Below, piece after piece: positions 1 through 64,000 of a DNA stretch of 64,000 nt. Location: positions 43,504,384 through 43,568,383 of the forward strand of contig NC_037093.1 in the NCBI RefSeq assembly GCF_002994745.2, read 5' to 3'. Made by a program: the position numbers and the translations under genes. The stretch comes from Rosa chinensis. Its lineage: Eukaryota; Streptophyta; Magnoliopsida; Rosales; Rosaceae. Below the pieces are notes generated by a model. That model was not told the origin of the DNA and did no database searches. It was given only the letters and a program-made list of their open reading frames with translations. The first letter of the stretch is position 1, and each line of letters begins with the position of its first letter.

Positions 1-1662
1 GAATGCTTTAATCGACGGATTGATATTAGTAGTGAAGTTTGGCTTGAATCTGGAAAGAAATGGAGATGTTGGTTTACTTGGGGTTTTCGGGTTTCGTTTT
101 AGAATCGTATTTATTTGTCGAATTGTTGTTTATGGAATAGAATTGTGTACAGGACGAGGTACTGACTCATCACTCGACGAGGATCCTTACACTTGGATAC
201 CACGTTAGCCGTATACTGTGAGTGGACTTTTATTTTCAAAGAATAATGCATGCAATTATTTTTCCCGAAATAATAATTTGTTTATCATTTTATTTATAGA
301 GCATAATATTTTGGTTTCGGATTTATTTTGATTTATTCATTGGTTTTCCATCATGATTTTCAGCTATGAATTTATTATGCTCGGATTTGGAGTTATGATT
401 TATTTTCGGGAATATGATTTAATTTTCGGAGATTAATTATGATTTATTTCAATTATGTTTCGGAAATGGATTTTGAGCATTCGATAGTTTATCTCCGATA
501 TTTGATTATTATTTGAAATTATGATTTATATGAGTTTCGACGAATTATTTTTCCGAAGTGAGTTCCGGAATTTAACATTGTATTTTATTCGTCGATTTTG
601 AGATTTCTGCTATATTATCGGACTTGAGGTTTTTGGAAGGATTGTTATATTTATTATTTCTCGCCTATTGGTTTATGAATTCGAGAATATTTGTCGTGCG
701 GAGCCACGTCAGTGATATATATTATTTTTCTCGTGAGATTTGGGGAAGCTTTATTAGTTTTTCGGTTTTCGTATGATTTTAACCCACCATACCTGGGTCG
801 TATTATTTTATTTCTAGCTAGCCTATTAGTACTTCTCCCCGCTTACTCTGTGTTTGTGGGTGAGTTGAGCAGAGCATGGGATGCTCAAGAGTGTGGGACA
901 CTCCGACCCGAGCCTAGGAGGCTCCCTTACTCGTATGGTGATGACTTCTTCCCCATACTCTATTGCTACTTGACTCGCAGGGCTAGTCTGATTTTTATTT
1001 AACCAGCTGGGCTGGTCTTATTTTTCTTGAGCATCGGAGTTTCAGTCTTTTTACTTAGTTGTTTGTGACTAGCGGGGCTAGTCAGTTTTCTTGAGCTGAA
1101 CTTCAATTGTTGCATGCATCGGTTTTTAATGAAATAAAAGTGGGAAAATATAAACTCCTTTACAATTACTTATTTTTGTCCACTCACACTAACGTTTTAT
1201 TTTATGTACTTTCCCCCAGCTGGGCCCTTCGGTTTCATTTGCCCAATATGCAGAGTAGCTGGTTTGGCATGGTAGGATTCGGGACATAGCATCTGCTGCT
1301 GTTGTTTTCATATTGTAGGTCAATCGTTGAACATACTTGTATTATGAATTCTTTTTCTCCTTTAGATTGCTCTAATAACCTATGGGACAAATGTTGTAAA
1401 GTTTGGGAGTTACCCTCATGTAATTTGATTATGTGTTATTGTTCCAGTTTTCAGTTGTTAATTGTGGAGTTGTTGTGATTTGGGGAGCAGGGCGGCTCCA
1501 GATGAATAAGGATGGTTTATTAGAAGTGTGAATGTGTTTTTATAGGTTTTGGGTAGTCCATTTTAGGGGTGACTCTGCCGAATTTTTGGTAGAGTTATTT
1601 CTAAGGTGGGCCCCACAGGGCCACCTCAGATTTCAGGGTGAAATTCGGGGCAGGTCCTGTCA
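1..1662 (+). mobile_element. 3' part of a Ty3-type LTR (window starts inside it)
   Basis: The stretch is T-rich and coding-free, with short words repeated around 'ggctagtc' and 'gctggtct'. It ends in a GC-richer tail (about 1480-1662) that finishes with the LTR-like terminus GGTCCTGTCA. The style resembles the long LTRs of chromoviruses. No partner LTR, primer site or coding region is visible, so this is either a solo LTR or the end of an element lying left of the window. The small ORFs at 691-1002 and 1107-1289 start at weak codons and match nothing I know. Confidence 0.4.
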
Positions 1663-2019
1663 GCTGCTCCTCCCCCATCGTCGTTCACCTCCTCCCCTTC
1701 ACACATACCACCCGTCTCCTCCTCTGCAACCACTACGGCGTCGTTTTCCCTCCCTGCCTCTTCAACCTTCCTAGAAGCCTCGCTTTTCACTCCTCTTCTT
1801 CTTACCCTCCCAATTGTCCACATGTTCGTCTCTCATTTCTCTCGTACATATCAAAATCAGACTTTGTTATCAAAATTAGTAATTTATTATCTGTTGGATC
1901 ATAATTCATATACATATTTGTGCCCTAAAACATGAAAATTATTTGTTCTCAAGTCCAATTTAATATTGACTAATTCAATTTCATGTTTTGTAGAAAGTCT
2001 TGACAAGAGAAGAAAAGAG
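1663..2019. other. no gene seen; C-rich then AT-rich spacer
   Basis: A C-rich part (1663-1800) is followed by AT-rich sequence. ORFs on both strands here are short and biased in composition only. I see nothing I can name. Confidence 0.4.
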
Positions 2020-3684
2020 TGAAATTCCGGCAAATTTTCCTTGCACCACCACTTTTGGCGGCACAAGAGGCGGTGCACCACCACTCACGGTGGTGCCATG
2101 TATTTTCCAGCCACATTCATGAAGGAGCAAGGAGGATGAGTACCATAGCATCCATGTCATTACATCCATTCACCATCATTCTATCTCAACCAAATTCTAA
2201 CCATTTTGGTTCCAATTCAACAAAACACTCTATTACCTAAAAGTCCATAATCATCATCAACACTCCAATATCCATTATGTTTTAGGTTTAATCATCATCC
2301 CTCACTCATCATTTCCTACTCCAACCTACACCATCACTCCCATGCCATTTTCCCTTAATTTTGGGATCTATTACCACTTTTCTACTCCACCTCCATGCTC
2401 CTTGCAAGTTGTGAGCAGCTTTTGCTTCACAACACCATTAGACACATCTCTCTCCATCTATTTAAGGATCCATTCTCTCAAGGAAGAAGACATCACCCAC
2501 ACTTGGCCACTACATCATTTTCTCTCTCTTTTCTCTACACAATCCACCACCATCTCCTCCACAAACCTCCATCTCCACCACTTCATTTCCCAACTACATC
2601 CCTACTCATAACATCTCATATATACCAAGCATCATCATCATCTCAAGTCTTGAAGAAGAAGTTCAAGGAAGAAGCTAGAGCACAAAAGGAGCCACCACAT
2701 TATCCTCATGACAAAGTTTCCATGATCAACTACTTCATCATCCTTCACTTGTGATCATCCCTAGTCATTTCTAAACTCTATCTTTTGATAGCTTAATGTT
2801 TTCCATTATGTTGATGCTAGTTTATGTAAATATGTGTGAGTTGTCTATTGTTGGGACTAGGGTTGAAAGCCCTAGCCAAACTTGTAATGAATTGATATTT
2901 GACTCTTATTTGTTGCAATTTCCATGATCATCTTCACATGCTAATTCAAGAAGTAAATGCTTGTATTTGAATCTAGCTAATTTGAATACTTTGCATTTGT
3001 CGTTACATGAACAATGTTTAGAGAGTAGCTAACTCTGAACATTAATAGCATGATAGCGCACTAGGTGTGTATGTGAGGGTAGTGAGTTAAAATCACCTAG
3101 ACCTAGGATTGGTTTGCTTTCTTGATTATCTAAACTCAAACCTTTATGCATCTAGGAGCAAGGAATTGATACTTATCCGGTAATAAAACTTGTTCTTGGG
3201 TAGTTAGTTTTGCACTTATCCTGTGGAAATTGATAAAATCAAAGGATTTTAGGCCTTAGTAGTCTTATCCGGATGCTAATAGGGTAATTGGATACTTGGG
3301 ATTGCATTACTTAGAGTTTGAACATCAATGCATGCAAGGGAGGCTATGGTGAACAACCTAAAGCTCTAACTTCCATCCATTCTATTACATCTAGTTTAGC
3401 ATAGCCTAGTTTACATTTCAAGTTTTTATTGTGTGTTCATTTGAGTTGAAACCATCTCCAACACCAAAATCAAACCACTACACCATCTTGCATATATTCA
3501 CCATGAACTTTGGTTCACTTGTGTGCCCTTGTTTGTGATTTGTACATTTGCATATTCATCTAGCACCCTTTAGGTTTTCCCTAGCTAGAGTGAGTTTTCC
3601 AATCCCTTGGGTACGATATCCCCTACTCATAATCCTTACACTATAATTTGGCCCTTATACTTGAGGGTGGCTATTTGGCTAACA
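2020..3684 (+). mobile_element. probable Ty3 (Athila/Tat-like) LTR remnant
   Basis: A long non-coding stretch. It has a TATA-like CTATTTAAGG at 2457-2466, a C/A-rich leader-like part after it, and a terminus ending GGCTAACA at 3684. Long LTRs of this style, with 'gggtacgatatcccc' and 'ggctaaca' near the end, are typical of Athila/Tat elements in my knowledge. No primer binding site follows and no partner is present, so a solo or truncated LTR is likely. The 5' edge is uncertain. The ORF at 2342-2754 is low-complexity and not convincing. Confidence 0.35.
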
Positions 3685-4068
3685 TTATCAAAATCAAAGC
3701 TTTGTTAGAATTGTAGAGCAGTACCTGTGGTTTTGTTTGATGGGTATTTTAGTCAGTGAGTTTGTGCATTGTGGTGTGTATTACAATTTCAATTATTTTT
3801 GAAAACAAGAAGCTCTAAAAATCGGATACGAAACTTGAAATAGTGAATAAAAGACTTGGTGTGGAAGAAAGTTGCAGAGAAAATTAGAGGTGAGATAGCT
3901 GAGGAAGTAGTAAAGATGAAGGATGCAATTGGGATTGTTCCGGGTTTAGCGGTTATTTTCATTCGTACTCTATATCTCATTTTTCTATGTTTTGGTCAAC
4001 GAATCTAATACCTTCATGCAATTACTATTTTGAGAACTCAGTTACATAAAGAGAACAAATTCTATCTG
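3685..4068. other. no gene seen
   Basis: Unremarkable AT-rich sequence. The minus-strand ORF at 3789-3980 has no recognisable domain. Confidence 0.4.
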
Positions 4069-5225
4069 GAGTGGTGCTAGAGACACCAAAATATTATACC
4101 AAATTTCAATCCCAAATGATGTGGCATTGCCACTTCATACATAGTTATTTCCAACATGTAATTATGTCAATTAATTTTCATTTATATAGTTTCCATTATA
4201 TATGCAATTACTTAATATTATATTAAATGAGAAAAATAATGTTTCCCTGCAATCCCAAAAATTGATCTTCAAATACCAGGGATATTCTCATATAACACCT
4301 GTCATCATCATCCTCATCTCATGCTGCTCAAAATTTGGAACTCAAGGGACGAAAAATTATCTACGATTTGAATAAATAAAAGGTCTTGGCGTATAAAAAT
4401 CCAAAATAAAGAAGATGATTACGAATAGGAAAATGCTTAAGATCCCAAAATGTTATACAAAAAACCTATACCAAAGAAGGTGGCATGTGCCACATTTTCA
4501 TCTTAATCCTAATAATTTCTCACATGTCTTCCTATTTTATTCTTTTTCATTTAAAATAAAAATCAACAATTAAAATTTATTTTGATAGAACACCTCCAGA
4601 GTCCTCCACAGTGAAGATGACCTGCCATAGCTATAGCCATGAAATCATGAATACAAGGACAAAATTATAGACAAGAATCCGATAAAACTGTCAAAGAATG
4701 GCAAATCATGCAAAGACACTTTACTATTCCTCCGGCCTCCGATCCAAAGCCAAGAATTCTTACTGCATCAGCATCTTTCGCACCCTTCCTCAAGTGCCTT
4801 AATCAATAGTTGAAGAATCGAAGGTCGATGCTTCTAATTTCTAAAGATGAACGTCATCTTAGTTAGATTACATGACTTGTTTAAGTTATGTTTAATTTTT
4901 TTTCTCTTCTCAAAAAAAAAAAATTTGTTTAATTTTTCAAGGCTGGGTATTTATAATCATCCACCTCTTTCTATACATCTGTGAACTGTTAAATTTGCAG
5001 AGTTATAGATTGCTTTGTTTGATCATCACGTCTTCCTTTTAGATAAGGAAGTTATTTAATTTTTTTTTTTTACTTTTTTAGGTTAATTGAAAATGAATAT
5101 TATTAGATAGATAATATGCTGCAAATTATTTAATTGAAGGTGATGACTGGATATATGCCATGTAGGATGCCACATCATTTGGTATTAGTTTTTTGTATAA
5201 TTTTTTGGTGTATGTAGCACTACCC
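4069..5225. mobile_element. non-autonomous TIR element
   Basis: The ends are inverted relatives of each other. The left end reads AGTGGTGCTAGAGACACC and continues through a word matching ACCAAATGATGTGGCAT. The right end, read on the other strand, starts GGGTAGTGCTACATACACC and passes through the same word. Inside, 4432-4500 is another copy of this type of terminus (ATGTTATAC, GGTGGCATGTGCC), which suggests nesting or a family relative. No transposase is present and I could not identify a clean target duplication. Mutator-like or hAT-like MITE are both possible. Confidence 0.5.
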
Positions 5226-6051
5226 TTATGAATATAGCAACCACAAGGCATAAATTAGCTTTGTAAATCATAATCACAAGGGATTATGATGAAAAACTGT
5301 GAGTTAGCTCTTAATAAAAGATTAAGAAAGATACAAATCAATACAGAAGTTAATTTAACTAACTTGTTTTGAAATTTGAATCCACTGGATTGGTTCAAGA
5401 AATTAAAAGAGAGAACAACAAATTTACTTATTTTTCTTCTTCTTTTTTTTTTTTTTTTTTTTTAAACAATAGAACAAAGAATTTACTGGTTGTGGATAGA
5501 TGGCTGCGATATATGGAGGATGAGTTTTGCATTTTTAGGGTTTATCAAGACATGAGTTTGCGCGCTTGTTGGATTGATTAACTTCACCTCATTTTGTTCT
5601 TCCGTTTTTAATATCTTAGAGATAAATAAATTAATTTAAATACATATTCTAAATATATAAAAAAAAATGACAGCTTGAATATTTTAGGTTCATTAGGGCT
5701 GATGTGGTCAATGCCATGCCATTTGGAATGGTTTTTTTGCATGGAATTTTGGGATCCAAAGCATTTTCCTTCTATCTGTATAATATCTATATTCTTCTTA
5801 AGATAATAGATTTTTTATACACAAGTCAAAACTAACATTTAGGACTAGGACTAAATATAACGTACAGTTGGATATAATTTGATATTAAAAATGTGTGTGT
5901 GTGTGTAAAGAAGAGAAATTTTATTATACACCTAATTTCCTAATCACATATTAGATTAAACCCACCTATTGGTATGCATATTTGATTTAGTGTATTCCTC
6001 CTCAATAGAATAGATATTTGAGATTTGCATTTTATTTTTGGGGTTTATGCT
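5226..6051. other. no gene seen; poly(T) tract and short (TG)n
   Basis: AT-rich spacer with a long pyrimidine/T tract (about 5431-5463) flanked by a near-duplicate 'gaacaa..aatttact', and a short TG repeat near 5893. 5974-6008 is closely repeated at 29418-29460, on the other side of the large nested insertion. Confidence 0.4.
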
Positions 6052-6067
6052 AGATAGAAGGTTATTT
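6052..6067 (+). repeat. target-site duplication of LINE-like copy A (left)
   Basis: AGATAGAAGGTTATTT here is repeated exactly at 29349-29364, directly after a poly(A) tract. The pair brackets everything between and shows that the retroposon was the first insertion at this locus. Confidence 0.85.
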
Positions 6068-6809
6068 CAATAGGTTTAGAGATATAATGACCTAGCTGCT
6101 CTGCTAGGGTTTCCTCGAAGACTCTTCTTCTTCGATAAAATTCTCAAAATTATGGTTGGTGCCACAAATGGGATCGCAGCGCTGTCCTTTCCCGACGTGT
6201 TTTACGTCAACCAGGGGCGTGCCAGTGGTTGTCTTTTTCTATTTTTCCTTCTCTTTGTACTTGCTGGTTGTAGCGTTGGAGGAGGCGTGATGGATCCGGA
6301 TTTGCGTTTGGGTCCTGCTGGGAGGATCGACGGAGGTGCCATCGATCCTTGGAGGTGGAGAGGGCTTCGACTACTAGGGTCTAGCGTCGTCAATTTCGGA
6401 GGCGTGGACGCCAGCGTTAGTGATTGGTTGGTTGCTAGGATGCAGGTGGGCAAGGTAGTCTGACTTCCAACTTCGTCCGACTGATGGAATCTGGAGTCTT
6501 GAGATGCCGAAGTTTCCCGACGAGGCACAGTGGGGGAAGTTTCTCGAAGACGATGCGAGCTCTCGGTGGTGGAGGCTTTGCAGCGGCTGTGCCGACTCAT
6601 TGCATTGGTAGCACTCTCTGGCATGACTGGGCTTGGTCGATGGAGGACAAGGGGACCGATGGTGATCCCGTCCGTTCTTCGCTGGCAGAGATGGTTTCGA
6701 AGTCTGGTGGTAATGACTGGGGCGATGTGGCTATTGATGACGGAGACAAAATGGCAGCATGGAAGGGGGAGATGGAGGTGGAGGTGGAGGTTGGTGCTGC
6801 GGCAACGTC
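6068..6809 (+). mobile_element. LINE-like poly(A) retroposon copy A, 5' segment
   Basis: This is the first 742 bases of a retroposon whose other 419 bases lie at 28930-29348, on the far side of the Tekay insertion. It is GC-rich and ORF-like (plus-strand frames such as 6152-6463 and 6484-6828) but has no reverse transcriptase, endonuclease or ORF1 motif, so it is non-autonomous or 5'/internally deleted. The 5' start 'ctctgctagggtttcctcg' resembles the start of copy C near 34170. Assignment to LINE rests on the poly(A) tail and 16-bp target duplication, not on protein homology. Confidence 0.65.
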
Positions 6810-6814
6810 GTTGT
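6810..6814 (+). repeat. 5-bp target-site duplication of Tekay element (left)
   Basis: GTTGT precedes the LTR start TGTCACGCCCC. The same GTTGT follows the other LTR end at 28925-28929. Removing the element and one copy rejoins the retroposon. Confidence 0.85.
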
Positions 6815-9521
6815 TGTCACGCCCCTGATTTTACACACATGAAAATCGACATATATAATCCCATAATTATACATGCGTGAATGTTCAGTCATCAATACAA
6901 ATACCTGGAACATCTTTCCTTTAAAATAAGTACATGCTGATGCCCTGAATCCATCCGAGTTAATATACACTAGCTCCATAGGGTTATATATTACACAAAT
7001 TTACGAATTAAATTGCCATCACAAAATAAAGCGTAAATGCTCCTCAGAGCTTACTACATAGCGGAAGTCATAACAATGGCAAAGCCAACAAAATTTGCTT
7101 CCTACCCGTTCAGCTGCCAACAAACTACCTCAGCTTCAGCCACTATTTTCCTGACCTGCACGATTAACCCCTACACCAAAAGAATGGTGCACCGGGTTTC
7201 CACACAACAAAACCCGGTAAGAGTAACTCATGAACATCAATCAACAACTCACACACATCAGCTAAAGGAAACCATGCAACCATGATTCCTTCTAACACTC
7301 CATAACCTTTCCATCTAAAGGACGACATAAATCACCGCTGTGATAATGTTCTATTTGCTAACTTAATCATCAAGAAGCAAATCAAGTCTCATCTAGACAA
7401 TAAAAGAAGAATACTCAAGGAATTCTACTTTAACTACATACTTATGAGTCTCCAGCAACCTCGACCATTACTCCCATAATCTATAATGGCAGACAGACTA
7501 TTGCTCTATTGAAATCGTAACCACTCGTCCGACTACGGACGTGATTACCTATTTCCTGCCTTGGTCACCATCTGCGACCTGTCACCATCTGTGACATGTG
7601 GTTTCTGACCCCGTCTGGTCTCAAAATCAACATTAAGGTCACCATCTGTGCTCTGTCACCATCTGTGACACATGATCTTCAGACCCCGTCTGGTCATGAA
7701 ATCAAACATCAAGGTCACCGTCTGCAACCTGTCACCATCTGTGCTCTGTCACCATCTGTGATATGTAATCTTCTTAGACCCTATCTGGTCTTAAAGTTAA
7801 ACGTTAAGTAAGTCGCAACCGACCTAAAAACGTTACAACATCTAGCTTCGGCTTTCCTAACCCTTGCTCACCATCTGTGACTCTTGGTACAAGGACCAAT
7901 ATATTTAAAATGAGTCACGCTTGACTCAAAAATGTAACATCAAGCTCAATACTTTTCAAATAATAGAAAACATCTTTTTCCACAATACTGTTCCTGAAAA
8001 GTCACATTCAACAATAATATGAACACCATCATGCATATTATTATTCATCACAATCATCCGCAAGGATATATATATTTCACGTAAATATATATATATACGT
8101 AGACATTCGCTCAGGAATGCCTACTAATACCAACTATAGTTTGCAGTTAAATGATTAACGCCAAAACAATAATGGTAATTCTGTTCATAAAGAACCTTGT
8201 GAGATTACTCACCTCGAACTCCTGCTGCGTCTTCAATAAAGCACAAAGCCACCAATTCACAAATAATCCTCCACTGTACTTCGTCAAGTACCTAATCACA
8301 TACGGTTCCAACTTAGTGACGATTCACATTTGATTTAAGTTTGAAACCCCTATTTTGAACTAAAATCCCCAAAGTGGCGCCAATCAAGGCAAAACCACAT
8401 CCGAGACCTCCCAAAGTCTCCGGAATACGTCCACGATCGATGTGACCAAACCACAAGTCGATCGGACGCTCGAATCCATACGGATCGAATAAATCGATCG
8501 GTATGAAACTGTAAAAATCATAACAATTTCATACGAACTCCAAAATTTGCATATTATATATCGAAACGCTCGTATCAACGACTAGAACATATATAATACC
8601 ACAAACAGTCCCTTACATGGCCGGAACACTGCCGGAACGCCGCCACAGGCGGTGGCGCACCGCCGCCGGCCAAAACTCAATATTTCACAAAACTCCCAAC
8701 ATCAAAAAGCTTCATCTAAGCATGCTTGTGAATTCTCATAACTAGCTCGAAGTCAGAAAACAAGCATAAAGGGTTGAAAACTACCTCACAAGCTTTGGAT
8801 TATTGCTCAAAATGAGTTGAACCGATTTCCACGTAAATCGATCAAAACAAACACCATAGATCGATCAGGAAGCCTATTTTGAACTCAACCAAGGAAGCAT
8901 GAAGCCATGAAGTCGCCGGAGTTGTGTTTTCCGGCCGGGTCCGAAAACGCTAACTGCACCGCCTTGCAGCGCCGCACACGGTGGATCTCGTCGCTAGAGA
9001 ACACCACAGGGATGACCGGACGGAGGAGGCGAACCAGCTGACCAAGTTTCACGGCCAGAGACCGCCGCAGTTCGCCGGAAAAGCCGGGTCGGGTCAGGTC
9101 AGTCGAAAAACTTCGACTCTGAAGGTGCAGACGAGAGAGAAGAGAGAGAGAAAAAAAGGCTTCCGGAAAAGGAAAGTGGGAATTATGAAAATAATTTCTG
9201 ATTTTCCACTTTTATACTAAAACGGAAACTTCTTCCGCTAGCCATAACTTTCTCATACGAACTCCGATTGACGCGTTCCGCATGTCCACGAACTCGTATC
9301 GACGCGCTCTACAACTTTTGTGAAGGAAATTTTCCGAGAATCCCAACATATAAAAAGTCAAACTTCACACGACCCCCTAAACTGTGAAATTCGAATAATT
9401 ATACGTACAAAAACTATTCCACTTCACATACAACCTGCGAATAAAGTACAATAACAAATATTCGTACAACTAGTCCATTATTAATTACCAAAATTAAATA
9501 ACAGAAAACCAGGTCATCACA
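6815..9521 (-). repeat. Tekay 3' LTR
   Basis: 2707 bp, bounded by TG..CA, and matching 26202-28924 end to end. It lacks the 18-bp stretch found in the partner near 26610. It contains the 'tcaccatctg' minisatellite (7565-7800) and a GC-rich inverted region (about 8620-8671). The open frames inside it are shared by both LTRs and are not genes. Confidence 0.9.
7565..7800. repeat. minisatellite in the Tekay LTR
   Basis: The word TCACCATCTG (with one TCACCGTCTG variant) recurs seven or eight times, interleaved with GACCCCGTCTGGTC-type words, giving an approximate 85-bp period. The same array is present in the partner LTR at about 26970-27205, so it predates the insertion. Confidence 0.7.
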
Positions 9522-9534
9522 GTCTACCCTCCTT
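9522..9534 (-). other. Tekay polypurine tract
   Basis: Read on the minus strand, the bases just before the 3' LTR are AAGGAGGGTAGAC. This matches the position and style of a chromovirus polypurine tract priming plus-strand synthesis. Confidence 0.75.
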
Positions 9535-9555
9535 AAAGGAATTTCGTCCCGAAAT

Positions 9556-10499
9556 TCACGCTTGCTCATCAACAAACAACTGTGGGTACTTCGCTCTCAT
9601 ATCCGATTCCAATTCCCAAGAAGCATCACCCTCGTCATGGTGACTCCACAATACCTTGACCAAGTCAACTTCCTTCCTTCGAAGTTGCTTTGTTGACCTA
9701 TCCAGAATACGAACAGGTTCAACAACAAAGGTCGTATCTGCATGCACCTCAATCGTACCAAAATCAATCACATGTGACTCATCCTGGACATACTTCATCA
9801 GCATAGACACATGGAACACATTATGCACGCCAGACATACCAGGAGGTAAGGCAAGCCTATAAGGCAAATCTCCTACCCTTTCCAGAATTTCAAAAGGTCC
9901 AACAAACCTTGGTGATAACTTCCCTTTCTTGCCAAATCTCACCACACCCTTCATGGGTGAGACCTTCAAGAACACATGATCACCCTCTTTAAACTCAACC
10001 TGTCTCCTTTTCAAATCTGCATAACTCTTCTGTCTACTCTGTGCTGTTCGAATCCTGTCCCTGATAATTGAAATCTTGTCAGTGGTCTCCTGCACAATCT
10101 CAGGACCCAATAACACCTTATCTCCCGCTTCTGCCCAGCAGATCGGAGATCTACATGGCCTACCATACAGGGCCTCATATGGTGCCATGCCAATACTGGA
10201 GTGATAACTGTTGTTGTAGGAGAATTCAATCAACGACATATGATCCTCCCAACTTCCCTTGAAGTCCAACACACAGGCTCTCAACATATCCTCCAACACC
10301 TGATTCACTCGCTCAGTCTGCCCATCAGTCTGAGGGTGAAATGCCGTACTCATATCTAAATTAGTTCCCATGGCCTTTTGGAAACCGCTCCAAAATTTAG
10401 AAGTGAACCGAGCATCACGATCAGAAACAATTGACACAGGCACACCATGAAGTCTCACGATTACCTCGATGTAAAGCTCGCACAACGTGTCAACCGAAT
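9556..10499 (-). pseudogene. Tekay integrase C-terminal half with chromodomain
   Basis: This is the downstream half of the integrase. It begins right at the Tat insertion site, so its frame enters from the target duplication. Visible motifs are the second catalytic Asp in SDRDARFTSKFW, the catalytic Glu in DGQTERVNQVLED, the GPFEIL region typical of the C-terminal domain, and at the end a chromodomain-like block (PVRILDR..LVKVLWSHHDEGDASWE). Chromodomains of this group are known to steer integration to particular chromatin. The N-terminal half lies 11.8 kb away at 22337-22817. Function as an integrase is lost because of the split. Confidence 0.85.
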
Positions 10500-10504
10500 A
10501 CGTC
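10500..10504 (+). repeat. 5-bp target-site duplication of Tat element (left)
   Basis: ACGTC, repeated at 22337-22341. Removing the element plus one copy restores the Tekay integrase reading frame across the site. Confidence 0.85.
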
Positions 10505-11002
10505 TGTACCTACATGTGCCAGAACGAGCATAATTAGCTATAATGAACCACGCTCATTGTACCGCCAGAGGTACCAACTCCCACCAAAGGAGCGACCTGC
10601 GAAGGCACGGCCAGGCAGGCTACCGTTTGAGCCCTGGACCGCCCCCAGATCACCGCTGACGCGCCGCGTCAAGATAGCATCAGAAGCTCCAGACGCTGGG
10701 AATCGAAGCACATCAGTCCCACATCGGAAACAAGAAGAAGATCAGCCTCTTCCTTAACTATAAAAGGTTCTCTCCTCTCTCCTCATTAATTACGCAATTA
10801 CTACTCATTTATTGTTATGCTGCGCATATACAGTGACTGACTTAGGCATCGGAGAAGTGAAGATCGCCCAACGCGGTCTCCCTCTGACGTCCTGTCTATC
10901 GTGTTGCAGCAAACAGGAATCACCTAATCCTAGGAGTAGGGGTCCGCCCGCCGGACCCGCGTTAAGCAAGGAATCGGGTACCGCCGGACTTGAGCATTAA
11001 CA
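10505..11002 (+). repeat. Tat 5' LTR
   Basis: Starts TGTACCTACATG and ends GAGCATTAACA. The partner is 21839-22336, of identical length. It contains a TATA box and a pyrimidine-rich leader after it. The small ORF at 10812-11000 lies inside the LTR and is not a gene. Confidence 0.9.
10759..10766 (+). promoter_or_regulatory. TATA box of Tat 5' LTR
   Basis: TATAAAAG followed by a CT-rich stretch, in the middle of the LTR. It is conserved at 22093-22100 in the 3' LTR. Likely core promoter for the element's RNA. Confidence 0.7.
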
Positions 11003-11020
11003 TTGGCGTCGTCTGTGGGA
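11003..11020 (+). other. Tat primer binding site
   Basis: TTGGCGTCGTCTGTGGGA follows the LTR end directly, the usual place for tRNA priming. The TGG start fits the complement of a tRNA CCA end. I cannot name the tRNA with confidence. Confidence 0.6.
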
Positions 11021-11055
11021 ACCCTTGAACAAAAGGTCATCCCGCCACAATCACC

Positions 11056-13500
11056 ATGACTAACGATAGCGGGGGGAACGCTGAGGAGCAGGTAGATCAA
11101 TCCGCCATTCCCCAACCCACCAACCCAGCGGTAGGCATCAACTGCGCGTTATTCACCACACCTGTCAACCCCGGCGGTGAGACAAACCCAAGTAGCAGCA
11201 GCCCGCCAGGCCAAGACCTCGCCTCCCTATACGAGCTGGCACTGGCGGATCTTCACAAAGCGAACAGAGAACGTGAACAAGAGCGCAAGGAAAAGGCCGA
11301 GGCCCAAAGACAAGTGGCCACGCTTGTGTCCCGCTTTGATGAGCTAAAGAAAACGCTGGAAGCAACCGCCAACCCGGCGCGAAGCGAGCAGTCACGAAGC
11401 ACCAGGCACAGCCGACCTGGTACCGGAGCATTGATACCAGCACCAGTCGTGCATCTGCAGGTCCAGCTACACCCACCGGAGCTAGCGGGAATGGGACCAC
11501 CCCCTGTACCCCAGCTAATGTTGGAACAGGAGGCAGAGTCATCACTGCACACCCACCGCTCGAGACCTCGGGCAAGAACAGAGGGAAACCCACCCGTTCC
11601 CAGGCGAGGATCAGTTCAGCGGAGTACCCGGCTAGACCCCGCAGGCGACGCAACCGCTCAAATACTGGAGAGGATGCAGCAGCTGGAACAAAGGTTAATC
11701 CAGGCGGAATCAGGCACCCCAGCACCAGCTTCAAATCCACTTTTCGCGTCCAGGCCAGGACCATTTACCGCTGCAATTTTGCTGGCCATCAGACCGGCGT
11801 ATGCAAAGACCCCGAAAATGTCGCATTACAGCGGTAAGACTGATCCCTTCGTCCATATGGACACCTTCAAGAAAGTCACCAACAACAAGGGATTCGATGA
11901 CGCCACCCTGTGCCACTTGTTCAGCGAAACGCTGGACAATGAGGCAATGAATTGGTTCTTCGAATGCCCGCCGGGATCCATTGACTCATTCCAGGCATTG
12001 TCGCATGCTTTCCTTTCTCGGTTCATCCTACTGTCCGCCGGCCACCACAACACAAGCCAACTGTTCAACGTCAAGCAGGGTACGGAGGAGACACTGAAGG
12101 CATTCGTCACAAGGTGGCGAGCGGCAACATCTCAGTGTCGTGATCTTGATAAAACAATGGCTTCGGCTGCTTTTAAGCAGGGACTCCTCAAAGGGCCATT
12201 TCTCTATCACCTCAATTACAATCATCCAAATGCGGTATACGACCACCTCATGAGTGAGGCGGTCATTCATGCCCAGGCAGAATTCATCACATATGGGGAG
12301 ACTCCACCGCCACCAGCGGCGCTAGCAAAGTCGACGCAACCCTCCTCCAGTCAGCAGGGGACCGCTAACAAAACCTTCACACCGCCAACTGACAAAAAAA
12401 GGGAGTGGCAGCAGGGCCAGTACCAAAACAAGCGACAGAAGGACCAACACTACAAGGGGAACCGCCCATCCCATGGGGACAACCGCAACAAATATACGGA
12501 GTCTTCCCAGCGGTATACAGTATTCACGGTCCTCACGGCCTCGTATGAAGAAATATACAATCAGTGCAAGGATCAGATACCACCACCGCCCCCGGGAAAA
12601 TACCTAAAAACGGGAAAGCCAAGAAACACCGGCAGGTGGTGCAAATACCACGAGGACAGCGGTCATAATACCAATAGCTGCAACGCCCTCAAAACAGCCA
12701 TTGAGACCTTGTACCGTGATGGCAAGCTGGAGCAATTCAAGGTACGCCAACCGCCACCTGTGATCGCCGACATTGAGCCCATGGGCCGCATCAACACAAT
12801 CGACGGAGGTGCTCCAATCACCAACATGTCTCACAGAGCTAGAAAGCATTATGCGCGAGCTAATCACCCAAAGGAAGTCTGCAACATCCGCTACGAAAGA
12901 TCCGCCAAACTCCCAAGGTCTGGTTGGGAACCTATTACCTTCTCAGAGGAGGAGGAACGCGGAATACATCTGCCCCATGACGATCCCTTCTTGATAGACG
13001 CTATTCTAGGCAAAATGTCAGTAGGAAGAATCCTGGTTGATAACGGGTCCGCTGTCAACGTTATATTCAGTGGTTGTTACAACGACCTTAAGAGGAACAG
13101 AAAATTGCTCCAAGATCATGAACCACTGCTCAGCTTCTCCGGTGACGTCACGCAACCGCTGGGCTCTGACTACATGTGGCTAGTTATTGGTACTAGTCCA
13201 TGTATGGCTGAAATACATACGGAGTTCATAGTTGTCGATTATTTCAGCTCATATAACGCCATCATTGGTCGGCCAGCGCTCAACAAACTCAAGTGCATCA
13301 TCGCCGGGTACATGCTGCTCATGAAATTCCCCACACCCAACGGCACAGGCTGTGTCAGGGGAAGTCAACAGTTGGCACGTGAATGTTATTCTACTACTAT
13401 AGCACAATCAACCCGCCGCCATGAGATCCTAGCGGTAGGCAGTCAGGCACCGCCACCAAACATTTTGAGGACCCCAGGGAGGACGAAAAGAAGTACGTAA
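11056..13500 (+). CDS. Tat Gag-protease polyprotein
   Basis: An 814-residue open frame, the longest in the window. Residues 1-250 are low-complexity (Pro/Gln/Glu-rich, short helical stretch around 60-100). About 265-430 is a plant retrotransposon Gag domain (CHLFSETLDNEAMNWFF, LKAFVTRWRAATSQC). A single CCHC-like knuckle sits near 545 (CKYHEDSGHNTNSC). A retropepsin-like domain is near 650-760, with active-site motif ILVDNGSAVNV, where Asn replaces the usual Thr/Ser, and the later IIGRPALN. Gag packages the RNA and the protease cleaves the polyprotein. The frame ends 13498-13500, while RT continues in another frame, so either a programmed frameshift or a mutation separates gag from pol. The start at 11056 is the first ATG after the primer site. 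Confidence 0.85.
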   Translation: MTNDSGGNAEEQVDQSAIPQPTNPAVGINCALFTTPVNPGGETNPSSSSPPGQDLASLYELALADLHKANREREQERKEKAEAQRQVATLVSRFDELKKTLEATANPARSEQSRSTRHSRPGTGALIPAPVVHLQVQLHPPELAGMGPPPVPQLMLEQEAESSLHTHRSRPRARTEGNPPVPRRGSVQRSTRLDPAGDATAQILERMQQLEQRLIQAESGTPAPASNPLFASRPGPFTAAILLAIRPAYAKTPKMSHYSGKTDPFVHMDTFKKVTNNKGFDDATLCHLFSETLDNEAMNWFFECPPGSIDSFQALSHAFLSRFILLSAGHHNTSQLFNVKQGTEETLKAFVTRWRAATSQCRDLDKTMASAAFKQGLLKGPFLYHLNYNHPNAVYDHLMSEAVIHAQAEFITYGETPPPPAALAKSTQPSSSQQGTANKTFTPPTDKKREWQQGQYQNKRQKDQHYKGNRPSHGDNRNKYTESSQRYTVFTVLTASYEEIYNQCKDQIPPPPPGKYLKTGKPRNTGRWCKYHEDSGHNTNSCNALKTAIETLYRDGKLEQFKVRQPPPVIADIEPMGRINTIDGGAPITNMSHRARKHYARANHPKEVCNIRYERSAKLPRSGWEPITFSEEEERGIHLPHDDPFLIDAILGKMSVGRILVDNGSAVNVIFSGCYNDLKRNRKLLQDHEPLLSFSGDVTQPLGSDYMWLVIGTSPCMAEIHTEFIVVDYFSSYNAIIGRPALNKLKCIIAGYMLLMKFPTPNGTGCVRGSQQLARECYSTTIAQSTRRHEILAVGSQAPPPNILRTPGRTKRST

Positions 13501-15167
13501 GGAAGGAGCCGGTCAACCTAGAAACATCACTGAGGGTTGTCAGCATCTCGGACGAGCACCCTGAGCGGACAGTCCGCATAGGCGCTCAATTAAACCCAGA
13601 GCTGGCGGCGGAGCTCACTCAGTTCCTGCGTGACAACGCTACGGTCTTTGCCTGGTCATATGCAGACATGCCAGGTATCTCCCCTGAAATCATCTCACAC
13701 AAGTTGAGCATCAAACCATCCTTCTACCCTATCAAACAAAAACACAGAGCCTTCGATGAAGAGAAGTACCGTGCTATAAGGGAGGAGGTTGACAAGCTCC
13801 AGGGCATTGGGTTCATCCGCCAAGTCATCTATCCCCAATGGATTTCCAACCTGGTTATGGTCAAAAAGGCTAGCGGCAAGTGGAGGATGTGCGTCGACTT
13901 CAAAAACCTTAACAAGGCATGCCCAAAAGATAGTTTCCCACTACCCCGCATTGATCAACTGGTCGACGCAACCGCTTGACACGATCTTCTCAGCATGATG
14001 GATGCTTTTTCCGGCTATAACCAGATCAGGATGCATCCAGACGACCAGGAGTGCACCACCTTCACCACCGACAAAGGCCTGTATTGTTACAATGTGATGC
14101 CTTTTGGTTTGAAGAACGCAGGGGCAACTTATCAGCGGCTGATGAACGCCATGTTCGCGGAACATCTGGGCAAGATAATCGAGGTCTACGTAGACGACAT
14201 GTTGGTCAAGAGTATAAAGGCCAGCGGACATGTGGCAAACCTAAAAATCATAATAACCATCCTCTTGGCCTACGACATGCGCCTCAACCCGGAAAAATGT
14301 TTCTTTGGCGTTACCGCCAGCAAATTTCTGGGGTATATTGTCAGTGAGCGGGGCATCGAGGCCAACCCTGACAAAGTACAAGCCATCCTCAACCTGAAGG
14401 ACCCGGAATGGAAGGTGCACGTCCAATGCCTCCAGGGCAAGCTAACCGCCCTGTCTCGATTCATCTCCAGACTGACCGACAGGTGCACCCCATTTTTCAA
14501 AGTCCTTAAAACAACCCACAAGAAGGTCATCGATTGGAACCCAGAGTGCCAGGCGGCGTTCCAAGGCCTGAAGGAATACCTGGCGGCAGTTCCACTCCTC
14601 TCCATTCCTGTCGAAGGAGAAACATTGTACATTTACCTAGCGGTATCTCAATCAGCGGTGAGCTGCGCCATCGTCCGGCGGGAAGGCCAGGACGAGCTCC
14701 CAGTTTTCTATGCCGGTAGGGGCATGAATGGAGCAGAAACACGATATCCTCCATTGGAGCAGCTTGCTCTCGCACTCATCGTTGCCGCCAGGCGCCTCCG
14801 CCAGTACTTCCAAGCCCATACAATCCATGTGTTGACCAATCAACCGCTGAGACAAGTAATGCAGAACCCTGAACATTCGGGGCGCCTCAGCAAGTGGGCC
14901 ATTGAGCTCAGCGAGTTTGACATAGACTACAAACCACGAACCGCCATGAAGGGCCAGGCAGTGGCAGACTTCATTGCTGAGCTCACCGAGCGTCAGCCCG
15001 AAACCAAGATCGATGTACCGCCCGGAACGGAAATAGTTACGGCCGTGGAGCCGGCTCCCCAACAATCAGATTGGAACCTACACGTGGACGGTTCCGCTTC
15101 CGCCAAGGTCAGCGGCGCCGGAATCATCTTAACAGGACCAGGGGGCTTAGCGTCGAATACGCGTTGA
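13501..15167 (+). pseudogene. Tat reverse transcriptase and first RNase H
   Basis: RT begins in frame 3, with the N-terminal block near 13668 (LSIKPSFYPIKQKHRAF, GKWRMCVDF). An in-frame TGA at 13977-13979 sits just before the conserved MDAFSGYNQI block. The frame then runs 13995-15167 with FGLKNAGATYQRLMN, the catalytic YVDDM (near 14190) and FLGYIVSERGI. RNase H follows (ETRYPPLEQLALALIVAA, VLTNQPLRQVM). These enzymes copy the element RNA and remove it. The stop, and a frameshift near 15140-15165 at the end of the frame, disable the copy. Confidence 0.85.
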
Positions 15168-15500
15168 AATTCAACTTCAAAGCTTCTAACAACATGGCGG
15201 AATATGAGGCACTCATTGCCGGCCTTCTCCTCGCCATTGATTCAGGGGCCGACAGTGTCAACATCTTTAGCGACTCTCAGTTGGTCGTTAACCAGGTCAA
15301 CGACAGCTTTCAGGCCAAGGACCAGCAGTTAGCAGCATACTTAGGGTACGCCAAGACACTGCTAAAAAATTCAAGTTCCACACCATCACACAAATCCCCA
15401 GGGAAAAGAACGCCAAGGCTGATTCACTGGCAAGACTGGCAACCGCCCAACCACACCAGAGCCCAGAGGACACAAGGGTAGAGTCTCTGGACAGGCCAAG
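15076..15500 (+). pseudogene. Tat second (archaeal-type) RNase H
   Basis: A second RNase H-like domain follows the first: HVDGSASAKVSGAGIIL in one frame, then EYEALIAGLLLAIDSG and FSDSQLVVNQVND in the next. Two frameshifts are visible, each explained by one lost base: one in the G-run near 15145, one in the A-run near 15365-15371. Acquisition of a second RNase H is a known feature of Tat elements. The catalytic Asp and Glu residues are still readable. Confidence 0.75.
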
Positions 15501-16762
15501 TATCACAAAAACCCTGGCGGAGATCTTTAACATTGAGGCTAATCCTAGTTGGATGGACGAAATTATCCAGTACAAGCGCAACGGGACATTGCCAGAGGAC
15601 AAGATCAAGGCACGACAGCTCCAGCGGAGGGCAACCCGTTACAACATGCAGAGCGGCAAACTTTACCGCCAAGGATTCACTCACCCCAACCTCCGCTGTC
15701 TAACCCCAGAGGAGGGAAAGGTCGTACTGGCAACAATACATGGCGGGGAATGCGGAAATCATTCAGGCGCCAGATCCTTGGCTAATCGCACAATGCGACA
15801 AGGCTACTTTTGGCCTACGCTTGGTGATGACGCCCGGCGGATATCAAAATCTTGTCACAAATGCCAACAATATGCTGATCTTCCACATGCCCCGGCAGAA
15901 CCTCTGTCGGTTATCGTCAGTCCCTGGATTCACTCAACGTGGGGCCTGGATTTAATGGGAAAATTCCAAACCGCCAAAGGTCAGTTCAAATACATCATTG
16001 TCGCCATCGACTACAACAGCAAATGGATAGAAGCAGAGCCCCTGACGGCAATAACTACCGCCAAGGTAATTCACTTCCTCTGGAAGAACATCTACTGCCG
16101 CTACGGTGTCCCGCATGCAATCATCACAGACAACGGCACACAGTTCAACAATAAGGAACTCATCTCTTTCACCGCCAACCTGGGAACCAAGATACGTTTT
16201 GCATCGGTCGCCCATCCCCAAACCAACGGCCAAGTCGAAGCGGCAAACAAGATAATCAAGAAACTGTTACAGAAGAAGCTCGATGAGGCAAAGGGTTTAT
16301 GGGCTCCCGGAGGTTCTATGGGCCATCAGAACAACCCCAACCTCTGCCACAGGTGAAACCCCATTTTGTATGATGTTCGGAACTGAGGCTGTCCTGCCTA
16401 TCGAGGTAACCCAACCAACCGCTAGGGTCGAAGGCTACTGCCCCGAGACCAACAGCGACGGCGTTAACCTCGACAGGGATCTACTAGAGGAAAAGCGAGA
16501 CGCAGCCCATTTGCGCAATCTCCAGAATAAGCGGCGGGTATCACGTTTCTACAACGCCAGGGTTAAAGCCCGCAACCTCCAACTTGGGGACTGGGTAATG
16601 AAAGAAGTCATACCACCGCCAACAAAACTCCGCCCAACTTGGGAAGGTCCATACAAAATTGTAGAGGTCGTTAGCCCGGGCACCTTCTACTTAATGGACA
16701 AGGATGGCGTCACAACGACCCACCCTTGGAATACTGAACACATTCGGTATTACTACAAATAG
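15501..16762 (+). pseudogene. Tat integrase
   Basis: A long frame at 15553-16356 contains the zinc-binding HHCC region (HGGECGNHSG, CHKCQQYAD) and the catalytic D-D-E: GLDLMG, ITDNGTQFNN, TNGQVEAANKIIK. A frameshift near 16310-16325 moves the rest to 16283-16762 (WAIRTTPTSATGETPF, GPYKIVEVVSPGTFYLMD), ending with TAG at 16760-16762. No chromodomain is present, as expected for Tat. It would join element DNA to the genome; this copy is broken. Confidence 0.85.
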
Positions 16763-17170
16763 TCATACCGCTACCCAAGAGCATCTTGACTTAGCTAAAT
16801 TTTTGTTCAATATTTAGCTAAGGGAAGCTACCCAACGGGTACGACCCCGCTTTTGTAAACGCTGTTCAGACAGCTATCAATGAAACGAGGAATTATTCAA
16901 ACCATTGTTACCAAGTCTAGCACTGAGGGCAACTGGCAATGCCAGTCAGCGGACTACGTCGGCTACATTGTGCACTTGGACCAATTTCAATTCCTTTAAT
17001 GTTTCATTCATGGCCAAAAGCAAGTATCAAGACCTCTAGCGGCACACACATTATCGCAAACAAAAAGAAAAACACAGTATAGGAACTTAGGTGCCAAAAA
17101 ATTCATTTATATCCCAACTGAATTACATCAAGTATTTATGCCTCAGCGGCTACAAAAAACTTTCCTACTC
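16763..17170. other. Tat spacer between integrase and antisense ORF, with a strong hairpin
   Basis: Non-coding. At 16790-16822, CTTAGCTAAAT pairs exactly with ATTTAGCTAAG across an 11-base loop. It lies just after the integrase stop and downstream of the antisense ORF, where transcripts from both strands would end. A role in 3'-end formation is only a guess. Confidence 0.5.
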
Positions 17171-19863
17171 CTATTCAGGGGTTGGCGGAGTTGGCAGGGT
17201 TGGCGAGGTCGGCTCCGCTACCTTCGGCATTTCCACTGGCGGCCTGCGGCGGATGGGAGCGGCTCGTCTGGTCAGCCCTCGGGCTGTGGGACTGGGGGTC
17301 TCTATTGTGCCATCCGCCCGGGTGTGGGCCGCCAAGAACCCAGCGCGGGACACCTCGGACTGCGTAGGCGTCCGCTGAGAGTCGCCCTCTGGAAGCTCGC
17401 CACTCTCCCCGCTACCCGAGCAGGCTCCTTCAACATGCCCAGGAGCGGTAGGAGGAGCGGTACTTGTTGTTGGCGGAGCTTCCTTAGTGGGCTGCACGAC
17501 CGGCATCGACACTTTCGCCCAGTCGATGGCGCTCTTCTGCTGCAGCATCTCCACATTGGCCAGGGCACCGGCCTTCGCTGCTTTGGTCAGCGCCTTCTTG
17601 TACTCCGCTGACTGCTTGTACGACTCAACAGCAGCGGCTGCAGCACGGCTTCCCTCAGCCTCCAGGCGTGCGACTTCACCCTCTAGCCGCTTAACCTCGG
17701 CCTGTTTGGCGGCGGACTCCCGCTGAAGGATCTCAACCTTCTTATCCTTGGCGGCCACCCGATCCCGCAGCAGCGACATGTCTTGCTCCAACTTGGCGAA
17801 CTGTTCGTTCCGCTCCAAGTGCAGCTCAATGGCAACGTTCAGCTTGCCACGTGCGTCTGCCGCATCGCAGTCGGCCTTTGTCAAGCGTCGCTCGACATCA
17901 GCCAACTTTTCCTGGGCCTTCCCCAATTCCCTCTGTAGGCCAGCCACCTCCTCCCGGAGCTCCCGCTCAACCAGGGGCTGTTTTGACGCCGCCTGGAACA
18001 TCTCATGAAGCCCAACGACGACTTGCCCAAAGGCTGTGCTGAAGGGCGACTCGCTGACATCGGTCGACCGAACAATCCCTTCCAAGCCGCCGAACCCCAG
18101 CCGCTCGTAAAGATGATACAGGAAGTCCCGCTCACCGTCGTTGAGGAATTCGGCGTAGGCGGCAAAAGAGTCCAAGCCACTAGTACCCACAGCTTTCGCC
18201 ACGTCAGCGAGAGCCTCGGGTGGAGCCTGCCTCGACTTCTTCTGCTGCTCGCGGGCCCCGGTTACCTCCACTTCCTCCTCTTCCCCGCCCGAGTCGGGCT
18301 GACGGCGTTTTCGCTGAAGCACCCGCGTGCTTCCAGCAACGGCAGGCCTCGAACCCCCCGTTGGCGGCTCCAACCCCGCTATGGTAACACCCTCGGTGGG
18401 GCGCACTGCTTTCTTCGGCACCCCGCGCCGCAGGGCAGGCGCTCTTTCTTTCCGCGGCGCCGCCTCACTCACCGTGCCGGTCCCCGCCTGAACGGCAGGC
18501 AGCTCGTCACCACCAAGATGAGAGTGATGCGGCATTGACAGCACCACAGGAACCTCTAATTGGCTCAGCGCCAGCGTCTCTGGGTCCACCACCGTCTTCT
18601 GCGCCGCCATCCCTGAAGCATACATGGCTTCCAGGAAGTTGTCGATTTCAGCGCGGTCCATGGCTTTTGCAAAGGCGTCACGGCTAGCCTTGTTTCCCGG
18701 CGGGGTCTCTACAAAAAATATGGTGGCAGGCCAGTTAGCATGAGGCAACCTCACAGGGGGTGCAGTACAGCGGAGAGTACTTACCAACGGCACGCGTCAG
18801 CTGTTGAGCTACCAACAGCTCCTACCCGGTAAGGAGACGGAAGTCCAGTAAGTTGCGATTCCGTCAGTAACCCCTGATGCGTGCTACGCGACACTCTTCC
18901 TCACGAGTCAGGCTGTACCGCAACCCCGCTGCACAAGAAAAGTCATTATCAGTACAAGTACGAGTAAAAAAAAAAAAAAAAAAAAAGGGCCCCCGCCAGC
19001 AAACAACCTCGGATGGGCTGAAACTCCGACTTAATTCTAAACGTCGGCTCCCCCTCGTTGGACCCCGCTTGGTACTCCCACCCCACCGTGGCAATGCAGA
19101 AAGTACCCCGCCAGTAGGACATGGAGTCCCTCAGATTTTCGATCAGCTTGGGCGCTCCTTGGCGACGACTAAGGTTTACTTGCCCTCTACAACCCTGGCG
19201 CTTCACGTACACCAGTTCGTAGAAGTACAATACCTCCGCCACGGTTGGTCCTTCGCAACCAGACAACCGCCACAACGAGTTCAGCGCCAGCAGTAACCGC
19301 CACATGTTGGGGCACACTTGCCCAAAGGCGATGCTGAACTCGCACACCAGGATCTGTAGATTAGGCACAAGCGGGAAGGTCACTCCCTCGCGGAATATAG
19401 CCTCGTGCACCGCAGCGTGGCCCACTGGCAGGATAGAAGCCTTCTCCTCTACCGTCGGCGGACGTAGTTTCACCACGCCGGGCAACCGGAACACCCGCTT
19501 CAGCCGGTTGACGGCAACAACGGTCATCCTACCTCCCGCCTCGTCAACAGGGGTGCCGTCCTCGAACACCCACGCCGACTCGGTATCCTCTCCCGCTACA
19601 CCTCCCCCGCCAGATGAACCGCTGGCTGCACTATTACTTTCTAGCCGCTCTTCGTGCAAAGTGTGTGCAGCGGCAGCCTCCCCCGCCCTAGAACTCTCCA
19701 GACGCGATGCACGACCCATATCTACGTCCCACGGAATGGTCTGTAGTGAGGTTCCTGCACGGGCAGACGGACGCAACGAGTCAATAAAATTTCTATCCGC
19801 CGCGCTAAACGACACTTCAGATCCGGAATCCTCACTGCTCGAAATCTCTATGACGTCGGCCAT
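17171..19863 (-). CDS. Tat antisense additional ORF (two exons, inferred)
   Basis: Exon 1 is 19008-19863 (start ATG at 19863), exon 2 is 17171-18708. The inferred intron 18709-19007 has donor GAG/GTTGTTTG and acceptor TTTTTTGTAG and keeps the frame, so Glu is encoded across the junction. Without splicing, exon 1 runs into a poly-Phe tail encoded by a T-tract that looks intronic. Exon 1 has an acidic Ser-rich start (IEISSSEDSGSE) and a region (FPLVPNLQILVCEFSIAFGQ..NMWRLLLALNSLW) resembling the 'putative gypsy-type transposon' domain. Exon 2 has a predicted coiled coil (about 17560-18000: LQRELGKAQEKLADVERRL, KRLEGEVARLEAEGS) and a Pro/Thr-rich tail. About 798 residues in total. The function of this ORF class is not known to me. 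Confidence 0.7.
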
Positions 19864-20650
19864 CCCAAAACCCTAAAACCCAAATCAGTTAGCTCACACA
19901 GGATCTAACCTATCCCTATATCTGTCAGTACCCAAGAACATCAACAACACCCAACCCAGAAAATACCAAAACATGAACAAACGCACTCAAACCCAGATTC
20001 GACCATCTAGAAAGTCCCTAAAAACCCCAATTCTGTCAAATACAGCAACCCATCCCCAAACCCACTCTCACATCCTCACAACACTTCAACAAAGGACGTA
20101 CCACAGAAACACCCAAAAACCCAAAAATCACCATGGCAGACACCCAATGAAACAGGGAGATTAGTCAGAATACCAACCTCAACGATGGAGTCTCTGACAG
20201 CAGTGTGAGCACTTTTCTTCAGAGCCGGAGGTCGTCGGTTCTTCCAAGCACGAAAACTCGGTAATATCGCTTCAACCCTCTTCCCCGATTTCAGACGCAG
20301 AAAGCTTGAAGACGACGAAGCACAGTTTAAAGTTTAGAGCAGTGTCAAATATGCCAACTTCCCCCCCCCCCCCTTTTATGTCAACGTCAAGCAGTCCTAC
20401 GCCGTCCATTGAAAAACGACATCAACTGTCAGCCGTACACGTCTCACAACTACAGTTACTCTCCGGATTAACCGAGGCGTCGCCTCGGTTACGAAATCCA
20501 TCATTACTCGACATTAATGGCGAGGAGACGGCTAGGCGGAGGAGACACACCTCCGCACGCTAACCCTTTAGGGGTTCGCCACGTGTCAACCACCATCAGA
20601 CGAAGAGTCTGGTAGAAGCCACTACTGTTGGAAGGAGGGCGCCAGTCATC
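19864..20650. other. Tat non-coding region; likely promoter side of the antisense ORF
   Basis: No convincing ORF. It contains a C-run (about 20365-20377) and a perfect palindrome at 20469-20491 (TAACCGAGGCG, one base, CGCCTCGGTTA). It would supply the 5' region of the minus-strand transcript starting upstream of 19863. Confidence 0.5.
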
Positions 20651-21258
20651 GTCGAAGTCACCGCTGAGCGAAACCCCGCTAGCGGAACTCTTCACTTGTC
20701 TCTTTCCGAGTGTCGAAGTCACCGCTGAGCGAAAACTCGCTAGCGGAACTTCTCACTTATCTCTTTCCAAGTGTCGAAGTCACCGCTGAGCGAAACCCTG
20801 CTAGCGGTAACTTCTCACTTGTCTCCTTCCAAGTATCGAAGTCACCGCTGAGCGAAACCCCGCTAGCAGAACTCTTCACTTGTCTCTTTCCGAGTGTCGA
20901 AGTCACCGCTGAGCGAAAACTCGCTAGCGGAACTTCTCGCTTGTCTCTTTCCAAGTGTCGAAGTCACCGCTGAGCGAAACCCCGCTAGCGGTAACTTCTC
21001 ACTTGTCTCCTTCCAAGTATCGAAGTCACCGCTGAGCGAAACCCCGCTAGCGGAACTCTTCACTTGTCTCTTTCCGAGTGTCGAAGTCACCGCTGAGCGA
21101 AAACTCGCTAGCGGAACTTCTCACTTGTCTCTTTCCGAGTGTCGAAGTCACCGCTGAGCGAAACCCCGCTAGCGGTAACTTCTCACTTGTCTCCTTCCAA
21201 GTGTCGAAGTCACCGCTGAGCGAATCCCCGCTAGCAAAACTTCCACTTGTCAATTTGC
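20651..21258 (+). repeat. 61/61/62-bp tandem array with 184-bp higher-order unit
   Basis: Ten monomers start at 20651, 20712, 20773, 20835, 20896, 20957, 21019, 21080, 21141 and 21203. Each begins GTCGAAGTCACCGCTGAGCG or ATCGAAGTCACCGC. Three variants alternate in fixed order (one with CGAGT at its end, one with AAAACTCGCT, one with the extra base in GCGGTAACT), so the true period is 184 bp. Open frames across it are by-products of the repeat. Tandem arrays near the polypurine tract are common in Tat elements. Confidence 0.85.
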
Positions 21259-21821
21259 AAGGGGCCACCTCAGCTATACGTGGCACTGCCGGCATAACCC
21301 CCTCCATCTTGCAAACCCCGTGCGTTGCTGAGGGCAACTTCGCTCAGTAACCACCGCCGAACACGTCTACGCGACGCTGTTTCCTGCTACATCCAGCGGG
21401 GGGTATCCGCCAGAGGCCAATCCCGAGGCTACGCCTCACTCTGACAACGACCGCCACGGGGCGTTACGGTCAGATCGTCCTTACGGGACACGGGGACTTG
21501 TCAACAGTCTACGACGACCCTGATCAGGTGCGTTGACCCCCGTCACTTGGGTACTAAGATTGGGCTAGCTACCCAACACCCTCTGCTTCGCGCAGTTCCC
21601 CCTTAACAAACAATTTGCCGACCATCCGGAGGTCCGTCTGGACTAGGGAGTGGGGGACTCCCTGGCGGGCCTAGTAGGGGCCCACCCGGAAGGGTATAAA
21701 GCGTTCGCTCAGTAAATCCATGGTTAACAACGCACTGATGCTAATTATGCTGTTGCAAGTCTAGCGGAAGTAACGCTTCACACCGCCGATCAACTCCCCA
21801 ACCAAGATTGCCCTCCTTGAC
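21259..21821. other. Tat non-coding tail
   Basis: GC-rich, no ORF. It contains a TATA-like GGTATAAAGC near 21695 and several short purine-rich words before the polypurine tract. Confidence 0.5.
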
Positions 21822-21838
21822 TGGGGACTTGGGGGACT
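21822..21838 (+). other. Tat polypurine tract
   Basis: TGGGGACTTGGGGGACT lies directly before the 3' LTR start. The same style (ACTTGGGGACT) precedes another Tat LTR at 59518. Confidence 0.75.
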
Positions 21839-22336
21839 TGTACCTACATGTGCCAGAACGAGCATAATTAGCTATAATGAACCACGCTTATTGTACCGCC
21901 AGAGGTACCAACTCCCACCAAAGGAGCGACATGCGAAGGCACGGCCCGGCAGGCTACCGCTTGAGCCCTGGACCGCCCCCAGATCACCGCTGACACGCCG
22001 CATCAAGATAGCATCAGAAGCTCCAGACGCTGGGAATCGAAGCACATCAGTCCCACATCGGAAACAAGAAGAAGATCAGCCTCTTCCTCAACTATAAAAG
22101 GTTCTCTCCTCTCTCCTCATTAATTACGCAATTACTACTCATTTATTGTTATGCTGCGCATATACAGTGACTGACTTAGGCATCGGAGAAGTGAAGACCG
22201 CCCAACGCGGTCTCCCTCTGACGTCCTGTCTATCGTGTTGCAGCAAACAGGAATCACCTAATCCTAGGAGTAGGGGTCCGCCCGCCGGACCCGCGTTAAG
22301 CAAGGAATCGTCTACCACCGGACTTGAGCATTAACA
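21839..22336 (+). repeat. Tat 3' LTR
   Basis: 498 bp, collinear with 10505-11002, 11 substitutions by eye, no indels. TATA box TATAAAAG at 22093-22100. Confidence 0.9.
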
Positions 22337-22817
22337 ACGTCATTGACACCGGAAGAAAGTGCGCCGATTTCGTCAAACGATCCACGATCACCCACACTGC
22401 ATCGTGACTTCGTTTGGACCTAGGCAGTCCAGTGACAAAATCCATTGAGATCTACTCCCACTTCCATACGGGAATAGGTAACGGCTTTAACATACTTGCA
22501 GGTCTCTGATGCTCAGCCTTCACACGTTGGCAAGTAAGACACTTGGAGACATACTTTGCCACATCCCTTTTCATTCTATTCCACCAGAATTGCCTTCGCA
22601 AATCCCGATACATCTTAGTGCTTCCAGGGTGCACAGTATACCGCGATCGATGCCCCTCACGAAGAATTTCTCCCTTGAGGTCAACACGATCCGGACCATA
22701 CAACCTATGATTCATCCGCAAACCACCATCTGTTCCCACCGACCACTCCGATGGAACGGCAATTGACGAATCCGCAGCCAACTCTGCCAACTTCGCACGT
22801 GAGAACTCATCCTCTGT
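22337..22817 (-). pseudogene. Tekay integrase N-terminal half
   Basis: Continues upstream from the Tat insertion. The zinc-binding region (TVHPGSTKMYRDLRRQFWW, CLTCQRVKAEHQRPA) and the start of the core with the first catalytic Asp ([13 protein letters not shown]) are visible. An in-frame TAG at 22452-22454 replaces a codon in the conserved WKWE..ISMDF stretch (one-base change from a Trp codon). Together with 9556-10499 this was one integrase. Confidence 0.8.
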
Positions 22818-23639
22818 CTAACCTTGAATGATCCTGGAAATCAAGGTAGGCTGTACCGTGATACTTCCAAGGAAATTTCCATTCTCAACTCTTGCTTGCA
22901 CAAGGTCAAACTCAGATGCAGTCTCCAACATAAGCCACTCCTGAACCATAATAGAAGCAACAATACCTCTGGGCTTCCTACTCAAAGCATCCGCCACCAC
23001 ATTGGCCTTTCCTGGATGATACTCCAAGGTGAAATCATAGTCCTTTATGAGCTCCATCCACCTTCTCTGTCTCATGTTCAACTCTTTCTGAGAGAACAGA
23101 TACTTCAAACTCTTATGATCCGAAAAGAGTTCGAACTTCTCCCCATACAAGTAATGCCTCCAAATCTTCAAGGCAAACACAACTGCAGCCAACTCCAAAT
23201 CATGAGTAGGGTAATTACGCTCATGCACCTTCAACTGTCTAGAACCATAAGCGACAACACCGTCATGTTGCATCAACACACACCCCAAACCCTGATGAGA
23301 CGCATCACTATAGATGACTAAACCACCACCGCTTGTGGGAATAGTCAGCACTGGGGCCGTGGTCAATCTAGCCTTCAACTCATTGAATGCTCGCTCGCAC
23401 TCCTCAGTCCACACAAACTGGACATCCTTCCTGGTCAACTTGGTCAAAGCCGAAGCAATGCTAGAAAATCCCTCAATGAATCTTCGGTAATAACCTGCCA
23501 AACCCAGAAAACTACGTACCTCAGTAACAGTAGTGGGTTGGCCCCTGTTCAACACTGCCTCAACCTTAGAAGGATCCACGGAGACTCCATCCTTCGAAAC
23601 TACATGACCAAGGAACTTGACCTCCCTTTGCCAAAATTC
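22818..23639 (-). pseudogene. Tekay RT C-terminus and RNase H
   Basis: Same frame as the upstream pol part, separated by a TGA at 23640-23642 and closed by a TAG at 22818-22820, each one base from a sense codon. Visible blocks: [19 protein letters not shown] (RT connection), then RNase H with [45 protein letters not shown] and ADALSRKPR. The catalytic acidic residues are present. Confidence 0.85.
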
Positions 23640-25097
23640 TCACTTCTCGAATTTCGCAAACAACTTCTTTTCTCTCAAAACCTGCAGTACAATCCGCAGA
23701 TGCTTATCATGATCCTCCAACGTCTTGGAATAAATCAAGATATCATCCACGAACACCACCACGAACTTATCCAAGTACGGACTGAACATACGGTTCATCA
23801 AGTCCATAAAGGCAGCAGGTGCATTGGTTAGACCAAAAGGCATGACAACAAACTCAAAGTGTCCATACCTAGTCCTAAAAGCAGTTTTAGGAACATCATC
23901 ATCTTTCACCCTCAACTGGTGATATCCAGATCTCAAATCAATCTTTGAGGATACAGTAGCTTCCTTAAGCTGGTCGAACAAGTCATCAATCCTAGGTAAA
24001 GGGTACCTATTCTTGATCATCACCTTGTTCAATTGCCGATAATCCACACACAACCTTAGTGAACCATCCTTCTTCTTTGCAAACACCACAGGTGCACCCC
24101 AAGGAGAAGTACTAGCTCTAATGAACCCTTGTTCAAGTAAACCATCTATCTGCTCCTTCAACTCTTTAAGTTCAGTTGGTGCCATCCGAAAAGGTGCCAT
24201 GGATACAGGTGCAGTACCTGGTATCACATCGATAGCAAAATCCACTACCCTCCTTGGAGGTAACCCCGGTATTTCCTGAAATATATCACTGTACTCGGAA
24301 ACCACGGCAATCTCTGCCATAACCGCAGCACAACTCACCGACTCTACATGAGCTAAGAATCCTGCCCACAAAGCAGTATCTGACCTAAGACACCGATAAC
24401 GAAACACTGGCTGTCCAGGTATATGAAATGACACTACCATTTCAAAGCAATCAATCATAGCATGATTTGGCCTCAGCCAATCAATTCCCAAAATAACATC
24501 ATACGTATGATCTGTTAGCAAAATCAAAGTTGCAGAAAGCTCCCTACCACCGATCACAATCGGACATGCATCACAAAACATATTAAGCTCAAGGGAAACA
24601 CCAAGTGGGGAAATAACACACAAGGGTCTAGCAAGAGGTCTAGGAGTCAATCCTAACATATCAACCACAGAGCTAGATATGAAAGAGTGGGACGCTCCCG
24701 TATCAAACAACACTCTAGCAAAGAAATCAAATAAGGATAAGGTACCTTCCACTCCGGTATTCTGCTGACCAATAGCAAACACCCTAGCCTGCCCCTGAGG
24801 CTGTTGCCTCTGCTGGTTCCCTTGTCCCCTACCCTGCTGGGTACAATCCCTTGAGAAGTGCCCCGTCTGGCCACAGGTGAAGCATGCCAAGTTCTTCGGT
24901 TTCGTGTAAGCTCGAGCAACATGGCCCATCTCATTGCAATTGAAACACTTCGGGTTCGCCACCGGCCTATTAGGTGCAACCCTAGCAGGTGCAGCTACAG
25001 CCCTAGCTGGTGCCTGCTGATTTGTCCTCTGTCTCTTCCAGAATCCACCTCGATTCCCAAATGTTTTACTGCTCCCCGCAGTTGCCTTTCCATTTCT
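23640..25097 (-). pseudogene. Tekay CCHC knuckles, protease and reverse transcriptase
   Basis: In frame with gag upstream but separated from it by a TAA. In order: two zinc knuckles, the first damaged ([14 protein letters not shown], last Cys replaced by Tyr) and the second intact ([14 protein letters not shown]); retropepsin active site [15 protein letters not shown] with [44 protein letters not shown] and the catalytic [10 protein letters not shown]. Ends at the TGA at 23640. Confidence 0.85.
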
Positions 25098-25832
25098 TTA
25101 GAAATCCCTCTCAGCCGATTCCTGTTCCTGGAAAGTCAAGTTCTCCTGCTCGATGGCCATAGCCTTAACGAAAATGAGCTCCACCGTCTTCAGTTCCAGA
25201 ACAGCGACATCGCGCTGGATCGAAGCATTCAGTCCCCACTGAAACTTCATAGCTAAGCTCTCAGCATCCATCTGCCTCACAAAGCGATACAACCTTGAGA
25301 ACTCAGCCTCATACTCTCTCACACTTTTAGTCCCTTGGACTAACGAGATAAACTCCCTTTCCAATTGCTCCCTCACTGAAGGCGGAAAGTACTTCTTCCT
25401 GAACAGTTCCACAAAACCGTCCCAGGTCATAGTGGACACATCCATCACTCTCTGTGTGCCATTCCACCAGACCCGTGCATCGCCTTGGAGCATAAATGTG
25501 GTAATCTTCCTCTTCTCAATGTCGTCGCAAACGACCATCTCGAAGTAGGTCTTCATGTTCTCGATCCACTGATCTGCCAACATGTGATCCGTACCTCCCT
25601 GAAATGGGACTCCTCCCAATCTCGAAATCTCCTTTACCAACTTCGACAAACGAGTGGGATCTACAACATTTGCAGCCTCCACAACAGGTGGAACAGGCAA
25701 CTCAACATTCGATGCCTCCATATCATTCTCGAACATCTCCTCAACAGGAGGAGGAATCCTGCCCTTACCTCGGGCTCTACCCCTGCCTCTGGGTCTACCT
25801 CGACCCCTAGCTCTGCCTCCTTGAGAATCCAT
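25098..25832 (-). CDS. Tekay Gag, truncated by TAA before the zinc knuckles
   Basis: Starts at the ATG at 25832 after an Arg/Gly-rich leader (RGRGRPRGRGRARGKG). The Gag core is visible: DQWIENMKTYFEMV, RVWWNG, FVELFRKKYFPPSVREQ, FISLVQGTKSVREYEAEFSRL. The TAA at 25098-25100 falls in the same frame as the following pol region (138 bases to the next frame start, divisible by three), so this was one gag-pol ORF. The truncated protein would lack nucleocapsid. Confidence 0.8.
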   Translation of the reverse strand: MDSQGGRARGRGRPRGRGRARGKGRIPPPVEEMFENDMEASNVELPVPPVVEAANVVDPTRLSKLVKEISRLGGVPFQGGTDHMLADQWIENMKTYFEMVVCDDIEKRKITTFMLQGDARVWWNGTQRVMDVSTMTWDGFVELFRKKYFPPSVREQLEREFISLVQGTKSVREYEAEFSRLYRFVRQMDAESLAMKFQWGLNASIQRDVAVLELKTVELIFVKAMAIEQENLTFQEQESAERDF

Positions 25833-26186
25833 CACCTAAGGAGCATAACAACCTGTGGTTAATACATGTATAGCTCTCAAACACAAGTATAAGTCAACGC
25901 TATGACTCGATCAACCACAACACTACGTCAGAGGATATAATTCTATCCCCTATGTCAATCTTGAGTTAAAACTAAAGGTCATCATTCCTTATAAGTCTTT
26001 AACTCATAGAAGCTACATCTAGCTCCTACACTTCATCCCCTGAGCCGACACTACCCTGACGACTCACATCCTACCGCTCACTACATACCCAATGACTATA
26101 TCAATACCGAAGAGCATCTGATGGGGATCCGCTACAGACAGGCCATCACTCGAGGAGTATTGATTGTCACCAAATATGTACCTTAC
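25833..26186 (-). other. Tekay leader between primer site and gag
   Basis: No ORF of note. It corresponds to the untranslated leader, where packaging signals would lie. Confidence 0.5.
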
Positions 26187-26198
26187 GCTCTGATACCA
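26187..26198 (-). other. Tekay primer binding site (initiator Met tRNA)
   Basis: The minus strand reads TGGTATCAGAGC three bases after the 5' LTR end, the standard complement of the plant initiator tRNA-Met 3' end. Confidence 0.9.
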
Positions 26199-26201
26199 AT
26201 C

Positions 26202-28924
26202 TGTCACGCCCCTGATTTTACACACATGAAAATCGACATATATAATCCCATAATTATACATGCGTGAATGTTCAGTCATCAATACAAATACCTAGAACAT
26301 CTTTCCTTTAAAATAAGTACATGCTGATGCCCTGAATCCATCCGAGTTAATATACACTCGCTCCATAGTGTTATATATTACACAAATTTACAAATTAAAT
26401 TGCCATCACAAAATAAAGCATAAATGCTCCTCAGAGCTTACTACATAGCGGAAGTCATAACAATGGCAAAGCCAACAAAATTTGCTTCCTACCCGTTCAG
26501 CTGCCAACAAACTACCTCAGCTTCAGCCATGATTTTCCTGACCTGCAGGATTAACCCCTACACCAAAAGAATGGTGCACCGGGTTTCCAAACAACAAAAC
26601 CCGGTAAGCTTATGAAAGCTCGTATGAGTAACTCATGAACATCAATCAACAACTCACACACATCAGCTAAAGGAAACCATGCAACCATGATTCCTTCTAA
26701 CACTCCATAACCTTTCCATCTAAAGGACGACATAAATCACCGCTGTGATAATGTTCTATTTGCTAACTTAACCATCAAGAAGCAAATCAAGTCTCATCTA
26801 GACAATAAAAGAAGAATACTCAAGGAATTCTACTTTAACTACATACTTATGAGTCTCCAGCAACCTCGACCGTTACTCCCATAATCTATAATGGCAGACA
26901 GACTATTGCTCTATTAAAATCGTAACCACTCGTCCGACTACGGACGTGATTACCTATTTCCTGCCTTGGTCACCATCTGCGACCTGTCACCATCTGCGAC
27001 ATGTGGTTTCAGACCCCGTCTGGTCTCAAAATCAACATTAAGGTCACCATCTGTGCTCTGTCACCATCTGTGACACATGATCTTCAGACCCCGTCTGGTC
27101 ATGAAATCAAACATCAAGGTCACCGTCTGCAACCTGTCACCATCTGTGCTCTGTCACCATCTGTGATATGTAATCTTCTTAGACCCTATCTGGTCTTAAA
27201 GTTAAACGTTAAGTAAGTCGCAACCGACCTAAAAACGTTACAACATCTAGCTTCGGCTTTCCTAACCCTTGCTCACCATCTGTGACTCTTGGTACAAGGA
27301 CCAATACATTTAAAATGAGTCACGCTTGACTCAAAAAAGTAACATCAAGCTCAATACTTTTCAAACAATAGAAAACATCTTTTTCCACAATACTGTTCCT
27401 GAAAAGTCACATTCAACAATAATATGAACACCATCATGCATATTATTATTCATCACAATCATCCGCAAGGATATATATATTTCACGTAAATATATATATA
27501 CGTAGACATTCGCTCAGGAATGCCTACTAATACCAACTATAGTTTGCAGTTAAATGATTAACGCCAAAACAATAATGGTAATTCTGTTCATAAAGAACCT
27601 TGTGAGATTACTCACCTCGAACTCCTGCTGCGTCTTCAATAAAGCACAAAGCCGCCAATTCACAAATAATCTTCCACTGTACTTCGTCAAGTACCTAATC
27701 ACATACGGTTCCAACTTAGTGACGATTCACATTTGATTTAAGTTTGAAACCCCTGTTTTGAACTAAAATCCCCAAAGTAGCGCCAATCAAGGCAAAACCA
27801 CATCCGAGACCTCCCAAAGTCTCCGGAATACGTCCACGATCGATGTGACCAAACCACAAGTCGATCGGACGCTCGAATCCACACAGATCGAATAAATCGA
27901 TCGGTATGAAACTGTAAAAATCATAACAATTTCATACGAACTCCAAAATTTGCATATTATATATCGAAACGCTCGTATCAACGACTAGAACATATATAAT
28001 ACCACAAACAGTCCCTTACATGGCCGGAACACTGCCGGAACGCCGCCACAGGAGGTGGCGCACCGCCGCCGGCCAAAACTCAATATTTCACAAAACTCCC
28101 AACATCAAAAAGCTTCATCTAAGCATGCTTGTGAATTCTCATAACTAGCTCGAAGTCAGAAAACAAGCATAAAGGGTCGAAAACTACCTCACAAGCTTTG
28201 GATTATTGCTCAAACTGAGTTGAACCGATTTCCACGTAAATCGATCAAAAAAAACACCATAGATCGATCAGGAAGCCTATTCTGAACTCAACCAAGGAAG
28301 CATGAAGCCATGAAGTCGCCAGAGTTGTGTTTTCCGGCCGGGTCCGAAAACGCTAACTGCACCGCCTTGCAGCGCCGCACACGGTCTATCTCTTCGCTAG
28401 AGAACACCACAGGGATGACCGGACGGAGGAGGCGAACCAGCTGACCAAGTTTCACGGCCAGAGACCGCCGCAGTTCACCGGAAAAGCTGGGTCGGGTCGG
28501 GACAGTCGAAAAACTTCGACTCTGAAGGTGCAGACGAGAGAGAAGAGAGAGAGAAAAAAAAGCTTCCGGAAAAGGAAAGTGGGAATTATGAAAATAATTT
28601 CTGATTTTCCACTTTTATACTAAAACGGAAACTTCTTCCGCTAGCCATAAATTTCTCATACGAACTCCGATTGATGCGTTCCGCATGTCCACGAACTCGT
28701 ATCGATGCGCTCTACAACTTTTGTGAAGGAAGTTTTCCGAGAATCCCAACATATAAAAAGTCAAACTTCACACGACCCCCTAAACTGTGAAATTCGAATA
28801 ATTATACGTACAAAAACTATTCCACTTCACATACAACCTACGAATAAAGTACAATAACAAATATTCGTACAACTGGTCCATTATTAATTACCAAAATTAA
28901 ATAACAGAAAACCAGGTCATCACA
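26202..28924 (-). repeat. Tekay 5' LTR
   Basis: 2723 bp, TG..CA bounded, collinear with 6815-9521. It carries an 18-bp extra stretch near 26610 (AAGCTTATGAAAGCTCGT region) that is partly a duplication or was lost from the partner. GTTGT target duplication follows at 28925-28929. Confidence 0.9.
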
Positions 28925-28929
28925 GTTGT

Positions 28930-29348
28930 ATCCACTTCTCCACTCAAACTGTGGACGGACTGGGCCGCTTGGGCCTTAGACTGCTTTGTGGGCTTTTTTC
29001 TTGGGCTCATTGGACTAGGGAGTGGGAATCCACCTTTGTTGTGGGTTAGAACGGATCTCTATGACCCACAGTATTGTTTAATTTTTGTTTGGGTCGCAAA
29101 AACCAGTGCCTTAATTGGAACCTTTTTATGTAAGCTTCGAGGTTACTAGGTTTTTGTTAGAATAAAAGCGCGTGAATTTACCAAAAGGTGGGTGTACTCG
29201 GGATTTTTGGGATTTTATTCATCTAGAATAGGGTTTCATGAGGTTCTAAGGAACGATTCTTTCTGTCGACCGCATAGGGGTGTTTCGTTTTTGTACTGCT
29301 TGCTGAATTATAATGAAAGGGTTGACCTATTACCATAAAAAAAAAAAA
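28930..29348 (+). mobile_element. LINE-like retroposon copy A, 3' segment with poly(A)
   Basis: Resumes exactly after the Tekay target duplication. A GGGCC/TGGGCT-rich part (about 28956-29020) is followed by a T-rich 3' end reading TTATAATGAAAGGG near the end and a poly(A) tract at about 29337-29349. The 16-bp target duplication (29349-29364) closes the element. Total length with the 5' segment is about 1.16 kb. Confidence 0.7.
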
Positions 29349-29364
29349 AGATAGAAGGTTATTT

Positions 29365-30036
29365 ATGATACCCAATTTAGGGTTTAGGTAGATACCTAAA
29401 TTATAGGAATCTAAATAGATATGCATATCTGATTTAGTGTAGGTTAATTCCTCCTCAATAGTTTCTCTCTCTCTCTCTCTCTCTAAGGATTTATGCTAAT
29501 GAACATGGGTTTCAAAAAGCTCGACCCTATTATGATTGTAATTTGCATCAATTTTTCTAGTTAATTGCAGTCCAATGACTCAGCTGTCACCTCAGATTTA
29601 TTTCATTTTCCATCTTGCTGACTCAACCCTCACTAATTTTTCTTTTTTATATAACTAATATACCCTTATTGAATATCTTTGCACATAAAAGGCAAGATGT
29701 CTTCCATAAGTTAGGAATCTTTCTAAAGCAATTTTTTGATAATGTTTTTTTTTTCTTCAACACCAAAGCTTCTATGGTTATGACTCTTGTACGTAATGTC
29801 AATATGAACGTGGTTCTCCTTCTTTAACATTAAGTTTCCTATGGCCAATGTTGGTTGGCAAACCAATATTGTAACCTTATTCTGAGGTAAACATTATGCA
29901 ATTTTTGTGGTAGATATATTAAGAGCTAAAAAATTCAGCATTTCAGTATACCACATATATAGGTAGTTTTTCTCACCATATATATCTCGATTATTTATAC
30001 CTACAATGGAAGAAAACTAATCCATTAATTTATAAA
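29365..30036. other. no gene seen; (CT)n microsatellite
   Basis: AT-rich host sequence with a CT microsatellite at about 29464-29484. The ORF at 29615-29827 has no recognisable domain. Confidence 0.4.
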
Positions 30037-30432
30037 GGATTAAATTCTGTTTATTACCTTGTACTTTCAAGGGTTCATCAGTTCAGTCTCTGCACTTCTA
30101 ATTTAATCAGGAAAGTCCTTGCACTCTCCAATTTCATCAAATAGATCCAATCCGTCACTATTCTGTCAATTTTAGCTGTTAAAATGCTGACGTGGGACCT
30201 TCTCACAGGGAAAATTCCCAAACTACCCATCGCTAGGCAGCCCGCCGATGCATCAGTGTTGTGAATGCAGATGAGTAGTTTGGAAATTTTCCCAAAAAAT
30301 TGACGGAGTGGTGATGGATTGGATCGATTTGATGATATTGGAGAGTGCAAAGACTTTTCTGATTAAATTAGAAGTGCAGGGATTGAACTGATGAACCCTT
30401 GAAAGTATAGGGTAGTAAGCAGAATTTAGTCC
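30037..30432. mobile_element. Mutator-like MITE with long TIRs
   Basis: 396 bp. The arms are inverted copies over about 130 bp (left GGATTAAATTCTG.., right ..GAATTTAGTCC), and both contain TTTCAAGGGTTCATCAGTTC. The flanks ATTTATAAA and ATTTATATA form a 9-bp duplication with one mismatch. A related uninterrupted flank near 30590-30640 serves as an empty site. No coding capacity. Confidence 0.75.
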
Positions 30433-30761
30433 ATTTATATATCTTACTTAGGTACATATCTCAATTATAATAATTGAAGAACATTAATCCGTAAACATAT
30501 ATCTCTTACTTAGGTACTTATCTCTTACTTATGGTATACCTACAATAGACGAACGTTAATCCGTATATATCTCACTTTGTATATATCTCGATTATTTAAA
30601 CCTACAATAGAAGAAATCTAATCTGTAAATTTATATCTCTTACTTAGGTACATATCTCGATTATAGCAATCAAATAACATTAATCCGTAAACATATATCT
30701 CTTACTTATGGTATATCTACAATAGAAGAAATCCTTAAATTTATATCTGTTAATTAGGTTA
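30433..30761. repeat. diverged tandem repeats
   Basis: Words such as ATATCTCTTACTTAGGTAC, TCGATTATTTAAACCTACAA and ACATTAATCCGTAAAC recur several times from 29970 to 30760, interrupted by the MITE. Units are roughly 100-200 bp and degenerate. Confidence 0.6.
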
Positions 30762-32299
30762 GAGCATCTTTAGCAGACTCTCTATTTTGGATCCTTAGCT
30801 AGTTTGGAGAACATATTTAGCTTTTTATTTATTTTAGCAACTGCACCAGACTCTAAGTGGCTCTCCATTATAACTTTTCGCTATCTTGCTCCTAAATATA
30901 GAGAGCGAGATAAGGCTCCTTATAATTTTTTTTTTTGATCAGGTGAAATATCATTCATTAAACTGCAATTACAACATTGCTGCAATTACAGCACCCAAAC
31001 ACGGGCTTACAATCGAGTAAAGCATCAACTAGTACTGCACAAACTTATTCTGAAGACACTAAATGGAACTGTCAATGAAATCAATGACGAAGACTGAATT
31101 GGATGGCTAATCGAGTTAACTAGGCCAAAAGAAATAGCATTGTCGGGGATGGGGTCAAGCCACAATAGATAACTATAAGGCGGGCCATCCCAGGATCTCC
31201 CTGAAACGTCAGCACAGGCTGATAATAAGATGCGCGGCCAAAAGCAGGCAAAAGACTAGATCCTATTAACCCTAAACCAACCATCCAACTCAAACCATTC
31301 ATCAGAATCCATGACAACTACCGTACCCTAACGAGTAGGGACTTATTGACACTGCAGAAAACAGAAAGACACAAACCAAACAAAACTAGACCCAAACAGA
31401 GGCCTAAAGAGCCAGGCCCTAACACAAAAGCTAGGCCCAACCACCACTCCCCGCAAGACTCCAGTGCCGCAATCCACCAAGGCTGCCGCCGGCAAATTGT
31501 GCCCTGCCGACAAATCACACCACGCCGATGACCCACATCACCCGCTGCACCTGCACCTGCACCGTCGCTTCCCCACCACTCCTACCACTCCATCACCAGC
31601 GTAGGATCCCCAGGACTAGCGCTCCCCAGCCTGCCTGACCTCGCGCACCTCCGTAGACCCAAACACCCAAAACCCATGGATCTACGATAGGACCCGAAGG
31701 CAGACAACAAAGGATCGTCGTCGATCCACCGATCCACAACAGCAAACCGTAGATCCCGCCACACCTTCCGACCGGCGCAAAAAGCCTCCCCAATCCGACT
31801 AAGATCCAACGCTGGACCGGTCTCAATCCTCAGCCACGCCACAGATCCAGATGCAGCCACCGCACCTTCCTCCATCCCTGAGCCAGGCCTTTGCCCAAGA
31901 ACCACGCCGCAAGCCCCTGTTCTCATCCCCTCCCGGACCGGAACGCAGCGGCAAGGGCGCCTGCAACATCCGGCCGGGAGAGAGAACCCTCGACCTCCTC
32001 TAGGTTTTTCTCCGCGCGTGAGGCGCGTTCTCTCCCTCACTCTCGAAGTATTTTGGTTGTATGGTAGTAGAAAACTCTGGGCTCCTTATAATTTGAAATA
32101 TTCATTTTGAATTATTTTATGTAATTTATAAATATATTTAAATTATTTAATCTTCATTTGAAAAATAATATAAATTCAAAATTAGCTAAAGTAGAGAGCA
32201 CTGATACAAACGTATATCTAAAGTGGCTAGCCAAAATGACTTTTTAGCTACTTTGGCTAAAATTTGACTTAAAAATGGCTAGCATTACTAAAAATGCTC
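30762..32299. mobile_element. Tourist-like (PIF/Harbinger) MITE, split by a retroposon
   Basis: The TIRs GAGCATCTTTAGCAG (left) and, on the other strand, GAGCATTTTTAGTAATGC (right) are flanked by TTA on both sides (30759-30761, 32300-32302), the 3-bp duplication of the PIF/Harbinger superfamily. Without the inserted retroposon the element is about 370 bp. No transposase. Confidence 0.65.
30929..32079 (-). mobile_element. LINE-like poly(A) retroposon copy B
   Basis: 1151 bp on the minus strand. A poly(T) tract at 30929-30936 is the tail, and an exact 15-bp duplication GGCTCCTTATAATTT flanks it (30914-30928, 32080-32094). The GC-rich 5' part (31582-32040) is open on the minus strand but matches no protein I recognise. 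A TGGGCC-rich middle and a 3' end TTAATGAATGATATTTCACC precede the tail. No RT, so it is non-autonomous. Confidence 0.7.
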
Positions 32300-32302
32300 T
32301 TA

Positions 32303-32659
32303 TACTTATCTTTTAGCTAGAATGCCTTCCAGTTAGGTTGATTTCCCATCTCTATTTACTAATTTTATAATGCTAATTATATTTTGAATTATTGCATGTT
32401 CATCATGGGTTCAAAATTCAAATTGAAAAAATAAACAAATAATTAATTTGTTTCTATATTTAACTCAAAGGGCAAAATGGGCTTGAAAATATAACGACAA
32501 AAGTCAATGGACCTAGATTGATAATAAAATTACCTATGGACTGCATCCATTATGACGGAATGAGGACTTATATTCAAAAACCTCAAGAAAAAATACTCAT
32601 GTTTTCCTTAATAGTATTCTATAATTATGTACAAAATAGTTAGATAAACAAAATAAGTT
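32303..32659. other. no gene seen
   Basis: AT-rich sequence, nothing recognised. Confidence 0.4.
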
Positions 32660-33297
32660 TAGGGTGCGGCTATTGCCACCCTACTAACTAGTTTCTTCAC
32701 CCTACAAGACTAAATACTGTAATATAAAATTACAATAATGAAAAAACTAATTATCGTAATCTTATTTAAAATTACAATTTATTTTTCTTATTACACTCTA
32801 CAGAACACGTACTTAAACTTCAATCTTTATCTCTTCGTTCATCTTTAAACCCTGACACTTTATTTCTTAACATTCATCATCTTCAATCGTTCTCATGTTG
32901 TGCTAACAAAAAAAAAAAAAATTCAACTTGCGGAGGAAATCAAATAGAAAAAGGATTCAAGTTAAATACTAGTAACCTACATTGAAAAGGATATTTTGGG
33001 TACTGTAAATGGGTGAACTAACACTTCAATCTTTATCTCTTCGTTCATCTTTAAACCCTATCACTTTATTTCTTAACATTCATCATCTTCAATCATTCTC
33101 ATGCTATGCTAACAAAAAAAAAAATTCAACTTGTGGAGGAAACCAAATAGAAAAAAGATTCGAGTTAAATACTAGTAACATTGAAAAGGGTATTTTGGGT
33201 ACTGTAAATGGGTGAACTAAATAAACTTGAAATTAAAAAAATATATTAGGGTGAGAAGAGAATGTAGGGTGAAGAATACGACAACATCCGCACCCTA
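32660..33297. mobile_element. TIR element with internal tandem duplication
   Basis: 638 bp, ends TAGGGTGCGG and CCGCACCCTA, with further inverted similarity containing TTCTTCACCCTACA. Inside, about 200 bp is duplicated in tandem (32817-33021 and 33022-33219), each copy containing TTTATCTCTTCGTTCATC and an A-run. The ORF at 33009-33215 comes from this duplication. Flanking AGTT on both sides may be the target duplication, but that is not firm. Confidence 0.6.
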
Positions 33298-34025
33298 AGT
33301 TTATATACATGACCTCCCCATTTAATACAAGAATAAAGTTAGAAACCATCTAATATAAATTTCCCTTAAATAAATTGTAATTAAATGGGTGAGGAACCAT
33401 ATAATTTAGAATTTCGGAATCAATAGCATTAAATGTTTTAAAATAGATTGGTTTACTCCCACTTTTTAGTTAATTTTCTTTTTTGTTGTAACAGTTATGA
33501 TTAGTCAATTTATTATCTAATATAAAACATTAAAACATCACAAATAGAAAACTTTGTAAATGTTATTTTTTTGGCCCCTTCAATGACAACTTTGTACTTC
33601 TACAACTCTACGAAACTACTGACATAGTTTTGGTTGAATGTTCAACTCAAAATTTTATACTTGATTAATATGGTGTTTGGTGGATAAGAACTCAAATAAT
33701 ACAAAACCTATTTTGAGGCATCTATTTGAAGGGAATAATAATAAATCTTTATGAATTTTCCATTAACTAACACAGGTAATCAATATGGTCATTTATAAAA
33801 CGTCAATATACTAATATATATTAATCATATAAAATAGTAGTCTTAATATAGTCAAATAATAGGATATTTCATGATTTTTGAGATTAAGGATATTTTAGGC
33901 ATTTTGGGTTGTGTAGTTAGTATAATATTAAAATAAGAAATTAAATGGGTGATGTATTGAGTACTGTGTATTAAGTAGTTAATGATGTGTGTATTTAAAA
34001 CTTGTCCTCAGTTTCATCAATATAT

Positions 34026-34032
<7 letters not shown>
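33298..34032. other. no gene seen
   Basis: AT-rich sequence without convincing ORFs or element ends. Confidence 0.4.

Positions 34033-34068
<36 letters not shown>
34033..34068. repeat. (AT)n microsatellite
   Basis: About 18 uninterrupted AT units. Confidence 0.9.
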
Positions 34069-34070
<2 letters not shown>

Positions 34071-34141
34071 CTTTCATATCATTTGTTATATAATTCTAAT
34101 TAAAGTCGCACTCTTACATGCTACAAAAAGCACGACGAAAC

Positions 34142-35086
34142 TGGAAAAAAAATGAACAACTCTTTCGAGAGGAGGAGAGCACTGCTAGGTTTTCTTGGTG
34201 GCGCTCTGGCAATTCTAGTTGGAGGGATTGGACATTCTGATCTCTTTGATCAACCTAATGAGGATGGCGGCAGTGGAGAAATCCTTTTGCGTCATGAGTG
34301 GGCTTCGACCAACCATGTTCGTGCAGCGATCGAGGACGGAGTTTGGGCTCTAGCTTCTAGTGCACGACCATGGGAGGTCGGCGGATGAGGGTTTCCTGTC
34401 GTTTCTGGGCGGGGACAACATGCGTGCAGCATGGATTTTTGAGGTGGCGGCGGTGCTCAGCCAAACTGGATTTGGATGGGATCTCGAATCCAGATTTTCA
34501 ATACTGGCTGGGCAAATCTGATGGCAGATGGTGGTGTCTGTGGGTGACGCGACCCGGGTTCAGGTCTTCATGCTTGGCAAGGCGGGTTGCAAGTGGCGGT
34601 CAAGAGATGCGGCAGTGGTTTGGGAGATCCTTGACATCAGTTGGTTTGGAGGTCAGGCTGCCGGTGTGTCGGAGATGATAGTGGGCTGCTGTGGCCGGGT
34701 ATCCATAGCAATTAGAACCATACTGGGCCTAGGGCTTGGGCTTCCCATCCTTTTGGCATACTAAGGCTAACTGGAACTTTTCGGATGCTTGAATAGTGGT
34801 TTTGGGACATGTCTCTTGGCTAGGTTTGGTGTTGTTTTGCTCTTTGCAACGGCACCAAGCTCGACTTTTGTTGAGATATGATGCCAGAGGTTGTCACTTC
34901 ATTTGTGCCTCTTTGATTTCTCATGGATGATGTTGAATGTTGTTTGTATGTTCTTCATTGCTTTTAAAAAGGTTGAATTATTTAGGTAATGATTTTTTTG
35001 TCAGCCTTACGTGGGTAAATCATTATGTATGATTCCGCTGATCAATAAAAGAGTTGTCATTTTTCATCAAAAAAAAAAAAAAAAAA
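34142..35086 (+). mobile_element. LINE-like poly(A) retroposon copy C
   Basis: About 945 bp, ending in a long A-run (35069-35086) preceded by GATCAATAAAAGAG. It has the same layout as copies A and B: GC-rich ORF-like start (34152-34388, 34370-34678), GGGCCTAGGGCTTGGGCTT middle, T-rich 3' end. Candidate target duplication is degraded (GCACGACGAAACTGG near 34130, GCACAACAAAGTGG near 35095), with differences at CpG sites. No RT motif. Confidence 0.6.
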
Positions 35087-35408
35087 GCTCTAGAGCACAA
35101 CAAAGTGGTAGTGTTAAATCTTTGCATGCAAGACGTCGTCTCTTCTACCCTCCGTACGTCAATTTTGATGGAGGTATTACCGTATTAAATTGCTAACAGA
35201 ATCAAAGTTGAGATATGAAAACGCAAAAAATTGATACTTGGGTATGAAACTAATAAATAACCTTATAGTTCGGGGAGTTTTTGTAATTGATCATGAAAAA
35301 CTCCATTTGATTAAAATTAAGTTTTGAAGTCAAGCAAATCCTCATTAATTTGACAGGAAGGCCCAAAAGATCTGCCATGATTTGAGGTTGGTGATGCTAA
35401 TCATACAT
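35087..35408. other. no gene seen
   Basis: AT-rich host or old repeat sequence. Confidence 0.4.
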
Positions 35409-37148
35409 GGCCCAGTTTGGTATTGGTTTTGGAGCCTACTTTTGGTCCAAAAGTGCTTCTAGAGGAAAGTTAGGCTGTTTGGTAAACTCCAAAATTGTTG
35501 TTTTTGGGTGGAAGTGTTTCTGTGGCAGCAGGAAATCAGAAGCTACTAAAATGGCTTTTGCGGAATGCGGCTAAAAACACGGAACTATTAATGAAGTTAA
35601 GCGAACTACCTATTTTGTCCTCGTCCTTTTCTAAAATTTACACTGAACTCAGTCTTTTTTCTTCATCTGTGTGAGGCAAAACCATCGCATTCTCCTCCTC
35701 CTCCTCCTCCTCCTCTCTTTGCCATCAAATTCTTGAGCATCATTCATTTTCCTCAGAAGAAATCGAGAGAGGGCCTCTACTTCTTCTCCTTCTCTCTCTG
35801 CTGTCACTGAAAATCGGAGGAGCATCATTCTTTTCATTAGAAACTTGAGAGAGAGCTTCTATTTCTGATTGGCTTCTCCTCGATCCTTTCTTCTCTATGG
35901 TCATCAATCAGCCTCATCATAAACTAGATAAAGCAGCGTCGTCTCCAGATTCTAAAAGGTAAAAACTTTTACCAACTCTTTTACTGAATTATTTGGTCTG
36001 ATTTTAGATTTGATTTTTATCAAACATCAAATCTATTTGGTTTGGGATTGTTGTTCTTTTTTTTTTCCATTACCAATTCTGATTCTAAAAAGGATTGGGT
36101 GGGTAAAAATCCCTTTCTTGCATTGAGTTGCGACCTGTGGGAAAGCTAGTAAGTTTCTGGGTCCAGCTTCAAAGTTTTAGATAGGAATCAATTTTCATTC
36201 TAGTAGCTTAGTTGTTTTAATTTTTCTCTTGCTTTCACACTTAATTACCATTATGCTTTCAAAATGCACCTGGAAGTGTCCTTCTTCATGTTCTTGACAT
36301 AATTACTATGCAATTGATTGTAGCTATTGCATACATAGTTCTGAAGTTGTTGCCGGAATCAGGCAACTCGGATTTAGTCTTATGTTGCTGGGTTGGCTAT
36401 TAAACATAAGTAGTTATGTATCTTGTGCATTTGGCTTGTATTTTGTTGCTGCATTATGAAATCTATTTCCTTCCTATCGGACTTTGCGGCATAGAATTTT
36501 ATGAGCAAATGCAATCTTAAAATATGTGCTGTCATTTTGTGCACCTGAGGCACATGAAAACATCAAGCAAAGACATGTTATATGGTTTGTGGTTTTGGGA
36601 TGGTAGGTCAAGCAAAGACATCTAGTGTAAAAAGTAGTTATGTATAGGCTGACATAGGTTAAAAGGGTAGAATTCCTCCCTAATGATAAAACCAGTTTGA
36701 TCTTTTGTGTGAAAAGCTTTTTTCATAATTTTTAACTAGTGTACAAGAACAATAACAATACACGAGACAACTTATATTTTTATAGGGTTACATGATTAAA
36801 AAGCAAAATTATATATTTTAGTGGCATTTTTAGTATTTATGATCATTTTGGTAATTATATACAGCCACAGCGCTTTTCACTTGCAACTTACCAAACACTA
36901 AGAAATTATTTTTCGTTCTCACAGCACTTCTAAAAACAGTTTGTCAAATACTTAGCTGCTTCTTCTCACAGCAAAATCAGAAGTGCTTCCTCTCACAGCA
37001 AGTTTGGAAGTGTTTCTTCTCACAATACTTTTAAAAATAGTTTGCCAAACACTTAACTGCTTCTTCTCTCAGCAAAATCAGAAGTGTTTCCTCTCACAGT
37101 AAGTTCAGAAGTGTTTCTTCTCACAGCACATCAATCCCAAACTGAGCC
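35409..37148. mobile_element. non-autonomous TIR element, 1.74 kb
   Basis: The left end GGCCCAGTTTGGTATTGG is the inverse of the right end, which read on the minus strand is GGCTCAGTTTGGGATTGA. The subterminal right side holds two copies of a 101-bp repeat (from 36916 and 37017) with words CACAGCAAAATCAGAAGTG. A CTC/CCT microsatellite lies near 35693-35716. No transposase ORF, and I could not fix the target duplication. hAT-like or Mutator-like are both possible. Confidence 0.55.
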
Positions 37149-37491
37149 GTAAATGAAAGCAATAATTTGCAGGGCCTGATCCATAAAATGATGATCGATA
37201 TGCCAAACTTATTTGTCAGCCGCAGCGTGCTCATATATTCTTCAATTTTCTTCACATTTTGCTAATCAAGATTATATGTGGTAAGCTGAAGAAGGACGTT
37301 TTATCTTCTTTTTTATTTATTTATTTTTATTATTTTATTATTTTATTTTTAGGAGAAGGCTAGGAATAGCAGGCTAGCAGCTCCCTATCCTTGAAAATGG
37401 AAATTGATAAAAAAACCAAACCGGCCTAACAAGCCAGCGAAAAAAGAACTATGAAAATGGAAATTGAGAAAGACCCAATTGGCCAATAACA
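37149..37491. other. no gene seen; AT-rich low complexity
   Basis: Includes a (TTTTA)n-like stretch at 37309-37350. Confidence 0.4.
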
Positions 37492-37507
37492 TGAGAAACT
37501 TTCATTC

Positions 37508-38526
37508 ATTTTTTTTTTTTGAATAGAAATTGATATTATTAAAATCAATAGCTGGCAAACAACCAATAGCTATAGTTTATCTGCACTTACAACAAGATAG
37601 CTGACAAGAAAATCTGGAACCCTATTCTAAGCAAAACAAACTCATTACAAGTCGATGATAAGCTTGCTATAATTAGCAAACTTATAAACAAAGAAACTCC
37701 TGTCTTCTAGGGCAAAATCATTCTCTAGTCTCCCATTAGCCAATCACGTAATTGTGGTACCAACAGAAAACTACTTCCTTGCCAACAAATAGGAGCAACT
37801 CCTTATCCATAAGCCACTTGAAAGCCAATCTTATTCCACATAATTACCAACTTCCGCAGAAGTTATGACCCGAAATGATTAGTCGACCTAGACCATACAA
37901 AAACCCAAATGCCCAAGGAGGTCCACTACTTAGGTCAGGCCTACCCTCACCACTGAGTGATAGCTGAGGCCTACTGGGGTACTGGCCCATAACGTAGAGC
38001 CGAACAACTCAATTTTGAGCCTAGAACAAAAGGCTCAAGCTAAACTTGAGCAAAGGAACCAGAAGCCCATGCCCGCTACTGCCAAGTAGCCGCCGTCGCC
38101 ACCTCCAAGCTTTTCGGAAGCCTGACTTTCCGGCAACCCATCAAGTCCGGGTCTGTAAGTGTTGCTACTCCGGCCTGCCTTCCCCTCTTTATGCCAGAAG
38201 GAAAAGCTACTGCCCGCCGATGCTTGACAACAACCCTCCCTCCGACGCTACTTCTCGCCCCGACGTCGCTTCAATCAACAAAGCCACTTACCCCATCTGT
38301 CTGCCCGCCGCGTTTTACTTTGATCCTCCTCCACTGCAAGACATTAAACACCTACCCACAGATCACGATCTGCACTCACACTCGTACTCAGCGATCTCTA
38401 CCAATCAACTACTGCCACCAATCGGAGCCCAAACGCCCAGGACCCTCGACGAGGATCCTTTCTGGTACTACAGCGCTTGGGATCCGCTGCCTCGCTTTGC
38501 TCAGAAACCTTAGGTACGGGCTCTGC
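37508..38526 (-). mobile_element. LINE-like poly(A) retroposon copy E
   Basis: 1019 bp on the minus strand with a poly(T) tract at its left edge (37510-37520). An exact 16-bp duplication TGAGAAACTTTCATTC flanks it (37492-37507, 38527-38542). It has the same layout as copies A-D. The GC-rich part (38046-38529) is open on the plus strand only by composition. No RT. Confidence 0.7.
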
Positions 38527-38566
38527 TGAGAAACTTTCATTCCTAAAACTTAGTCAATGACAATAC

Positions 38567-38729
38567 TGTTATAAAGAAGAGAGAATATGGAGAGAGAATA
38601 GTAGGGAGGAAGTAGAAGTGTATCATTCAGTCTCATTAGCCTCCTTTATATAGAGGTAGGGTTTACAACAAAGTACATAACTAATGAGTATTTACATGGA
38701 CATCCACATAGATAATAATATTTACAACA
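38567..38729 (-). repeat. 3' LTR of the copia-like element
   Basis: 163 bp, boundaries TGTTATAAAG..TTTACAACA on the plus strand, matching 44278-44440. Confidence 0.85.
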
Positions 38730-38743
38730 CTCCCCCTTGGATG
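38730..38743 (-). other. polypurine tract of the copia-like element
   Basis: The minus strand reads CATCCAAGGGGGAG immediately before the LTR start TGTTGTAAAT, a typical copia arrangement. Confidence 0.75.
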
Positions 38744-38756
38744 TCCATCAATGAAT

Positions 38757-38945
38757 GATGGTATTGGACGCGCTTATTGTTGCCTCGTTAAAAACCTTGC
38801 CAGGTAACAAAAACCCAGTGGGACAAAAATAACCCTGGTCGAAGGACAAAAAGAGCACAACGCGCATATGTCCTAGGTAGCATGCTTCTGGATGCTCCCC
38901 CTGATGAGAATCTCCCCCTGACTGTTGCAAGCCTCATTTATGTAT
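38757..38945 (-). other. copia 3' terminal module
   Basis: The minus strand contains CAGGGGGAGATTCTCATC, a second CAGGGGGAG, a pyrimidine-rich stretch, and GTCCCACTGGGTTTTTG with AAGGTTTTTAACGAGGC. Closely similar sequence is found at 56597-56745 next to a copia RNase H remnant. Confidence 0.65.
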
Positions 38946-39239
38946 GTGATAAGCTACATGTACCATATATAGTAGATTGATGTGTCTATCACCGAAGTGA
39001 GACCATGTGTGCTTTGCATATAGGGGCTCATCACAAAATTTCATACCTGCAAAGGTTAAGCAATACCAACAAAACTAGATGATTTTCAATAAGCCTTACC
39101 TCATATGATAAGGTTAGAAACAATTTCATATGCTCAAATTCATACACAAAGTAAGAGCTAAACAATATAAAGAAATTGACACATTTAACTTTGTATAGTT
39201 TAAAACATTGAAAAATCATCATGGCATACCTAGCGATAC

Positions 39240-42200
39240 TCATCAATATCTTTGCGTATTGATATGTCTCATAAGCTCTTCAAGAGCTCTAAATAATTCA
39301 TAACTTTGCGAAAGTTAGAATATGTTGCAACATTATAATCATAATTCGAATTCGATAGTAGTCTCGTCATAGTACTCATTAAGGCAATTTAGATCTCGTT
39401 GACTAGAACGAAATGAGTACATATGAGCTAGCTTTAGACTCTTTGATTCCATGAGTGAGCTTCAGGCTCTTTCAACCTTTCATGGACTTGCATTTGAATC
39501 ATTCATGTATTTGAATCCCTTGAGGATTTGATAAGAAATACACTTATTATGACACTTTGCTTTTGAGATTTTGCTTTTAGCAATGTGTCTTCATAATATA
39601 CGATGACAAAGTGCCATAAATCTCTCGTCAATATAACAGCTATATGTAACACTGTACTTATAGAAAATTGTCATTCATATAAGGGAAGATATTCATAATC
39701 TCATGTCTCTATAAATAGACATTGTGTCATAGTGATTTATCTTCACTTTTGATAAATACCTTTTTGTACCATGTAGGGTTAAAGGTCCGAGTATTTCATC
39801 ACGTTTCAAATATTCAATTTCATTGGAATTGCCTCTTTCCAATTTGGCCAATAATATACTTTGTCGACATTCATGGTGAAACGTGGTATAGCATTCATAC
39901 AGCCCTTAAAGATTTTTGGTAGCTACCAAATGTAAATTATCATCGATGATTAACAATCATAGATCACACACATTCTTATATGCATGCATTAGCTATAATA
40001 AGCTTATTGATATTGGGTACCCATGCCACTTCTGGGGCATACATTGTCGCTTCTAGGACAATCATCTCTCATAAATTATGTAGCGAATGTGGATCTTTTT
40101 ACTTATAATCTCATATAGAGCATTATAGGGCTTGTATAATCTTCCCTGTTTTGGGAGTTTAAAACTTTAGACCTGGTGGATACAATCCACACAAATTCAC
40201 GCCGTTATTCAAATGACAGTAGTCTTTCCTCCCCCTAACGGCGGGAAGACTGTCTTATTATGACCATGCTCAAAAGATGCATTCAAAAATCTATCACTTT
40301 CTTTGGAGTGAAGGTGTACATTGGCTAGTGGCGAACCCAAACCAAGTTTTAGGTCAAAAACGTTTTGTCCATTAGCATCAACCATATTGATTTATTATTG
40401 TATCACTAAGACATCATTTCATAATGGCGTACTTACACCCTTTATATGTGTAGCCATATTAGGAGTTGTGATATGTTTAATAACATTCTCTTCAGGAGAA
40501 CCATGTCAATTGGATACACTTGCATCCCACAAATCAAATGGAGTCTACATTGTTTGTATTAATACGGTTGGTCTCAAGGACTTTAACCCAAGCAGATGCC
40601 TTTGCATTTAGCATAAAATTTTGTCACTTTCTTTTATCAATTCACTAGTTTTGATATTTCTCAAAGTCAAAATGAGACGGTGGATAAATATCTCACACCA
40701 ATTCATATCGTTCTTTAGGAACAATATTTCTCCCCCTCATTGCAGGAGGATTGTCTCATTAAAGTGACAACTCGCAAATATGTAAATAAACAATTTGCTT
40801 GTGAGTAAGATTAGCAATCATCAAACTTGTATGTGATTCCATGCAACATGGTGGACAAAAGATGACGTAACGGGTCATGCCAAAATAGTGTATTTGGTTC
40901 AAGGAACTTCAGGTTCATGACATCATATGCCTTAATTTACTGCAGAAAATTCGATACAGTATATATCTGATGACATAAAGTCTTCTCCAACCATATAGTA
41001 AGCAATTAATGCAACAATATTTCAAATTCGGTAACATGATAGTAGCTCATTTGGAGCCATACATCAAGATCTACAGCACTTGATATGGTTGTTACCTTAG
41101 CTTCAGTAAACATTAACTATGAAATACTGATAATTGGAATGGACCAACTTCATTTTGAACTACTGGCCAAAATGATATACTCGAAAATTTCGAGTTAAAG
41201 ACTACAATCCATAAGAACAAGTAACTTTATCATGTGGAGAACCTCAAGTTCTGTGTCACATATAAATGTGTAGCCATAAAGAGGAGGGACTTCAGGCCCT
41301 CATATAATTGGAGATCCAAGAAACTTGAGGTTTCAATTTTTTTTCAATTTATAACAACCTCTTAAGGAACATCAGGTTCCTAGATAATCGGATTAAGAAA
41401 CATTTAGTTTCAATGGGAACTCAAAAGGATACAATAAATCTATGGAGTAGCACAATAGTGCTTTCAAGTTGCTTATTGTAAGCAAAAGACATCAGGGATG
41501 TGTGATGATCTCAATGTTCTTACTAGTCAATGCAATTTAATTTGACCAGTGCCCTTTCGAAATTGGCTTGATAATCATCCACCATATAGTGTACCATAGG
41601 TGACACACACCCAATTTACAATTTCCTCACATATGTGGATGTTAGGACAATATTTACATTGACTCCTGATTTTTCTCTTGCCATGATCCACTTTTGGTGG
41701 CATTTCATGGTATAGCCATGTCAATCGGCTTTCTTACTATACAATGAGATCTATGAGACGGGGAGATTATACATCTCTAGTAATATTGGAGGCACAGAAT
41801 GCAAGGGGACAATAATGTGTGCTCTGCTGGAGCCATCAATCAGATATGTAAGATCTGAGATGATTGTTATATTAGCCTCATAAGCATAAGCTTTAATAAT
41901 ATTTTCTGGACACCATGCATAAAATTGCATTGCCTGAAAATCACTCAAAACATAAGTTTGAAGATGACACAAATCAAATTTGTAAGAATTGAACGGTAGA
42001 TCTCATACGATATACACGAAGCTTCTGGTCCGTGTTATACAGTTAAAACATGACGTTCAATTATTGTATTGATGTCTGATGTAGATTAACATCAAATGCA
42101 TTTTGAACTTCTGGCCAAAATAATATACTCAAAATATCGAGTTTAAACTTTATGACCATAACTTATGAGTGAAGGACTTTAGATGGTCATCTAGTTAGTT

Positions 42201-43390
42201 TGATCATTGAGGAACTTCAAGTCCTCATGTAATTAAGGATCAAGGAACTACAGGTTCTGATCTCTTTTAATTACAAAATCCACGATCACAAATTTGGGGT
42301 ATACTCATACTCATTCGTCATAGACCAACGGTTAAATATATGCTTACTTTTAAATTGGTGTCAAAATAATCCCCTCAAAGCTTCAGGTTTGAGGTTGACC
42401 CAGATTAAAACTTTATGATAAATTGTCTATATATCCACTCGATACTTAAGGCTCGAGTCTGCACAATTAGAACTTTAGGTTCTAAGGTGGAATGCTTTAA
42501 GCAGACATAAAGAAGAATGTATCAATCGACATATGAAAATTACTCGAAACTTCTAGTTCGAGTTGACATAAAGTCAAATAAACTACGAATGAATTATATG
42601 TGTAATCGAAGCTTCAGGTTCGAATATTTTTTCTATGAACTGCAAGTTCTAAGATTTCGTAATTTGAACTTCGGGTTCAAATAAATTTGGTGCTCGAAAC
42701 TTCAGGCTCGAGGAAACTAAAGTGAATCTTCAAGTTCACTTTTAACTAATTTATATTTTATACTCAAAGCTTCGGGTTTAAGTTTTACTGTTAGAACTTC
42801 AAGTTTTGCTATGAAATTTTGAACTTCTGGTTCAAAAATATTACATTCGAAATTCATATGTTCGAGGTATAGGACTGCTGCTCCGTATAAGTAACAAAAA
42901 AAAAAAAAATTTAAAGATAAGTACTGTAACGAAAGTACATAACAAAATAGGAAAATTGCAGGGAAGAAAAATAAATAGATAAACCATGCAATAAAATTAA
43001 CTATGGAAACTTCTGGTTCCATTAATGAAGAAATTACACAGAACTTCTTGTCTGCTTAACTTCACAAAATGATAATTTTTTTTCTCTCCTCTAATCACAC
43101 AAGTACATAATTTTATCTTGTGGAGAACGTACTTAGCTTCTAGCTTTAACCAAGTGTTCAAAATTGAACTTCAGATTCACATTGTCGTACGGAGGAGGGA
43201 ACCCCAATACTAAAATAATTTGAGGAACTTCCGGCCCTCCTATAATTATTGGGGATTAAAAATATGTGAGTTCATATATCCAATTATATAACTCTAAGGA
43301 TCTTCTGGCCCTCGTAATTGTATAAATTTATGAGACTTCATATCACAATTTTTCCACTACACAATCTTTGAGGAACTTCAGGCCCTCGTG
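39240..43390. repeat. array of dozens of short perfect hairpins, many with a shared loop
   Basis: Non-coding interior of the copia-like element. Perfect stems of 5-9 bp closing loops of 3-10 bases occur almost back to back, many nested. About thirty have a loop close to RCTTCWGG (plus strand; CCWGAAGY in the element sense) while the stem sequence differs each time. Examples: CCTCAAA/TTTGAGG at 42373-42394, ACTCGAA/TTCGAGT at 42542-42563, ATTTGAAC/GTTCAAAT at 42662-42682, AGTGAA/TTCACT at 42721-42740, ATGGAA/TTCCAT at 43003-43022, ATTGTC/GACAAT at 40043-40062. Nested sets include GGTAAC..GTTACC around ATCAAG/CTTGAT (41030-41096) and GTACTCATT/AATGAGTAC around TCGTT/AACGA (39372-39420). Function unknown. 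Confidence 0.8.
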
Positions 43391-44277
43391 TAATCATATA
43401 AAGAAAATATTTTGATCGCATTGAATTTACAATGGTCATTGAAATCCGTCTATGAGCAATAAAATCATATCATACGTCCTTACCTTTTTAGCATACTTAT
43501 GCACATAATCGTAGGATTGTATAACCTGGATATCAAAAAAATATTGATCCGCCTTTGGGAGTTACTGATCCTGCCATAAATTGAATCAACATAGATAGTG
43601 GTCATCACTCTCATCAAGTCAAGATTGCTTCTCATATTAATCAATTCATAAATACATGTGCAGATGACAACATAAGGCATATACTAATACTTGTAATCAT
43701 GAAATATATGACGAATTAGGATTGATGCCTAACGACAATTGAGGGAAACACACAAAAAAATCTTATGAGTGTATACTGACAAAAAAAAACCCCAAAAAAA
43801 TGCTATTAAATAGACAAGTAAAAACTAATGCCTCTATTGCACCTTATGGGATAATACGTTGGGTTTTGGTTGCAAAACCAAAAATAAAGGAGAGAGGCAT
43901 GATTATTGACAAAAAAAATTGAGATTGTCAGAAAGGAAAACGGGTATGATTCTATTTGCGTGATCAACCAAAACTTTCAGCAATTATACTCATATATGAG
44001 AAAAAGAACATATGTATATCAGTATATAAAGCAGGAATCGATGGCACCGTAATGATTATATATAAGATTAAAGCATAGATCATAGATCATGAAATAAACT
44101 CATGAAATAAAGCAGGAATCGATGGCACCTTAAGAAATAAACTGATATGCATAAATGACATAGATCATGAATAAACTCATAGATCATAAGTTATAGTTAA
44201 TAGCAACAACGTTGCACCATAAACTCGTAGATCATCATAGAGTTTTCAAAAAATAATAGCAGAGTGTGCTGATAACG
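43391..44277 (-). other. 5' internal region of the copia-like element
   Basis: No usable ORF. Next to the right LTR the minus strand reads CGTTATCAGCACACTCTGC, the expected place for a primer site; I cannot assign the tRNA. Confidence 0.5.
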
Positions 44278-44440
44278 TGTTATAAAGAAGAGAGAATATG
44301 GAGAGAGAATAGTAGGGAGGAAGTAGAAGTGTATCATTCAGTCTCATTAGCCTCCTTTATATAGAGGTAGAGTTTACAACAAAGTACATAACTAATAAGT
44401 ATTTACATGGACATCCACATAGATAATAATATTTACAACA
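44278..44440 (-). repeat. 5' LTR of the copia-like element
   Basis: 163 bp. On the minus strand it contains CTATATAAAGGAGG, a plausible TATA box about 90 bases before the LTR end. Confidence 0.85.
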
Positions 44441-44547
44441 AATACTGCTTTTTTTTTCTTTTTCTTTTTTTGACCAAAAAATGTTTTTATTTTGTTTTTT
44501 ATTTGCTTATAATCTACATTATGTGATTATACAGTTGATAGCATCAT

Positions 44548-47454
44548 TTAAGAGGAAATATAATCCGTTGGGCCATAAGGCTCAAATAGTTCAGCAAGAA
44601 GTCCCTGCTTCCTTTTCGGATTCCATCCCATATCCTTGCACAATTGGTCATTGTACCATATGTGAAGCGCTCCGACGCATGATCTCCGGTAGTATTTTCC
44701 GGAGTATCGCTTGGCATACTCATCCCACTGTTTCACATCTTTCTCCATTTCTTTTATGCTTGGTACCTTGAATGTGCCTCCAAGAAGCTCTGCTAGCCAT
44801 CTGCACCTCATCTCTGATGTGTGCAAGGTTGAGATACTCACGGAGAATCCAATTACAGCTAGTTGTGGAATTCGTGCATGGATGCATTCCCTAATCGAAA
44901 ATAAAAGGATAATATGCATGAGCTACTACAGCTAGTGAAAGTCTTTATATTGGCTATATATACAATTAAACAACCAAGTGATCAAGCCTACACATACTCC
45001 ATAAAAAGAGGGAAAATAGCTGCTACATTATTGCATTCTGGTTGAAATAAGGCTAATATTGACAAGCTACTACAGTCATTTACAAGTTTTAAATCCAACT
45101 GATATAAGAAATGAATACACAGTCACATACTAAAGTTCCTAACCTTCTATGTTGTTAGATTAAAAATACAGACAATTTACTAAACTAATCTTGTTTCATT
45201 GTGCGGCCCAAATTCAGTTTGGAAAATAGCATGTCAGATATTTGGCAAAAAACTTACTCTAGGCCTATATATGGAAATGGCAGGAATATAGCTAATTAAC
45301 TAACCTGTAGAGAGGTAAAATGGACTTAGGTGATCCAGCTATGTAGTCTTGAAATGTTGGTGACACAAAGATGTCTTTAAGCTTCTCATCACCTCTAAAT
45401 CCAGTAGCCAATATGACCAAATCTGTCTTTACAGGGGAGTTTTCTCCTTCAACCAAAATGCCTTCTCGGCAAAAGCTGAAGCTTTTGGGAGATTTCTTAA
45501 GTAAAATACTTCCTTCTTGGACTCGGTCATAGAATTTTTCAGGCACGGTTGAGATCAGACAGGAACTGATTTCTTGAAGGAAACTATGCTTAGGTACCAT
45601 TCCATACTTGGATAATCCAAGCTTCTTATCTATGTAGCTTTCAACAAATTTTGAAAATGCCCATCTCTGTTTAACCAATTACAAATCAATTATAAGTGTC
45701 AGCATTATAAATGTAACTGTATCATTCTAGCTTATGAATAAAAGATTTACCAGAGGTGAAAGAATTGTTGCAAGGAGACTGAGTAGGAGGCCTTCACCAG
45801 GCTTATGAACCAAAAGCTCCGAGAAGCGATTGAGGTATAGGTATTCGAGAGGCACACGGGCAGGAACATTCCAGTGTTCTGTCTTGTACAACACTGTACA
45901 TGGATGTTCTACCCCTGCAAAATTTGACCAACGAAAGGATCAAGAGAAATTTATATACAAACTCTGAATAATTGATCTCATTAATTTTGTGGCACATCTT
46001 CGGCGCATGTGCATGGCAAGAAAAATTCCAATACCATTTGCATTTGAGCACTCCATTGCAATGTCCAATGCAGATTTCTGAAACCCAACAACTGTTACTT
46101 GCTTTCCTTTCACAAATTCAGCCGCGCTTTCATGATCCTTGGAAGCATATTCCATCGAGTGTATGACATCACCATGAAATTCTTCTGGACCCTTGTTCGG
46201 AGGAAATTTAGGAATGTTTGGAATACCACTGAATCGTCCAATGCAGAGGACTACAAAGTCCACCAAGTAAACCTGCTTGAATTTATACTCAATGATTAAT
46301 GCGACTATATCTTACTATATGGTAAATTTTCTTGTTTAAGAACATTGCATGCCTACAACTAAAATATTGACGGTCTGAAAACACATCATCTTCACGACCT
46401 AAGTAAAGATGCTTTTTCATCATAGTCTGTATGAACAGTGATTCAGAAACTTTTCTCGGATTTAAATTGAACGGTCGTTCAACACAAATATTGACGGTCG
46501 GAAAACACATCATCTTCACAAGCTAAGTAAAGATGCTTTTTCATCATAGTCTATATGAACAGTGATTCAGAAACTTTTCTCGGATTTAAATTGAACGGTC
46601 GTTCAACACAGAAAGAATAGATATTACTTTTATAATTAAAGATCAATAAAAAAACTCAACAATATCCACAATAAAAAAAATCAATAAAACTTACAAGTAA
46701 AAGTTAACAATTCATTCGACTGTCTAATAAAAAAACAAAAATATGAATCACTGAATTTCATATAAAAAAAGTCCAATGATGACTTCAATTGATCAGTTAA
46801 TCACGATCATTTTAGTCACTGTTGAGCACCAGCATTGGACTTTTTTGATATGAAATTCCTCGGAGGGCTTTCAACCCATCGTGTTGGAGCACCTCGAGCA
46901 ACATACATTTTTATAGGAAAATCTACTCCATGACTAAAATGTTGCAGTTTAACATTATATCATTCTTAAACTCAATTAAATATATACATGACATACATAC
47001 ATGAAGTGGTACATACCTCAGTTGAAGGGCTTTGTTTGTCTTCTACCATAACTTTCCATTTCCCTTTCGAGCTGAAAGGCTCACCGGTGCCGCCCCAGAG
47101 ACTCCATGATTGCATCTCATCCTCAGATGGGCCTTCATACTCTATACCACACACTTTGGTATTGAATTTGATGTGCCTGAGCAAGTCGAAATGTTGAGCG
47201 TATGATTGGATGTAATCCATAACTTGATGCTGCTTTGGAAAGTCCTCTGTCACTGAAGAAGGCCATGGAAAATCTGAGAATTGGTAGACTGCTTTAGGAG
47301 TTTGGAGCTTGGTACTCTTAATAGTTTTGGTCCATACCCCTCCGATGGTGCTCGAGGATTCGAACACGATGGGTTGAAAGCCCTTTGAAAGGGTGTACTT
47401 GCAGGCAAGAAGGCCACTGATCCCAGCTCCTATTATGGCCACCTTCTTCCCCAT
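44548..47454 (-). CDS. FMO1-like: flavin-containing monooxygenase, FMO1-like (five exons)
   Basis: Exons by eye: 47017-47454, 46035-46272, 45751-45914, 45305-45666, 44548-44890. All introns are GT..AG, and the sum is 1545 bases, 514 residues plus stop, close to plant FMO1 proteins. The N-terminal FAD site is IIGAGISGL (residues 7-15). The FMO signature [11 protein letters not shown] matches FxGxxxHxxxY. The NADPH-binding region is [12 protein letters not shown], where the usual GxGxxG is altered as in plant FMO1-type proteins. LATGF follows in exon 4. These enzymes use NADPH and oxygen to oxygenate N or S. Arabidopsis FMO1 N-hydroxylates pipecolic acid in systemic acquired resistance, but related clade members differ, so the substrate is an inference. 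The start is the ATG at 47454; a TTG one codon upstream is not needed. No internal stop is seen. It lies between the copia-like element and a hAT element. Confidence 0.85.
46362..46609. repeat. 124-bp tandem duplication in FMO intron 1
   Basis: 46362-46485 and 46486-46609 are nearly identical (both contain AAGTAAAGATGCTTTTTCAT and GAACGGTCGTTCAACAC). It lies within the first intron and is non-coding. Confidence 0.8.
46752..46857. repeat. inverted repeat in FMO intron 1
   Basis: TTCATATAAAAAAAGTCCAA on the left is complementary to TTGGACTTTTTTGATATGAA on the right (about 80 bases apart), probably a small MITE or foldback. Confidence 0.6.
46861..46905 (+). repeat. inverted fragment of FMO exon 1 inside intron 1
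   Basis: The plus strand here carries GGGCTTTCAACCCATCGTGT and CCTCGAGCAACAT, matching the coding sense of exon 1 (around 47345-47390, minus strand) but in opposite orientation to the gene. The pre-mRNA therefore contains a stretch complementary to its own coding exon. Confidence 0.75.
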
Positions 47455-47497
47455 CAATTCTCGTCTAAGCCGTTGTTATGATTCTTGATTTGCATGC

Positions 47498-47506
47498 TTT
47501 TTTATA
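47498..47506 (-). promoter_or_regulatory. candidate TATA box of the FMO gene
   Basis: TATAAAAAA on the minus strand, about 45 bases before the start codon. A second candidate, TATATAAATA, lies at 47519-47528. Either would give a short 5' leader. Confidence 0.4.
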
Positions 47507-47900
47507 GAGAGCTTTCGTATTTATATATAAACAAGGGTGGATTGAACCGTTTGTGTTGTGTCGCAGTAGCAAGGCAAAAAATGTTAGAATATAATATGAG
47601 AAATGGAATTGTATTTTTTTTTTTTTTTGAAAGGATGGAATTGTATTTATATCTGAGAAAAGAAGAAGAGGATTGGTGGGTAGCTGGGGGATCACGTGCT
47701 TGCTCAATTGCCTTGTTAGAAAGTAGAAACCACCTGCGAATGGCACGTGCATGGTGTTTTTGTGTGATCAAAACCCACATATGGAATGTATCCTTTCTCG
47801 TCTTACGACCAAACAAAAGGGCAGGTGAAATTCAACAGTCGTCTTTATTTTTAATTCAAATTTTGATTTGACATATGAATTAATTTTGATAGAGCAACAG
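47507..47900. other. FMO upstream region, no other gene
   Basis: Contains a T-run near 47608-47630 and ACGTG-type words (CACGTG at 47693-47698; GCACGTGC at about 47740). These match G-box cores, but a functional role cannot be judged from sequence alone. Confidence 0.4.
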
Positions 47901-49083
47901 CAGGCCGTCCCGTGACAAAGTGAGGCCTAAGGCAAAATTTAAAGAGACTCTAATAATTTTTTCCATTGAAAAAAAAAATGTCAGCAAAGTAAAGTTCATA
48001 CTAAAACATAGCTCATTCTCAAAAAAAAAAAAAAAAACAAAAAACACTATAACATAGAAAATTATATAAACAAAATAAAACAATACCAATAAAGAACAAT
48101 AGAACCTGATTTTTTAACTACAAAATTTTAGACTTCAAGCCTTGACGGTTTGTTACAATTGTATCAATTATCTGAATTCTGATTACGAAATTAGAACAGA
48201 AGATGAAATTCAAAATTGAGTGAAAGGAAGAGAAAGATTGCTTATATGCTTCTGTGAGAGTCTGTCAATGGCTTAAATAGACATAAAAGGAAGAAATGTT
48301 ACCTTTTATTTTTGAAAGAATTAGTAGGGAATCAAAAATTCATGTTTCAGCAGCCAACATTTCATTTTTGCCCAAATTTGTAAAAGTGAGAGCAAAACTT
48401 TTGGTTATCTTCTTTTCTAATCCCAGAGTGATGGAGAAAGAGAAAAGCTTGGAGTGTTTAACTTACAAATACAAAAGAAAAACAGGAAATTTTGAGGCCT
48501 CACGGAGTCATGGGTGAGACAAGGTAGTGTACTGGTGGGTATGAGATACCCTCATTTACAACTATTTGAACAAAATTTTACAAGTATTTGAACTAAAATT
48601 ACAACATTGAGAACAAAAGTTACCATATTCATTTACACTATTTACATATAGTTAAACAAAAATTACAACATTAACAACGAATTTGTTCAAAAGCTTGTAA
48701 AAATGTCGTAAGAGGTGTAATTACCATTATTAGAACTAAGATTACAACATTGACAACGAATTTGTTCAAAAACTTGTAAAATATAATAAGAGGTGTAATT
48801 ACCATTATTAGAACTAAGATTACACAAAGTAGGACTCAAATTACAACTTTGACAACAAAATTTGTTCTCATTTTTGTAAATGTGGGTATGAGATACCCAC
48901 CACTACACTAGAATTTCCTGTCATGAGTTTGATTTCATCGGCCTCGGCATCGTCTTCCATAAACTGCAGTTCTGCATTTTTTTTTAAAAAAATATATATA
49001 CACACACATTTTGAGATGGAGGCCTTCCCCAAACTGAGACCCAAGGCCACTGCCTTGGTTGCCTTGGTCGAGGGACGGCTCTG
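47901..49083. mobile_element. non-autonomous hAT element
   Basis: 1183 bp. An exact 8-bp duplication AGCAACAG flanks it (47893-47900, 49084-49091). Ends are CAGGCCGTCCC and, on the other strand, CAGAGCCGTCCC. CAG..CTG ends with 8-bp duplications are diagnostic for hAT. No transposase. A smaller MITE is nested inside. Confidence 0.8.
48525..48910. mobile_element. MITE nested in the hAT element
   Basis: 386 bp with inverted ends TAGTGTACTGGTGGGTATGA and, on the other strand, TAGTGTAGTGGTGGGTATCT. A 77-78 bp unit (GACAACGAATTTGTTCAAAA, GAGGTGTAATTACC) is repeated twice inside. Target duplication not resolved. Confidence 0.6.
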
Positions 49084-49232
49084 AGCAACAGTACCATACG
49101 GATCATAACCAATAAAATTGTGATTTCCCCTATATCAAAGATATATGTGATTCAAATATTACTGTGTGAGTTTTATTCATTTAAGAATACGATCATATTT
49201 TAATGTTACACTATTTTTATTCATCTGAGTGA

Positions 49233-50390
49233 ATAGTCATTACATGTGATACTCCACCTATAATACATCAATCAATAATGGAGAAAACAACTCTAATCTC
49301 TCTCACAACCCTTATTCTCGCACTCCCTTTAACGCCGCCTCCTGTCGACGATGCATATAGCGGTTCCGACCGACTCCCAAGCCCAAAATCTTTGGGTCCG
49401 ATCTCTGTTACCTTTGCGGGTGATGGGACTAATCCTTCTTGGAAGAGCAGATTTCTGCTCGAGGAAAGCCTGAAGTGGTGGTCTGATCTCCCGGGCTATG
49501 GTAGGGGCGGCGGCGAAGCAGTCTGGCTGCTAAAGACCTCCCAATCTCTCTCTATGTCTTCACTGGCGTTATCGTCGTTACTTGAGACGCAGATGACAAA
49601 GGGTGTTGCACGAAGGTGCAACGCAGAGGTTACAGATTTGGAATGGATGTTGGACGAAGCTTGGACCCGCTGCAGACGTAGTCAAAATTGTCGGTGACTT
49701 GCCAATGGATATGGGTTTCCAAATCAATAAGGCGGGACTGTTTTTTGGCTCATACTCGAGCCCAGTTCTTGGTGATTTTGATGATGATTGCCCGGTGGTG
49801 TTCTATAAAAGCTACGTTGGTCTTGAGCGGTGGTCCAGGTGGCTGGGTGACTCCCTGCGACGGAGATGGTGGTGGCTGTAGCAGAGAGGTTACTGCCTTC
49901 GTGAGATTGGGTTTGGGCCTAAATGGGCTAGGGCAAACTGTTGGGCCCGTGCTTAAGGCTGCTGCTGTGGGCCAGAAAAGGAAGATGCAAGAAGAGGGTG
50001 ATGGGCTCGTGCTATTCCTTAACAAATCAATTCGGATCTTTAAGAGGTTGGGCAGCTGTAGGGCCCACTTCACCGTGCTGTTAGGCCCAATCTCTCTATG
50101 GATCGGACAACTTTTGTGTTCGACAAAATCTCCTAACCCTACCTTGAAGGGCAAGGAAAAAAATATAGATAGGTGTGGTAGGGGCCTATTCACTATGTCT
50201 TACTATTCTCCATAGTTTATAGGCTCACTTTAAATAAGTGAGCGGTTAGTTCGAATATAGGTGGTCTGTTTCTATGTATCACAGTAGTTCTCTTACTATA
50301 ACTTCTTGATATGTCTAGTCGAAGGCAGCATAAGGATATGTAATGGTCATCTTGGCATGCGTTAATGAAATCCACATTTCTTTAAAAAAA
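49233..50390 (+). mobile_element. LINE-like poly(A) retroposon copy D
   Basis: 1158 bp, exact 14-bp duplication ATTCATCTGAGTGA (49219-49232, 50391-50404), short A-tail. Layout as in copies A-C and E: ORF-like start (49278-49697), a GGGCCTAAATGGGCTAGGGC middle, T-rich 3' end TTAATGAAATCCACATTTC. No RT or endonuclease motif, and no protein I recognise. Confidence 0.7.
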
Positions 50391-50404
50391 ATTCATCTGA
50401 GTGA

Positions 50405-50598
50405 GTTTTAACGACTTTATTGTCATTAATAACAGTGCCGCTTCTCCTCGACCCAAAAAAATAAAAATAAAAAATAATTTTAGTTTTGGATAAAAATACC
50501 AAAAAATCAAAAGACATTAGCAAATTGATTATTATCAGTTTTATTTCAGGGTGGTAGCTAGACATAGTGACATAGCTTATTAGCTTATAGTATATAGA
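50405..50598. other. short spacer, nothing recognised
   Basis: AT-rich. Confidence 0.4.
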
Positions 50599-50628
50599 CT
50601 AGCAACGGTGTCCGCACTTTACTGCGGG
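50599..50628 (-). mobile_element. Helitron-like 3' terminus
   Basis: On the minus strand a short hairpin (CCGCA..TGCGG) is followed after about 9 bases by CTAG and then T, as expected for a Helitron 3' end. A second, similar terminus is at 61085-61114. No 5' end or Rep/helicase found. Confidence 0.4.
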
Positions 50629-50778
50629 ATGTGAATTGCAACCATGAAATATAATTAAGTTTAGCAAACTTTTTGTCTGCACTAAAGGCTTCTCGTTACT
50701 CCATAGTGTCTTTTCCTACTTCCTCTTATTCATCACCTTCAATTAGTATAGAACTCCTTGGGGGTATAGATAACAAAA

Positions 50779-52525
50779 AGATTAAATTCAGTTTACTCCC
50801 CTGAGGTTTGGGGGTAATTTCATGTTAGTCCATGTCCTCTCAATTTAATTAGTTTACACCCAGAACTTTTCAATTCTCCTCAACCGTGTCCAATTCCTCA
50901 CATTCCGTCTAAATCGAACGTTAACTACCACCACAGGACCCACTTTAAGGGCTAAAATCGTCATTTAAAAAAAATATTAAAAAAAAGAAAATAAAATCAT
51001 CTTCTTCTTCCTCCTCCTCCTCTCGTCCTCCTCCCCAAAACCAAACCACACTTCATCCCAACTCACCACCATCACCATGCTCGCCAGTCTCCGAAAAATT
51101 ATGTCCGGCCTTCGTGTTGTCTGGTGATGCCAGAAACCAGCTCATACACCGATCTCATCACTGCCCAAAAATGCTTTGGGCACCCATTGTTCTACCATGG
51201 CCGCCGCCTCGCCACCAGACCCGGACCGCCCCTCACCACAAAATCTGCCGCCTAGCCACCAAACCCGGACGGCTCCTCACTACCAAAGCTTTCTAGGTAT
51301 CCAAATCCCAATCACACAAACTACTTCGTCACTCAAATTCATCACCAACATAACCCAGATTCTAAATCCCACTAATGCATCTCAAGCAACGCCAAATTGT
51401 AGAAAACGAAGCTCCAATTCCAAATGCCCAAGTTCATTCTATTGGCCCACCAATTCAAACAATAAGAACTCAATGATGATGATGGAAAATTTCAGAATTT
51501 GAAAGGTTCTCTTTCCAGAAAATCATTATTTACACCTTGTGAGAATCAAAGGCCGATTAGAGTCTGATCCAAATTCCCATTCTTTCGAATATTCAATGCT
51601 CGCATATTTGACCATTCTTTCTTGGATTGAGTTTTCCTATCTTTTGAAAAATTCAATCTTTCTTTCATTTTGCTTTCTTCACTGTGGTTCTCCTGTTTCG
51701 CTGCCATTTTCTCTGTTGTTCTTTCCCTGTTTCTTCTGCAGCTCTGTTTGTTGAGCCTTAAAATCTACAAGCTAAAGAAGACGACCTATACGTACGGCGC
51801 AGATCTGCATCGAGTCGATAACAAAGCATTCTTCATCGTCTGAACAAAACCCTTAGATTGCTTCCCCAAATTGGGTCTCAATTTTTGGTTGATCTTTTTC
51901 AATTTGAGCTTTTGTGCAAAACCCAACTTGAAAAGATGGAAGTATAAACCAGAACCAAAGGACGATGAGACTTGAGGCGAGACCTTGAAGCTTCGGAATC
52001 GATTGGGTCTGGGAGAAGAGGTAGATGGTGGAGTGGATGAGGTCGAAGGTGAGCTTCTTACAAATGGCCGCAACATCACTGTGGTCCAAGATCGCCGACG
52101 TTGTGTTCGCGTCGGCTGGTGGTTCTCAGTCGACGTCGTAGTCTGCATCTCTGTCACAGCGTTTTTGGGGAATCGGTGGCAGTGATGAGGGTGTAAGGTA
52201 TTAATGCTGCTTCAGCTACCTGGTGGAGGTCGTGGGAAGGTTTTTGGGGAGCGGTGAGAATGGACAGAGATAGAGAGGAGGAGGAGGAGGACGAAGAAGA
52301 TGAAATTTTTTTATTTTATGTTTTTATAATATTTTTTTTTTTAAATGACGATTTTAGCCCTTAAAGTGGGCCCTATGGTCGTAGTTAACGTTCGATTTAG
52401 ACGAAATGTGAGAAATTGGACACGGTTGAGGATAATTGAAAAGTTCCGGGAGCAAACTGAATAAATTGAGAGGACATGAACTAACATGAAATTACCTCCA
52501 AATCTGGATAAACTGAATTTAATCT
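50779..52525. mobile_element. Mutator-like non-autonomous element with possible cargo
   Basis: 1747 bp, exact 9-bp duplication ATAACAAAA (50770-50778, 52526-52534), ends AGATTAAATTCAG and CTGAATTTAATCT. The arms are inverted over about 240 bp. The middle (51060-52250) is GC-richer, with ORF pieces on both strands (51176-51502 plus; 51786-52157 minus) unlike the arms. No transposase. The middle may be captured host sequence, but I cannot name a source. Confidence 0.75.
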
Positions 52526-52534
52526 ATAACAAAA

Positions 52535-52903
52535 TATTTTACATGGCAATACAAAGCCCACTCATGTTATAAGACAAATGCACTAAATACTCTGCCAAAG
52601 AAAGATGTGTCGGCACTTGAAAAGTACCATTTAGCAGAAAGCGATGGTGCAACTAACGCATAGGACGTCCAAGACCAGCCCATGCATAAAATATTGAAAA
52701 GTTTTGGACGCTGATTGGCTTTTCCGTGTACGTAAGTTTTTTTGTCTTATAGCATGCCGGCTCTCTGCTCTTTATTTGGCTGAATTAATTGTTCTAATAG
52801 TAATATTTGTCTTATAATTGATCTTTATTGGAGGTATTGACTTGCATTCTCCGGGTGCATCAATAACGTAAGAGGCAAACCGCAAATGCAAAATTGGTGA
52901 ATA
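52535..52903. other. no gene seen; possible promoter side of the LysM pseudogene
   Basis: AT-rich spacer leading into the LysM fragment. Confidence 0.4.
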
Positions 52904-53515
52904 ATGCACAATTGGAAAGTCAGAGTCTTCTTTTTACCTCTGTCTTTTGCGTCTTACAGTGCATTTTCTCTTAGGAGTGCTAGGCTCACACTCATTGAGT
53001 GGCTCACCCTGCTCCTCACCCTCCTCATCTCAACCCTCACCGCCCCCTCCTCCGCCGCCACCTTCAACTGCACTACCCCCTCCGCCAATTCCACCTGCCA
53101 ATCCCTCATCGACTTCGCCCCCACAAACGCCACCACTCTCAACGCCGTCAAGACCCTCTTCAACATCACCCACCTCCGCACCTTACTCGGAGCCAACAAC
53201 CTCCCCCTCTCGACCCGAACCGACGAACCCGTCACGGCCAACCGGAAGCTCCGAATCCCCTTCTCCTGCCGCTGCTTCAACGGCTCCAGCGTCTCCTACC
53301 GCCGCCCCCAGTACATCGTCAAGGCCGGCGTCAGTGGCATACCCGACCCGAATAAGATCGAGGTCGGGCAGAAGCTGTGGATCCCACTGCCGTGTAGCTG
53401 CGACAAAGTGGACGGCTAGGAAGTAGTGCATTACGGACACGTGGTGGACCCTGGGAGCTCGGTGCAGGGGATCGCCGAGGAGTATGGGACCACCGAAGTA
53501 ATGTACTATGATTAA
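52904..53515 (+). pseudogene. LysM GPI-anchored protein (LYM2/CEBiP-like), first exon remnant
   Basis: After a hydrophobic signal-like stretch (LTLLLTLLISTLTAPSSAA) come FNCTTPSANSTCQSLIDF and FNITHLRTLLGANNLPL, then RIPFSCRCFNGS and KIEVGQKLWIPLPCSCDKV, the spacing of LYM2/CEBiP chitin-binding proteins. The first LysM core is deleted: the frame jumps from YIVKAG to IPDPNKI, losing about 30 residues. A TAG at 53417-53419 interrupts just before VVHYGHVV. The continuation IAEEYGTTE then runs into TAA at 53512-53514. Family members sit on the outer plasma membrane and bind chitin or peptidoglycan fragments. This copy is broken. A later exon survives at 54659-54852. Confidence 0.75.
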
Positions 53516-53710
53516 AATTTGAACTGGAGTTGCATCACTACCGTAGTGACTTAAAAACTTTAGGGGCTTCTTTGGCAGCTTCAGATATTAGAAAGCGACC
53601 TTTGTTTTCTACCCTAGTGCCATTAGAAAATCTCGATAGGGTTGCATACTGCATCAATTAGATGACTTTAATTAAAGAGGCTGCAAATTAAGTAGTAACA
53701 GCAGATATTG

Positions 53711-53873
53711 TTTTTTATTTTTTTTTTATCCGGGTGTCACCTCAGTTACGTTCTCACTTGATAGTCAAAAATTAGTGGGAGTTGGCCACAAATTTGTGAC
53801 AGTTGAGACTCGAACCCTAGATACGGAGTTATATGCTAAGCCGCTCTACCCAACCTTACCACACTAAGTGGTT
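53711..53873 (-). mobile_element. tRNA-derived SINE
   Basis: About 160 bp on the minus strand. Box A-like TGGGTAGAGCGG (complement of 53841-53852), box B GGTTCGAGTCT (complement of 53806-53816), and a T-run at the left edge that is its A-rich tail. Flanks GCAGATATTGTT and GCAAATACTGTT look like a slightly diverged target duplication. It lies within an intron-like part of the LysM pseudogene. Confidence 0.65.
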
Positions 53874-53953
53874 GCAAATACTGTTGCTATACTAGTGATT
53901 TTGATATAGAATTAATTAAGATAATTATGACTAATTCGGAAAGGTTGGTTTAA

Positions 53954-54127
53954 GTGGATGTGGGTCCCAATTGTGTAATCTTGAGTTTATCAATAAAGGG
54001 CTAACATATTTCTATAAAAAAAAAAAAAGTGGACGTGGGTCCTAATTGTGCAGCTGAACTCCGAATTGTGTAATCTTGAGTTTATAGGGCTAACATATTT
54101 CTATAAAAAAAAAGTGGATATGGGTCC
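53954..54127 (+). repeat. three direct copies of a target word separated by A-tailed inserts
   Basis: GTGGATGTGGGTCC (53954), GTGGACGTGGGTCC (54029) and GTGGATATGGGTCC (54114) are each separated by TAATCTTGAGTTTAT and CTAACATATTTCTAT followed by an A-run. This looks like a very short poly(A) retroposon end inserted or duplicated twice. Confidence 0.55.
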
Positions 54128-54658
54128 TAATAGATTGAGTTGTCCTTCTCTGGAAGATTCCCATGGCCATTCTATAATGGCAGTACTGACTTTTATTATT
54201 TTGTTAGGAGGGATAGAAAAATGTAGACACGGTACTAGAATTGTTTGGTAGGTGAGACTGTGGAAGGATAATCAGGAGGTATAGTCAGAGACATTCTGTA
54301 GAAAGTTAGCTAGCCTTATTATTCGTGTCTATAATTGTTTTGTGGGGACTCCAATAGCTACATTGTAGACAGCTGAATCAAACAGGGTGTTTATTGCTGG
54401 TGAAATGGTGCTGTCAAAAATAATTTGTATGAACTTTATTGCTGGCTTCAAATTGATCAGGTTTTGTTTGATACAAGATAGTACTGCATTTGACTGTTTA
54501 GCATTTCACTGCTTACAATTGTGTGAAGTGCCAATGTAGTTCTCTCAACAACTGGACGTGAGTGCATCTCTAGGCCGGTACTTTGTTTTTTTTGTTTTTA
54601 CCCCATTGGAGAGTTTTCATCAAGTTTCAAGTAACTGTAATTTTTGTTTTGTGGCCAG

Positions 54659-54852
54659 ATTACAATGCGAGCGATCAAATCTTAATTCAACTCTCTGGAT
54701 GACATGCCCTTCGATGCAATGCCAACGTTCAAATCAATTATACATTGGCAACACCACATCTTCCTCCTCCTGCAATCAAACAACTTGTGCCTATAGGGGG
54801 TACAATAACCAAACCATTTTTATAGATCTGGTAGCTCAGTCCACCTGTTCGA
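54659..54852 (+). pseudogene. LysM GPI-anchored protein (LYM2/CEBiP-like), later exon
   Basis: A cleanly bordered exon: acceptor GGCCAG before it, donor GTAAGC after. It encodes LQCERSNLNSTLW, CPSMQCQRSNQLYIGNT and CNQTTCAYRGYNNQTI, the Cys-rich region after the LysM repeats in LYM2/CEBiP proteins. No stop within the exon. The exons that should follow (GPI-signal end) are not found before 55740, so the gene is a remnant. Confidence 0.7.
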
Positions 54853-55254
54853 GTAAGCACACCTTAACCAGTTTCTGAGCTTTTAATCAAATTCTTGGGC
54901 CATTCTCTACATAAATGCTTTAGACAAATTCACGAGTTTGGCCCCAGCAAAAAGGAAAATTTCATCAGTTTGGACTGTACTTCTGAACATGATTGCATAT
55001 GGTCCCGGGCCATTCTCTTAGGGGTTTTTTTTATTTTAACAATGTCTGAACTCTTCGAGAACTTTTGAAATGATACCTGAATTTTCAGAGTGATATCTAG
55101 ACTCTAATTTTCTTGTTAACGGAATACCTACGTCAGAATTCCGTTACAGGTCCATTATCCGGAGGCATGTGAGGAGCACGTGATCAAAAAAGTGAGGGCA
55201 AAACAGACTTTTTATCCCAATTCCCCTAAAATCTATCAAAAACTCCATTCCCTC
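54853..55254. other. no gene seen
   Basis: Includes an inverted ACGGAAT..ATTCCGT around 55120-55145, probably part of an old MITE. Confidence 0.4.
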
Positions 55255-55735
55255 CAAAGTTTGGAAGACATGAGATTCAAACCCCCAACGTCTCTCACAA
55301 CAACTCAAATCCCCACCACTAGAGCACGAAATGTCCTCAATTTAACGTCTCCAAACTTCATATTTATAGACTTTTTAAGAGATACCGAATAATTATACAA
55401 AATATAAAACTTGGAAGACTCATTCGAACCCCCAATCTCTCTCACAACTCCTCAACTCCCGAACACTGGAGCACGAACTGTCCCGAATATAGTACCTCCA
55501 AACTTTGTATTTATACTCTTTTTAGGCGATACCGAATAATTAAACAAAATATATAAACATTCCAACACATGAGATTCGAGCACCCAACCTCTTTCACAAC
55601 AGCTCGTGCAACAGCTCTACTCCCCACCACTGGAGCACGAGCTGCCGGTGTTATAAACTCTACAAACTTTATATTTATACTATTTATATATTTATACTAT
55701 TCTTAGGTGTTATAAACTCTACAAACTTTATAAAC
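55255..55735 (+). repeat. diverged tandem repeat, about 150-bp unit
   Basis: Three copies, recognised by GATTCAAACCCCCAAC (55272), ATTCGAACCCCCAAT (55424) and GATTCGAGCACCCAAC (55571), each followed by CTCTCACAAC-type words, GGAGCACGA, and a TTTATACT end. Confidence 0.65.
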
Positions 55736-56778
55736 TCTACAAGCACTCCCATGATCGTCCGTAGTCTTGATCCTGAAAAGGATCCTCTTCGGTCGAAGGA
55801 TGATGACGAAGATGCACTAGGGGCAGAAATGCCCTAGTTAACTACAATAAGCGCATTATTGTACTTAACTCAATGCACAAGACCGGACATCTCATTTGCA
55901 GTGAACTTGTTAGCTAGATATAGCTTCGCGCCAACGCGACGCCATTGGATTGGTGTAAAAGATATCTTTTGATACTTGAGATGTACGATTGATATGGGCT
56001 TGTTCTATCCCTACAGAAAGATGATGGATTCGGACCCATCACACACCAGGAACGCCGCCAACACTGGCCTGCGTGCATCTTCCCCATCCCAAAACGACAT
56101 GTGTTTTGGAAGGTTTTGCTGATATTGGGTATCTCTTTGACCCATACAAAGGTCATTCCCAAACTGGTTAAGTGTTCACCATGGGTAAAGACCTTGATAT
56201 CTTCGAGGTCTACATAACAGACCCTAGTTGCTATATCTTCGAACAATGCAGAGATCGTTGCTCTTCATGAAGTGGTTCATGAATGTATATGGATTGGATC
56301 CATAATTACGCATGTTCAAAAAAAAATTGTGGTTTGAAGTCTACCACAGATGAGCCTACGAGCATTTAGAATAATGCTGCTTGTTTTGAACAAATGAAGC
56401 AAGGCTACATAAAAAACGACAACACCAAGGATAATCAGCAACAACAGACACTCCTCAAGATCAAAGTGAACTAGGTTCAATCTGCGGACAGTGTGGCAGG
56501 CTTGGTCACTAAGTCATTGCCTCAATTCCACTTTCGAGAAACATGTTGATAGCATCGTTTGCGGAAGTTATCCGAACTCCCATGACCGTTGTCATCAGGG
56601 GGAGATGCAGACATCAGGGGGAGATGTTTACATGTATGGTCTTGAAACGTGAAGGGTGTGTTGTGCTCTTTTTCCCCTTCGACCGAGGTTATTTTTGTCC
56701 CACTGGGTTTTTGTTACTCGACAAGGTTTTTAATGAGGCAATGAGAGAAGCACCGCGTTTGGGCAACACAAGGGAGAG
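55736..56778 (+). pseudogene. Ty1/copia RNase H and 3' tail remnant
   Basis: Plus-strand frames give [18 protein letters not shown] and a WIGVKDILRYLR-type block, then DPSHTRNAANTG, later SNNAEIVALHEVVHECIW and EQMKQGYIKNDNTK, all from the copia RNase H domain, with many stops and frameshifts. The non-coding 3' module (CAGGGGGAG twice, GTCCCACTGGGTTTTTG) and a polypurine tract (AAGGGAGAG, 56770-56778) follow. The 5' part of the element is missing. Confidence 0.75.
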
Positions 56779-56982
56779 TGTTCAAGTAAAACCCTAATTT
56801 GTGTTTGGCTCAAACTCTAGGTTACTTGACCTAGTGGTAATAGGGTTTCATTAGAAGAATCTAAAGATTATCTTTTCTTGTATGATTCAGACTCTATACA
56901 TTGTAATCCTCTATATAAAGATGCCCCTTTTATAAATGAGAATACACAGCGATTTCCTCTCAATTTCAGTTTCTCTAAAACA
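56779..56982 (+). repeat. copia LTR
   Basis: About 204 bp, TGTTCAAGTAAAACC..TCTCTAAAACA, with a TATA-like CTATATAAAGATG near 56911. It follows the polypurine tract directly. No partner LTR in the window. Confidence 0.65.
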
Positions 56983-57062
56983 CATTGATTATTTTTAGAT
57001 ATAAAAAAAAAATCAACAATTTATATCACATTACCACAATCATGGGAATGCATTGGATATTT

Positions 57063-57243
57063 AAGGTCTGCTCACCTGAGGGACAGTTTTTAAGGGACTG
57101 TGAGGGACAAGTGAATCTGACAGCTGAAAATAAGTGCACAGTTTTAAGTTGTTATAATTTCTACTTTTATATTTAATACATGTGGTTGAGATGCATTTGT
57201 CCCTCATAGTCCCTTAAAATTGTCCCTTAGGTGAGCAAATCTG
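57063..57243. mobile_element. small Mutator-like MITE
   Basis: 181 bp, inverted ends containing GCTCACCTGAGGGACAGTTT and its counterpart, exact 9-10 bp duplication TTGGATATTT (57053-57062, 57244-57253). Confidence 0.75.
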
Positions 57244-57569
57244 TTGGATATTTTATCTGTGGGTGTTGAACTAATTTAATTGTACGCACAGTGTGACAAA
57301 CCCATTTTTTGAGATCAAGGGTGGGACTTGTACCTACCATTTACCTCCAAGGAATTCATAACACCTAATTTCTTATTTGATTAAAACAAAATTTGGGTTT
57401 TGAACCAAATTACAGTTAATGGTTGAAATTTCTTTATGAGATCCAACGCCCAGCTGAAAGGTACTTCATTTGCTGTTGAGCCGAGGGTTGGTCCGTTAAT
57501 ATAAATGAGTCACTTAGCTTATCATGACCCATATATCCCATTCTCTCTCTCAACTTCACAAAATCCAGA
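57244..57569. other. P450 upstream region
   Basis: No other gene. The fragment start codon is at 57570; a downstream ATG in the same frame (57582) is an alternative. Confidence 0.4.
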
Positions 57570-57945
57570 ATGCCAGAAAGAATGAGTCCTTCAACAATAA
57601 TGACCATCCTCCTGGTTCTACTCACATGCCTTTGGTCACTCATCTTTGCCTCCTCAAAATCAAAACACAGAAAACTACCACCCGGCCCTCGGTCACTGCC
57701 AATAACGGGAAACCTCCATATGCTAGTCAACCTCCCCCATCGAAGCCTCCAACAATTGGCCAAAAAATATGGACACATTATGTCCATTCGTCTAGGCAAT
57801 GTTTCTACCATAGTAGTCTCCTCCCCACAAGCCGCAGAGCTATTCCTCAAAACTCATGACACTAATTTCGCCAATCGGCCCAAAATCCAAGCCTCAGAGT
57901 ACCTGGCCTATGGCACAAAGGGCATGGCCTTATCCACTGGGCATG
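57570..57945 (+). pseudogene. cytochrome P450 (CYP71 clade, CYP736A-like), N-terminal fragment
   Basis: A membrane anchor (TIMTILLVLLTCLWSLIFA) is followed by the proline-rich hinge LPPGPRSLPITGNLH and the first structural blocks (SLQQLAKKYGHIMSIRLG, VVSSPQAAELFLKTHD, FANRPKIQASEYLAYG). After ALSTG the frame leaves P450 sequence and stops at 57957-57959. P450s of this clade are ER-anchored oxygenases; the CYP736A link is a judgement from sequence style. The other half is at 60062-60892. Confidence 0.75.
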
Positions 57946-57989
57946 ACTACCAGCAATAAACACCAACCAGCAGCAACACGCCGGCATGC

Positions 57990-58560
57990 CAACAATTGTC
58001 TACACCCTAGCCAACTCCGCTGAGCTCCAGGTTCGCCGTCTCCGCTGAACTCTGAGTTCCGCCTAACTTCGATCCTCTGCTAAGCTCAGGTCAGTCTCCG
58101 CTGTCTCTGCCGAGCTCCATGTAAGGACCAAGCACCCTTCGCTGCTCCGCTCCCCGCTACTGCAAACCGCTAGACAACAATGCCTCCGCTGAGCTCAAAG
58201 TCATGGCCGTCTCCACTGCTAGCAAACAACATCGCAGTCCCCACCGAACTCGGAGTCTACACTACTCCGCCACACTTCACCAAGCCTCCCTACTGAGTCT
58301 TTAGGAATGGCTCCGACAGCTGCTACAACTAGGCCCACAGCCAGCGCAAAGCTCCGCTCCGCAACCGGAAACCGCTGGGCAGCCACCGCTGGCCTCCTCC
58401 ACTGACCAAGCTTCGCCGAAGCAAAATCTCCTCTTGGCAACCTCCGCCGAGCTTCTCCGCTGAGATTCACCCCTTAGGGAAGACCGCTGAGTTTCTCCTC
58501 CGGTCAACCTCCGACGAGCTTCACCACTGAGCTTTCCCGCTGTGCTCTGGTCGCTGCACT
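57990..58560 (+). repeat. degenerate CCGCTGAGCTC-rich repeats
   Basis: Short words (CTCCGCTGAGCTC, CCTCCGCTGAGC and variants) recur about every 25-40 bases, upstream of the polypurine tract as in the nested Tat element, whose monomers also share CCGCTGAGC. Confidence 0.6.
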
Positions 58561-59517
58561 GAGTTCATTTGCATCTTTGCAGCATAGCCAGCTATCAAGG
58601 GAAATTCAACTATTTCTACCGAGCATTCCCCTACTTGCAAATGATACCTCAACTACGAGTTGACGGACATTATCGGAATTCTTTATCCGCCACAAGCAAT
58701 GAACCGTCATGCTCGGCCAACTCCACTAGCCTCCAAATCGGCATAAGATAAGTAACTATGTCTTATCTCTTACGCTCTTGCAATTAGAGCCTTCACCATG
58801 ACTATACATGTCTCCATGACCCTTAAGCATGCCTACAAAATATTATTAGCAACTTTACTACAAGTACATGCTACACACATACATGCTTAAATGCACTTTC
58901 ATGTGACATGCATCTAGAAGCTTGTGACACTTACGACTTAATTAAACATGCTCTGATAAACGACTTGTTCGGGTTACGACTTGCTTGGGTATCGAGTATG
59001 GCCACAACTTACGCTTGGGCCATGCCTCGCATGCTCGCACAGCACCTACACACTCAACTACACCCAACTTGCTCGATCATGTCCAAATGCTTTACTTAAA
59101 GCCCCAAGTTCACAAACGCTTCATACGATGTCACCGGGACTACTCTTACAATTTTATATAGACACCCATTACACTTGCCACTATCTGTTGTGCGTGTTAT
59201 ATGGCCATAAGATCCACATATATAACTACCAATATTTTACATGTTCATACACATTAATGGAATATTGAATTCTTCTACAATTTGTCGCTCGCAACAAATC
59301 GAATTCTTTTCGCATTCCATTAATACGAGCGGTAGCCAATACAACAAAGCATTCTACATATGCGCGTTTTTTGTCTCATTGTGCAAGTTAAACTAGTCCC
59401 TTCTTTCTTATGGAGTTCAAGGACTTGTAGGGACTAGGCGCCTCTCAGACATTGTTTATGCTTGATGACTTCATGATTATAACTCCCCAACCAAGAAGCT
59501 CCTCTTACTTGGGGACT

Positions 59518-60015
59518 TGTAGATACCTCTCACTAGCAAAGCTATTTGCTACCTCACCAAGCATAAACAACACCCTCTTTGGGACACCCACAAGCCACGG
59601 TGAGGCCCAACCGAGACATGCATCCGGTAGCCCTATGTTCAAGCCACGCTACGGTATCTGGAAGTGGCAAATACGTTGCCGGGAAGCCACCTTCCCGGCC
59701 TTGCAAAGTTGCCTTCACAAACATGTTTTCTAGACTAGAATAGTGATTTCTACATCCCACATCTAAGAAAATGTAAAGGAGATGGCTTCCTTCACCTATA
59801 AAAGGAATGCCTCCTCCCACTTAAACATGATCCCCATTACACACTTTGTGATCCCCTTGGACCACAAGGCCCAAACACACATAGTACAATATTCAAGTGG
59901 AAGTAGTTTCCCGCTAAGGCGGAGTCGAACCACTATACTTCTCGCATATCTCTCTCTCTCTCTCTCACTTTCTCTAAAGCTAACTAGAGACCCCCTCGGA
60001 TCTCTAACGTTAACA
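59518..60015 (+). repeat. LTR of the truncated Tat element
   Basis: 498 bp, TGTAGATACC..CTAACGTTAACA, with TATAAAAG at 59797-59804 and a (TC)n run near 59948-59968. It differs strongly in sequence from the LTRs at 10505 and 21839 although the length is equal, so it is a different family. Confidence 0.7.
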
Positions 60016-60061
60016 CATAGTACTCTGGAATCTTAATGATGCAATAATTCCTTTCTCCCAG

Positions 60062-60892
60062 GGATTGACCAAGCGCTTAAAGAAAATTAGCAAGACGATC
60101 GATCAACTCCTGGAGAAGATAATAGACGAGCATGAACAAGTTGCCAACACTAGGAGTGGGAAACAAGGCCATGAGTATTTTTTAGACGTGTTGCTTTCAT
60201 TAACGAACCAACAGTTGAACCCGAATGATGAGCAAGTACACTTTCTTGATCAAACAAATGTGAAAGCCATCTTACTAGATATGATCACGGCGGCTTTTGA
60301 TACTTCGGCCACATTGATTGTTTGGAGCCTTGCCGAGCTCTTGAGGCATCCAAGGATCATGAAGAATCTCCAAGAAGAGCTCCAAAGTGTGGTTGGTATG
60401 GACCGAATGGTGGAAGAATCTGATTTGCCCAAGCTGGATTACTTGAGTATGGTGGTGAAGGAGAGCTTCAGACTACACCCAGTTGCACCGTTACTAATCC
60501 CACATGAACCCATCGAGGACATTACAATCAATGGATATGACATTCCCAAGAAATCGCGGATCATAGTAAACATATGGAGCATTGGAAGAGATCCTAATGT
60601 TTGGTCCGAAAATGTTGAGGAATTTTATTCTGAAAGGCTCATGAACAGCAATATAGACCTCCGGGGACATGACTTTCAGCTCATCCCATTTGGGTCTGGG
60701 CGTAGAGGGTGTCCTGGTATGCAATTAGGACTAACCACAGTTCGGCTAGTTTTGGCACAGCTGGTGCACTGCTTTAACTGGGAGCTCCCAAATGGCTTGG
60801 TACCTCAAGACTTGGACATGTCTGAGGATTTCGTCTTATCACTGTCAAAAGCCAAACACTTGCTTGCTAAGCCAACGTACCGTCTTATGTAG
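60062..60892 (+). pseudogene. cytochrome P450 (CYP736A-like), C-terminal fragment
   Basis: Open from [20 protein letters not shown] to the natural stop at 60890-60892. It includes the I-helix [10 protein letters not shown], the ExxR motif [12 protein letters not shown]-region FYSERLMN and the haem-binding loop [10 protein letters not shown] with the Cys ligand. These core residues are intact, but the region between the two fragments (helices C to G, about 110 residues) is absent, so no working enzyme can be made without it. No stop occurs in this half, suggesting recent damage. Confidence 0.8.
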
Positions 60893-61402
60893 GTTACTTT
60901 TTCAATGTAATCTTTTGATTATGGAATCTTATGTAGTGTGTTGGATCTCAACAAATATTCATCCATAGTTTGTTGGATCTCAACAAGCATTCATCCATCT
61001 GTCATTCTGCAGCTTCAAGAAATGTGCGGATTGCAATTGGTAAAATGATTTCATCAGTAATATTGTTTGCATCATGAATCAATACTAGGTAATGTGCCCA
61101 CGCTTTGCTGCGGGTGTTGTAGTTCATTAATTCATCTGTAGTGGTACACAGCAGTTGGATTGTTCTTAATATAAAAAATAGGACACATTGCTCATAAAGA
61201 CTAAATCTCCACATGATCTTCAATAACTCTCGTGTAAGCAAACATTCAAGATGCTTTTGTTACCCCCAACAATTAGAAGTAAATCATAAAATCAATCATA
61301 TTTCAGGTGATCAGATTTGAAAACTTTTAATGTTTGAAAGGGATGATAATACAGAAGCAAAATACAAAAGGAAAGAATGGTATTGAGGCTGTTGAAAAGT
61401 AA
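60893..61402. other. P450 3' region and spacer
   Basis: 60930-61000 contains a direct repeat (TGTTGGATCTCAACAA twice). No gene seen. Confidence 0.4.
61085..61114 (-). mobile_element. Helitron-like 3' terminus
   Basis: On the minus strand CCCGC..GCGTGGG forms a short hairpin, followed by CTAG and a T. It resembles the end at 50599-50628. Confidence 0.4.
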
Positions 61403-62460
61403 TTACAACCTCTTAGATGAGTTTATAATTCTGTTCTTTTTGTTAGCATCCACCTTAGCTGCTGCAGCTTCTTTATCTTTAGCTACGGCTTCTTTCTTTC
61501 TTTCTTTATTTTCATAGACTCCGCTCCATGGCTTTCATCAATGCATCAACTTTTTTCATCAACATTTGGAAAAGTTATAACATGTATTAGTACATTTAGG
61601 TTACAGAGATACTGCATTGAGGTTACTTAATGGCACAGATTATTATCTCTGACTTGTTTGACTTAGTGTGTTCATGAACATATTTTAATTTGATCTGTAA
61701 TCCTATATACAACCCTAGAATGATATACTCTGTAGAATAAGGAAAGCATATATGATGGAAAAGGCTTGCAGATAAAATCCCAACATTCTATATGGCCATG
61801 CACTAAATCCTTGCTAACACAGGGTTTCAAGTGCTCCATTTAACTCAACCTAAATAAAAGGAACAAATGTAGTTTTATTTATACTTTCAATTCACCTGTT
61901 GACATATAATATGGTTAATATTCCTTGAGCATAAGTTTGTCATCAGCAATGTTTTGATTTGGAAATGCCTTTTAGTAATAATGCTAAACAACCTACAGGT
62001 TCTTGTTCCATGTGGTAAACTAACAATTATGAAACAGAAATAATATGCACTGTACAATCTAAAACATCATAAAGCAATTGTACTACAGGACTGTTCAAAT
62101 TCTAAGATATTGGGAAGATCAAGTGTGCTTATTATGACATGTGGAACTGAATAGGAGCATGCTTTCTGAGGACTTACCATCAAATAACAAATTCATGACA
62201 GTAACATGTGTAGCTACTTCATAGCATGCCTTTTCAAGGGAGCATCTGTATCCATGCAAGGATGAGTATGTGATGCCTATTGTGTAAAACAAAAAACAAA
62301 ACAAAAAACAAAACAAAACAAAAAAAATTTGTCCACTTCAACTTTACCTGAACTGGTTCTTTCTCAAACAAATCTGTAGTTCAAAGAGTGTCCAAATTGC
62401 AGGAAGCTCTAGCATTTTCTTCAAGAGCACGAATTATCACTTTCCCTAAAAAAGTGAAGA
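61403..62460 (-). other. exon-like fragments of an unrecognised gene
   Basis: On the minus strand three stretches look like exons: 62350-62448 (after acceptor TTTTTTAG, encoding KVIIRALEENARASCNLDTL, before CAG/GTAAAG); about 62178-62280 (after CACAATAG, before GATG/GTAAGTCC, encoding SLHGYRCSLEKACYEVATH); and 61403-61530 (Lys/Ala-rich AVAKDKEAAAAKV ending with TAA at 61403-61405). In-frame stops occur near some borders. I do not recognise the protein. It could be a gene running off the window or a fragment carried by the Helitron-like end at 61085. Confidence 0.3.
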
Positions 62461-62638
62461 TGACTATTACAAACCCAAAAACCCACAAAAAGAAAATCTA
62501 TCGTCCCACATCAATGAAGGGCTTGATCAATGCGCACACACTATGAACATTGTAACATATGAAAGATTTCAAAGTAGTTTCAAAAATTTACAACAGGAAA
62601 TACAAAAATAGAATTCATTATCCCTAAAGCTGAACTGA

Positions 62639-63690
62639 CAATTAATTCAGTTTACCCCCCTAAGGTTTGGGGGTAATTTCATGTTAGTCCCTGTCCTTTC
62701 AATTTAATCAGTTTACCCCCCAAGCTTTCCAATTTCAATCAGCTGTGTCCAATTTCTACTATTCCGTCCAATTTGGACCGTTAAGTCTGACTTTTGAAGG
62801 CTAAAATGGTCATTTCAAGACCAAAAAAATAAAAAAAAGGAATTTTTTTTTCTTTTTTTCGTTTTTTTTTTTTTAAATTTCTGTTTTTTCTTTTTATTTT
62901 TTATTTTTTTTCATTTAAATTTTTTTTTTATATATAAATTTTGTCTTCAACCAATACACCACAAGTTATGATAGGTTTATAAAAACACAAAAATACTCTA
63001 GGTGGTTGAAAGTCTCTCGCTGATTTACGATATTTATGATATATCTCCGATAAAGAGAAGAATTTTAGGATATATCCCCAATAAAGTGAAGAAATGTCTG
63101 TGTAAAATTATTTTTTTACAGATATTTACAGATAAAGTGTAAAATCGTGAAGAAATATCTGTGTAAAATCATTTTTTACAGATATTTATAAATAAATTGT
63201 AAAATCATTTTTTACAGATATTTCTTCACTTTATTGAGGATATCTCTTAAAATTCTTCACTTTATCAGAGATATATCACAAATATCGTAGATCAGCGAGC
63301 AACTTTCAACCACCTAGAGTATCTTTTTGTTCTTATAAACCTATTATAACTTGTGGTATATAGGTTGAAGACAAAATAAAAAAAATGAAAAATAAAAAAA
63401 CAGAAGAAAAAAATAAAAAAATAAAAAATAAAAATAAAAAAATAAAAAACAGAAGAAAAAAATATTTAAAAAAAAGAAAAAATAAAAAAATTCCTTTTTT
63501 TTTTATAGTTTTTTTTTGTCTTGAAATGACCATTTTAGCCCTAAAAAATCAGACTTAACGTCCAAATTGGATGGAATGGACACGGTTGAGGAGAATTGAC
63601 AAGTTTGGGGGGTAAACTGATTAAATTGAAAGGACAGGGACTAACATGAAATTACCCCCAAACCTTAGGGGGGTAAACTGAATTTAATCC
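62639..63690. mobile_element. Mutator-like foldback element
   Basis: About 1.05 kb, almost entirely one inverted repeat. Outer arms contain TTCAGTTTACCCCCCTAAGG and its complement; inner arms pair 62937-63110 with 63215-63375 (for example TAGGTGGTTGAAAG with CTTTCAACCACCTA). The ends belong to the same family as 50779-52525. Target duplication not clear. Open frames inside are A/T-tract artefacts. Confidence 0.7.
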
Positions 63691-64000
63691 AAAAAAATAT
63701 CAAATAAATTTGAACTGGCTAAACACCTGTTCACTTACCATAAGATACCATTCAAAACAATTGATAGCATAATTCAAAGGTGATCACAAACTTGAGCAAA
63801 AATATCCTAACTGACCATAAAGCAAAGGGTCCTGCAATCCAAAATGCAGCAAATAGTATGAATGCAGCTCTCTTTTCTGCCACCTAGTATGAGAAAATAT
63901 TGCCTTTTGAGGCAGAAAGCCAGTTAAACAATAGACTAACTGACCAGCCATCTCATAGGCTACCACCAAGTTACATCGAAAACAGCTAATTTCAATTCAG
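63691..64000. other. no gene assigned
   Basis: On the minus strand, TTATG/GTAAGTG near 63737 could be a splice donor, but no recognisable exon precedes it. Confidence 0.3.

Follow-up and report, generated by a model that had tools for sequence, protein, structure and literature searches.

A loop-sharing hairpin array in the noncoding interior of an LTR retrotransposon from Rosa chinensis

The element and its copies

The 64,000-nt stretch of Rosa chinensis DNA analyzed here (the window; NC_037093.1, positions 43,504,384 to 43,568,383) contains an LTR retrotransposon at 38567-44440, recognized by a pair of 163-bp LTRs that are 98.8% alike and by AATAC on both flanks. The sense of the element is the minus strand of the window. 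Its features are as follows.

38562..38566, unstranded: left target-site duplication AATAC (direct reading)
38567..38729, minus strand: 3' LTR, TGTT...AACA, with 98.8% identity between the two LTRs across 163 bp
38730..38739, minus strand: polypurine tract CAAGGGGGAG, adjoining the 3' LTR (direct reading; role assigned from position)
38780..38861, minus strand: 3' block in common with a second LTR-like element of the window (56660-56741; 82 bp, 90%)
39240..43390, minus strand: noncoding interior with the hairpin chain (stem counts, folding, permutation, domain scans)
43400..44177, minus strand: 5' leader, exchanged for a different leader in many copies
44266..44277, minus strand: presumed primer-binding site CGTTATCAGCAC, adjoining the 5' LTR (direct reading; role assigned from position)
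44278..44440, minus strand: 5' LTR, 163 bp, 98.8% identical to the 3' LTR
44441..44445, unstranded: right target-site duplication AATAC (direct reading)

The polypurine tract is clear on reading, just inside the 3' LTR. The interior had been predicted to be free of coding sequence. All 36 interior open pieces of 45 aa or longer were scanned; none reached a Pfam cut-off (best E = 0.0077), and none is gag or pol. A reading of the interior as decayed pol was rejected because the same scan gave no domain. A large interior without gag or pol is a property of LARDs; a TRIM would require a near-absent interior, and here the interior occupies 38730-44277. An Rfam search of 38500-44500 returned one weak match (E 0.17) under the gathering score and no family above it, and viral contigs queried with a conserved 20-mer of the element gave no matches. 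When the element's letters were sought in published papers, there were two hits, both to a single 14-mer.

The segment 42300-43000 served as the query for collecting copies, which were then mapped onto the window copy with their insertions removed. At least 40 matching places, the window included, were identified among 244 candidates, at 91 to 100% over the query segment. Of the 39 copies retrieved, 34 cover the middle from one anchor to the other; the interior is therefore conserved among dispersed copies, as in LARDs. LTR pairs could be scored in 25 of the 40 copies and differed by 0 to 4.6%. Given the lack of a coding domain, this number of places and the closeness of the LTR pairs indicate that the element moved without proteins of its own. 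Diverged relatives also exist, including a family with the same architecture and other stems whose middle is approximately 59 to 60% identical. A search with the leader listed elements missing from the best 40 of the earlier copy search, and three leader-matching loci were followed for an autonomous partner; no coding partner was seen in them. One (L063) keeps the array from about 42343 on, another (L062) keeps the right end of the array from about 42750, and the third (L064) keeps the leader side only, each then passing into unrelated sequence.

Hairpins with a common loop

The original prediction described about thirty hairpins sharing a loop close to RCTTCWGG on the plus strand. With up to one core mismatch allowed and a minimum stem of 4 bp, we found 33 loop-bearing units in 38879-43387, in agreement with that number, comprising 14 with an exact core and 19 with one mismatch; part of the latter is expected by chance, as 21 of 118 such plus-strand cores outside the element also reach 4 bp. 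All 14 examples named at the outset are perfect stems, at their predicted positions or 1 to 2 nt off. For the two loopless examples among them, the 8-bp length ascribed to the stems did not hold once loops were required to have 3 nt or more (41179-41195, 7 bp with a 3-nt loop; 39915-39930, 6 bp with a 4-nt loop). Selected units are listed below, with loops in parentheses and unstranded unless a strand is given.

38879..38896: AGCAT(GCTTCTGG)ATGCT, nearest the 3' end of the loop-bearing units; 98% of its pair cells are unaltered in the copies
40023..40040: ATGCC(ACTTCTGG)GGCAT
40043..40062: ATTGTC(GCTTCTAG)GACAAT
41150..41175: TCATTTTG(AACTACTGGC)CAAAATGA, paralogue of 42100-42121
41284..41301: GAGGG(ACTTCAGG)CCCTC
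42100..42121: ATTTTG(AACTTCTGGC)CAAAAT
42227..42276, minus strand: nested module, outer TGTAATT/AATTACA, middle GATC/GATC, inner GAAC/GTTC, 5-nt loop
42373..42394: CCTCAAA(GCTTCAGG)TTTGAGG
42467..42485: TTAGAAC(TTTAG)GTTCTAA
42542..42563: ACTCGAA(ACTTCTAG)TTCGAGT
42606..42623: TCGAA(GCTTCAGG)TTCGA
42662..42682: ATTTGAAC(TTCGG)GTTCAAAT
42719..42742: AAAGTGAA(TCTTCAAG)TTCACTTT
42756..42843, minus strand: three-hairpin block, aligned in 39 sequences, with compensatory changes at two pairs
43003..43022: ATGGAA(ACTTCTGG)TTCCAT, present too in relatives with diverged surroundings
43370..43387: GAGG(AACTTCAGGC)CCTC, nearest the 5' end of the loop-bearing units when read in the RNA sense

Some of the hairpin units are paralogous duplicates.

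The array is above chance in both core-in-stem counts and arm permutation. Exact CTTCWGG cores were enclosed by perfect stems of 4 bp or more at 14 of 15 sites in the element versus one of seven elsewhere in the window (11 of 15 in the element under a narrower choice of register), and in stems of at least 5 bp at 11 of 15 versus none of seven. For plus-strand cores with one mismatch, stems of at least 5 bp were found at 12 of 28 sites inside the element and six of 118 outside. The exact RCTTCWGG motif occurred 13 times on the plus strand of 38567-44440 and 16 times in the window, where 7.57 occurrences were expected overall. Units paired with their own arms over 4.67 bp versus 2.00 bp with the arms of other units, a difference reached in none of 2,000 permutations, and 71 distinct units drawn from the copies gave 3.62 versus 1.92 bp (again 0 of 2,000). 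Among the 47 seven-mers recurring at least five times in the element, CTTCTGG (4.86 bp) and CTTCAGG (4.50 bp) had the longest mean flanking stems, the mean over all 47 being 1.72 bp. The interior thus holds numerous stem-loops that share a loop while their stems differ, as dispersed packaging signals do.

A count of stems against shuffled controls had been set beforehand as a test, and the element exceeded its shuffles: 39240-43390 contained 97 perfect stems of at least 5 bp, versus 52.2 ± 7.2. The excess persisted after the 26 motif hairpins were excised (78 versus 47.2; 0 of 300 shuffles), and 42300-43400 alone held 24 such stems versus 15.2, six of them of at least 7 bp versus 1.3. Raw density is not unique to the element, however. 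A control stretch of the window (34000-38150) had 83 stems versus 46.6, with 28 of at least 7 bp versus 3.4 and thus more long stems, and raw stem density was rejected as proof. Local folding within 39500-43000 was under that of shuffles throughout on both strands (z of -1.7 to -5.0), but was rejected likewise, as eight of 44 control windows lay equally far under theirs (z of -2.7 or lower). These control stretches are what speaks for chance or composition, by which AT-rich sequence would simply hold many short palindromes. That explanation is opposed by the arm permutation, the seven-mer scan, and the constraint and covariation tests described below, and we consider it extremely improbable.

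The units could also be palindromic protein sites at the level of DNA scattered in the interior, for instance of the heat-shock type, for which the consensus is nGAAnnTTCn. Many units contain GAA(A)CTTC, and 52 of the 71 distinct units have A at -2. However, the outer arms vary between units yet complement their own partners, which a fixed DNA site would not need, and the ATTGTC/GACAAT and GAGGG/CCCTC units have no GAA before the loop. Such sites are a highly improbable explanation of the array.

Constraint and compensatory changes in the stems

Variation among 40 copies was compared between classes of site, with variants present in at least four copies regarded as shared and with CpG sites and columns of fewer than 20 letters left out. 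Hairpins were picked on the window copy, and the stems without the motif, picked in the same way, served as the control. Shared variants numbered nine in 280 sites of motif stems, 57 in 591 of other stems, 276 in 2,632 of spacer, and 79 in 811 of spacer within 30 nt, so that their density in stems of loop-bearing hairpins was approximately one-third of that in spacer or in other stems. Permutation of labels between the 26 motif and 56 other hairpins, which does not assume independent sites as Fisher p-values on variant counts do, equalled this in 12 of 5,000 trials. Singletons per site amounted to 0.243 in motif stems, 0.247 in other stems, 0.324 in spacer, and 0.306 in near spacer. Long loopless stems were conserved too, with one shared variant in 80 sites (six hairpins).

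A constant loop with changing stems had been described. Across units the loop is indeed common to them, but within the family it drifts about as fast as spacer while the stems are conserved: the ratio of shared to single variants was 0.34 in loops and 0.35 in spacer, with the 7-nt core varying slightly less (0.23). At each unit the stem was more conserved than the loop, and site-by-site conservation of the loop motif, a property of dispersed packaging signals, was not found. The case for recognition of a fixed loop is weakened by the lack of any clear excess of conservation in loop columns over spacer, and the conservation of long loopless stems means that the loop does not account for everything.

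Changes on both sides of a pair that keep pairing were counted in two alignments, each picked after its variation had been seen, so that these counts illustrate, the arm permutation and the shared-variant counts being less selected. In the nested module at 42227..42276 (13 distinct rows from 14 sequences, orthologous and paralogous), six of 16 pairs had such changes, in 15 cells; none of 500 shuffles reached 15, and slid registers gave zero to three pairs and zero to four cells. In the three-hairpin block, for which three of 42 rows were dropped (L058 to L060, overlapping L056, L057, and L049), compensatory changes were found at two of 20 pairs, in three cells (0 of 500 shuffles). Unselected counts between two families, which are small, from close relatives, and subject to ambiguous alignment, gave pairing to nonpairing both-side changes in motif stems of 2:1, 3:1, and 4:1 from the window to L038, L021, and L033, respectively (with two, one, and one additional wobble-like changes), and of 1:1, 2:0, and 4:1 in the reverse comparison. 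As copies diverge, the two stem halves generally keep their match, so that the folded shape, perhaps that of the RNA, seems to matter to the element. Independent mutation of stem halves in related copies had been named at the outset as refuting evidence, and the comparison of copies did not refute the array.

The original prediction had left two origins open, selection on RNA structure or the formation of palindromes during copying. The depletion of shared variants and the both-side changes support selection on pairing, which may act on sense RNA, antisense RNA, or DNA. Copying, whether by hairpin-templated repair or by template switching of reverse transcriptase, would create and correct stems without selection; it could account for arms that change yet remain complementary, and paralogous duplication of some units would suit it. 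However, it predicts joint change of arms at an unreduced rate, whereas motif stems show about one-third of the shared variants per site and single-copy variants are as common in them as in other stems. Moreover, just two of 80 single-copy pair variants were compensatory, nearly all being one-sided, and copies with a sense-RNA G-U at changing pairs exist. This origin is not favored, and we judge it improbable.

The G-U pairs were also considered as a guide to strand. Shared pair variants were G-U in sense RNA in 19 cases and in antisense RNA in 13, the corresponding singletons numbering 21 and 24, and units with one internal mismatch comprised 34 sense G-U, 20 antisense G-U, and 41 other mismatches. 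By this asymmetry, sense was not clearly favored over antisense. Stem constraint and compensatory changes together provide the conserved secondary structure ascribed to LARDs, whichever strand is the selected one.

Possible role of the array and comparison with known systems

At a probability of roughly one-half, we read the element as a LARD-like nonautonomous LTR retrotransposon in which the gag-pol space is taken by approximately 4 kb of noncoding hairpin-chain sequence that selection keeps foldable, probably for mobilization by the Gag of a partner. Short hairpin cassettes sharing the loop C-CWGAA-G (sense strand) would be duplicated to give new units, whose stems would then diverge, partly through both-side changes that keep pairing. 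The selected molecule may be the element's sense RNA, whose compact multihairpin form would allow a coding relative's Gag to package and copy the element in trans, each hairpin presumably acting as one of many weak, redundant contacts. This reading bears on how noncoding LTR elements are recognized by the proteins of other elements.

Alternatively, the structure itself may be selected rather than any binding, if a hairpin-rich genome RNA is compact or is protected from nucleases, pairing with small RNAs, or unwanted translation; the recurrence of the loop would then mostly reflect cassette ancestry. Conservation of stems without clear conservation of loops, the constraint on long loopless stems, and folding below shuffles along the length of the interior all fit this alternative, which we hold to be plausible but less probable than not. 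It is harder to reconcile with the short stems, which are conserved when they bear the loop (up to 5 bp; two shared variants in 111 sites) and not when loopless (5 bp; 43 in 391), although most of the latter are expected by chance, or with the two loop seven-mers that recur seven and eight times and have better stems than any other of the 47.

A more specific form of the Gag reading, in which some 30 RNA hairpins with a shared loop make the interior a multivalent array that serves as a ticket into the Gag particles of another element, is offered tentatively and is rather doubtful. It would make the array a retrotransposon counterpart, evolved in a gene-less element, of the dispersed packaging signals of viruses, in which stems also differ between sites. 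Those signals belong to viral genomes with coat-protein data, whereas in the present element the binding protein is hypothetical and the loop is less conserved than the stem at each unit. In hepatitis B virus, enterovirus E, and STNV, such signals are multiple coat-protein-contacting RNA sites, and those of hepatitis B virus are stem-loops with the recognition motif in the loops (PMC7612645, PMC7793301, PMC3593212).

Among plant elements, LARDs such as Sukkula of the Triticeae share with the element LTRs and a large noncoding interior; the LTRs of Sukkula are reportedly much longer (about 4.4 kb versus 163 bp). We know of no LARD in which hairpins that share a loop and have covarying stems form an array, and none appeared among the titles and abstract openings screened. 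Cassandra and other TRIMs are nonautonomous LTR elements of plants for which conserved RNA folding has been predicted (PMC7215508), but TRIMs are almost without an interior, which is 5.5 kb here. A description of Ale-lineage Copia elements in the Rosaceae gives LTRs of 152 to 266 bp for TGTT/AACA subfamilies and reports derived families without coding sequence whose primer-binding sites match Ale elements (PMC5659011). The short LTRs and the gene-less derived families are a likeness by description, and the Ale-lineage families described there encode gag-pol or are TRIMs, unlike the present element; "hairpin" and "secondary structure" do not occur in the main text of that paper.

The element provides a concrete case for the claim that LARDs have conserved RNA structure, with compensatory changes counted. 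Its family has many copies, some of them young, its hairpin unit is repeated and separable, and natural variation speaks for selection on pairing, so that loop and stem can be tested apart.

The focal element and its relatives

The hairpins lie within a noncoding LTR element, the sense of which is given as the minus strand by its polypurine tract:

38567-44440, sense minus: focal element, with LTRs and target duplications
38730-38739, sense minus: polypurine tract
44266-44277: presumed primer-binding site (PBS), CGTTATCAGCAC, adjoining the 5' LTR

The LTRs are 163 bp long and 98.8% identical to each other, and AATAC target duplications flank the element. A Pfam scan of the 36 open pieces listed for the interior, each 45 amino acids or longer, identified no gag or pol, with none of the 36 reaching the cut-off. 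A weak Rfam match to snoRNA GlsR14 at 38849-38924 (20.6 bits, gathering 90; E = 0.17) is most likely due to chance. We take the presumed PBS to be unlike the usual initiator-Met PBS; it may resemble the complement of a tRNA-Ile anticodon arm read with inosine, a likeness that would point to a tRNA fragment as the primer.

Using the densest segment as a query against the 515-Mb assembly (53 contigs, seven of 50 to 90 Mb), at least 40 places, including the window's own, were identified at 91 to 100% identity (best 40 of 244 candidates), and the 39 outside the window were fetched as copies. A related family, represented by three of the fetched loci (L021, L033, and L038), shares the architecture of the focal element with different stems, and the middle of these three loci is only approximately 59 to 60% identical to that of the window; it was found at 25 places, 23 full length over the query and 2 interrupted. 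Among further relatives (best 40 of 208 candidates), identity to a query of 501 bases fell as low as 73%, and weaker pieces lay near 63%; ten were sampled, and four were extended. In a mosaic copy (L047:3801-5070), the stretch matching 42086-43410 is diverged at both ends and nearly identical between, with several hairpins forming conserved islands amid diverged spacer. Across the window copy (5' leader at 43400-44177) and L010, L023, L022, L036, and L035, at least two different leaders are joined to the same array, a sign of recombination between elements.

Hairpins with a shared loop

The original prediction described a constant loop with a stem private to each unit. CTTCWGG occurs 15 times on the plus strand of the focal element, flanked by perfect stems of 4 bp or more at 14 sites and of 5 bp or more at 11; in the rest of the window, both strands included, stems of at least 4 bp were found at one of seven sites and of at least 5 bp at none. 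Of the 47 seven-mers with at least five occurrences in the element, none is flanked by longer stems than CTTCTGG and CTTCAGG. When right arms were exchanged among units, the mean stem fell to 2.00 bp for the 15 exact units (observed, 4.67), to 2.05 bp for 29 relaxed units (observed, 4.62), and to 1.92 bp for 71 distinct units from the copies (observed, 3.62), with 0 of 2,000 permutations reaching the observed value in each case. No own-arm fit was seen at the seven sites outside the element (1.29 versus 1.50 after swapping). The shared loop and the private stems are thus both real.

The interior is also stem rich, with 97 perfect stems versus 52.2 in shuffles, an excess that persists when the 26 loop-bearing (motif) hairpins are cut out (78 versus 47.2), and it folds below shuffles on both strands. 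However, 8 of 44 control windows folded at least 2.7 standard deviations below shuffles. Raw stem counts carry less weight, as control stretches can match the richness of the element.

Constraint and compensatory change in the stems

Variants across 40 copies were divided, with CpG sites left out, into shared variants (present in at least four copies), assumed mostly to reflect source lineages, and singletons, assumed to be mostly postinsertion decay.

Shared variants and singletons across 40 copies
Class; shared variants; sites; singletons per site
Motif stems; 9; 280; 0.243
Other (loopless) stems; 57; 591; 0.247
Spacer; 276; 2,632; 0.324
Spacer within 30 nt; 79; 811; 0.306

For motif stems, Fisher tests of shared versus singleton counts gave p values of 0.004 (compared with other stems), 0.012 (spacer), and 0.021 (near spacer). 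When hairpin labels were shuffled (26 motif, 56 other), the difference was matched in 12 of 5,000 trials, and in 52 of 5,000 when restricted to 41100-43100 (17 and 25 hairpins). With shared variants scarce and singletons as common as in other stems, it follows that source lineages keep the motif stems and inserted copies lose them at the rate of other stems, which supports selection on pairing. The six loopless hairpins whose stems reach 7 bp or more were conserved too (1 shared variant in 80 sites); those with 5-bp stems (n = 40) were not (43 in 391). Loop-bearing hairpins had 2 shared variants in 111 sites for stems of up to 5 bp and 7 in 169 for longer stems.

Compensatory changes were counted in two alignments, both picked after variation was seen. 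The nested module (42227-42276) was aligned in 14 sequences, 13 of them distinct. Pairing holds in 91.3% of its cells, and both-side changes occurred at 6 of 16 pairs, amounting to 15 cells against 6.1 in shuffles (none of 500 reached 15), with only 0 to 3 such pairs in registers slid by 1 to 3 columns; the number of further pair types was not above that in shuffles (393 of 500 as high). In a block of three hairpins (42756-42843; 39 rows), 97.7% of cells pair versus 97.4% in shuffles, with both-side changes at 2 of 20 pairs in 3 cells (0 of 500 shuffles). Examples read directly are ACTCAAA/TTTGAGT versus ACTCGAA/TTCGAGT and TTTGAAC/GTTCAAA versus TTTAAAC/GTTTAAA. Unselected counts came from a partly ambiguous mid-region alignment of the two families, in which the window was compared with L038, L021, and L033, all three near relatives. 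From the window to these loci, in that order, pairing and nonpairing both-side changes in motif stems numbered 2:1, 3:1, and 4:1 (small counts), with 2, 1, and 1 wobble-like changes, and in the reverse direction 1:1, 2:0, and 4:1; other stems gave 9, 9, and 6 pairing versus 15, 15, and 11 nonpairing.

The loop itself was constant in one sense only: it recurs between units, but within the family its columns drift like spacer (shared/single ratios of 0.34 for loop columns, 0.23 for the 7-nt core, and 0.35 for spacer). Within any one unit, then, it is the stem that is conserved, whereas the loop is what recurs from unit to unit. No clear strand preference was evident from G-U asymmetry, either in shared variants (19 sense, 13 antisense), singletons (21 and 24), or units carrying a single internal mismatch (34 and 20). 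Loop drift, the absence of a clear strand preference, and folding below shuffles on both strands are at odds with a simple model of binding. Cassette duplication together with tolerance in a redundant array could reconcile conserved stems with a loop that drifts yet recurs; selection on structure alone could do so too.

Movement of the element and other elements in the window

LTR pairs could be scored in 25 of the 40 copies and differ by 0 to 4.6%, so the element has moved without supplying any protein itself; those of a partner would have to serve. LARDs and TRIMs are assumed to use a partner's proteins, according to PMC7215508. No coding partner was found at the three leader-matching loci followed. 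We think that the hairpin chain is what makes this noncoding RNA a good passenger, possibly through many weak Gag contacts or through compaction, the working analogy being the dispersed packaging signals of viruses (PMC7612645, PMC7793301, and PMC3593212). LARDs with conserved RNA structure are already described in PMC7215508, and no loop-sharing hairpin array of this kind was found in the accessible portions of the open-licence literature; the new part is the loop-sharing array with counted covariation.

Elsewhere in the window, long perfect stems are commoner at 34000-38150 than in the focal element (28 of at least 7 bp versus 3.4 in shuffles). A second LTR-like element at 55700-57000, in the opposite orientation, has 82 bp of the 3' block in common with the focal element (90%). 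Its segment 56000-56499 folds below shuffles (z of -3.0 and -4.2), with several hairpins visible by eye; the one CTTCWGG-type hairpin listed nearby is weak (55778, one mismatch). The region 6815-28926 is probably one large LTR element that carries nested insertions. It is bounded by 2.7-kb repeats (6815-9523 and 26202-28926; 97.7% identity), between which lie Retrotrans_gag and RVT_1 matches on the plus strand and a protease/RVT_1 match on the minus strand (23640-24962). An inner repeat (10505-11002 and 21839-22336) lies within it, and a tandem repeat with a unit of roughly 60 bp is found near 20651-21261.
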